Below are positions 1-37,641 of a DNA stretch of 37,641 nt, one piece after another; within the stretch, counting starts at the first letter, position 1, and each line of letters begins with the position of its first letter. The notes beneath the pieces are model-generated. The model was not told the origin of the DNA. It worked only from the letters and a program-made list of their open reading frames with translations, and did not search any database. The stretch covers positions 1 to 37,641 of IMG/VR virus record IMGVR_UViG_3300025646_000137. One strand, given 5' to 3'. A program made the position numbers and the translations under genes. Source of the stretch: a virus.

Positions 1-744
1 TACACGATCATCTACACTGAAGTTGCTGGTAACATTCAGGTGTAAGTCTGACTTTGGATTTTCCAGTACATAATCAAACACTCTATAGGTGTTGGGATCT
101 ATTGTAGGCTCGCCACCTGTCATACGAAAATGCTTAAGGTCCTTGTATAGGTCTGGCCACCAACGCCAGAAGGCTTCTCTGTATGGATTGCTTTCCCTAT
201 TAGGTATAGGCTTACGCTCACCTGTAAAGTGTGCAGGATCATTATGTGGGGTGCGTGTGGGATAAGCGCCGTGTTCTTTTGCTTCTTGTTCCCAAGTACT
301 GCTAAACTGTGGACTACAATAACTGCACTTCAAATTACATGCATGATTAAAGTTTACTTCAACATAACTAGGGTTGACATCTGCTTGTGGATTGGCTACT
401 ATGTCTTCAAATGCTTCCATAGCCCAAGGCTCGCCACTGCGATAGTGACGGTCACTTAAACTACCGTTTTGTTCTATATTCCAGCAATAGTTACATTCAG
501 TACACTTTACACCTTCCATCATTTCAGCACGACGTTGTTTTTTATGTGCTGTATTGTGTAGGGCACTGGGATTATCTACTAAGGGCTCAGTGGGTATGCG
601 GTGTAGTGGAGGATGATAGCAACTGTTTGTATGACCAGTGGTTAGGTGTAGGCTTACCTGCTTCCATTTAGCCAAGCAGAAACTACCGCTAACACCTGCT
701 AGTCGTGCTTTTGCTAGTTCTGCATCTGCCAGATAATCACTCAT
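1..744 (-). CDS. Radical SAM protein, twitch/SPASM-like (3' end outside window)
   Basis: Radical SAM enzymes cleave S-adenosylmethionine at a [4Fe-4S] cluster to start radical chemistry. I translated the complement from the ATG at 744, and 248 codons run open to the window edge, so the C-terminus is missing. The cluster motif CNLKCSYC (C136, C140, C143) is followed by MTGGEP (residues 208-213), the usual SAM-binding motif. A second group, CTECNYC (C81, C84, C87), lies before the core; such auxiliary-cluster cysteines normally lie after it. The start overlaps the upstream sulfotransferase-like gene by 8 bases. Similar twitch-type radical SAM proteins are known in marine T4-like phages. The substrate is unknown; a role in modifying a sugar or peptide is inferred from neighbouring glycosyltransferase genes. 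The family call is strong and the specific function is open. Confidence 0.85.
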   Translation of the reverse strand, partial: MSDYLADAELAKARLAGVSGSFCLAKWKQVSLHLTTGHTNSCYHPPLHRIPTEPLVDNPSALHNTAHKKQRRAEMMEGVKCTECNYCWNIEQNGSLSDRHYRSGEPWAMEAFEDIVANPQADVNPSYVEVNFNHACNLKCSYCSPQFSSTWEQEAKEHGAYPTRTPHNDPAHFTGERKPIPNRESNPYREAFWRWWPDLYKDLKHFRMTGGEPTIDPNTYRVFDYVLENPKSDLHLNVTSNFSVDDRV

Positions 745-1264
745 TATAATTAAATAATCCTAATTCGTACTCTACATCGTCCCAATTTGTTACAAATGTT
801 CTCATATCTATATTGTAAATATTTTTCTTAAGACTAGTAACTTCGTAAGTTTCCAAAAGATCTTCATAGTAAACTATTTTGTCCGAGACAAATGAGTAAT
901 CTAATATTTGTTCTGCTATAAATTGATCAAGTTGTCCTTGACTAATTGTAATCGACGGCATTGTCTGATCATAGACTGCTCCGTTATGTTTTCCTGTTAA
1001 ATCAAAAAGTATCCAACTTCTAAATTGTTCTACTTTATTACGTCTGCGTAGTATATGAATAGATTTATTTTCTAATATATGTTTTTGTGACGTAAGTAAC
1101 CTATACTTTAATCTTGGTTGGACAATACTTGCTATACCATTAAAATCTGATATCTCTAATAGTTCTCCAGTATATTTTAACGTAGTATTTTGTCCTTCAC
1201 ATATTTTGCCATAAAAATGCGATCCTGATCTGGCGCTAGTGATAATCAATAAATCTTTTACCAA
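737..1264 (-). CDS. Sulfotransferase-like protein (Stf0-like PAPS-binding motifs)
   Basis: A 175-residue protein. The N-terminal TSARSGSH (residues 9-16) after a hydrophobic strand resembles the 5'-phosphosulfate-binding loop of PAPS-dependent sulfotransferases. LRRRNKVEQFRSW (72-84), with Arg73-75 and Ser83, resembles the 3'-phosphate-binding segment of Stf0-type enzymes. Such enzymes move sulfate from PAPS to a sugar or other hydroxyl. It is shorter than typical sulfotransferases, so it may be a minimal or reduced version. No ATG lies before the P-loop. The best start is a TTG at 1264 that overlaps the upstream stop (TTGGTAA), with an AAAGG-type Shine-Dalgarno just upstream. Its end overlaps the radical SAM gene by 8 bases. 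A generic P-loop fold without sulfotransferase activity is the main alternative. Confidence 0.65.
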   Translation of the reverse strand: MVKDLLIITSARSGSHFYGKICEGQNTTLKYTGELLEISDFNGIASIVQPRLKYRLLTSQKHILENKSIHILRRRNKVEQFRSWILFDLTGKHNGAVYDQTMPSITISQGQLDQFIAEQILDYSFVSDKIVYYEDLLETYEVTSLKKNIYNIDMRTFVTNWDDVEYELGLFNYNE

Positions 1265-2175
1265 CCCTCTACCTTTCTAATAACTTCTATTTCAGTAGTC
1301 ATTGGGGTATAAGCATGATAGGTTTGACTATAGTAATGCTTAAAAAATTTACTTTGTTGTGGATTATAATCTACAATAGGAAGTTCTAGTATGCGTCTGA
1401 GTTTTGCACCATACTCAGTAAAATTACTATCCAACCATTCTTGTTCACGTTCCCACAAACTGTCTAGTGCGGCAAAGTCTCTTACTTCATGCCAGTCCCA
1501 GTCTGTAAGCATAAGCATATAAGTGCCTTGCCTAGCACCATACATTGCTTCGAATCCGTATTCTGCATCAGCACCAACACTCTGCCAGATACAAAGTTTG
1601 TCAAAGTTCTTAGCATGTACTTGCTGCTTGAATTCCTCTAGTGTAGGTTTGCGTCCTTTGTTAAGACACATCTTGACGCCTTCTCTAAAGCCTGCCCGCC
1701 ATGCATGTTTAGCATCACCATTGGGGTAAGTTGTGCTGTACACATTATTCATTGCTAGGTATTTTTGATCAAAACAAAACTCGACCACAGTTTCGTCAGT
1801 GCCATCAGTTGCTTCATGCGTTTTCATGTCGTTAATGAATTCACGTGTCCAGCAACTTAAACCACCATTGCCATACATGAGTCCATTTACAGCATTACGT
1901 GCTTTCCAACGAAACACACAATCAGTATACTCAGGTTTGATATCTAATTGAATATCAAAGAAGGATTCGTCAGGTATATTGTCACCGTCTATAAGAACAA
2001 AGCGTTCTGTATCACTGGCTGCGGCTGCTGCCTTATGCGCTGCATCGCTGCCAGCAACGCCATCTACTCGTTTTGCCCAGGGTACAATATTTTGTATCTG
2101 AACCCAAAACTCTTCCTTTTGTGGCTCATCGTAACTTAAATAAATTGTGTCTAAATCCGCAACATCAACCAGCAT
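1258..2175 (-). CDS. GT-A-like glycosyltransferase
   Basis: A 305-residue protein from the ATG at 2175. I prefer this start to a longer frame reaching 2229 because it gives an 11-base overlap with the upstream stop and has AAGGAA just before it. The N-terminal half looks like a GT-A nucleotide-sugar-binding fold: a strand and helix, then an Ala-rich segment with AGSDAAHKAA (41-50), then FVLIDGDN (59-66), whose DGD fits the metal-binding DxD motif. The following FRWKARNAVNGLMYGNGG would lie in the acceptor region. No signal peptide or membrane segment is seen, so it is probably cytoplasmic. It is not obviously a paralogue of the two other transferases in this operon. Donor and acceptor are unknown. 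Confidence 0.65.
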   Translation of the reverse strand: MLVDVADLDTIYLSYDEPQKEEFWVQIQNIVPWAKRVDGVAGSDAAHKAAAAASDTERFVLIDGDNIPDESFFDIQLDIKPEYTDCVFRWKARNAVNGLMYGNGGLSCWTREFINDMKTHEATDGTDETVVEFCFDQKYLAMNNVYSTTYPNGDAKHAWRAGFREGVKMCLNKGRKPTLEEFKQQVHAKNFDKLCIWQSVGADAEYGFEAMYGARQGTYMLMLTDWDWHEVRDFAALDSLWEREQEWLDSNFTEYGAKLRRILELPIVDYNPQQSKFFKHYYSQTYHAYTPMTTEIEVIRKVEGW

Positions 2176-2974
2176 TTTCCATTTCCTTGAGTAGTTTGCG
2201 GCGCTCTGCCTTAAGTTCTGCTTTGTCAAAATCGGATAAATGTAAATCGTTGTTTAAATTAACAACTTCACAGTTATAACTAAAACTCCAGCGTTCTCCC
2301 TTGCTACGGAAAGGACCAACACTGTGATTAAGCCAGGCTGGAAAACAATACAAGTCACCAACCCGGGGTTTAACCTTAAATTGTGCTAAACTCATGCTTG
2401 CGCTTCTGCCATCCCAAAAATTTATAAGCCCAGCACTGGGATCATGATCCTCTAATAACCATTCACGTTCAATATCGTCTGGCAATTTAAAGTATCCAAC
2501 CCCGCTAACAGTGCCAGAATGTGTGTGGGGAGGATTAAAGTCGCCCGCTACACTTATATTTCCCCAAACATGCTGAATATTAACAGTGATATTCATGTTT
2601 TGCAATTGTCTGTCTACGAGTTCTATATGCTTGGGAGTTAAGATGCCTTTCTTAAAACGCCACTCAACTAGTACACTACTAGCATAAAGTTGACTTGCAA
2701 TATCTGCTAAACAGTTTGTTAACAATGATGTTTTGTCTCCCAGCGTAGTTTCAGTTATCTTAAATTCTCGACGCATGTTACCGGCAAGCGCATAACTATT
2801 GTCCTCGTCATCGCTTATGTCTATAGAATTGCTGTATTTCTGGAATACTTTCTGCATTTCAGTTATCAATTCATCGTCCATTGCGGTTCTAACAATGTTA
2901 CAACTGAATGGTCTAATTACTTCATATTTTTCATCTGCAATTACACCAAGTCTATCTTGAACTTCATTCAACAT
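2165..2974 (-). CDS. 2OG-Fe(II) oxygenase-like protein
   Basis: A 269-residue protein whose C-terminal half resembles the putative 2OG-Fe(II) oxygenase families common in marine phages. The pattern is NPPHTHSGTVSGVGYF (148-162, with H150 and H152), NFWDGR (185-190), GDLYCFPAWLNHSV (206-219, with H217) and ERWSFSYN (227-234, with R228 as the likely 2-oxoglutarate carboxylate ligand). Members hydroxylate or otherwise oxidise a substrate using Fe(II), O2 and 2-oxoglutarate. The first metal motif reads HTH instead of the canonical HxD, so the exact metal ligands are unclear. The start has AAGGA eight bases upstream and overlaps the previous gene by 11 bases. The operon context suggests it acts on the same product as the transferases. 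The family call is good and the substrate is unknown. Confidence 0.8.
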   Translation of the reverse strand: MLNEVQDRLGVIADEKYEVIRPFSCNIVRTAMDDELITEMQKVFQKYSNSIDISDDEDNSYALAGNMRREFKITETTLGDKTSLLTNCLADIASQLYASSVLVEWRFKKGILTPKHIELVDRQLQNMNITVNIQHVWGNISVAGDFNPPHTHSGTVSGVGYFKLPDDIEREWLLEDHDPSAGLINFWDGRSASMSLAQFKVKPRVGDLYCFPAWLNHSVGPFRSKGERWSFSYNCEVVNLNNDLHLSDFDKAELKAERRKLLKEMENAG

Positions 2975-3308
2975 CGTTGATTTCCTTTATGCAAAAAAAA
3001 GGATTATTTTCCAGTGTTCGTGCTGGTGTCTTTTTCCAGTATATGTTTTGTGCTGTTTCAATCTTAACGAGTTTTCCATCAATAATTCTATGATCGACAC
3101 TGCTGGCATTAAAGTTTTTATCAATAATTACGTAAGGCTCAGTCCATGTGGTATCCACAGTAACAGTGTCTGCTCTACTGGTATCAAATTTACCTGTATC
3201 TTTATTATACGGCAATCTGCGCTCTACAGCAATTTTTGTTTTTTTAAATGCTGCCAATGCTTGAGCAAGTTCACCAAATTCGTTGTTATAGTCCCAGTCT
3301 TCGCTCAT
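2964..3308 (-). CDS. Unassigned small operon protein
   Basis: A 114-residue protein that I do not recognise. The ATG at 3308 is preferred over an in-frame TTG nine bases upstream because GAAAG lies close before it. It overlaps the upstream glycosyltransferase by 23 bases and the downstream oxygenase by 11, so it appears translationally coupled. The sequence is soluble and charged: an N-terminal helix-like part (DWDYNNEFGELAQALAAFKKTK), then a probable beta-rich part with two VTVDTTW/YVIIDKN strands and a Tyr-Trp-Lys-Lys segment. No signal peptide, membrane segment or catalytic motif is visible. It could be a partner or substrate of the neighbouring enzymes; nothing in the sequence decides this. 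Confidence 0.7.
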   Translation of the reverse strand: MSEDWDYNNEFGELAQALAAFKKTKIAVERRLPYNKDTGKFDTSRADTVTVDTTWTEPYVIIDKNFNASSVDHRIIDGKLVKIETAQNIYWKKTPARTLENNPFFCIKEINDVE

Positions 3309-4140
3309 ATCTTTCAATTAAATCCTCTGTACAAAAATCTTTTTGGTAATAGTGAAATGGATAATGTTGGGCGAATCCACCTAATATTAGATCCATGTCC
3401 TTGGTAAGTGTCCAAGGCACAGCATCTCTCCAATCCATGTTAGGATGCCAGCCATTAACCGCCCCCTTCATGTGCGTAAAGGTTGGATAACCTATTTTGG
3501 TGGTAAATCCAATATTACTGTTACCGAACTTGCTGATGGTGCTGGCAATACTAAAGATAACATCAGTATCAGGTACACTGTAAACATTACCAGCAAGAAC
3601 ACTAGTTCCAAGGTTATTATAGTTTTTAACAATCCTCTTTGACAGTTTAAAAAACTCCGCACTAGGCCTGGATAAACGAAAATACATAAAACCATTATAA
3701 ATATCATCCAAGCGATTAACATCAAAAAACTTCCTATATGCTCTGGTGTTACTGGGTCTGCCCTGATAATCTCTTACTATGCCAGTTAACACAACATCTT
3801 GATTTCTACATCCGTGCCACCAGTGATCAAGATTGCGAGGGATCAGCACGTCGCTTTCAACCTTGAAAGTTTCTTTGAATGGTGTAAGATCTAGTGCTTG
3901 ACATTCTAGAGCATAGGGATTGCTAGACTTTGGCACCACCTTAATATAATCAAATACACCACGCTGCTTGTCTGTCAAAGTTTCCGCTGAAGCATCATCA
4001 ACTACTACAGCAAACTTATTTATAGAGCAGGTTAACTTTATGCTAAGGGCAAGCAAGTATGCTTGATTAACATAGTTAACAGTGTCTGAGTTCTGCGCGA
4101 AAGTAAGCCAACCCTGTGGTTCTACTTTTTCTTGATACAT
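3286..4140 (-). CDS. GT-A-like glycosyltransferase with variant DxD (ESD)
   Basis: A 284-residue protein with an AAGGA Shine-Dalgarno five bases before its ATG. The architecture is that of small GT8-like GT-A enzymes: an N-terminal segment with ALSIKLTCSINKFAVVVDD (31-49), then LDLTPFKETFKVESDVLIPRNLDHWW (83-108), where the metal motif position reads ESD (95-97). The 4273-5055 protein has the matching stretch FDLSPYDETLLIDVDYL, so the two look like paralogues from an old tandem duplication separated by a mini-gene. Later segments RPSNTRAYRKFFD and YNGFMYFRLSRP suit an acceptor or nucleotide region. It overlaps the flanking genes by 19 and 23 bases. The donor sugar is unknown. Confidence 0.65.
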   Translation of the reverse strand: MYQEKVEPQGWLTFAQNSDTVNYVNQAYLLALSIKLTCSINKFAVVVDDASAETLTDKQRGVFDYIKVVPKSSNPYALECQALDLTPFKETFKVESDVLIPRNLDHWWHGCRNQDVVLTGIVRDYQGRPSNTRAYRKFFDVNRLDDIYNGFMYFRLSRPSAEFFKLSKRIVKNYNNLGTSVLAGNVYSVPDTDVIFSIASTISKFGNSNIGFTTKIGYPTFTHMKGAVNGWHPNMDWRDAVPWTLTKDMDLILGGFAQHYPFHYYQKDFCTEDLIERYERRLGL

Positions 4141-4292
4141 AAACTTCCTTCGAGCATTTCTACTATTAGGTCATCACCTTCTTTCCAGCCTGTTATTTCT
4201 AACAACTCCGGAGGTAAATTCATTATAACATTATCGGGATCATCCGGGATATCTTCAAAAATATCGTTGGCTTTAAATGTTAGCGTAGTCAT
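4122..4292 (-). CDS. AbrB/MazE/SpoVT-like mini-protein
   Basis: A 56-residue protein. The ATG at 4292 is chosen over one twelve bases upstream because GGAG sits six bases before it. Residues about 22-55 (VIMNLPPELLEITGWKEGDDLIVEMLEGSLCIKKK) follow the swapped-hairpin AbrB pattern: a short strand, LP..L, a G.KEGD turn, an acidic strand and a terminal basic strand. The family includes transition-state regulators and antitoxins, which bind DNA as dimers. The gene is squeezed between two glycosyltransferase genes and overlaps both (20 and 19 bases), and no toxin gene is next to it. The N-terminal 20 residues are acidic, which is odd for DNA binding. It could regulate the cassette or be a protein-binding adaptor. 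Confidence 0.7.
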   Translation of the reverse strand: MTTLTFKANDIFEDIPDDPDNVIMNLPPELLEITGWKEGDDLIVEMLEGSLCIKKK

Positions 4293-5055
4293 ATAATGCT
4301 CCATATATTTCTGGATCTTGTAAACAGGCTTTGTTCATACAGTGTAGGTTTACAGATTTGAGTTTTACTGCGTTATATTTGTCACCATGTCTATAACGTA
4401 TCAGTAACTTGTCGCCCTCTACTTTATATATGCTATCCTCAGTGCTCAAACTTGCTAGTGGATGATTAAAGTACGTACCGCCGGCATAGCCATTCATAAG
4501 TTGATGCGCGACAGTTAAACTAAAATCATTGCGATATTTTCCCGCCTTAAAACCATATAGTTTAGCATAGTAACGCCAGTTTGACTGTATGTTTTTCATG
4601 GTTTCAAATATACGATGCGCCAATTCACATTTACGAAAATAAACCACTGTAGCCCAGAGCATGGGCAATCCAGATCTGGTCATTGTCGCATCATTTTTAA
4701 AACTATTGGTTTGTGTTACATCCCACACATTATTATAACAGAGGAATTCGTGATTTCCGGAAAAGTATTGTTTTAAATTATTGTTAAAGGTGAGATAATC
4801 TACATCTATCAACAGTGTTTCATCATAGGGAGATAGATCAAAAGCAAGTGTTCTATCACTGTTATACCAAGGCACCGTAACTATCTCGTTGTTGTGCCAA
4901 CGAAATGCTCTTGTATTGCCTGGTCGTGCTTCACCTACGTGTATATGTGTTTCAATGTCTAAATGTTTTTCTACTAGTTTTGCTGCTAGTTTAGCAAACC
5001 CTATGTAGTCTATTGTTTCATGTGGTGTGGCAAGTAATAGCGCACCCTGGCTCAT
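4273..5055 (-). CDS. GT-A-like glycosyltransferase (DVD motif)
   Basis: A 260-residue protein whose ATG overlaps the upstream stop in an ATGA junction, with GGA about six bases before it. The N-terminus (GALLLATPHETIDYIGFAKLAAKLVEKHL) is a strand-helix start like that of nucleotide-sugar transferases. ETLLIDVDYLTFNNNL (79-94) carries the metal-binding DVD at 84-86. HNNEIVTVPWYNSDR and MLWATVVYFRKCE may line the substrate cleft. The segment FDLSPYDETLLIDVDYL aligns with the 3286-4140 protein, which suggests paralogy. No export signal is seen. It probably acts on a cytoplasmic glycan or protein acceptor; specificity cannot be read. Confidence 0.65.
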   Translation of the reverse strand: MSQGALLLATPHETIDYIGFAKLAAKLVEKHLDIETHIHVGEARPGNTRAFRWHNNEIVTVPWYNSDRTLAFDLSPYDETLLIDVDYLTFNNNLKQYFSGNHEFLCYNNVWDVTQTNSFKNDATMTRSGLPMLWATVVYFRKCELAHRIFETMKNIQSNWRYYAKLYGFKAGKYRNDFSLTVAHQLMNGYAGGTYFNHPLASLSTEDSIYKVEGDKLLIRYRHGDKYNAVKLKSVNLHCMNKACLQDPEIYGALYDYANI

Positions 5056-5378
5056 AGTTGTTCCACACGCCTAACCTGCTTTAATTCAGCATGCTGATTG
5101 TGCCAGTCATTCATTACTTCGTACCAGCGTTCTCTACAGTGTACTAACATGTCACAGGCATCCACAATTTTTACTGGATTATCGTAATCGTCTACTAGGT
5201 ATAGCAAGTCATCCTGTGGCCATGTTGCTAGTAGTGCCATTAGTTCTACTGTAACTCTAAACTGACCACCATTGTATGTGATAGTTAGGCGTTGTTCCTG
5301 CTGTTCTTTAAGTGTGAGTCGCTGGCGATTATGATCCAATCGTTGGCGGGCAAATTCTTCAAATGTTTCCTGGGTCAT
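5052..5378 (-). CDS. Unassigned first gene of the cassette, possibly leaderless
   Basis: A 108-residue protein from the ATG at 5378; another in-frame ATG lies at 5384. The predicted +1 of the strong promoter at 5385-5413 falls on the A of the 5378 ATG, so the 5384 codon would lie outside the mRNA, and translation would start on a leaderless message. The N-terminus is a charged helix (FEEFARQRLDHNRQRLTLKEQQEQR, likely coiled coil), followed by strands LTITYNGG and FRVTVELM, then a Trp-rich C-terminal helix. It is soluble with no signal peptide. It ends in a 4-base ATGA overlap with the first glycosyltransferase. I do not recognise the family. A tail-fibre-linked or adaptor role is possible from position only. 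Confidence 0.7.
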   Translation of the reverse strand: MTQETFEEFARQRLDHNRQRLTLKEQQEQRLTITYNGGQFRVTVELMALLATWPQDDLLYLVDDYDNPVKIVDACDMLVHCRERWYEVMNDWHNQHAELKQVRRVEQL

Positions 5379-5384
5379 ACACAT

Positions 5385-5413
5385 AGTATAACAGGGGCTT
5401 TCGCCCCTGTCAA
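5385..5413 (-). promoter_or_regulatory. Near-consensus sigma-70 promoter of the modification cassette
   Basis: Read on the - strand, a perfect -35 TTGACA (5408-5413) is followed by a 17-base spacer and a -10 TATACT (5385-5390) with an extended -10 TG at the end of the spacer. The predicted +1 is 5378, the first base of an ATG. This is a host RNA-polymerase-type signal and does not resemble the late motif found before the virion genes, so the cassette can be expressed without gp55. The spacer holds a perfect inverted repeat, so a repressor or a DNA-bending protein could control it. Confidence 0.85.
5391..5410. repeat. Perfect inverted repeat in the promoter spacer
   Basis: An 8-bp perfect stem, ACAGGGGC and GCCCCTGT on the - strand, flanks a GAAA loop. 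It fills the spacer and touches the -35 element, so it could be an operator. In leftward read-through RNA from the fibre genes it would fold as a GNRA-capped hairpin directly before the first AUG. It is not a convincing terminator: no U-run follows on the - strand, and on the + strand the T-run comes four bases after the stem. Confidence 0.8.
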
Positions 5414-5455
5414 CTTTTTACCATAAATTTTTAGTATACTTGACCCTATTTAATA

Positions 5456-6412
5456 TTAAGACTCTGTATTTGTTACACTTGCCCAAACTGGGGTGCCCCA
5501 GGTTGCTGTAATATAAGTTGTTGCTGGCGGTGTTGCTGCAAATACATCACTTTTGGTTCCGTCAACTTGGTCTAATACGTTATAAATGTTCTTGTTATAA
5601 CTGGTGTTGTCAGCCTCGTCGTCCTGCCATGTACATTTTAATGTAATAACTTCACCATTATTGCCTCTACCATCAGCGTGAGCTGCGCTAACCTTACCTT
5701 CTAACTGCCAATAGTTAGCAGTATATGGAGCGGTATCAGCAAGTTGTTTGTAAAGAACTGTATAACCTGTTCCTAGATCATAATAACCAGTTGTACTAGC
5801 ATTAGTGGTAGGAGTACCACTACCACCGTTCTTTTCTAGGGTTGTAGCACGTAGTCTAACACTTCCAATGAGTGTGTCAATTAAGTCTACCCATTCATTG
5901 TATTTGGCATCTGCTGTACCGCCTGTAATGCCAGGGTTAACATCAATGTAACCACCAGCATTGAAGAAGTAACGAGCTTCGTCACCACCATCAAAGGTGA
6001 GGCTTGCTTCATGTACGATAGTTGTTGTGAATGTACCACTGCTTGATAGCGTGGTATCTGTGCTAGCACCAACACTGGCATTAACACTGCCACCAGCTAC
6101 GCTGGTATCAAGTGTACCAATGTCTGTTGCGAGAGCAGTAATAGCTGAAATAATATCACCAGTTGTTGGGTTAGTAACACTATCAACTGTAATATTTCCA
6201 TCATCTGCTGTATGATCGCTGATGCTTTTAATTCTTGTTAGTAGGGTAGCCCACTGTGTAGCTGTAATTGTATTGCCATCTGCTACTGCGCTGAGTGTGG
6301 TTGTTTGACCCCAACCTCTGATTCCAGTGCTCTGACCCCATAGTGCGTTAACACTGGTTACAAATCCATTGTAGTGAGTGTCTAGGATTGTATCACCTGT
6401 TTGGTATGCCAT
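5456..6412 (-). CDS. Virion structural or fibre-associated protein
   Basis: A 318-residue protein. The N-terminus (MAYQTGDTILDTHYNGFVTSVNALWG) followed by a GWGQTTTLSAVADGNTITATQWATLL block is of a type seen near tail-fibre genes in marine phages, probably structural. The middle is Thr/Ser/Gly/Ala-rich, typical of beta-structured fibre shafts, and a more complex C-terminal part (YFFNAGGYIDVNPG, WQDDEADNTSYNKNIY) could be a globular tip. AAGGA lies nine bases before the ATG. It follows the 479-residue fibre gene by 15 bases, so it is probably co-transcribed with it. It is the last gene of the late block before the sigma-70 promoter. The exact role is unknown. Confidence 0.65.
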   Translation of the reverse strand: MAYQTGDTILDTHYNGFVTSVNALWGQSTGIRGWGQTTTLSAVADGNTITATQWATLLTRIKSISDHTADDGNITVDSVTNPTTGDIISAITALATDIGTLDTSVAGGSVNASVGASTDTTLSSSGTFTTTIVHEASLTFDGGDEARYFFNAGGYIDVNPGITGGTADAKYNEWVDLIDTLIGSVRLRATTLEKNGGSGTPTTNASTTGYYDLGTGYTVLYKQLADTAPYTANYWQLEGKVSAAHADGRGNNGEVITLKCTWQDDEADNTSYNKNIYNVLDQVDGTKSDVFAATPPATTYITATWGTPVWASVTNTES

Positions 6413-6427
6413 ATTTAAAAATCCTTA

Positions 6428-7867
6428 TTAATTTATGGTAACGAAAGCTTCAACTGTGCCTTCTTGTTCTGTCGACTTAGATTCAATGGCACGACCAATC
6501 ACATTAAATGCTGTTGCTTCACCTGGTTGTGCTGCTCTTGCTAGGCCGTTACCGGCACTAACAAGTCTATCACCTTTATTTATCTGACCTACCACTCTTA
6601 CGGGCACTCTACCAGCTACTGCGACAGCGGCGCCATCTTCAAGAGCAGCATTCATCAAGTATGCTGGGCGACTACTGATAACACCAAATACGTTATCAGC
6701 TAATTCTTCATTTACACGAGTAATTTCTTCTGCACCGCCAAGAGCAACTACTGTACCGGGCACATAATGTGCGTCTGTTGTAAAGTTTTCTGCAACGTCA
6801 GCGTATTGTGCAGCAGTAGAAGTTCCATTAAATGTTGTAGCATAAACTGTGCTAATTCTTGTACCACTGCTACCAAAGTTAACTGTGCCACTTACAAGAA
6901 GGTTACCTGTCATTGTGCCACCTGCTGTTTCAAGATAACCACTACCGCTGATCTGTGAATCAACATATGCTTTTGTTGCTGCATCAGTACTAGCAGTTGG
7001 TGTAGCAAGATCTGTGATTTTCTTGCTGCTTACGCTAACAGTACCGGTACCATCTGGAGCAAGAACAATGCTACCATTGGTATTTGTGTTTGTAAATACC
7101 GGATTGCTGCTACCATTGATATTAATTGTTAAGTCACCGTCATCACCAATGATAAGAGCAGTGTCGTTGTCAATAGTCAATGTTCCGGTTGTGGTATCAT
7201 TAGCATTGCTACGCAGATAATTTGCCGCAGCAACGCCGCCGAGCGCATCACTGTCTGTTGCTGTTCCTTGGAACTTAGCACCTGTAACGGTTGAACTTGC
7301 TTGGATACCTGGCTTAATTGTGGCAAATCCACTAATTGCTGCTTGTGGAGTAAATTCTGTGTCTTTGCTTACTGTACCTACTACTGTGTTAGCAACATAA
7401 AGTTTTACAACAACATGGTCTGTAGCACCACTATCGGTTACAACTTCAACAATGGCACCTGAAGTTCCTGAACCGCTGGTAAATGCTGGACCAATTGTGG
7501 TAAAGCTACTACCGTTGTAAACCTTTAACTGACCATTTGTAGTATCCCACCACAAATCACCAGTTACACTGCTACTTGGAGCACTTGCGCTTGCTGTGCT
7601 TGAGCTAACAGTTTTAAATGCACTACCAGTATAAACTTTAAGTAGTGCGTTAGTTGTATCCCACCACATTTGACCGGCGATTGGCGCCGAAGGAGCAGAT
7701 GAGTTTGCAAAATTCTCTAGTAATTTTACATAGTTTTCATTTAGAAACTCGCCATATCCAGCGTAGTTTTTTCCAATTAGAACTAAGTCTGTGGTGCTTG
7801 TATTAATTGTTCCGTCTGATACGGTTGCTAATACAGAACCATTAGTTTTGTTGATTGTATATGCCAT
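6428..7867 (-). CDS. Tail-fibre/adhesin-type structural protein
   Basis: A 479-residue, Ser/Thr/Gly-rich protein. Residues about 60-125 hold two copies of a G(Q/D)(M/L)WWDTTN..LKVY.GS.F repeat found in phage and bacterial surface proteins. A shaft with LGGVAAANYLRSNAN and a DAATKAYVDSQ segment (about 298-308) follows, typical of collagen-like or trimeric fibres. The C-terminal domain (about 344-479, QYADVAENF, PGTVVALGG, GVISSRPAYLMN, VAVAGRVPVRV) is shared with the 904-residue fibre upstream. A late-promoter motif lies 28 bases before the ATG, with GGAG ten bases before it. Host-contact fibre is the most likely role. The C-terminal domain may be a trimerisation or chaperone unit. Confidence 0.75.
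   Translation of the reverse strand: MAYTINKTNGSVLATVSDGTINTSTTDLVLIGKNYAGYGEFLNENYVKLLENFANSSAPSAPIAGQMWWDTTNALLKVYTGSAFKTVSSSTASASAPSSSVTGDLWWDTTNGQLKVYNGSSFTTIGPAFTSGSGTSGAIVEVVTDSGATDHVVVKLYVANTVVGTVSKDTEFTPQAAISGFATIKPGIQASSTVTGAKFQGTATDSDALGGVAAANYLRSNANDTTTGTLTIDNDTALIIGDDGDLTININGSSNPVFTNTNTNGSIVLAPDGTGTVSVSSKKITDLATPTASTDAATKAYVDSQISGSGYLETAGGTMTGNLLVSGTVNFGSSGTRISTVYATTFNGTSTAAQYADVAENFTTDAHYVPGTVVALGGAEEITRVNEELADNVFGVISSRPAYLMNAALEDGAAVAVAGRVPVRVVGQINKGDRLVSAGNGLARAAQPGEATAFNVIGRAIESKSTEQEGTVEAFVTIN
6951..7020. repeat. Fibre DNA repeat, copy 1
   Basis: Aligns without gaps to 9881-9950, with 53 of 70 bases identical by my count. It encodes the DAATKAYVDSQ region in both fibre genes. 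It marks a shared module and could serve as a site for recombination between fibre genes. Confidence 0.75.
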
Positions 7868-7894
7868 TGTTTTAATTCTCCACGAACTTTGTTT

Positions 7895-7902
7895 TATTTA
7901 TC
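7895..7902 (-). promoter_or_regulatory. T4-like late promoter motif (GATAAATA)
   Basis: GATAAATA on the - strand matches the T4 late consensus TATAAATA at seven of eight positions. It lies in the 56-base gap upstream of the 479-residue fibre gene, 28 bases before its ATG. The gp55 sigma factor that would read it is encoded in this window. Confidence 0.55.
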
Positions 7903-7923
7903 ATGAAATATAATCTTATCATA

Positions 7924-8577
7924 TTATAAGCCGGTTAAATTAGTCAAAGTCTGAATACGAATTGTATAATCTATCTGTATCAATCTGTTTAAACTTTTTT
8001 GTACCGGGTGAAATATAACATGTGTTAATAATTTTCCTGTGTTTACTGTTCCAGTCCAGCTTTTTAGACCCAGTTCATCAAATGTATACGTATCATTGAA
8101 GTTGCTGGTATTATCAAATGCTTGTTGATCGTTGGGCTCGCCGTAGTCTAATAAACAACTAACTACAATGTCAGTATAAACATTTCCGCTAACATGACTT
8201 ACTGTAAGTTTATTACGGCCAGCATCAGTGTTTAAACTGGAGTTGTTATCCACTACTTTATAGTAGGTTTGGTTGTACAAACTAGCGTTTTGCCCTGTAG
8301 AGTTAGCAGGAAGATAAGTTATAACTCCCGTGGGATCAACACTGGTTCCACCATTTCCAAATGCCATTTCATGAATAAAGCCTGTGGTTTTATTTGCTAC
8401 ACTAAGAGCAAGTGCTTCACTCATGTTTTCAAAATGAATAGCATTTCTTTTGTTTACATATTCTTCGCCAGACTCTGGGTCAAAAATACGTATGTGTCCT
8501 TCCATAAGAACACCGCCCTTTTCTTTTAAAGGCGTAGTTGGCTCTAATTGGCCCTGTTTAATTTCTGTACTTTTCAT
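7924..8577 (-). CDS. Unassigned structural-region protein
   Basis: A 217-residue protein. The ATG at 8577 is preferred over one at 8592 because AGGAAGA lies seven bases before it, while nothing precedes the upstream codon. The N-terminal 25 residues are charged and flexible (STEIKQGQLEPTTPLKEKGG). HIRIFDPESGEEYVNKRNAIHFENMSEALA follows, then a beta-rich body. The segment FIHEMAFGNGGT and several short strands suggest a small beta-sandwich. It sits between two fibre genes on the late strand, so it is probably a virion component or a fibre adaptor. No enzyme motif, signal peptide or membrane segment is seen. Confidence 0.65.
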   Translation of the reverse strand: MKSTEIKQGQLEPTTPLKEKGGVLMEGHIRIFDPESGEEYVNKRNAIHFENMSEALALSVANKTTGFIHEMAFGNGGTSVDPTGVITYLPANSTGQNASLYNQTYYKVVDNNSSLNTDAGRNKLTVSHVSGNVYTDIVVSCLLDYGEPNDQQAFDNTSNFNDTYTFDELGLKSWTGTVNTGKLLTHVIFHPVQKSLNRLIQIDYTIRIQTLTNLTGL

Positions 8578-8598
8578 GTGTTCTTCCTGCATATTATA

Positions 8599-11313
8599 CT
8601 AAACCTTTAACATACATTCAACAAGTTTTTCACCTGGATTTGTGTTTGTTTCTAGAGCTATACCAACTCTAAGTCCATCTGCTGTTGCGCTGGCTAAGCC
8701 ATTATTATCTGCTTTAACAACTTGCGCCTTTTCAACTGGACCCATAATACGAACTTTAACTCGTCCAACCAACGCAACTGGGATGCCGCCTTCTTGTTCA
8801 CTGTTCATTAGATAGGCTGGATTTTCACTGACTACGCCAGCTGGAACACCCAGTCTGTCGCAGTGTGTTACTTCAAAGGCTCCACCAACTTTTAAAACTG
8901 TTCCCACTGGATATCCAGCATCGGGTATGTACATTTCTGCTAAGTCAGCGTATTGTGCGCTGGTAGAAGTACCTTCAAACAAAGTGGCAACAACATTGCC
9001 AAGAACTCTTACTTTACCTGTTCCAGCTGGATCGAGTATTAAATCATCATTGCTTCTTGTTGTGGCAATGTTATTATCAACAACAATAATGCCATCTGTG
9101 GTAACTGCATTGGCATCAACTGTACCGGATACAGTCAACGAAGACAGTGTTCCTACACTAGTAATATTGGCTTGAGACGCGGTTTGTAGAGTACCTGTTA
9201 ATTGTGAAGCAATAACACTGTCAGTATAAACTGTTGCCCATTCGTTACCACTTGCTCCTAGATTATAGGTACTGTCAGAACTAGATATAATATCAGCAGC
9301 CACTACAACTTTTCCAGTACCGCTGGTTCTAATTTCTAAGTTATCATTACTGCGTGTAGTTTCAACTACATTATCGTATAGGTTTAAGCCATCTGTTGTG
9401 ATAGTATCAGCATCTAATGTACCCAACTGTAAGGTTGCCAACGTAAAATTAGCATCATTAATATCAATTGTTGTTCCAGTTGGTTCCGGTCCATAATCAG
9501 AGAATAATTTAAATATTCCGCTGTCACTAGCGTCACGAAATAAACCAGCATGGGCTGCTCTACTACCATTGTAATAGTGTCCAGTAAAACCAATATCTAA
9601 TAGGTCACTGGACTCGTTTCCTACCGCCAGCCTAATTAGAGAATCTGCTACATCTAAGTCAGTAGTACTAACAGTTGTGGTTGTTCCAAGAACGGACAAG
9701 TTACCACTAACTTCTAGTGTATTAATAGTAACGCTGTCTGGCAAACCAATTGTAACTTTATTATTGGTAACCGCTGTTTCAATTTCACTGGCTGTACCCT
9801 CAAATGTTAGTGTATCAGTGCCAACTGTAACTGTATCAGTACCTGTGTTACCGGCGATATCAAATGCAGTACCTGCACTTACTTGTGAGTCAACATATGC
9901 TTTAGTTGCTGCGTCTTGCGCTGATGTTGGCGTAGCAAGATTTATGATTTTACTATCAGATACAGAAACGTTACCTGTGCCATTTGGAGATAGGACTAAG
10001 TCTGCGTTACTAACATTAGTGGTAATATCATTTTGATTTATTGTGATAGAATCGATATATAGACTACCTGCTGTTAAACTGCTGGTACCAATGTTTATAT
10101 TTCCAAAATTACTGGTAATACTGCCTGAATCTAATGCACCAGTACTAACTATTCCTGTGAGATTGCCAGTTGTAATAACTGTACCTGTTGCATTGGGTAA
10201 CGTAATTATTCTATTGGTGCTTGGATCTGCTATCACCATTGTAGTGGTATTAGAACTTCCAGTAAAAACTAGATCGACTGTGTTGTCTAGTGTAAGATTA
10301 CTAGCAATGGTTCCTAAACTTGTTATGTTGGTTTGTGCAGCAGTTGTTAGTGTACCGCTTAAATTTGTCGCTGTAACTGTCGTAGCAGTAAGTTCGCCAC
10401 TTACCGCAACAACACCTGTACCATTAGGTACTAGATTAATATCATTGTTAGTTACTAGGTTACTAATCGTATCGCCACCAATTTCAATGTTACCAAAGTC
10501 TGGCGCACCCTGCATACTAATGCTGATGTCGTCTGTGTTTTCAGTAACACTGAATGCTGCTGGATTAAAAATAAGAGTCTTAAACTTAAGATCACTAGCA
10601 ACTTTTGTTTTATATAACCCAACGCCCGCGCCTACATTAGTTACTGTGTTTGCTTCACCACCAGCAGCACCAGGCGCAATTGCCGGTATCCATTCGTTAT
10701 CTGAGCTACTCCAAGTTAACACATCATTGTTGTTTGGAGTAACCGAAGTAGTATCAACATCGCTAAGAGCATCAATGCTGGTAGAATTTATTTTTGTAAG
10801 AACCCTTGAGTCAGTATAATACATTGTACCACTGCTTACGGTAGCACTTGGATCTTCTGGCAGATTTGCTGTATTAACTTGATTAGCACCAGTACCAAAA
10901 TCAATATGTGTGTCATTAATACCGTCGGTTGGCACACTAATTTCGCCACTGGTAATATTAATACCGCTGCCTGCGGTAAAATGTGCTCTTACTTCACTGG
11001 CACTTGGACCGGTATAGGTAATAACACCAGTGCTACTATTGTATGATAAACTTCCGTCGCCGCCAGAATCAGTGATACTAATAGCTGTTCTTGCTCTTGT
11101 GTTTGTAAACCAAATGTTGGTAGCGCCGCCAGATTCGCTGATGTCATCAGTATTAAGTGTAATTGAATTACTGGAGTTTACAGTGAGACTATTAACAGTT
11201 TTTACATAATTTTCTTCTAAAAGGTTAGTTCTTGTATTCAGATCTGTAAAGTTACCATCCATTTCGGTATGGGTAAGTGGAACGCTTTTACTGCTTCTTA
11301 AAACTATGGCCAT
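8599..11313 (-). CDS. Long tail-fibre structural protein
   Basis: A 904-residue protein. The N-terminus (MAIVLRSSKSVPLTHTEMDGNFTDLN) is a common start of marine phage fibres and probably anchors it to the baseplate. Most of the length is Thr/Ser/Asn-rich beta-structure with internal repeats, such as TTDG....DN...TTRSND.L......GTGKV twice before the C-terminus, and LTGTLQTASQANITS-type units. A DAATKAYVDSQ module sits near residue 474. The C-terminal 130 residues (QYADLAEMYIPDAGYPVGTVLKVGG, VVSENPAYLMNS, VALVGRVKVRI) match those of the 479-residue fibre. GAGAG precedes the ATG, and two late motifs lie just upstream. The likely role is host recognition. A self-cleaving intramolecular chaperone end is a possible reading of the C-terminus, not shown here. 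Confidence 0.8.
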   Translation of the reverse strand: MAIVLRSSKSVPLTHTEMDGNFTDLNTRTNLLEENYVKTVNSLTVNSSNSITLNTDDISESGGATNIWFTNTRARTAISITDSGGDGSLSYNSSTGVITYTGPSASEVRAHFTAGSGINITSGEISVPTDGINDTHIDFGTGANQVNTANLPEDPSATVSSGTMYYTDSRVLTKINSTSIDALSDVDTTSVTPNNNDVLTWSSSDNEWIPAIAPGAAGGEANTVTNVGAGVGLYKTKVASDLKFKTLIFNPAAFSVTENTDDISISMQGAPDFGNIEIGGDTISNLVTNNDINLVPNGTGVVAVSGELTATTVTATNLSGTLTTAAQTNITSLGTIASNLTLDNTVDLVFTGSSNTTTMVIADPSTNRIITLPNATGTVITTGNLTGIVSTGALDSGSITSNFGNINIGTSSLTAGSLYIDSITINQNDITTNVSNADLVLSPNGTGNVSVSDSKIINLATPTSAQDAATKAYVDSQVSAGTAFDIAGNTGTDTVTVGTDTLTFEGTASEIETAVTNNKVTIGLPDSVTINTLEVSGNLSVLGTTTTVSTTDLDVADSLIRLAVGNESSDLLDIGFTGHYYNGSRAAHAGLFRDASDSGIFKLFSDYGPEPTGTTIDINDANFTLATLQLGTLDADTITTDGLNLYDNVVETTRSNDNLEIRTSGTGKVVVAADIISSSDSTYNLGASGNEWATVYTDSVIASQLTGTLQTASQANITSVGTLSSLTVSGTVDANAVTTDGIIVVDNNIATTRSNDDLILDPAGTGKVRVLGNVVATLFEGTSTSAQYADLAEMYIPDAGYPVGTVLKVGGAFEVTHCDRLGVPAGVVSENPAYLMNSEQEGGIPVALVGRVKVRIMGPVEKAQVVKADNNGLASATADGLRVGIALETNTNPGEKLVECMLKV
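9881..9950. repeat. Fibre DNA repeat, copy 2
   Basis: Partner of 6951-7020, encoding the DAATKAYVDSQ module of the 904-residue fibre. The two copies are on the same strand, 2.9 kb apart, and differ by substitutions only. Confidence 0.75.
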
Positions 11314-11330
11314 ATTATCAATCTCTCACA

Positions 11331-11338
11331 TATTTATT
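11331..11338 (-). promoter_or_regulatory. T4-like late promoter motif, proximal copy
   Basis: AATAAATA on the - strand, seven of eight bases matching the T4 late consensus, 18 bases before the ATG of the 904-residue fibre gene. Confidence 0.6.
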
Positions 11339-11339
11339 G

Positions 11340-11347
11340 TATTTATT
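11340..11347 (-). promoter_or_regulatory. T4-like late promoter motif, distal copy
   Basis: A second AATAAATA one base beyond the first, giving a nine-base repeat distance. Both lie in the 45-base gap after the giant baseplate gene. They may be two start points or one functional site and a by-chance copy in AT-rich DNA. Confidence 0.5.
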
Positions 11348-11358
11348 TTATGGTAATA

Positions 11359-14300
11359 TTATCCTAGTGGTAATTCCACAACATAAAACTCATCTACATA
11401 GTCATCTTCAACGTACTTTGGTGATTCAAGTTCTTTTACATAAGCAGGCACAAATGCTTCACAGGCTTTTATAAAGTTAGCATTTGTTGTACTAGACGCT
11501 TGTAATCCATTGCCATTCGCAGCAGTTATAGAACCCAAATCATACCATGTTTTAGTATGTGTATCTGTTGCTGGTAACCTCTGGGCATCTGTTGTATCAT
11601 ACACTTCTGTTCCTGCTAGATGCAGATTAGCAAATCTTGTTCCGTGTGTTGCACGTCTAATATTAGTAATATAATTTTCGTCATGGCTTATCTGCCAGTA
11701 TGTAATTCTCTCATTGCCAAGATATATTACCCCGGGTTGATCTGAGTTTACCGAAACCACTGGCAACTTACTTGCATCCTTAAGGTATATTACGGTATCA
11801 GTTGGCAACAAATCTCTGGCAAGTTTGGTAGCACCATCGGCGCATAACCTGAAATATTCGTAATCACCTAGCATATTTTTAGTCATTCTATAACCAATCG
11901 TTGGCTCAATTATTAGTTCGCTGAAATGAGTAACAATAATTTCGCTGCCGGCAGTTATAGTTTGACTGCTCAAGTCAATTCTACCATTGATATCAATACT
12001 GTATTCGCCGCTATGTAGTCTTACTCCATCTAGTGTTACCCATAAATTATTAGCGTTTGTAGGAATTCTATCCATTGTATACTTGTTAAGCGCGGTGCCA
12101 CTTAACGTGACTCCGTCAAAGTTGCCGCTATCAAAGCCGTTTTCATCATACCCAATGATTATTGAAGTAGTCTCACTGCCTTCACCAATGAATACCTTTG
12201 TATGAACTCTAATAGGATCGTGATTATAGAATTGAGTTATGTAAAGTGTGTTACCAGTACTAAAACTTAATCCGCTGTCTAGTGTAATTAAATCGTTGTT
12301 GATAAAGTATTCATTAGCGTTTCTTACACCAATTATCAGAGAATCTCCTGCGGAATAAGCATCCAGTAGATTTACTTGATAATACAGCGTGCTATCAATA
12401 TCTGTTTCAATTGAAACTGTATAGTCTTGAACAATGTTAAGATTTTCAATGGTATTGGTTGCTGCGCGAATAACACTAACTTGTATATCTCCAACACTTA
12501 CATTAGTGGTATCTTCGCCGGCGGTAGTTGGTGTTCTATAAGCCAGTGTACTTCCATCCAAGGTATAATACTTTGCATTGCTGGGTTTAAGTCTGACTCC
12601 ATTTAATTCAACAATTACATTGCTCTCAAAGCTCTTTGTAAATGTTCTAAAATTATAATCTAGCTCATATTCATAAGTTCCAGCGGTTAGAGAAATTTCC
12701 ATGGTCTCGCCGCGAGTAAATGCTGGCTTATCAGTGGCCCTATTGCTTATGTAAGCATGTATTACACTGCCATTTGGATTGGTTGTAGTAGTTGTAATGT
12801 TAACTCTATTATTTGCATTTGTGATCGTGTGATCAACGGGTACACCATCCCTCAAAACTAAACTTTGAGTATATCTGGTATAGTCTATGCCTAGTGTAAA
12901 ACTCACCGAACTGCCATCACCTATGATAAGTTCTTCGTGTGTGATCTTTTCACCGGTGACGCCATAACCATATAGATAAATTAAAGTTCCTGCGGCAGGT
13001 GTTGATGCGAAACGCACTGTTCTGGTTTGATAATTAACAGTGAAATCATATTTCCTAGTGGATCCGTGATAAGCAACAATATAATCAACAAGTTCACGTC
13101 TTGTGGTATTGGCATAACTAAATGAGTTGGTTGTGCCGTCGGCAATGTATACTCTGCTTACTGTTTTAAAACTATTTCCATCGCCAGCAAAATCGTCGCT
13201 GGGATCGGTGTAGACTTCTATGTCAAGCGTGTCAAAAACTATGCCCGGCACAAATTCTTCTGGTGAGTGACTGTTATAAACGTCTACAAATTCGCCGCCG
13301 GCAACATTAATATCTTCGGGTCTTGTCCCTAGCGCAAGATCGCTAAATGTACTTTTTATTACAGAATCTAAAGCACTAGCACCAGCAAGAACAGTTAATC
13401 CATTGGTGTCAATTTCAAAGTCATCAAAACCTAGTGTGTCAAAATTTCCTTGATCGTAGCCAGGTTCTCTATCAAATCCAATACCGCTTACCTTATTAGC
13501 AAAATAATCTGTTCCCTTTTGTAACAGTTTTAGATCGTCGCCTATCATTCCCTGTGTTGGGTAATAATAGGCTGCGATTCTGTCAGCCGCGTTAGCAAAA
13601 TCTTCATCGTTATAGGTTACAAGTGCAGTAGCACCACTAGCATCTTCTAGGCTAAATGTACTGCCACTTGTAAACCCACCTGACAGATCAACACGATAAA
13701 CGTCTTGAATTCCTGTATTAGTATTATAATAAGCAATCAGTGTGTTATAACTATAACTGGTGTTTGGTTGCCAGTCCTGTATAGAGCTACTATAAGTAAT
13801 TCTATCGAATTTAATAGTGGTATCAAATTCTCTTACCGCGTCATTGGCAATCCTTGGTAATAACACAAGCCCTGTACCGGAACCGCTGTAAGTTATTATT
13901 GGTGTTTGTGTATATCCGCTGCCCTTTTTAACAACGCTTACACTAATAATTTTTGTACCATTGGTAATTGCCGTAACTTCGGCACGCTGTCCGCCAGTAA
14001 TATTTGGTTCGCTAACTGTAATTACTGGATTTTCTAAGAATCCAGATCCACCGTTGTAAATTTCTACGCTATCCAAATAATATGTATAGTTTTCACTCCA
14101 TGGATTGTTAAGTCCTTGTGTTCTTATTATTTCGTCGCCAGCAAAGTCGCCGCTGGGTTTTCTAAAATAACCTTCTACTGAATCATAGAAACTATGTGTA
14201 TCAAAGTCAGTTACATCACCCAAGTATTCGTCATTGCCTTTGTATCTAAGACTATATTCTCTTATGTAGGTATGATATGGTTTTACTTCATTGATATAAT

Positions 14301-17300
14301 CTTCGATAAATGTGCTGTTATCGAGTTGATAATTTGGGTATTGATCTAGATTTCTTAGTTTATGTAATACACGAATAAAACCGGTTTTTATCGCCCAATC
14401 AGATACGCCCGAATCTAATTCGTGCAAACTATATTCAATCAATCTAAAGAATAATTTATTTTTGTTTAAAGCAAGATTACCTGTGAATATTTCGTCAAAT
14501 ATTGCATTTGCTATAATTCTCATTTCGTTGTGAGGAACTCTATCAAATCTTTCAAAATCAAATACAACAGAATCAAAGCCAATAAAGCTTGAATATGTTG
14601 TATTAGCAAAATCATAGATGCTAGATCTTATTTCAATGCTGCCATTCTCAATTGCAACTTCTCGCCAAGTTCCAATATTGGTATAAACGAACAAACTAAA
14701 GTTACCGTCGTCGTTAGTTCTAACTCGTGCAACATCTCCTGTAACAGCAGTCAGGGACAACAAATCAGGTTCGGTATCAACTGTAAACCTAGGAACAGTT
14801 GTATTGGAATAACCATCGGCATACCAATTAATATAATTCCAATATCTACCTGTATTGTACGCTTGAACTCTATACAAACTCCAAGTTCTATTGTCACTGC
14901 TGTCTACTTCTAATTCATAGATAGTCCAATCTCCGCCAACAGAACTATCACTTTCAACTAAAACTCTATAACCAGCTGATATAGTTCTAAGATTAATATA
15001 ATCTCGGGTTGTAAGGTCAGGCACACTGCGATTCCATTCGCCACTGGTGGTCAGTGGGGCTGGCTCACTCGCAAATAGTCTACTTAGATTAAACTGCCTT
15101 GCTATCGGAACGGTTGTAAAAATGGCATTACAATAATCAACAAAAGTTTTTACTGCTAGTTGTCGATTTTTGAACATTGTTTGTCTTGGCCTGATGCTAA
15201 CACCGTAGCGTTCACCCTCGCCGAGGGTTGGATCTGGAACAATATTGCCTATACTATTAGCACCTGCTAAACTGTCAATAATTTTATTTTTAATCTTGCT
15301 GGGCAATTCCTGTGTAGGATCATTTTCAGAAATTAAATCAAATTCACTGTGTAAAATGCCTTCGTTCTTGACCACGTCGTAATTAATGCTCAACACCGTA
15401 TCTGTGCCGGACAAATCATCTATTAGATTGTTTAATACAAAGGTATGACTATTAATTACATTAACAAATTTTGTACCTGTTGCAATTGGATTTTCAATTA
15501 GTTGGCGCACGCTTTCAGTGCTTAACTGTCGACGTTCATCATTAGGGAATGTAGTTAATCCAGTTACCCAATAGTAATATCGTGTTTGGGTGGTATTTGT
15601 AACACTGTTATACTGTAGATTTACAACATAATTACTGTCGTCGGGATATCTGGGTGTTCCCGGTAATCCGCTGTCAACGTGCTGACTTGGTAACACAGTG
15701 CTTTCTGTCCATTCATAGATGTCAATGCTAGAACCTGGGAAAAATCTATTCCAGTTTTGGACTCGGTAATTGTCATCACCTTGTTCATATTCTAAAACTC
15801 TACATGTAGAAAGGTCCCACCATACTCTGCCTAGTTTTTCGTCGTTCCATCCACTTGTTTCGCTGTCAGTAACCGAATCTTTGTTGCTGCTGACATTATA
15901 GGTAGCAGGATCTAACGGGGTAATATAATCAAGTTCTTGCTGGGCAAGTCCGGGAAGCTTGTTTTTAAAGATATCAACTGTGTCAACAAAACTAATAATT
16001 TCCTTGTTCCTGTTATTGTATGTAACAATTCTATTAATAGCAGAAATATCCACCTTGTCTTCTTCTACACGATACTTTTCCCAAGTATATTCGTTATCAG
16101 AGTTTGTGAAATAGTAAAAACTACCCGCATTAGAAACCCATTCATCATCTGCTGGGCTACCTACAAACAATTTTCCTCTGTGTATAGCTGCGCTGGCACC
16201 AAATTGGTCAAGTTGATTGATTTTTGTACTCTGTAACTGTTGACCAAAAGCATACTTTGGAGGATTAGTAATGCTCATAGGAGTATCAATAGTTTCTGTG
16301 CTGTCAAGTAAATCGTAGAGATAAACCGCACCACTTTGTCTTACCTTATCAACAAATCTTGTGCTGTTGGCATCAAATGTTGTGGTAAATTCATTGTAAG
16401 TTCTGCTTAGGGTATCGGTGTCAATATCAAATCCTGTATCTAATGCTGCGCTGGCCCGGTCGCTAGCAACGATCAATCTCTGTTCTGCCGGATTGTTTAT
16501 TGGAATATGTTTGTCAAAAGCAATGGTTCTACCAAAGTTTTCGTTGTCTGCGCCCAGCGGATGGTTCAATTTTTGTGTAAACTTAAAGGGTTTAACTTCT
16601 GCAAAATCTTTGAATGTGGATCCTGTTCCTGGGCGAACTTTTAAACGCTTGTTTGGAACTGCGGAGGTTGATGTAATCTTTAAGTTATTTCCAGATACCT
16701 GCGATGAAACCTGAATAATTTCTGATGAGTTAATATCATCAGACAGTTTTGTTGGATCATTGGTTGTATTTTTAGAAACAACAACTTCATAATCATTGAT
16801 AAAGATGCTGTCAAATCTAACACTAAATGTTGAACTGTCCGTGCTCTGTGTTGTTACTTGGCCAAAACGAAGTCCTTCGTCAACAAATATAAAAGCACTG
16901 CCTGAATTAGGATTTAATTCATCCTCGCCAGGACTGCCAATAGCAACTATAGCACCATAAGCGTCAATGCCTACACTATAACCAAACAGTTCGCTGTCAG
17001 TAGGAGATTGCCCAGCAAAGTTTTGATCTATTTTTTGTATTTCAGCAAAATTACCTGTGTATACCCTGATATCACTGTTAGTAGCAGGAATATATCTAAA
17101 ACTAATCGTATTTCCGCTAACTGTGTATCTATTGGCACTGCTATCGCTGTCAAATCCGCCAAACTCACCAGTTGCTAGACTTTGAACCGCGCCATCGACT
17201 TCAATATAGAAATGGTCTGGTAAAGTATTGCTGGTAGTAAATTCATAGGTACTACCGTTACCAGTGAATCTTTCTACAATATGATGGAACAAATAAGCTT

Positions 17301-20300
17301 CGCCGGCGTCAACAATCACTGTGCTATCTTCATCGGCTACATCTGCCGACGGACTACCAACGATTAGTGTTTCACCTTTACTATCTACGTCAATGCTAAA
17401 TCCAAATTGGTCACCGGACATTACATCACTACCTGTAATTGTTGTTACCGGAACGTAATGGCTTTGTTTTCTAATAACAATGCTAAGACTTGCTGCTGGC
17501 GCAGTTGTAAAAGTAACTGTATTGCTAGACAACGTGTAGTCTTTGAAGGCTACATAAGATTTACCGTTACCATCTTCGAGGTATATGCTATAGATACTGC
17601 TTGGTGTAAATGTTAAATTAAAATTAACTGTTGATCCGTCGCCAACTATGGTTTCGCTGGTTTCATATTCACTGCTTACCTCAACTAGTGTATACATATA
17701 AACTTTATTAACCGTAGGTGTGCCAATAAACAAATGTCTATCATCCTTGCTGATTGCTAGACTGTGACCAAATTGATCATTGCCCACCGGAGACTGTAAT
17801 CTAATTATTTGTTTAATAACGTTAACACCGCTGATATTTCTTTTGTATACGAATACATAACCTTTGCTGCTATCACTGCTTGGAGCGCCTACTGCTAGCC
17901 AATTCTGACCAATGATTGTACTTTTTCCATAAGCATCAACTTCGCTGCTTATCGTATCTCCGACTAGTGTTATACCTACATCATAACGATTGTTATCGAC
18001 ATTCCACACATACGGGTAAACTCTGCCGGTATCCTCTTCGGGCGCACCCGAAACCATAAGCAGTGCGTCATCGGCTACAGCCAAGCTTGTGCCATTGGCG
18101 GCATTGCCACCGGTCTCGATTGAAATATTGACGCTGTTATACTTCCATGGTGATTGTTTCCTATATGCTGCCCACTTACTGTTCTCATCATAGTCAACCC
18201 ATGCAAGTTCGCCAACGGACCAGCCATATGGAGGCACAAATCCAGCAATGTCGCTCATATTAGTAAATCTTGAGCTCACTAATTTATAAATTGGCAATCT
18301 AAGATCAACACTATCATCAATTTCTTCGTCGGCGTCTAATAGAATTTCAAAGGTATTTGGTAATTTTACATTATTAACCTTATGAAAACCTCTTACTAGA
18401 TCGTTGTTTGTTTTAATAATAACAATATCATTTTTAACAAGACCATGATTAAAGTTAGTGGTGCATGTAATGGTTCCTGCGCTTGATTGTTTTACACTTA
18501 TAATTTCAGTGTTAATTTCTGTAACGCGATAGATATCCCAATCGAAATTATTTTTAGCCGTCCAAATTGTTGTTCCTCGACCAATAGTAGTAATTTGATT
18601 ATTAAGTGTTTTAATATCATCTAAATCAAATAATGTCAATGTCACATCATCGAGCCTAGGATGTCCTGCTCCAATAATATCTTGCATAGGAACGTTGCTG
18701 GTTCTATTAAGTATAATATTTTTTTGGAAATTATTAGGAATTTTATAAAGATCTGCTTGCCTAAATGAATAATAATCTTGGTTAGCTGTATCTCCATTAT
18801 CCAGCAATTGTAAAACGGTGGGATTTTCACGAACTCTGTCTTCATCGAGGACCATTTCAATAACTTGGTTACTGTCTATACTGCCAAACTCGCCGACCCT
18901 GAATCCCCATTCTTCGTAAACGTCAATTTCCTGATCTAGATTTGTAAGGTCTGCGTTAACAAGTTTATCAATAACATCCTTGGTACCCTTGCTACGAATC
19001 ATACCTTGATAGAATTTAACCTGACTAATATCATCCAGTCCAAGATTATCTAGATAATTTCTTTTCCTGAACCCAATCTGACCTTTAGCAGCAAGATCGG
19101 TAGCACTTTCTAAATTAATGTTATCTAAGTCATAGTATTCTGTGAAACTATTAGCTTTGTTAGCTAGGTTAGGAATTAACCCGGTTTGCATATTTTCTAC
19201 CAGCAACCAATCATTGTAATCAAAAACTGTCTTGCCTGTATGATTTGTTTTTGCTGCGTAGACTTTATTATTAAAGCTTACTACAGTACCTTTTTTATAA
19301 TCTGTGTTTTCTATCCATATATTAAATTTATTTTCGTTAATGAAGTAACCAGGAGCGTGCAGTGTTCCGTTCCAACCAGAGCTTTTTGTTCCAATAAATT
19401 TAAATCTACTTTGTCTATTTCCTAATTCAGGCTGATAGATAACGTCATTAAACACGGTAACATTATCAAACACCAGTACATGTTCAAATTGTATTGGATC
19501 AATACTTGCTGAATATATAAAACCTTTGTCCGTGTTAGATTCGATTGTAGTTTTGTTATCGATTCTTATTACATTGATATCAGCTGGTTTTATTGGCTGT
19601 CCACTGTTATTCAGAATATTTCTAGCTTTTGAGAAATCATCAATAGTAGTAAAAGCACGATCAACTGATAATTCTTTGCCAGCTGGACTTACAGCAAAAA
19701 CACTGCCTATAGACCAATCTTGCTGTGTCCACAATAAAAATTCTTTAACGGCATTGTTGAAATCTAATAAATCTCCGTTTGAATTCTTTGACTCAAATAT
19801 TAATCCTCTGTTAGTCAAGTATCTTTGATAAGCAATCAAAAAATCAACAAGTTGTTGTGTGCTACTTATAATTGTTCCATATGGAACACTAGCAATATAG
19901 TTGTGACTGTCATTGAACAATACAACTGATCTGTCGCCGACTGTAATGGTTTGTTTGTTATCACTTTTAATGCTAGGAATAATCTTAAAGAATGGATAGG
20001 TCGTATCAAATCCTCTAACCTCAAAACCTGCGGCACGTTTAATAATATTAACTCCGCTGTAAAAAACTCTTTCAAGCGGTATGCTTTTGTTTACAAATAT
20101 ATTGATATTTTCATCAGGTATAAACACTCCCCCACCTTGCAAGGAAGTTGGACTGGTTGAATCGATAGCAATTTTAAAATTTTTGAGATCAGTAAATCCA
20201 CCAACCTGGTATATTAGTTTAGTGGTTAAATTTTGTATTTGTGTTTGTAAATCACTGATATCATAGTTTCTATACTTGTAATAATTTTCAAAGAATTGAT

Positions 20301-23300
20301 TATATCCTTCAATTCTATTCACAGTATCGGAGTTAGCGGACACTGCCAAACCGTTAATTTTAAAATCAACCAACATTGGTCTATAACTTTTATTTTTTTG
20401 TAATACTTGATTAAATTCTCTGTTAAATGCTAGTAAATTTTTATCCCAGTTCAAGGTTAGATATTTTGCTGTACGCTTTATTGCAGCAATAATTTGAACA
20501 GCAAATGGCCATTCACTGCTACGGCGCCATGCAGTCTCAACAGGAGCATAATCCCCGATCTTCCATGGAAAATTTGTGTTAGTTTTAAATGCGCCGTTGA
20601 TTAAAAACTGATCAGGGGCGAGTAGTTGTCCTTGCTCGTTAACCGGAACGTAATTTAATAGAGTTGGTCTTTTTCTCAGTGGATCTATAGTATAAGCTGC
20701 GTCACGGCCGGCCTCATTGTAGATCTTACCCAGTGATAAATCTTCCCAGAGCACGTAGTTACCACGAGTATAAGGCGCCTTACCATATCGTGTATCCCAC
20801 CAAGTTGGCTTCTGATACAAGCCCAGCATTTCCCAGGGAGTTAAGTGGGGAGTTTCTGTATCATATAACCATTTGTAAATACCTCTCCAATATCCAGGAA
20901 CTCTACTTCCGCGATCCGCTGTTATGCTTTGACCATAGTTCCAGGTAAAAGAATTATTAGGATCTGTAACCGTGTTATTGCTAAAGTTTAATCTATTTTT
21001 ATATACCCATGTTGCAACATACGGGGCTATAATTTGATCTGTCAAAGCTAGATCTTCAATATCTGTTCTAAAATATCCCGGCAATACTTCGGCAATATCA
21101 AAGGTTAGAGGATCATATTGTGTTTTAATATTGTTGTAGACTCTTTTTTCAAATTCTAAAATAACTTCGTCCCTACGATCCTTATATGCGACCCAACGAC
21201 TGCCGTCATGACCTAAAATTACTGGGGTATAAATTGGATATTCCTGATATTCGTCGGTGTTATTGGTAGCATGATACTGGCCGGTTGTAGGCATATAGAA
21301 GATTCTATCGCTGCCGGCAAATCTATGAGCATGAGATCTGCCACTAGCGTCTGCTGCGGCTGCGGCAGCACTTGTAGTATAAAGCGGATAAAACCATCCT
21401 GTTTGTCCTTGGGCACGTTGTTCATAACGACTATCACTGGTACCATATATCTTAAATGGTCCTGTACTTTCTGTTGTGCCAGTCTGATAAGTATCATCTA
21501 ATGCAACAGCCGGATAAAACTTTGGATACAATCCTAGTTTAGTTGGAGTTGGTGGAACAAAGCTGCCGTTGGTATCTGTATATTCAGAAATTTCGATAAC
21601 ATCGTTAATTTCTAAATTTATACTATTACTAAGAGTAATAGCAGGCTCAACAGTATCAAACGTATAATCAAAACCTTCAACTAATAGTGTCTTTTTGTTG
21701 CTTTCTATAAGATAAACAAGAACACCTCTGCTGCTAATTTTTGTTAGGTCAAACTGTGTGTTAAATTCAAATCTACGATCAGTGGTCTGATCAAGTGTTA
21801 TTGAGATTGTGGTTTTTTGACTTCCCCATGGTAGCATATCAGTGTAGTAAAATGGAAAATCACTGGTTTTAGCACCGGCCATGTACTGTAATATAGTATC
21901 TAAACTGTCGCTGGGATTTCTTAGATCAATATCAAGATTATTAATATTATCAATTAATCTATTTTTAAATCTTGTGTATTCTTCCATTCCAAAACGCAGA
22001 CTTTCAACGAAACTATTTTCTTTTCTTGTTAACAAGAAATGAGGAATTGCCGCGCCGGCGCTGTGTTGTAAAATTTTTCCAGGATACTTTTTATAATCTA
22101 GATCTCTTAGATTATTTGATCCTAGACTTTTTCCAGAGAACAAAGGATGTTCTCTGGTCATTGAAATGAAATGGTTACGAACCTGGCCAAGAGTAACTTC
22201 TTCAAAGTCTTTATTATTACTATTGTTTTCTAGATTTAAAGGCACTTCATAGAAACCAAGCGGATTTACATCATCACTGTAGACTTTAATGATAACAACA
22301 TCCTTGGCCTTAAGAGCATCATAAAAACTAACATAATGCTTTTCATTGACATTAATTTTTGCGTAATCAGCGGATGTTTTATATTCACCGTTAACATAAA
22401 CATGGAGATTAACAGCATTTGAATCTTGGGCGGGAGCAACGCCAATTTCAAAGACATAAAGTTCTTTGTCTACAACATGTCTTACCTGTTGGTACTGTCT
22501 GCTTTCAAATGCCACAGTTTCCCAGCCATTTAACAATGTTCTAGTTGATCCGCGGTGTTTATGTACATGTCCGCTGCGAACAATAACACTTACATTGCCT
22601 GCTGTCTCTTTGGTGTAACTAAACTTGTCTGTTACATAATTGTTTGTAAATAAAATGTCGCCAATATTACCAATGTTTTTATAGGACAATCCAAACTCTA
22701 AGATTGTGTCTGCATTTGCGTTATTATTCCGTTTATAACTGAAAAGTTTACAGCCCGCAAACGTGGTGCTTGGGTACTTTGTTGTATTACTAAAACTAAC
22801 ATGATCGGGATCAAATACATCAAATAAAGGAGCCTGATTGATTGATGTCTTATCCTGACCACTGTGCCATGAATTATCGTCTTCTTTGTAATAGAATATC
22901 TTTCCTTGATTAGTAGATCCAAGCTTGCTAACAAGAGTGTCTAAATCAGAAACTTCATCAATTTTAACAAGATTAATAATTGGATTAGTGTTTGTATTAC
23001 TGTCCTGGTCTATAAAATCAATTCTGTAAATATTTTTCTTGATATCTGGATCTTTAGTAAAGCAGATAGTCATGCCGGGTGTTATATTAATGCCATCGGC
23101 AAAATATCCTATACTACCATTAACATTACTAAATGCATCTGTCTCTTCGGTATCAACGATGCTTACAGGATGCTTACTAGTAATACCTAAGTTAAATAAC
23201 CTTAAACCTGCATCAAATTCAATGATAGGTCTTTTAGCACGCTGACTGTCATCAATAGAAATTATATAGTTGTTGTATTCAGCTGTGGCAGTTATGATAT

Positions 23301-25020
23301 CCCTGTGAAACCATCTATTACTTCTAGACCATCCGTTTGAATCTACTGACGATCTATTAATTGTTATATAGTCTTGTTTAGTAGGACTGTTAAGTGTTTG
23401 TTCGTACCCACCAATATCATAAGGTTGGGTATCAAAGTTTTCAAGTTCTGACTCAGTATAAGTCTCTGGCGTGATTAGATCATCAACATCTACTAGGACG
23501 ATACCTTTACCTACGCCTTCTACATAATACTGTTTATTTTTATAGCTTGCTGGGACTACACTGGTATCAAATTCAATCTTCAATCCATTGGAAAACACAA
23601 CGCCATTGGGACTTGTATAGGTTATTTTGTTGAGAATTTCTTCGTTGATGTCAATTATACCAGAGCCATCAACATCAACAAGTACAATTTTTCCAAATCT
23701 ATCAGTATCTTTAGCATCTTGATAAAAGAACTCAGATTGCAAAGCGGTTAACGGAGGAACTAATCTTAGATATCCTTCTGCGTCCTTGTAAAATTCTCTG
23801 CTTCCATATTCAATGCCCTGCTTTACCTTTACTTTGTGTCCAATGGCTATATTCTGAATAAAAATAAGTTTAATAGTTTCAACGCCAGACACTGTCTCTA
23901 TATCTATTCTAAATACACCGTAGCGTTCAGCTAAACTTAGCGTGGTGACAGGATCAAAAGTACCAGAACTGCCTTCTACTTCGCCACTATCATAGGGATA
24001 GCCATCAAATAAATCACCCTGATTCCAATCGTCTTCATTTCTGCTGTCGTTAACAAGCACGAGATACTTGCCATCAATTTCAGTTAGACCGTCAATGCCG
24101 GTTTCATAGGAATCTAAGAACGCAGATAAAGATTGGTTATGTATTTCTCCATAGGTTAATTCAGAAACTAGGTCCACATCAAAGTCAACGGTCATTTCTG
24201 TAAATTGATTTTGATCATTGATTTTGGGAACACGCCAGATGATTGTGCCATCATCTTCACCGTTATTAATAACTCCAGCAATTTCTCTGGTGCTTAAATT
24301 TTGCTGTGACTGGCTGATCCCCGATAGTCCACGCTCTGTTTGTATCCAAAAAGGCACACCTGGCTGATTAATCTCAAATGTATATTCGCCGCCACGAGCA
24401 AGATATAGTGTAGGGTTAGGGGTTGCTGTTTCACTGTTAAACCTATACACAGGCTGTCCGGATTCTATAACATCAGAACGCTCATCATATAGACCCTCGT
24501 CGAATCCCACCGTATCAAATTCAATTTGATCGTAGGTAGTGCCTTCTCGGTATACTGTAAAGTTTTGTGTAGCATCAACTGCGCCAGCAAATACCTGTAC
24601 ACTGTCTGGACCACTGGGTAGCCAAAAGTATTCGCCATAGTTGATAAATTTGTCAAAATCAATGAAGCTGGCCCAGTTATAAAATTGTTGTTTATACAGT
24701 GGGTCTTGTTTTATGGAATTGCCGCGGTTATAATTTATGCTGTTTAGCGCATCTATTAATGAACTAACCGATTGAACCGTACCTGCGGCGTCTTGATAAA
24801 CAATGCCGGGTTCAACCTGATAGTTTTCTCTAAAGGCTGATACTTCTCTAACATATTCACCAACGGTTTTTGAATCAATACCGCGTCTACCAATATAGCC
24901 ATTTATTCTACGTGATGCTTTTTCGCTGATCAGCTGATCAACCGTGGCATTTAAAAATTTTTGGTTTTTCCTGGTGCGGAAAAGTTCAGGAAGTAATTCT
25001 ACGCTTTTACGTAATGCCAT
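11359..25020 (-). CDS. Giant baseplate/fibre structural protein (4553 residues)
   Basis: One open frame fills 36% of the window. Its ATG overlaps the gp6 stop (TAATG) after GGAGG, so it is coupled to gp6. The N-terminus (FLNATVDQLISEKASRRINGYIGRR; FIDFDKFINYGEYFWLPSGP near 120-140) resembles the large protein after gp6 in marine T4-like phages; by position it would replace T4 gp7 (1032 residues). Residues about 1208-1247 hold a YPLYTTSAAAAAADASGRSHAHRF and FYMPTTG segment. About 2300-2960 hold FG-GAP-like blades (VSGAPEEDTG, AVGAPSSDSS, IVGSPSADV, AIGSPGEDE, FVGSPADDE), suggesting a beta-propeller. GDGST..F modules recur near 2459, 2586, 3960, 4033 and 4283. The C-terminus has VIYLGNERITYW. 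It is probably an assembled baseplate arm or host-contact protein. Confidence 0.8.
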   Translation of the reverse strand: MALRKSVELLPELFRTRKNQKFLNATVDQLISEKASRRINGYIGRRGIDSKTVGEYVREVSAFRENYQVEPGIVYQDAAGTVQSVSSLIDALNSINYNRGNSIKQDPLYKQQFYNWASFIDFDKFINYGEYFWLPSGPDSVQVFAGAVDATQNFTVYREGTTYDQIEFDTVGFDEGLYDERSDVIESGQPVYRFNSETATPNPTLYLARGGEYTFEINQPGVPFWIQTERGLSGISQSQQNLSTREIAGVINNGEDDGTIIWRVPKINDQNQFTEMTVDFDVDLVSELTYGEIHNQSLSAFLDSYETGIDGLTEIDGKYLVLVNDSRNEDDWNQGDLFDGYPYDSGEVEGSSGTFDPVTTLSLAERYGVFRIDIETVSGVETIKLIFIQNIAIGHKVKVKQGIEYGSREFYKDAEGYLRLVPPLTALQSEFFYQDAKDTDRFGKIVLVDVDGSGIIDINEEILNKITYTSPNGVVFSNGLKIEFDTSVVPASYKNKQYYVEGVGKGIVLVDVDDLITPETYTESELENFDTQPYDIGGYEQTLNSPTKQDYITINRSSVDSNGWSRSNRWFHRDIITATAEYNNYIISIDDSQRAKRPIIEFDAGLRLFNLGITSKHPVSIVDTEETDAFSNVNGSIGYFADGINITPGMTICFTKDPDIKKNIYRIDFIDQDSNTNTNPIINLVKIDEVSDLDTLVSKLGSTNQGKIFYYKEDDNSWHSGQDKTSINQAPLFDVFDPDHVSFSNTTKYPSTTFAGCKLFSYKRNNNANADTILEFGLSYKNIGNIGDILFTNNYVTDKFSYTKETAGNVSVIVRSGHVHKHRGSTRTLLNGWETVAFESRQYQQVRHVVDKELYVFEIGVAPAQDSNAVNLHVYVNGEYKTSADYAKINVNEKHYVSFYDALKAKDVVIIKVYSDDVNPLGFYEVPLNLENNSNNKDFEEVTLGQVRNHFISMTREHPLFSGKSLGSNNLRDLDYKKYPGKILQHSAGAAIPHFLLTRKENSFVESLRFGMEEYTRFKNRLIDNINNLDIDLRNPSDSLDTILQYMAGAKTSDFPFYYTDMLPWGSQKTTISITLDQTTDRRFEFNTQFDLTKISSRGVLVYLIESNKKTLLVEGFDYTFDTVEPAITLSNSINLEINDVIEISEYTDTNGSFVPPTPTKLGLYPKFYPAVALDDTYQTGTTESTGPFKIYGTSDSRYEQRAQGQTGWFYPLYTTSAAAAAADASGRSHAHRFAGSDRIFYMPTTGQYHATNNTDEYQEYPIYTPVILGHDGSRWVAYKDRRDEVILEFEKRVYNNIKTQYDPLTFDIAEVLPGYFRTDIEDLALTDQIIAPYVATWVYKNRLNFSNNTVTDPNNSFTWNYGQSITADRGSRVPGYWRGIYKWLYDTETPHLTPWEMLGLYQKPTWWDTRYGKAPYTRGNYVLWEDLSLGKIYNEAGRDAAYTIDPLRKRPTLLNYVPVNEQGQLLAPDQFLINGAFKTNTNFPWKIGDYAPVETAWRRSSEWPFAVQIIAAIKRTAKYLTLNWDKNLLAFNREFNQVLQKNKSYRPMLVDFKINGLAVSANSDTVNRIEGYNQFFENYYKYRNYDISDLQTQIQNLTTKLIYQVGGFTDLKNFKIAIDSTSPTSLQGGGVFIPDENINIFVNKSIPLERVFYSGVNIIKRAAGFEVRGFDTTYPFFKIIPSIKSDNKQTITVGDRSVVLFNDSHNYIASVPYGTIISSTQQLVDFLIAYQRYLTNRGLIFESKNSNGDLLDFNNAVKEFLLWTQQDWSIGSVFAVSPAGKELSVDRAFTTIDDFSKARNILNNSGQPIKPADINVIRIDNKTTIESNTDKGFIYSASIDPIQFEHVLVFDNVTVFNDVIYQPELGNRQSRFKFIGTKSSGWNGTLHAPGYFINENKFNIWIENTDYKKGTVVSFNNKVYAAKTNHTGKTVFDYNDWLLVENMQTGLIPNLANKANSFTEYYDLDNINLESATDLAAKGQIGFRKRNYLDNLGLDDISQVKFYQGMIRSKGTKDVIDKLVNADLTNLDQEIDVYEEWGFRVGEFGSIDSNQVIEMVLDEDRVRENPTVLQLLDNGDTANQDYYSFRQADLYKIPNNFQKNIILNRTSNVPMQDIIGAGHPRLDDVTLTLFDLDDIKTLNNQITTIGRGTTIWTAKNNFDWDIYRVTEINTEIISVKQSSAGTITCTTNFNHGLVKNDIVIIKTNNDLVRGFHKVNNVKLPNTFEILLDADEEIDDSVDLRLPIYKLVSSRFTNMSDIAGFVPPYGWSVGELAWVDYDENSKWAAYRKQSPWKYNSVNISIETGGNAANGTSLAVADDALLMVSGAPEEDTGRVYPYVWNVDNNRYDVGITLVGDTISSEVDAYGKSTIIGQNWLAVGAPSSDSSKGYVFVYKRNISGVNVIKQIIRLQSPVGNDQFGHSLAISKDDRHLFIGTPTVNKVYMYTLVEVSSEYETSETIVGDGSTVNFNLTFTPSSIYSIYLEDGNGKSYVAFKDYTLSSNTVTFTTAPAASLSIVIRKQSHYVPVTTITGSDVMSGDQFGFSIDVDSKGETLIVGSPSADVADEDSTVIVDAGEAYLFHHIVERFTGNGSTYEFTTSNTLPDHFYIEVDGAVQSLATGEFGGFDSDSSANRYTVSGNTISFRYIPATNSDIRVYTGNFAEIQKIDQNFAGQSPTDSELFGYSVGIDAYGAIVAIGSPGEDELNPNSGSAFIFVDEGLRFGQVTTQSTDSSTFSVRFDSIFINDYEVVVSKNTTNDPTKLSDDINSSEIIQVSSQVSGNNLKITSTSAVPNKRLKVRPGTGSTFKDFAEVKPFKFTQKLNHPLGADNENFGRTIAFDKHIPINNPAEQRLIVASDRASAALDTGFDIDTDTLSRTYNEFTTTFDANSTRFVDKVRQSGAVYLYDLLDSTETIDTPMSITNPPKYAFGQQLQSTKINQLDQFGASAAIHRGKLFVGSPADDEWVSNAGSFYYFTNSDNEYTWEKYRVEEDKVDISAINRIVTYNNRNKEIISFVDTVDIFKNKLPGLAQQELDYITPLDPATYNVSSNKDSVTDSETSGWNDEKLGRVWWDLSTCRVLEYEQGDDNYRVQNWNRFFPGSSIDIYEWTESTVLPSQHVDSGLPGTPRYPDDSNYVVNLQYNSVTNTTQTRYYYWVTGLTTFPNDERRQLSTESVRQLIENPIATGTKFVNVINSHTFVLNNLIDDLSGTDTVLSINYDVVKNEGILHSEFDLISENDPTQELPSKIKNKIIDSLAGANSIGNIVPDPTLGEGERYGVSIRPRQTMFKNRQLAVKTFVDYCNAIFTTVPIARQFNLSRLFASEPAPLTTSGEWNRSVPDLTTRDYINLRTISAGYRVLVESDSSVGGDWTIYELEVDSSDNRTWSLYRVQAYNTGRYWNYINWYADGYSNTTVPRFTVDTEPDLLSLTAVTGDVARVRTNDDGNFSLFVYTNIGTWREVAIENGSIEIRSSIYDFANTTYSSFIGFDSVVFDFERFDRVPHNEMRIIANAIFDEIFTGNLALNKNKLFFRLIEYSLHELDSGVSDWAIKTGFIRVLHKLRNLDQYPNYQLDNSTFIEDYINEVKPYHTYIREYSLRYKGNDEYLGDVTDFDTHSFYDSVEGYFRKPSGDFAGDEIIRTQGLNNPWSENYTYYLDSVEIYNGGSGFLENPVITVSEPNITGGQRAEVTAITNGTKIISVSVVKKGSGYTQTPIITYSGSGTGLVLLPRIANDAVREFDTTIKFDRITYSSSIQDWQPNTSYSYNTLIAYYNTNTGIQDVYRVDLSGGFTSGSTFSLEDASGATALVTYNDEDFANAADRIAAYYYPTQGMIGDDLKLLQKGTDYFANKVSGIGFDREPGYDQGNFDTLGFDDFEIDTNGLTVLAGASALDSVIKSTFSDLALGTRPEDINVAGGEFVDVYNSHSPEEFVPGIVFDTLDIEVYTDPSDDFAGDGNSFKTVSRVYIADGTTNSFSYANTTRRELVDYIVAYHGSTRKYDFTVNYQTRTVRFASTPAAGTLIYLYGYGVTGEKITHEELIIGDGSSVSFTLGIDYTRYTQSLVLRDGVPVDHTITNANNRVNITTTTTNPNGSVIHAYISNRATDKPAFTRGETMEISLTAGTYEYELDYNFRTFTKSFESNVIVELNGVRLKPSNAKYYTLDGSTLAYRTPTTAGEDTTNVSVGDIQVSVIRAATNTIENLNIVQDYTVSIETDIDSTLYYQVNLLDAYSAGDSLIIGVRNANEYFINNDLITLDSGLSFSTGNTLYITQFYNHDPIRVHTKVFIGEGSETTSIIIGYDENGFDSGNFDGVTLSGTALNKYTMDRIPTNANNLWVTLDGVRLHSGEYSIDINGRIDLSSQTITAGSEIIVTHFSELIIEPTIGYRMTKNMLGDYEYFRLCADGATKLARDLLPTDTVIYLKDASKLPVVSVNSDQPGVIYLGNERITYWQISHDENYITNIRRATHGTRFANLHLAGTEVYDTTDAQRLPATDTHTKTWYDLGSITAANGNGLQASSTTNANFIKACEAFVPAYVKELESPKYVEDDYVDEFYVVELPLG

Positions 25021-28000
25021 TAGTAATTATAACCTCCTGCTGATGTTAGTCTTAGTGTTGATCCATTACTAGCGTTGGTTGCTGTAGTAACTGTTGTACT
25101 TGTGCTATTACTACTTACACTTTCTATTAAACCAATGCCTGTGGTTGAATTAACAACATTACCGCTTGCTTGAAGTTGTGCGCTGGTAATAACATCAATT
25201 ACTTCAATGTCGTTTACTGTAGTGGCACTGATAAAAATTTCATCTCTGCTGCTGGTTATCTGATATAAACTACCAAAGCTGCTAGAACTAATTTTAGGAA
25301 CTATAATAATACTTAAAATATCTGGCGACAATACTTGATGTAGATATGCGGCTAGTTCACTAAAATAGAATGTATCGCCAAAATCCCAGTTGGCCACAGA
25401 AAAATATTCATTGATTGCTTCAACAACTCTTGTTTTAATTTCATTGTCGCTGACTAAAGTAGCATTATTTTTAACTACTTTGAATGTAGCTTGTAATTCA
25501 GGATCTGCCTTATCGCCAAACAGTGGCCTGTAACTAACGCTGTTAAACACAATAGCATCACTTACGCTCTTACTTTTTTCTAAACTACCAAACGCATCAC
25601 GCAATTCGTTGGTGCTTGGCTTAACAGGCTTAATGACAGTACCTGTGATATCAGTGATCCAGTTTCTGTAATCTGTGTCGTAGACCCTTGTTAACAAGTA
25701 CAAATCAATAATGTTACTTGGGCTTGGATCAATTCTTCTTGTGTTTGGAGCATTGTGCGTATACTGGAAGAAAAGATTTGAACGGCCAACCTTTGTTAGA
25801 TAATTTAGACTTTGTGTAAGTATTTTTTGATTGATACTATTAATACTTAGAGTATAAAAATTTCCCGTTGAACTGGCATAAAAAACCTGTCCACTACTAT
25901 AGGTATCTTTGACCGCAGTAATATCTGCTAGTGTTGTGTAGCTTGATTCAACATCTGCGTTAGAGACTGGCTCATATCTTGTATATCCACCGTTGTCAAG
26001 ATAGGTTTTGTAGAATACTACCTTAGCAGCAGTGTTAACACTGGGGTTAACTATAATATCAAAGATATCTGGGTCATCAATAACTCCGTCGCTGTCTTGG
26101 TCAGGGAAAGTAACTTTAATACGTTCAGTGAGAACGAATCCATCTGCTTCAATAACTGTATCGTCTATATTCATAATATAGTTTTGGCGAAGACTTTGAT
26201 TACTGTCCGGTAGACTGTTGGTTTTTAGCATAACAACTTTATCTTTAATAGTTTTCCCTAGTCTAGGATCAAATATTTTTAGATCTTTATCAAAATAAAA
26301 TCTTGTTTCTAGATAACTTTCAAAGATATATTCAAGTTGACGATATTTTACAGTATAGGTTTCGCCGTCGTTAGTAAACAAAAATAACCAACTATTGTCT
26401 AAGTTCCTAGCACTGGTGTCACCAGCATATTGTAAATTAAAGGTAGTAGCTTGATTTAAGTTTGGGCTTGCAATCACGGTCCATGCCTGTGAATCTATAT
26501 CATATCTAATGCCAAATGTTTTATAGTTCCGAATATTGTCAATAATTGCTTGTCTTGTTGCGATGGCAAAGCTATCATTCCATGGAATAATAATTTCAGA
26601 AACTCGAGCTGTATTAGCTACTTTTTCTGTGAGGGTGATGGGGCCAATACCACTATCTAAATTTCCGCTGCCTTGATTAGTGCCATCGTCAACCACGTTA
26701 CTAACACTAGCCCACAAATAGTCTCTGGTATTAAGACTGCCATTAGAATTTGATATTAAATTTCCGTTAATGTCAAATACATATCCACTGGGTGGTGTAA
26801 ATTTTATTAAACTACCTTCTTTAACATATTTAAAATTACCACTTACATAATTGCCTACTTGTTGAGGATTATTGCTTGGAGTTTTAAAGTATCCAGTACA
26901 TACACCTGTGCCAACAGTGGTTTGATTCCAGGTAAATGCGCCGGTACTTACATCAAATCTGCTATAATTGTCTAGGAAATAATGGTAAATTGCCTTAGCA
27001 CCCATTATTCTTTCTATTCTTGTGCTCAGTACGTTACTGATATCACTTTCTGTTATAAATGTAAATGTAAAGTTTGGCAGAGAAGATTCTCTATAAAAGA
27101 TCCCATCCTCGGCAAATATATTAGTGCTACTATACTTTCCGGTGGTGTCGCGAACATCTAAGTATCTACTTATACCACTGACCGTACGATTAACTGCCTT
27201 GCTTTTAATAATGTTATTAAAATTAGTAAATGGAAAGATCTGATAATCTTCGCCGGTGACCATGCGATCTTGCGTATAGTATTGTTGCTGTGCTCTTGCT
27301 TTAATGTCTAATAAATTTTCTTTGGCAATAGCATTGCTAACAGTCTGTTTGAGACTCATGTTTATTGTCAGTGATTCCACTTGATTTACATGGCTAAGAT
27401 AAGGAATTGTTACACTAATGTTAGTAAAATCTGCAGGCGTAATTTTATAAGTAAATCCATTACCTGTTCTAAAATAAGCGCGGAAGCGACCATTGGGTAT
27501 TGTGCTAAACACACCATCACCAAATACTAAACTAATTCTGTCATTGCTTCTACTCTGTACCGTGTAAAGAGTTTTTACATTTTGGCTGAGGCTGTTAAAA
27601 ATAACGTTGTTTCCGGTTACAGCAGGAACTTTAGTCCACAGTGTTTTTTCTCTACCATCGCTGTCAAGTTCATACAACCATACGTCATTGTTTTCAACGT
27701 TTGCCACGTCAATTTCAACAACACGATTAGGCAAGGATTCATCAACCTCAAAATCCACGGTTTGTAAACTTCCCTGTTTAAAGTAAAAGAAAAATCCAGT
27801 ATTAACGCTGTTAAATCCTCGAGCATCGTTCCTGTATATAAGATTCATGGTACTACCTGGCTGTGGCGGTACTTCATACAAATAATCTGTTCCACTGTAG
27901 GTTCCATTAACCAGTTCAAATCCAAATTCCTGTGTGCTAACTGGAGCAGTAAACCCATAAACCGGCACAGTATTTGGAATCAAACTAAGATTGTATTCGT

Positions 28001-28553
28001 TGATTTGTATTCCGCCCACCGTGGTTTTTAGTGCCGGATTACCAAATCTCTGTGTTTTTACAAGGCTGGCATTTATAACAGTGGTAAACTGTTCTAGGAA
28101 GTCTGGATTAGTTTCGTCGCCCCAGAATATTTCAGCGTTTTGTAGGTTATTTCCGTTACTGTCATATACAGGTTCTGTGGTAATAACACTGTCAATTTTT
28201 AAAAGTCCGCGAGCAATTTGATTACGCTTTGGATAGTAGTTAAGCATCCTGGCTAAACGTAGAATGCTGTCTCTACGTTCAGCGGTTTCTAAAAAGTTTT
28301 CCCTGGCAGCTAAATCAGCGCGGAAACTTAAACTTTGAGCAACATAAGCAATGATATCAATCAGCGCAATATATTCACTGCTTTCAATAAAATCATTGAA
28401 ATCTTCAGGATAATAATTCTTTAAATAATCAACAATCGCTTTACGAATTGTTTGAAAATCGTAGCTTGTAAATTTTATTTCTTTGAATGCTTCATAGATT
28501 TTATCCCAATCTTGAACCGCAAACAAATTACTTGATCTAGTTACGTGTGCCAT
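25020..28553 (-). CDS. gp6: Baseplate wedge protein gp6
   Basis: A 1177-residue protein recognised as gp6, the wedge protein that forms the iris around the T4 hub. The N-terminus (FTSYDFQTIRKAIVDYLKNYYPEDFNDFIESSEYIALIDIIAYVAQSLSFRADLAARENFLETAERRDS) is the typical gp6/baseplate-J helical region. DRISLVFGDGVFSTIPNGRFRAYFRTGNG and a C-terminal FYFSELAAYLHQVLSPDILSIIIV also fit the family. T4 gp6 has 660 residues, so this form carries several hundred extra residues, mostly in the middle (EDGIFYRESSLPNFTF, WNDSFAIATRQAIIDNIRNYKTFGIRYD). The leader has TAGGAT before the ATG and a late-promoter motif 20 bases upstream. It sits between gp25 and the giant protein, as in T4, where 6 precedes 7. Confidence 0.9.
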   Translation of the reverse strand: MAHVTRSSNLFAVQDWDKIYEAFKEIKFTSYDFQTIRKAIVDYLKNYYPEDFNDFIESSEYIALIDIIAYVAQSLSFRADLAARENFLETAERRDSILRLARMLNYYPKRNQIARGLLKIDSVITTEPVYDSNGNNLQNAEIFWGDETNPDFLEQFTTVINASLVKTQRFGNPALKTTVGGIQINEYNLSLIPNTVPVYGFTAPVSTQEFGFELVNGTYSGTDYLYEVPPQPGSTMNLIYRNDARGFNSVNTGFFFYFKQGSLQTVDFEVDESLPNRVVEIDVANVENNDVWLYELDSDGREKTLWTKVPAVTGNNVIFNSLSQNVKTLYTVQSRSNDRISLVFGDGVFSTIPNGRFRAYFRTGNGFTYKITPADFTNISVTIPYLSHVNQVESLTINMSLKQTVSNAIAKENLLDIKARAQQQYYTQDRMVTGEDYQIFPFTNFNNIIKSKAVNRTVSGISRYLDVRDTTGKYSSTNIFAEDGIFYRESSLPNFTFTFITESDISNVLSTRIERIMGAKAIYHYFLDNYSRFDVSTGAFTWNQTTVGTGVCTGYFKTPSNNPQQVGNYVSGNFKYVKEGSLIKFTPPSGYVFDINGNLISNSNGSLNTRDYLWASVSNVVDDGTNQGSGNLDSGIGPITLTEKVANTARVSEIIIPWNDSFAIATRQAIIDNIRNYKTFGIRYDIDSQAWTVIASPNLNQATTFNLQYAGDTSARNLDNSWLFLFTNDGETYTVKYRQLEYIFESYLETRFYFDKDLKIFDPRLGKTIKDKVVMLKTNSLPDSNQSLRQNYIMNIDDTVIEADGFVLTERIKVTFPDQDSDGVIDDPDIFDIIVNPSVNTAAKVVFYKTYLDNGGYTRYEPVSNADVESSYTTLADITAVKDTYSSGQVFYASSTGNFYTLSINSINQKILTQSLNYLTKVGRSNLFFQYTHNAPNTRRIDPSPSNIIDLYLLTRVYDTDYRNWITDITGTVIKPVKPSTNELRDAFGSLEKSKSVSDAIVFNSVSYRPLFGDKADPELQATFKVVKNNATLVSDNEIKTRVVEAINEYFSVANWDFGDTFYFSELAAYLHQVLSPDILSIIIVPKISSSSFGSLYQITSSRDEIFISATTVNDIEVIDVITSAQLQASGNVVNSTTGIGLIESVSSNSTSTTVTTATNASNGSTLRLTSAGGYNY

Positions 28554-28572
28554 ATTCTAATCCTACTTTTAT

Positions 28573-28580
28573 TATTTATT
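28573..28580 (-). promoter_or_regulatory. T4-like late promoter motif before gp6
   Basis: AATAAATA on the - strand in the 55-base gap between gp25 and gp6, 20 bases before the gp6 ATG; seven of eight bases match T4 TATAAATA. It would start a late transcript for gp6 and the giant gene. Confidence 0.6.
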
Positions 28581-28608
28581 TTACAAATAATCTACTAATA
28601 TAATAGAA

Positions 28609-28980
28609 TTAGCTTATGGTTCCGTCCTGGTTATTAAAGTTGAACAACAGTGTTTCACTCTGGTTATTTTGTACATAAGTCAAGTTTACTTCTGCTTGTA
28701 TACCGTTGGAATACTCTGATACAATTAATCCTGCAAGCAATACCCGAGGATCGCTTTTAATAATCCTGGTTATTTCTTCTACCAGTAGATTTTTAATTTC
28801 AACAGTTAGTGGTTCCATTATGAGATCTTGTACGCTACTTCCAAAACCAGGATTTGACAATTTTTCCCCTTGTCTTATTCTAAAATGATTTAATATATCT
28901 CTTTTAATAAGACTGGTATTTGTTAATTTAGTTGGAGCAAACGTTCCTTCTAGCGTTGAAAATCCTCGATACATTGCCAT
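28609..28980 (-). CDS. gp25: Baseplate wedge protein gp25 (GPW/gp25 family)
   Basis: A 123-residue protein, close to T4 gp25 (132 residues). The gp25/GpW fold is visible in TSLIKRDILNHFRIRQGEKLSNPGFGSSVQDLIMEPLTVEIKNLLVEEITRIIKSDPRV (about 23-80). The RQGEK..NP.FGS segment is the family hallmark. A strand-rich end follows (VNLTYVQNNQSETLLFNF). It joins gp6 and gp53 in the wedge core that tethers the sheath. The leader TAGGATAACAG before its ATG matches those of the two preceding genes. It lies ten bases after the unassigned structural protein. Confidence 0.93.
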   Translation of the reverse strand: MAMYRGFSTLEGTFAPTKLTNTSLIKRDILNHFRIRQGEKLSNPGFGSSVQDLIMEPLTVEIKNLLVEEITRIIKSDPRVLLAGLIVSEYSNGIQAEVNLTYVQNNQSETLLFNFNNQDGTIS

Positions 28981-28989
28981 TCTGTTATC

Positions 28990-29682
28990 CTACCAATTAC
29001 TTTTTGCTGCTTCAGCGGTTAATAATTTATAGAACTTGTTAGAATATCCAAGTCCATCCTTTGTATTAACCTGCTTAACCGCAGCATCACCTAAATAAAA
29101 CCACGTGATAAGTTCTTTTCTTGTATTTACTGCGTCAACTATCATTGTTGTTTGGGGATTCAGCGCCGTAATAATTTTACCTTCTCTAAATTCAACTGCC
29201 TGTTTAACGTTTCCCCCAAGAGCTTTGCCTACCATGACCATGCCAGCTACGACACTTGGAGAATCAGATGACTGAATAGCATTAGCGAGTTGAAGATCTT
29301 CGTACAAACTAAAAATTTCTGTTAATAAAATCTTGTCTTGGATAGCTTCAGCAAAGTAAAAATCGTCTAAATCCCTGATGCCGTCTTTGCCCCGCCAGCG
29401 ACGTTGATTTTCAAGTTCTCCGTTGAAATAAGTTTCTGGATAAACATACCGCTGGCTTCTTAGTGTGTTTACGGTAAATCCATATTTGCCAATAACTTTA
29501 GTTGTGGGATCAATAAATCTGTAGGGATTGGTTAAAACGCTGGTTCCTAGCTTCTCGCTGATACCAGCGGCCAGAATTCTTATCATATCTTCAGTTAGTT
29601 GACCAATTGACAGTGTGTTCACTGACTGTTTCAAAACGCTGCCTGCGCTGATCTTGGTATTATTTGAAAAACTACTTGCCAT
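28990..29682 (-). CDS. Unassigned virion protein between gp5 and gp25
   Basis: A 230-residue protein that I cannot assign to a T4 gene. It has a flexible Ser/Asn-rich N-terminus (ASSFSNNTKISAGSV) and a helical first half (LTEDMIRILAAGISEKLGTSVL). A motif-rich middle follows (PETYFNGELENQRRWRGKDGIRDLDDFYFAEAIQDKILLTEIFSLYEDLQLAN), then a C-terminal ITWFYLGDAAVKQ segment. No signal peptide or membrane span is seen. Its place between gp5 and gp25, and a TAGGATAACAA leader copied from gp5, suggest a structural baseplate component made with them. Marine T4-like phages commonly carry a protein of this kind here. Confidence 0.7.
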   Translation of the reverse strand: MASSFSNNTKISAGSVLKQSVNTLSIGQLTEDMIRILAAGISEKLGTSVLTNPYRFIDPTTKVIGKYGFTVNTLRSQRYVYPETYFNGELENQRRWRGKDGIRDLDDFYFAEAIQDKILLTEIFSLYEDLQLANAIQSSDSPSVVAGMVMVGKALGGNVKQAVEFREGKIITALNPQTTMIVDAVNTRKELITWFYLGDAAVKQVNTKDGLGYSNKFYKLLTAEAAKSNW

Positions 29683-29695
29683 TTGTTATCCTATT

Positions 29696-31318
29696 TTATG
29701 CTGCCGCGTTTTCAAACAATTCTTTTAATCCGTCACTGGGAGTAGAAACTGTTTGTTTTGGTTTAGCAGGAGTCACTGATCCACTGATTGGTAAGTTTTC
29801 TCTATCAATGGCGGCCGGCATGTTGTCATCAGCAAATTCATCATCTTCCTCGGTATTAGATGTGCTTTCACCAGATGCGCCAGAAATTAGAGCAGGAGCA
29901 GCATGCTCTTTAAAAGGTTCGTGTGTGGGCAATTTTCCTACCGTAGTTTTAGTCTTGCTGCTAGTTTCCCAGAATCTGGTTGTGGGGTTTAACACCGTGT
30001 CGTCTTTGTCAACCAGTGTAACAGCGGTTGGTTTACCAGCGTCACCTGCGCTGCCATTTAGAGAAATACAACCTGCTTGTAAATCTATGGCGCTGCCTTT
30101 CATCGTCACTTTATTGCCAGACATAGCAAAAACACTATCGGTTTTTTCCATGAGTCCTTTGCCACCGTAAATCATAGTCATGCCATCACTGTAAATGTTT
30201 GTGGCAGCTTTACCTTCAACATGAACACTTCCTTCACTGACCAGTTGTATCTGTTGCTTGGCATGCATTTTTATACTAGCATCGGCATGGAAATTAATAT
30301 TTTTTGAACGCATATTAATACTGTTCTGACTGTACACATCAACAGAGCCGTCTGGGTCAATTTCGATCCAGGCTGTACCTTTACTGTTTGCAATATAAAT
30401 CAAATCTTTGGTGTCATGTAAAAGAATTTGATGACCGCCAGCTGAACGAAGTCTTACTAAATTACTTTCACCATCTAGTGTACCATCATCCATTAAAAAG
30501 GTATGACCGTGTTTTCTAGCTACACGACCTTCAACGGCATTGGCCTGCTGAGAAGTTAAATCTTGACCTGCTTTCAACGCATCAACTATATCTTTGCGGT
30601 CTTTAATGTCAATACCTTTGTCGTCGACTTTTCTTCCTTTGGTTGTAATGCCAAAAATTTCACTGGGACTTTCGCGCATGTAATTACTGGTGCTAAGACC
30701 GCGGGTAGTGTCAAAATCCAATCCCTGGAATTTTAATATACCGTGGGTATTTGAATCAAATGCACGAATAGGTTTAGTGAAGTTTAAGCCAGGTTTCGCA
30801 GTGTCATTGACATTGTCATTGAATTCTAGAGCTGGTGCTAACTTTGTATTTCCGCGCAGTGTTCCGGGTGGTACGTCTAGGTTTGCGGAACTTCCGGATT
30901 CGGGTAACCCCTGCATCATATAAATGTCAGGCGCGCACGCAAACCAAAATCCATCCTGGTTTTTTCCTTCGGGGAAAAAACAAAGCACTGTCGAACCTAC
31001 GTCGGGACATGGGTATACCATTCCTGCCGTGTTTTTTACATTGATAAAAGAGTTACCAGATCCTTGAGCATCAGATCTGCTATAAAAGGGTGTTGCATAT
31101 TTTACTGTTCGCCACTGTGCTTTGTTTGTCGCTTCTGTGGCTTTGTCGGCAAAACTAGGAATAAAAACACTGAGATTGCCCATGTGAGCAGGATGACTGT
31201 TTACTTTAACAATGCCGAGAACAACACCCTTTTCCTCGCGAACACCACCAACGTCCTGTGTTTTATATTCGTCGTCGCCGCCTTTTCTTCCACTGCTAAA
31301 TTCTCTTGCTCTTGGCAT
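29696..31318 (-). CDS. gp5: gp5-like baseplate spike without a lysozyme domain
   Basis: A 540-residue VgrG/gp5-type spike protein. Near residues 32-60 an OB-fold-like segment (VVLGIVKVNSHPAHMGNLSVFIPSFAD) is followed by PDVGSTVLCFFPEGKNQDGFWFACAPDIYM. About 285-430 has short strands with octad-like repeats (SINMRSKNINFHADASIKMHAKQQIQLV, SVHVEGKAATNIYSDG), consistent with the triple-stranded beta-helix needle. T4 gp5 has a lysozyme domain between these parts; here nothing resembles it. An acidic linker (DEFADDN, near 492-498) repeats one in the next protein upstream. The leader is TAGGATAACAA. It should pierce the outer membrane during contraction. Confidence 0.85.
   Translation of the reverse strand: MPRAREFSSGRKGGDDEYKTQDVGGVREEKGVVLGIVKVNSHPAHMGNLSVFIPSFADKATEATNKAQWRTVKYATPFYSRSDAQGSGNSFINVKNTAGMVYPCPDVGSTVLCFFPEGKNQDGFWFACAPDIYMMQGLPESGSSANLDVPPGTLRGNTKLAPALEFNDNVNDTAKPGLNFTKPIRAFDSNTHGILKFQGLDFDTTRGLSTSNYMRESPSEIFGITTKGRKVDDKGIDIKDRKDIVDALKAGQDLTSQQANAVEGRVARKHGHTFLMDDGTLDGESNLVRLRSAGGHQILLHDTKDLIYIANSKGTAWIEIDPDGSVDVYSQNSINMRSKNINFHADASIKMHAKQQIQLVSEGSVHVEGKAATNIYSDGMTMIYGGKGLMEKTDSVFAMSGNKVTMKGSAIDLQAGCISLNGSAGDAGKPTAVTLVDKDDTVLNPTTRFWETSSKTKTTVGKLPTHEPFKEHAAPALISGASGESTSNTEEDDEFADDNMPAAIDRENLPISGSVTPAKPKQTVSTPSDGLKELFENAAA
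29822..29842. repeat. Acidic linker repeat, copy in gp5
   Basis: Encodes DEFADDN on the - strand and is similar to 33839-33859 in the adjacent 1099-residue gene. Both are followed by a Pro-rich stretch and a (R/K)EN...GSV segment. Confidence 0.65.
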
Positions 31319-31321
31319 TTG

Positions 31322-34300
31322 TTATCCTAATGCTACATTTTCTTCGTTTTCTTGAGCCGCAGCATTTAATGCCGCTCTATTTTCATTTATAAATTCTGAT
31401 AATAATAAATTATTTGTATCTGTTCTTTGCTGTGTTACTATCACAGGTTCTTCAGCCACAATAGCAGCTGGTTCTTCGTCGCCAATTCCTTCTTCATAGC
31501 TAAATCCATTGCTGTCTGCTATTGCTTGTAATCTATTAGCTTGTAAGCTTGTATTTAAAGAATCTGATAGTGTGCTTACTTTAGCTAAGCCTGATTGCAA
31601 GAATCCAGGTAATCCTTTAGCACCAGCTCCTAGTATATTCTGTAGTAACAAGCCTGTTAAATTTTGAACCTGTTGCTGTCGTTGTTGTTGTTGAACCAAT
31701 TGTAAACTTTCTAAGCTTCTAGCTATCTTACCCTGTACAGGTTGCATTTTTTCTCTAACCGCTTTAAGAGTTTGCTTAAAAATGCCGCCACTAAAACTAG
31801 ATTTGGTTTCTATAACTTTATAAACCCCATTAAATAGTGTACTTTTATATTTTCCTGTTGCTATTGGATCTAGTAACCCTGTTAGATCATCATAGCCGGT
31901 GGCTGTTCTTAGATTAACCTGTATGTAAGGTGGGGTCAGATCATAGTTTATTGTTCCATCTGGATAAAATGGCTCCGGCCATATGCTATTGTTTTCGTTA
32001 CTTTGCGGTTGCCAAAAACTATCTCCCACAGGAATAAATGCCGGATCACCATGGATTTCTAAATCGGCTTGAATCATATCAGCACCATCGTGCAACAATG
32101 ATGACATTAGATCCTTTCCGCGTTTTTGTGTTACTGTTTCGTCGTTGCTTACGCCTTGGTCCCCGGCCTGACTCCTAACAAAAGTCTGTGGCGACACGTT
32201 AGACTCATCCTTGTCTGCTTTGGGAATTCCTGTACCAAGTGTATTAACCTGATAATAAGCAGCGTCAAAGTCTAATTTAAAGTTTATTACCTCGGTATTT
32301 TCTCCGCTGAAAATATAATTATAAATCTTATGAACTCCATCACCTTTTGGTAAGGTTTTTATCGCCCATGGAAAATCACTGTAAAACATATTATATTCTT
32401 GAACTTTATATTCAATGTGCCACTTATATGATCCTGCTTTTTTATCCCATCCTAGATAATCTTTTATCTGGGGTATAATCTTAAACCATTTCACTGGTTT
32501 ATTTTGTGCTTCTGTGTCATCAACACCTTTATTATTTTCATCAATTAAATTTTGTTCAACATAATCACTAGCAACAACCAAATAGGTAATCAACGAATTA
32601 ATGTTGGTCCCTGCATTTACTTTAAAAAGATTTTTCGTTGGATCTACTAAACCTACTTTTTTACCCAATGGCCCGCCAATTGTTTTATACATTTTGTCGG
32701 TTTTTTGCGGAGTGTTTAGTGCATCAAATCTACTTGTAATAAGCTTTGCATTAGCAATTTGAGGATCAATTGAAAAACTATACTTGTTAGCAATTTCTGC
32801 CATGGATTGAACTGTTATAGTTTTTCCTTTGTCTTGTCTGTCCGATGGCTTTGTTTTAGCTTCTTCAAATTTATTTAACGCATCACCTAGACCTTTAGCT
32901 GGTTCACCAAGTATGGTTTTAGTCTTTTGCGTGCCACCTAAGGCTGACACATCTTTGGCCTCAAATTCATTTGCTGCCTCTGACTGGGTTATATATTTTT
33001 CCTCTCTAACGCTTTGCGTAATACCGGACATGAACACTTCACCTACCGTGCCTGCGGTTAATTGTACGTTTATAGGAATTGTGCTGGTAATGCTTTTTAA
33101 AATGTCTTGATGGTAAGGAACCGCCGTGCACCTGTACAATGCACCGCTGGCTTCTATGCTGAATTTAATAGCAATAATTTTTATAGGTATGTATTTTGGC
33201 TTGATCGGGGAAACCTGTGAACCTAGATCATCGTATCCTTTAAATGAAATTTTTAACAGATAAGGAGTACTTATATAGTTCTGTCCAGCTTCTAGTCTTG
33301 TTGTTGCGGCATCCTTTAAACGTTCAAGCAAGGTAATACCATTTGGCTCACGAATATCAAAACTTATTTCTACTGCATTGGTGCTTGATGATTTTTTCCT
33401 GGGGCTACAAGCTATATTGGTCATCTGCAAATTATCAATAAGGAAATCCACGTCAAAAGGCCCGCGCAGATCAACTGTTGAGGTTACAGTTTGAGCCGTT
33501 TCTTCTTCGGCTACTTCGTCAACAGTTTCTGTTACTATTTTAGAGCTTGGACCAATACCACCACTTTGTACTACTACCAGACTCTGAGAAATTATCTTAT
33601 CTATTCCTCCTTGAGGATCTTTCATTAGTTCAACATAGGTTCTTGGACTAATCATATACAAACTTAAATTGTAGGTGTGGCTAGCATACCCTGACAACTG
33701 GTTTGGTCTCGCATCAATTTTAACTTCTTTAACAACTGTGCCTGATGATTTTGCACCCGATCCTTCAGCCTTTTTAACAGAGCCATCAGCTGGTTTAACA
33801 TTTTCTTTTGCAGTAGGTGGTGCTACATCATCGGGTGTGTTGTCGTCTGCAAACTCATCGTTACCAGGTTCAGGGTTGGGTGTTCTGTAATCGCCGCCAT
33901 AGTCACCCTCACCAACAGCAGCGCCTTGTTCATCAACATCTTCGTTTCTGAGAATATCGTTGCTTTGACCACTGGAAGGTTTAACAGGGTTAGACGTTGA
34001 ATATTCATCTCCATAAGCATTTTCACTATCTGCGCTGTAAGTATCTTCGTTGACTCTAGGCACCGGAGCAGCTTCTTTTTGGGATTGAGCAAGAATCTGT
34101 TCTTCATTTTTTACAGCATTCTTGCCTGTTTCAAAATAAGACCTGGCTGTGGTTCCGTTGGCATCTGTGGTGGTGGACTGACCATTGGCTAATTTTTTTG
34201 CTTGGCCGGGCCCTAGCAAGTGACTTGTTGCAAGGTAACCGGCAGCAGTTCCGGGATCGGTGTTTTCGTTAACAACGCCAATCCTCTTTAAAGTCTGGAA

Positions 34301-34621
34301 ATTTCTTTGGGTATAGTTTTCAAACGTTCGATCCTGTAATTCTGGGTTCTGTAAAAAAGCCTGCTGGCCTCCTGGTATTGTCCAATTACTTGGATTGGAC
34401 ATAAAATCTTTTTGATTGAATCTTCCAGAAGCAATTGCCTGTTTATATGCTTCTGGTTTAATCATTCCAGTATCAACAAGTGCGGCTGCACCCATTTGAT
34501 ATGCTCCGGTATAGCCAATTGAATTTACTGCCTGATAGCCACCACTGCCTTGGCTCTCTCTTCGCTTAATTTCTGCTTTATAAGCTTCAAATTGTGATGC
34601 TGATAAACTACCTACAGCCAT
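31322..34621 (-). CDS. Hub-like structural protein with N-terminal muralytic domain
   Basis: A 1099-residue protein between gp53 and gp5. The N-terminal 165 residues look like an SLT/lysozyme-type peptidoglycan hydrolase: RRESQGSGGYQAVNSIGYTGAYQMG (20-44), with Glu22 as the likely acid, then a helical bundle (TAAGYLATSHLLGPGQAKKLANG). A long acidic, Pro-rich linker follows (about 170-295, with DEFADDN near 254). The body from 297 (RPNQLSGYASHTYNLSLYMISPRTYVELM) is beta-rich, and the C-terminus has a Gln-rich helix (QLVQQQQRQQQVQNL) near 970-990. It may act as a gp27-type hub that also carries the hydrolase absent from gp5. Its stop precedes the gp5 ATG by three bases. The family call is moderate; the muralytic domain is well supported by motif. 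Confidence 0.7.
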   Translation of the reverse strand: MAVGSLSASQFEAYKAEIKRRESQGSGGYQAVNSIGYTGAYQMGAAALVDTGMIKPEAYKQAIASGRFNQKDFMSNPSNWTIPGGQQAFLQNPELQDRTFENYTQRNFQTLKRIGVVNENTDPGTAAGYLATSHLLGPGQAKKLANGQSTTTDANGTTARSYFETGKNAVKNEEQILAQSQKEAAPVPRVNEDTYSADSENAYGDEYSTSNPVKPSSGQSNDILRNEDVDEQGAAVGEGDYGGDYRTPNPEPGNDEFADDNTPDDVAPPTAKENVKPADGSVKKAEGSGAKSSGTVVKEVKIDARPNQLSGYASHTYNLSLYMISPRTYVELMKDPQGGIDKIISQSLVVVQSGGIGPSSKIVTETVDEVAEEETAQTVTSTVDLRGPFDVDFLIDNLQMTNIACSPRKKSSSTNAVEISFDIREPNGITLLERLKDAATTRLEAGQNYISTPYLLKISFKGYDDLGSQVSPIKPKYIPIKIIAIKFSIEASGALYRCTAVPYHQDILKSITSTIPINVQLTAGTVGEVFMSGITQSVREEKYITQSEAANEFEAKDVSALGGTQKTKTILGEPAKGLGDALNKFEEAKTKPSDRQDKGKTITVQSMAEIANKYSFSIDPQIANAKLITSRFDALNTPQKTDKMYKTIGGPLGKKVGLVDPTKNLFKVNAGTNINSLITYLVVASDYVEQNLIDENNKGVDDTEAQNKPVKWFKIIPQIKDYLGWDKKAGSYKWHIEYKVQEYNMFYSDFPWAIKTLPKGDGVHKIYNYIFSGENTEVINFKLDFDAAYYQVNTLGTGIPKADKDESNVSPQTFVRSQAGDQGVSNDETVTQKRGKDLMSSLLHDGADMIQADLEIHGDPAFIPVGDSFWQPQSNENNSIWPEPFYPDGTINYDLTPPYIQVNLRTATGYDDLTGLLDPIATGKYKSTLFNGVYKVIETKSSFSGGIFKQTLKAVREKMQPVQGKIARSLESLQLVQQQQRQQQVQNLTGLLLQNILGAGAKGLPGFLQSGLAKVSTLSDSLNTSLQANRLQAIADSNGFSYEEGIGDEEPAAIVAEEPVIVTQQRTDTNNLLLSEFINENRAALNAAAQENEENVALG
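33839..33859. repeat. Acidic linker repeat, copy in hub-like protein
   Basis: Partner of 29822-29842. The same DEFADDN peptide lies in the acidic linker between the hydrolase-like domain and the body of the 1099-residue protein, 4 kb away on the same strand. Confidence 0.65.
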
Positions 34622-34622
34622 T

Positions 34623-34925
34623 TTATAATCCCAGTGAGCTGGTTAGTGTATCCTGCTTAGGAATGAAAATCTTTTTACCCGCTTTAAAATCCCAGATTGG
34701 GTCGTTGAATTCATTGGGATTCCTAATCATGAATACCCACCATAGATTGGCATTTTTATACAAGTCATAGGCCAACAAATCTGGTCTGCGATGATAGGTT
34801 TGAGTTATTGTAAAAAGCACATCATCGGCATATGCTGGAAAGGTCCTAGGTTCGTAGACATCCAGATAGTCTCCGCGCATGGAAGTCAAAGAATACGGAC
34901 TGTCAATAAGATATTCTACAGCCAT
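34623..34925 (-). CDS. gp53: Baseplate wedge protein gp53 (LysM-like)
   Basis: A 100-residue protein recognised as gp53, a short baseplate wedge component. The pattern TYHRRPDLLAYDLYKNANLWWVFMIRNPNEFNDPIWDFKAGKKIFIPKQD (about 43-92) is the LysM-like gp53/gpX motif: a DLLAYDLY helix, WWVF, the RNPN turn and DP..DF..GK.IFIP. It starts on an ATG that overlaps the upstream stop (TAATG) and has GGAGG nine bases before it. T4 gp53 has about twice this length; here only the conserved core is present. It is expected to clamp wedge arms together. The downstream gene starts one base after its stop. Confidence 0.88.
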   Translation of the reverse strand: MAVEYLIDSPYSLTSMRGDYLDVYEPRTFPAYADDVLFTITQTYHRRPDLLAYDLYKNANLWWVFMIRNPNEFNDPIWDFKAGKKIFIPKQDTLTSSLGL

Positions 34926-35797
34926 TAGGGAAGACCTCCAACATTTTTAGCATCACCAATGAGTGCCCCACTTGAATATTCTTTAAATCCAAAGTTACTG
35001 TTTCTTGTTTTACTGATCACTGGCATCAAGTTAACCTGTATTTCAATTGAAGTGGGTACCCTTGTTTGATGAACTAACCCCGTGGGTTGTGAACTTCTCG
35101 GTGTTTGCATAGAAACTATCATGTAGTCTACATCAGTAGGAAGATTAAAATTACAACTAGTTATTACCACAGGAACACTGTTAAACATATAAGGACCGTG
35201 TGCGCTAAATCTCAGCACAGGAGGTGGCGTGCCTCGGTTAGGATCCAATCCATAAAACATTTTTGTTGCAGATTTAATAAAATGCATAACTGCTAGCAGG
35301 TATTGTCCTTCATAGGGTGTGTTTGCTGTGAACTTACCTCCACAGGTAATTTCTCCAACGGTGCTGTTGTTATAACTAGTATTAGGATAGTTACTGTGTG
35401 TTACCTGCGTACTATTGTAGTTTGCTGTGTAACTAACACCTATACTTGGTGTGTATGGCCAAACAATACCGTCAGTAGTACGCAGAGGAGACAATATAGC
35501 ACTATTTGGATCTCTGTACAAAATAGCCGGACTGCTAGGACTCAGTGATAATCTAGCCCTGTCATCATTGTCGCTGCCAACAAATCTAGCAGTTCCAATT
35601 ACCGATGTATCTACGGCGGCGCCGCCGGGGAATAGTGCAGAATTTAACAATCTACTTGCACTAGCACCTATATAGGACCTTGCTGCTTGTGCAACAACAC
35701 CATCACCGGGAATTACTTTTTGTAATCCTTTGCCAATGGCTTGTTGGGTGGCGTTTTGCACTACATCGTTAATATTATTGCTGTTAAAGGTAGCCAT
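34925..35797 (-). CDS. Baseplate/tail-tube structural protein (gp48/gp54 position)
   Basis: A 290-residue protein. The ATG at 35797 is used; an in-frame GTG at 35815 is possible, but neither has a strong Shine-Dalgarno. The C-terminal two thirds are beta-rich and tube-like: DGIVWPYTPSIGVSYTANYNSTQVTHSNYPNTSYNNS, GGKFTANTPYEGQYLLAVMHFIKSATKMFYG, TPPPVLRFSAHGPYMFNSVPVVITSCNFNLPTDVDYMIV. The N-terminus is a Gln/Ala helix (VVQNATQQAIGKGLQKV). It is first in the leftward late block, with a late-promoter motif upstream, and couples to gp53. By place it may be the tube initiator or cap (gp54 or gp48 of T4), but I see no decisive match. Confidence 0.6.
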   Translation of the reverse strand: MATFNSNNINDVVQNATQQAIGKGLQKVIPGDGVVAQAARSYIGASASRLLNSALFPGGAAVDTSVIGTARFVGSDNDDRARLSLSPSSPAILYRDPNSAILSPLRTTDGIVWPYTPSIGVSYTANYNSTQVTHSNYPNTSYNNSTVGEITCGGKFTANTPYEGQYLLAVMHFIKSATKMFYGLDPNRGTPPPVLRFSAHGPYMFNSVPVVITSCNFNLPTDVDYMIVSMQTPRSSQPTGLVHQTRVPTSIEIQVNLMPVISKTRNSNFGFKEYSSGALIGDAKNVGGLP

Positions 35798-35833
35798 AAA
35801 TAGTTTTACACCCACTAAATTTATTGTTTTTAG

Positions 35834-35841
35834 TATTTATT
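35834..35841 (-). promoter_or_regulatory. T4-like late promoter motif at the head of the baseplate block
   Basis: AATAAATA on the - strand, seven of eight bases matching the T4 late consensus, in the divergent gap between the structural block and gp55. It is the first such motif of the leftward block. Confidence 0.6.
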
Positions 35842-35850
35842 GAGCGTAAA

Positions 35851-35862
35851 ATATACGTATAT
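35851..35862. repeat. 12-bp palindrome in the gp55 promoter region
   Basis: ATATACGTATAT is a perfect palindrome. It overlaps the putative -10 of gp55 by three bases, so a regulator bound here would block that promoter. Such AT-rich palindromes can also arise by chance. Confidence 0.5.
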
Positions 35863-35865
35863 AAT
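35860..35865 (+). promoter_or_regulatory. Putative -10 of the gp55-gp47 promoter
   Basis: TATAAT stands 16 bases before the gp55 ATG, followed by AAGGA as ribosome-binding site at 35871-35875. The -35 match is poor (TTATTG at 17-base spacing, or TTGAGC at 14), so a partner activator or a weak host promoter is likely. Confidence 0.4.
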
Positions 35866-35881
35866 AAATTAAGGATCGTTA

Positions 35882-36703
35882 ATGAGAAAAAGAAAATATC
35901 TCAGCAATAAAGATTTATTGGAAGAAATCCGAATCTCAAAAAATTTATATTCAAGTTACATCGAAGAGGGCTACGCAAAATATGATTTAATTATTGCTAA
36001 TATTGAGCGTATCAATGTTCGTACCATAGCAGAAGCAAAACGAAACCGCGCAGTCAGACTGGCGCGAGAGTCATACGAATCCGCCTACGAAGAAAATCCC
36101 AGTGCCGGTGTCAAATTAGGTGACTTTGCAGTCGACTGGAAAAAAATCCAAAAGACTGATGTGGTATTTAGGGTAATGACCTTTGATCACATACCTCTGC
36201 AACCTGGTCGCAAAAAAACAGTTAAAACAAAAGCAGACATGCACATACAATGTAACTTTCCTCCCTTCCAGCACTGGAAGTTTGATGAAAACGATAATCT
36301 AATATGTGTGGGTAAAAGCCACTGGATTGGCGGCATGGAAAACGGACATTTCAGTAAGGTACACGGAAAGATGACCAACAATCTGGTTCGTATGTTTATG
36401 AAATTGGTTGAGAGATATGCTAGTCGTAGCAACTGGAGAGGTTATACGTATAACGATGAAATGCAGGGCAATGCTTTATTACAACTAAGTCAAATTGGGT
36501 TGCAGTTTGACGAAAGCAAGAGTCAGAATCCGTTTGCTTATTACACCGCCGCTATTACAAACAGTTTTACTCGGGTGCTTAACTTGGAGAAAAAAGGCCA
36601 AAGGATCAGGGATGATATTCTCGAAGCCAATGGTTTAAACCCAAGTTATACTCGACAGACAGAAAATGAAAACTATAAATTTACTCAAGCCAGCGAAGAG
36701 TAA
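35882..36703 (+). CDS. gp55: Late transcription sigma factor gp55
   Basis: A 273-residue gp55-type sigma factor, which redirects host RNA polymerase to late promoters with help from the sliding clamp in T4. The N-terminal YLSNKDLLEEIRISKNLY echoes T4 gp55. The core (about 168-250) has the sigma region-2-like pattern GYTYNDEMQGNALLQLSQIGLQFDESKSQNPFAYYTAAITNSFTRVLNLEKKGQ. T4 gp55 has 185 residues; here about 95 extra residues lie before the core (DFAVDWKKIQKTDVVFRVMTFDHIPLQPG, KSHWIGGMENGHF). The C-terminal tail lacks an obvious hydrophobic-acidic clamp-binding end like the SLDFLYE of T4. AAGGA precedes its ATG. It is followed three bases later by gp47. Confidence 0.88.
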   Translation: MRKRKYLSNKDLLEEIRISKNLYSSYIEEGYAKYDLIIANIERINVRTIAEAKRNRAVRLARESYESAYEENPSAGVKLGDFAVDWKKIQKTDVVFRVMTFDHIPLQPGRKKTVKTKADMHIQCNFPPFQHWKFDENDNLICVGKSHWIGGMENGHFSKVHGKMTNNLVRMFMKLVERYASRSNWRGYTYNDEMQGNALLQLSQIGLQFDESKSQNPFAYYTAAITNSFTRVLNLEKKGQRIRDDILEANGLNPSYTRQTENENYKFTQASEE

Positions 36704-36706
36704 CGC

Positions 36707-37641
36707 ATGGGAAATCTATTTAAACGAGCAATATTTTTCACCGATCTTCACCTAGGACTAAAAAGTAATTCAAAACAACACAACAACGATTGTTTGGATT
36801 TCATTGACTTTGTTGTGTCCACGGGCAAGGAAGAAAACTGTGATACCTGTGTATTCCTCGGAGACTGGCATAATAATCGCGCCAGCATCAACGTTAGCAC
36901 GTTAAATTACAGTGTTGAAGCCATTGACCGATTAAGTGCAGCATTTAGTCAGATTGTTTTCATTCCAGGTAATCACGACGAACACTATCGAGATACCAGA
37001 GAAATGAGCAGTGTTATCTGGACTAAAAAATACAGCAATCTAAGGCTGATCAATGAAATAACAGTTGACGGGGATGTTTGTATTATGCCTTGGTTGGTCG
37101 GCGACGAACATAAACGTGTATCAAAAATAGACTGCAAATATATGTTTGGCCATTTGGAACTGCCCAACTTTTTAATGAATGCTATGGTCCAAATGCCAGA
37201 CATAGGAGAACTGCGCCGCGAAGATCTTCACTGTGAACAGGTGTTTACCGGACATTTCCACAAGCGACAAACACATAAAAATATAACCTATATCGGCAAT
37301 GCCTTTCCACACAACTACGCAGATGTCAACGACGATGATCGAGGTGTAATGATACTTGATTGGGGCGGAAAACCTGTTTATCATAGGTGGCCGCAAGCGC
37401 CCAAATATCGTAGATACAAGCTCAGTGAAATTTTAGCAAAGCCCGACGAGTTGTTTGATACTAACATGTATTGTCGTGTTGAACTGGATATCGATATTAG
37501 CTACGAAGAAGCAAATTTTATCAAGGAGCAGTTTATCCCAGAGTTTAATTTACGTGAGCTTAGTCTCATACCTCGAGCGGAGGTTGATGATCACGCACAG
37601 GATTTTGAGGGCGAAGTTAACTTTGAAAGTGTGGACAGTAT
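36707..37641 (+). CDS. gp47: Recombination endonuclease subunit gp47 (3' end outside window)
   Basis: The Mre11/SbcD-type nuclease that pairs with the Rad50-like ATPase gp46 to make ends for recombination-dependent replication. From the ATG at 36707, 311 codons stay open to the window edge. The metallophosphatase motifs are clear: FTDLHLG (11-17, D13 and H15), LGDWHNN (51-57, D53), PGNHDE (87-92, N89 and H90), FGHLE (147-151, H149) and TGHFHKR (181-187, H183 and H185). T4 gp47 has 339 residues, so only a short C-terminal part should be missing. It follows gp55 by three bases and is probably co-transcribed; in T4 gene 47 lies near 55 and upstream of 46. Confidence 0.94.
   Translation, partial: MGNLFKRAIFFTDLHLGLKSNSKQHNNDCLDFIDFVVSTGKEENCDTCVFLGDWHNNRASINVSTLNYSVEAIDRLSAAFSQIVFIPGNHDEHYRDTREMSSVIWTKKYSNLRLINEITVDGDVCIMPWLVGDEHKRVSKIDCKYMFGHLELPNFLMNAMVQMPDIGELRREDLHCEQVFTGHFHKRQTHKNITYIGNAFPHNYADVNDDDRGVMILDWGGKPVYHRWPQAPKYRRYKLSEILAKPDELFDTNMYCRVELDIDISYEEANFIKEQFIPEFNLRELSLIPRAEVDDHAQDFEGEVNFESVDS

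Follow-up and report, generated by a model that had tools for sequence, protein, structure and literature searches.

A conserved gene block for glycosyltransferases and radical SAM enzymes next to the tail-fibre genes of large uncultured phages

In a lineage of large, T4-related, uncultured aquatic phages, often >200 kb, tail-fibre genes of late type are followed by an operon that, judging from its sequence, has its own early-type promoter. This arrangement is new. The constant part of the operon, found in 80 related viral contigs, consists of the genes A, B, D, E and G, then a row of about five genes for twitch radical SAM (rSAM) enzymes, and finally c11. Glycosyltransferase and rSAM genes near phage fibres are usually classed as variable auxiliary genes; here they form a vertically inherited core operon with an early-type promoter, and the operon is kept in every member of the lineage that could be tested.

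Layout of the gene block

The window is the whole stretch of DNA analysed, the 37,641 nucleotides of IMG/VR record IMGVR_UViG_3300025646_000137. Its minus strand holds nine ORFs, A to I, between positions 1 and 5384, with fibre genes upstream. The features are as follows.

7924–8592, minus strand: c1, conserved virion protein (phrog_11259, 4e-70)
6428–7867, minus strand: c2, tail-fibre protein (PHROG virion and fibre matches)
5456–6412, minus strand: c6, virion protein, the operon's upstream neighbour (PA5oct relative, E 2e-3)
5385–5413, minus strand: predicted operon promoter (TTGACA at 5413–5408, 17-nt spacer, TGTTATACT −10 at 5390–5385)
5391–5410, no strand assigned: inverted repeat ACAGGGGC-GAAA-GCCCCTGT, filling the promoter spacer
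5052–5378, minus strand: A, small conserved protein, 108 aa (listed ORF reaches 5384)
4273–5055, minus strand: B, GT8-like glycosyltransferase, GT-A fold (AF2 model, fold match, DxD)
4122–4292, minus strand: C, AbrB/MazE-like, 56 aa, accessory (PF04014 below cut-off)
3286–4140, minus strand: D, GT8-like glycosyltransferase, paralogue of B (glycogenin profile match, hhalign)
2964–3308, minus strand: E, subclade form of the small protein c8 (hhalign, position)
2165–2974, minus strand: F, 2OG-Fe(II) oxygenase, accessory (PF13759, phrog_81)
1258–2175, minus strand: G, glycosyltransferase, GT-A fold (AF2, PDB fold matches, DGDN)
737–1264, minus strand: H, candidate PAPS-dependent sulfotransferase, accessory, TTG start (motif by eye)
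1–744, minus strand: I, first twitch rSAM enzyme of the row, cut by the contig end (NF033640)

Each adjacent pair of ORFs overlaps. The overlaps, calculated from the ORF coordinates, are 4 bases (A/B), 20 (B/C), 19 (C/D), 23 (D/E), 11 (E/F), 11 (F/G), 7 (G/H) and 8 (H/I), reproducing every value given in a preliminary description of this DNA. They correspond to ATG starts at 4292 for C, 3308 for E and 2175 for G, while H must start with TTG at 1264. The start of A is probably a leaderless ATG at 5378 rather than 5384. In contrast, the fibre genes alongside are separated by gaps of 15, 56, 6 and 45 bases. The same difference is seen across 80 related loci: 90–99% of the junctions A-B, B-D, D-E, E-G, G-rSAM and rSAM-c11 overlap or touch, as do 85% of rSAM-rSAM junctions, whereas this is hardly ever so for c6-A (median 68 nt), c1-c2 and c2-c6. 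Hence, overlap within the operon is not due to chance, and the tight translational coupling originally proposed is supported by this gene layout.

The set of nine is not itself the unit, as had been suggested, because three of its genes are accessory and the unit continues through about five rSAM genes. Comparison of 81 loci marks C, F and H as local insertions: C occurs at one other locus only (L004, 79%), F is present in 6 of the 81, and H is in none of the remaining loci. Relatives show that the operon extends past base 1 of the window to about four further rSAM genes and then c11; I itself is incomplete, with 248 of about 455 aa present before the contig end. A and E, previously regarded as orphans, are both conserved families within the clade. 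Homologues of A are found in 77/81 loci, and E aligns with c8 (hhalign probability 97), the E/c8 slot between D and G being kept in most loci.

Promoter, fibre adjacency and inheritance

The window promoter reads TTGACA-17-TATACT and is followed by ATGTGT and the ATG at 5378. It matches 11/12 of the consensus, has a TG extension, and ranks first among the 43 promoter-like sites in 12 kb. Counterparts of sigma-70/T4-early type with a leaderless start are found in 86 of 101 distinct c6-A gaps, compared with 5.6 in shuffles. The promoter claim is limited to the c6-A gap because a genome-wide test in two long relatives was weak, with leaderless −10 sites just about 2–3 times as frequent as in shuffles and a weak result for TATAAATA. 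The inverted repeat in the spacer is possibly a terminator or operator; locus L007 has a palindrome of different sequence at the identical position. On the fibre side, relatives have T4-late-type motifs on the fibre genes, including one within the c1-c2 gap, and often a terminator at their end. The PA5oct relative of c6 is a virion protein by ESI-MS/MS, and c1 is 52% identical to its homologue in Sinorhizobium phage Phosso. A 4553-aa VrlC-like gene lies upstream, and the window contains no gp14.

Could these genes simply be cargo of a variable host-recognition cluster, that is, unrelated auxiliary genes lying together by chance? A comparable pelagimyophage region is reported to be non-syntenic and hypervariable (PMC7029224), and the genes C, F and H are seldom present in relatives. 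However, about 160 loci share a single order, A-B-D-E-G-rSAM, the junctions overlap, and distances track those of a virion gene. Moreover, when loci were collected through the fibre gene c1 instead and counted only where the sequence reaches far enough, the block follows the fibres for A in 46/46, B in 38/38, D in 34/34, G in 24/24 and rSAM in 17/18. Adjacency to the fibres, noted in the preliminary description, is thus confirmed in the window and in relatives, and related phages do not hold the genes singly in random places. The fibre-anchored loci largely refute chance cargo, which we consider very improbable.

Mean identity is 0.67 for G, 0.66 for the first rSAM, 0.73 for c1, 0.54 for c2 and 0.45 for c6, and G and c1 co-diverge (r = 0.83). 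Because G is about as conserved as the virion gene c1 and diverges with it, sequence comparison indicates that the block is a vertically inherited core and not a roaming cassette. On the question raised earlier, whether the genes travel as a block, they are kept together in relatives and are inherited vertically along with the virion genes rather than roaming. Homologues of G occur in 387 viral contigs. Among about 85,000 genomes, the G pattern was found in 10 loci, all on MAG contigs; a cellular origin was rejected, as 8 of these 10 carry all or some of the phage block. Accessory genes elsewhere include a NodU-type carbamoyltransferase (c13), a gene that is epimerase-like by sequence (c34), and further transferase-like genes.

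Predicted enzymes and their acceptor

B, D and G had been described as three GT-A-like transferases, and fold models or profiles support this assignment. For B, the AF2 model (pLDDT 91) has LgtC as its top PDB fold match (E 1.3e-5), followed at lower rank by blood-group glycosyltransferases, LARGE1 and glycogenin, and a DxD at residues 84/86 is invariant in 32 sequences. D matches glycogenin by profile (E 1.5e-4), aligns with B (hhalign probability 99.4) and has an invariant ExD at residues 95/97. Neither matches any Pfam family, including the GT8 profile; they are called GT8-like, not GT8, because the GT-A fold or acidic motif is present and the Pfam match is absent. Among the transferases in the block, G is the most conserved. 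Its AF2 model (pLDDT 87) matches GT-A enzymes in the PDB (RmlT, E 5e-4), with the Che8 glycosyltransferase as a weak fold match (E 1.8e-3), and DGDN at residues 63–66 is invariant. Despite the GT-A fold and DxD, G is not filed as GT2 because it matches no Pfam family, GT2 included. Sequence comparison led us to reject G as a relative of B/D. The core proteins are predicted to be soluble; G has a charge of −18 and no hydrophobic segment.

The rSAM assignment of I is borne out: although incomplete, I scores 210.6 bits against NF033640 (curated cut-off 170), and homologues at L016 score 279–417 bits. I carries CNLKCSYC, and CxxxCxxC is kept in 311/311 rSAM proteins of relatives. In those phages, four more rSAM genes follow the counterpart of I, and each genome has 10–13. 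NF033640 is rare among 712 sampled bacterial genomes. Peptides are frequent substrates of twitch/SPASM rSAM enzymes. Prokaryotic viperin (pVip) was rejected for I (20.4 bits against an NCBIfam threshold of 180; PADLOC just E 6e-5), as was a defence system, since PADLOC gave nothing beyond weak rSAM-superfamily matches. A RiPP precursor with a Cys-His-rich tail was sought in the clade and none was found; such tails occur only in Phosso and Atu_ph07.

Among the accessory proteins, C scores below the cut-off for PF04014 (E 5e-4; 20.4 bits against 24.7). F, first described as oxygenase-like, is confirmed as a 2OG-Fe oxygenase (PF13759, 64.5 bits against a cut-off of 27; phrog_81, 1e-23). The sulfotransferase-like label for H lacks database support: searches of Pfam, NCBIfam, PHROG and PDB sequences gave no match. 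Motifs spotted by eye (TSARSGSHF and RRRNKVEQFRSW) make a PAPS-dependent sulfotransferase possible.

What might the operon do? The product may, as first proposed, be a glycan or glycoconjugate on the envelope or on a fibre. With something short of even confidence, we lean toward soluble, early-made enzymes that modify a phage-encoded acceptor, probably a fibre protein. First, host RNA polymerase would transcribe the operon early from its own sigma-70 promoter. Second, the leaderless message would have its overlapping genes translated together, yielding the GT-A glycosyltransferases B, D and G, about five twitch rSAM enzymes, and A and E as small proteins. Third, these enzymes would accumulate ahead of the switch-on of late virion genes. 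Fourth, a phage-encoded acceptor in the cytoplasm, with tail-fibre or other tail proteins as the likeliest candidates, would be glycosylated and rSAM-modified before assembly. Accessory genes (2OG oxygenase, candidate sulfotransferase, carbamoyltransferase, epimerase and transferase-like) could vary the decoration from phage to phage.

A fibre acceptor gains weight from the position of the block, always directly after the fibres even in loci found through c1, and, by analogy, from the rSAM run beside the fibres with a Cys-His-tailed protein in Phosso/Atu_ph07. The soluble core, the GT-A folds and the peptide-acting rSAM types argue for an acceptor encoded by the phage. A conserved, phage-carried acceptor fits the conservation of G and the first rSAM, which is about that of c1 and exceeds that of c2 and c6. 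Against this, the early-type promoter and a terminator stand between the operon and the late fibre genes, which fits a host target better. A search of the clade's fibre proteins for a candidate substrate motif found none, and the cultured analogue is non-orthologous, with the rSAM fold alone in common.

The glycosyltransferases, NodU-type carbamoyltransferase and epimerase would also suit a surface glycan. An early operon could alter a glycan on the infected cell's surface so that further phages and debris no longer find the receptor, with fibre adjacency explained by the need for the fibre to match the masked receptor. We consider such envelope remodelling possible but somewhat unlikely. The early-type promoter in 86 of the 101 gaps favors it, as do the nearest solved structure to B (LgtC, a lipooligosaccharide galactosyltransferase), the accessory genes c13 and c34, and the preference of the pelagimyophage authors for O-chain modification by glycosyltransferases in a like locus (PMC7029224). 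However, the core lacks a membrane-spanning or carrier-lipid protein, G is strongly acidic, rSAM rows are unusual in such pathways, and a highly conserved core would be odd if the acceptor were the variable glycan of many hosts.

DNA hypermodification by phages is known to involve glycosyltransferases and carbamoyltransferases. This precedent, together with the early-type promoter, soluble enzymes and conserved core, would also suit another conserved cytoplasmic target acted on early, such as nucleic acid, RNA polymerase, a component of the ribosome, a peptide or a small molecule. We regard this as improbable; it leaves the constant fibre adjacency unexplained. DNA hypermodification in particular is unsupported in most large relatives: Tet/JBP matches were found in 0/7 (a search without a positive control) and a thymidylate-synthase-family gene (PF00303) in just 2/7, so most have no recognized route to a hydroxymethylated base.

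If fibres are modified, the fibre sequence does not reveal the chemistry on which host recognition depends. If the host is modified, the operon is a large, conserved early takeover function. In its most specific form, which we think doubtful, our favored reading is that a widespread lineage of large aquatic phages matures its own fibres through a dedicated early glycosyltransferase and five-rSAM operon, producing adhesins with RiPP-like and glycan modifications. We know of no phage with this combination.

Known systems and cultured phages

The type of locus has been loosely described before; we found no description of the conserved operon in the literature. Neither the DNA of the window nor, by tblastn, G, B, D, I, A or c8 has a match in cultured phages. 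rSAM genes occur in Vibrio phages KVP40 and K566, which lack A, B, D, E and G. The nearest cultured counterparts are Atu_ph07 (Agrobacterium) and Phosso (Sinorhizobium), in which the same locus, immediately after c1-c2 homologues, has near-contiguous genes including three or four rSAM genes. Its products include a SPASM enzyme similar to peptide maturases, and a protein whose Cys-His-rich tail ends CHSSCHASCHNSRSRR (gp289 in Phosso and gp170 in Atu_ph07, whose virion-protein genes lie in clusters including CDS 170–215; PMC6102473). These phages differ in having C-terminal SPASM rather than N-terminal twitch rSAM enzymes and no homologue of B, D, G, A or E; an early-type promoter was looked for in both and not found. 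Homology of c11 to Atu_ph07 gp166, guessed by eye, was unsupported by hhalign.

Mycobacteriophages likewise have glycosyltransferases that decorate virion proteins (Freeman et al. 2023, as cited in PMC12619734); that system differs in its phages and gene order and has no rSAM row. The moraphages of PMC12619734 are a separate lineage without radical SAM. Another resemblance is to the T4-like marine genome TARA_ERS488813_N000010, with 12 rSAM genes (PMC5332604); relatives of the window have 10–13. The parts of that report consulted frame these genes as Fe-S metabolism and mention no operon, glycosyltransferases or fibre linkage. A further parallel is the pelagimyophage host recognition cluster, a large region beside VrlC and the tail fibres that contains glycosyltransferases and, in some phages, rSAM cassettes (PMC7029224). 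That cluster is described as non-syntenic and variable, whereas the operon described here belongs to a different lineage and has a fixed, overlapping core with what appears to be its own early-type promoter.

Extent and inheritance of the conserved block

The window, a 37.6-kb fragment of an uncultured virus, encodes T4-type baseplate genes and a late sigma factor. The layout around the operon is as follows:

1-5384, minus strand: genes A to I; I, the ninth and last, is cut by the contig end
5456-11313, minus strand: four fibre or virion genes, preceding A to I
11359-25020: single VrlC-like gene, 4553 aa

Phosso, Atu_ph07 and PA5oct likewise have, upstream of their fibres, a giant virion gene about as long.

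What is the real unit? Recomputed ORFs reproduce exactly the overlaps first described between adjacent genes (4, 20, 19, 23, 11, 11, 7 and 8 bases). The preliminary description took these nine genes as the unit, a boundary that must be redrawn. Searching with G retrieved 387 viral contigs; in the best 80 of these plus the window, A, B, D, G and radical SAM (rSAM) genes are each present at 77-81 of the 81 loci and share one order. The local form of E (8/81), F (6/81), C (2/81) and H (1/81) are rare, and the rSAM row and family c11 extend the block. The usual order is c1-c2-c6 (fibre or virion genes), A-B-D-E-G, an insert, five rSAM genes in fixed order and c11, often followed by a NodU-type carbamoyltransferase. 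Junctions from A through c11 overlap; flanking junctions on both sides do not.

The suggestion that the genes travel as a block holds for their order, and the pattern is vertical. Among loci found via fibre gene c1, with the operon not presupposed, those with enough sequence carry A (46/46), B (38/38), D (34/34), G (24/24) and rSAM genes (17/18) in constant order. Order is kept even where G is only 40-49% identical, in phage contigs binned with MAGs. Eight such block-bearing contigs (L084-L091) lie in MAGs labelled Rickettsiales, Neomarinimicrobiota, Gammaproteobacteria and Neisseriaceae; this binning is likely contamination, so the host cannot be inferred from bin labels. Across 44 non-redundant loci, mean identity is 0.73 for c1, nearly matched by G (0.67, its range narrowed by picking loci by similarity to G) and the first and fifth rSAM genes (0.66 and 0.67); B, D and A reach 0.40-0.45. 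G distances track those of c1 (correlation 0.83).

Gene identities

Three GT-A-like transferases had been proposed. B (pLDDT 91; best match among solved structures, LgtC) and G (pLDDT 87) have the GT-A fold in predicted models, and D is supported as a paralogue of B with a glycogenin profile match. Acidic motifs are invariant among aligned homologues of each. Sequence comparison ruled out G as a sequence relative of B or D. Profile matches make F a 2OG-Fe(II) oxygenase and I a member of the twitch rSAM family NF033640. Other labels need softening or correcting: C is only AbrB/MazE-like, H resembles sulfotransferases in motif alone, and the supposed orphans A and E are small proteins that are in fact conserved, E being a divergent form of family c8.

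The NF033640 family looks largely virus-borne: long relatives (most 221-344 kb; G006, G008, G009, G011) carry 10-13 such genes each, many outside the operon, and matches turned up in just 7 of the 712 bacterial genomes sampled, some of these being phage contigs. Vibrio phage K566 has a short run of four rSAM-like genes without the block's glycosyltransferases (L082:8720-15456). Accessory c27, an insertion that separates the first rSAM gene from the second (L003:10280-11767), looks like a B12-binding-type rSAM protein. Accessory families c10, c12, c14 and c29 (e.g., L016:12299-13435, L030:11959-12930) gave no family matches when searched; they have in common an ITEKTxxP-type motif that, by eye, recalls exostosin-like transferases.

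A promoter-like sequence before A

The c6-A gap often contains a GC hairpin followed by a T run; a -10 hexamer then lies 5-8 nt ahead of the start codon. This promoter pattern occurs in 28 of 50 distinct gaps of a first set (shuffled, 3.9; fibre gaps, 1-2 of about 48) and 86 of 101 of a second, mostly but not wholly independent set (shuffled, 5.6, maximum 14), counts drawn from related sequences and hence not independent events. In the second set, 55 gaps have a -35 TTTACT or TTTACC; T4 itself uses GTTTAC as its early -35 and TATAAATA as its late motif (PMC1524935). Exact TATAAATA occurs in 19 of 47 c1-c2 gaps (shuffled, 1.6). The early-type pattern before A is missing from some lineages (L018, L020, L021 and L068), and L068, like L077, carries a motif of late type. 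The window's promoter, TTGACA-17-TATACT with a TG extension, ranks top of 43 candidates in 12 kb, and A's ATG (5378) lies six bases downstream of the -10. Its spacer (5391-5410) consists of a perfect inverted repeat of 8 bp around a GAAA loop; this may be an operator or merged terminator, because L007 has a palindrome of other sequence at the matching position.

The proposed acceptor and known systems

What would the enzymes act on? The sequences themselves establish the gene set with its order and overlaps, the folds, the conserved motifs, the promoter-like sequence and the vertical pattern. On the favoured reading the operon would be expressed early and its genes co-translated, and the proteins would be active enzymes working on a phage-encoded acceptor. 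Such an acceptor is favoured because the core is conserved, soluble and always next to fibres, and because the corresponding locus of the nearest cultured relatives, Phosso and Atu_ph07, which carries a different rSAM run, holds a peptide-maturase-like SPASM rSAM enzyme and a CHSSCHASCHNSRSRR-ending protein. Atu_ph07 gp170 (L301:25068-25958) and Phosso gp289 (L300:24348-25268) end in CHSSCHASCHNSRSRR / CHTSCHASCHSSRSRR beside the SPASM genes, a RiPP-like C-terminal tail on a probable virion protein; gp170 lies on the margin of a gene cluster reported as rich in virion proteins (PMC6102473), and phrog_35144 has only the tail region in common. The enzymes could instead modify a host target, for which the early-type promoter argues most strongly, so confidence in a phage-encoded acceptor is moderate, somewhat below even.

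We found no report of the conserved operon or its promoter among the open-access papers searched. Earlier work had described glycosyltransferases and rSAM cassettes in regions next to the fibre genes (PMC7029224) and 12 rSAM genes in one T4-like genome (PMC5332604).
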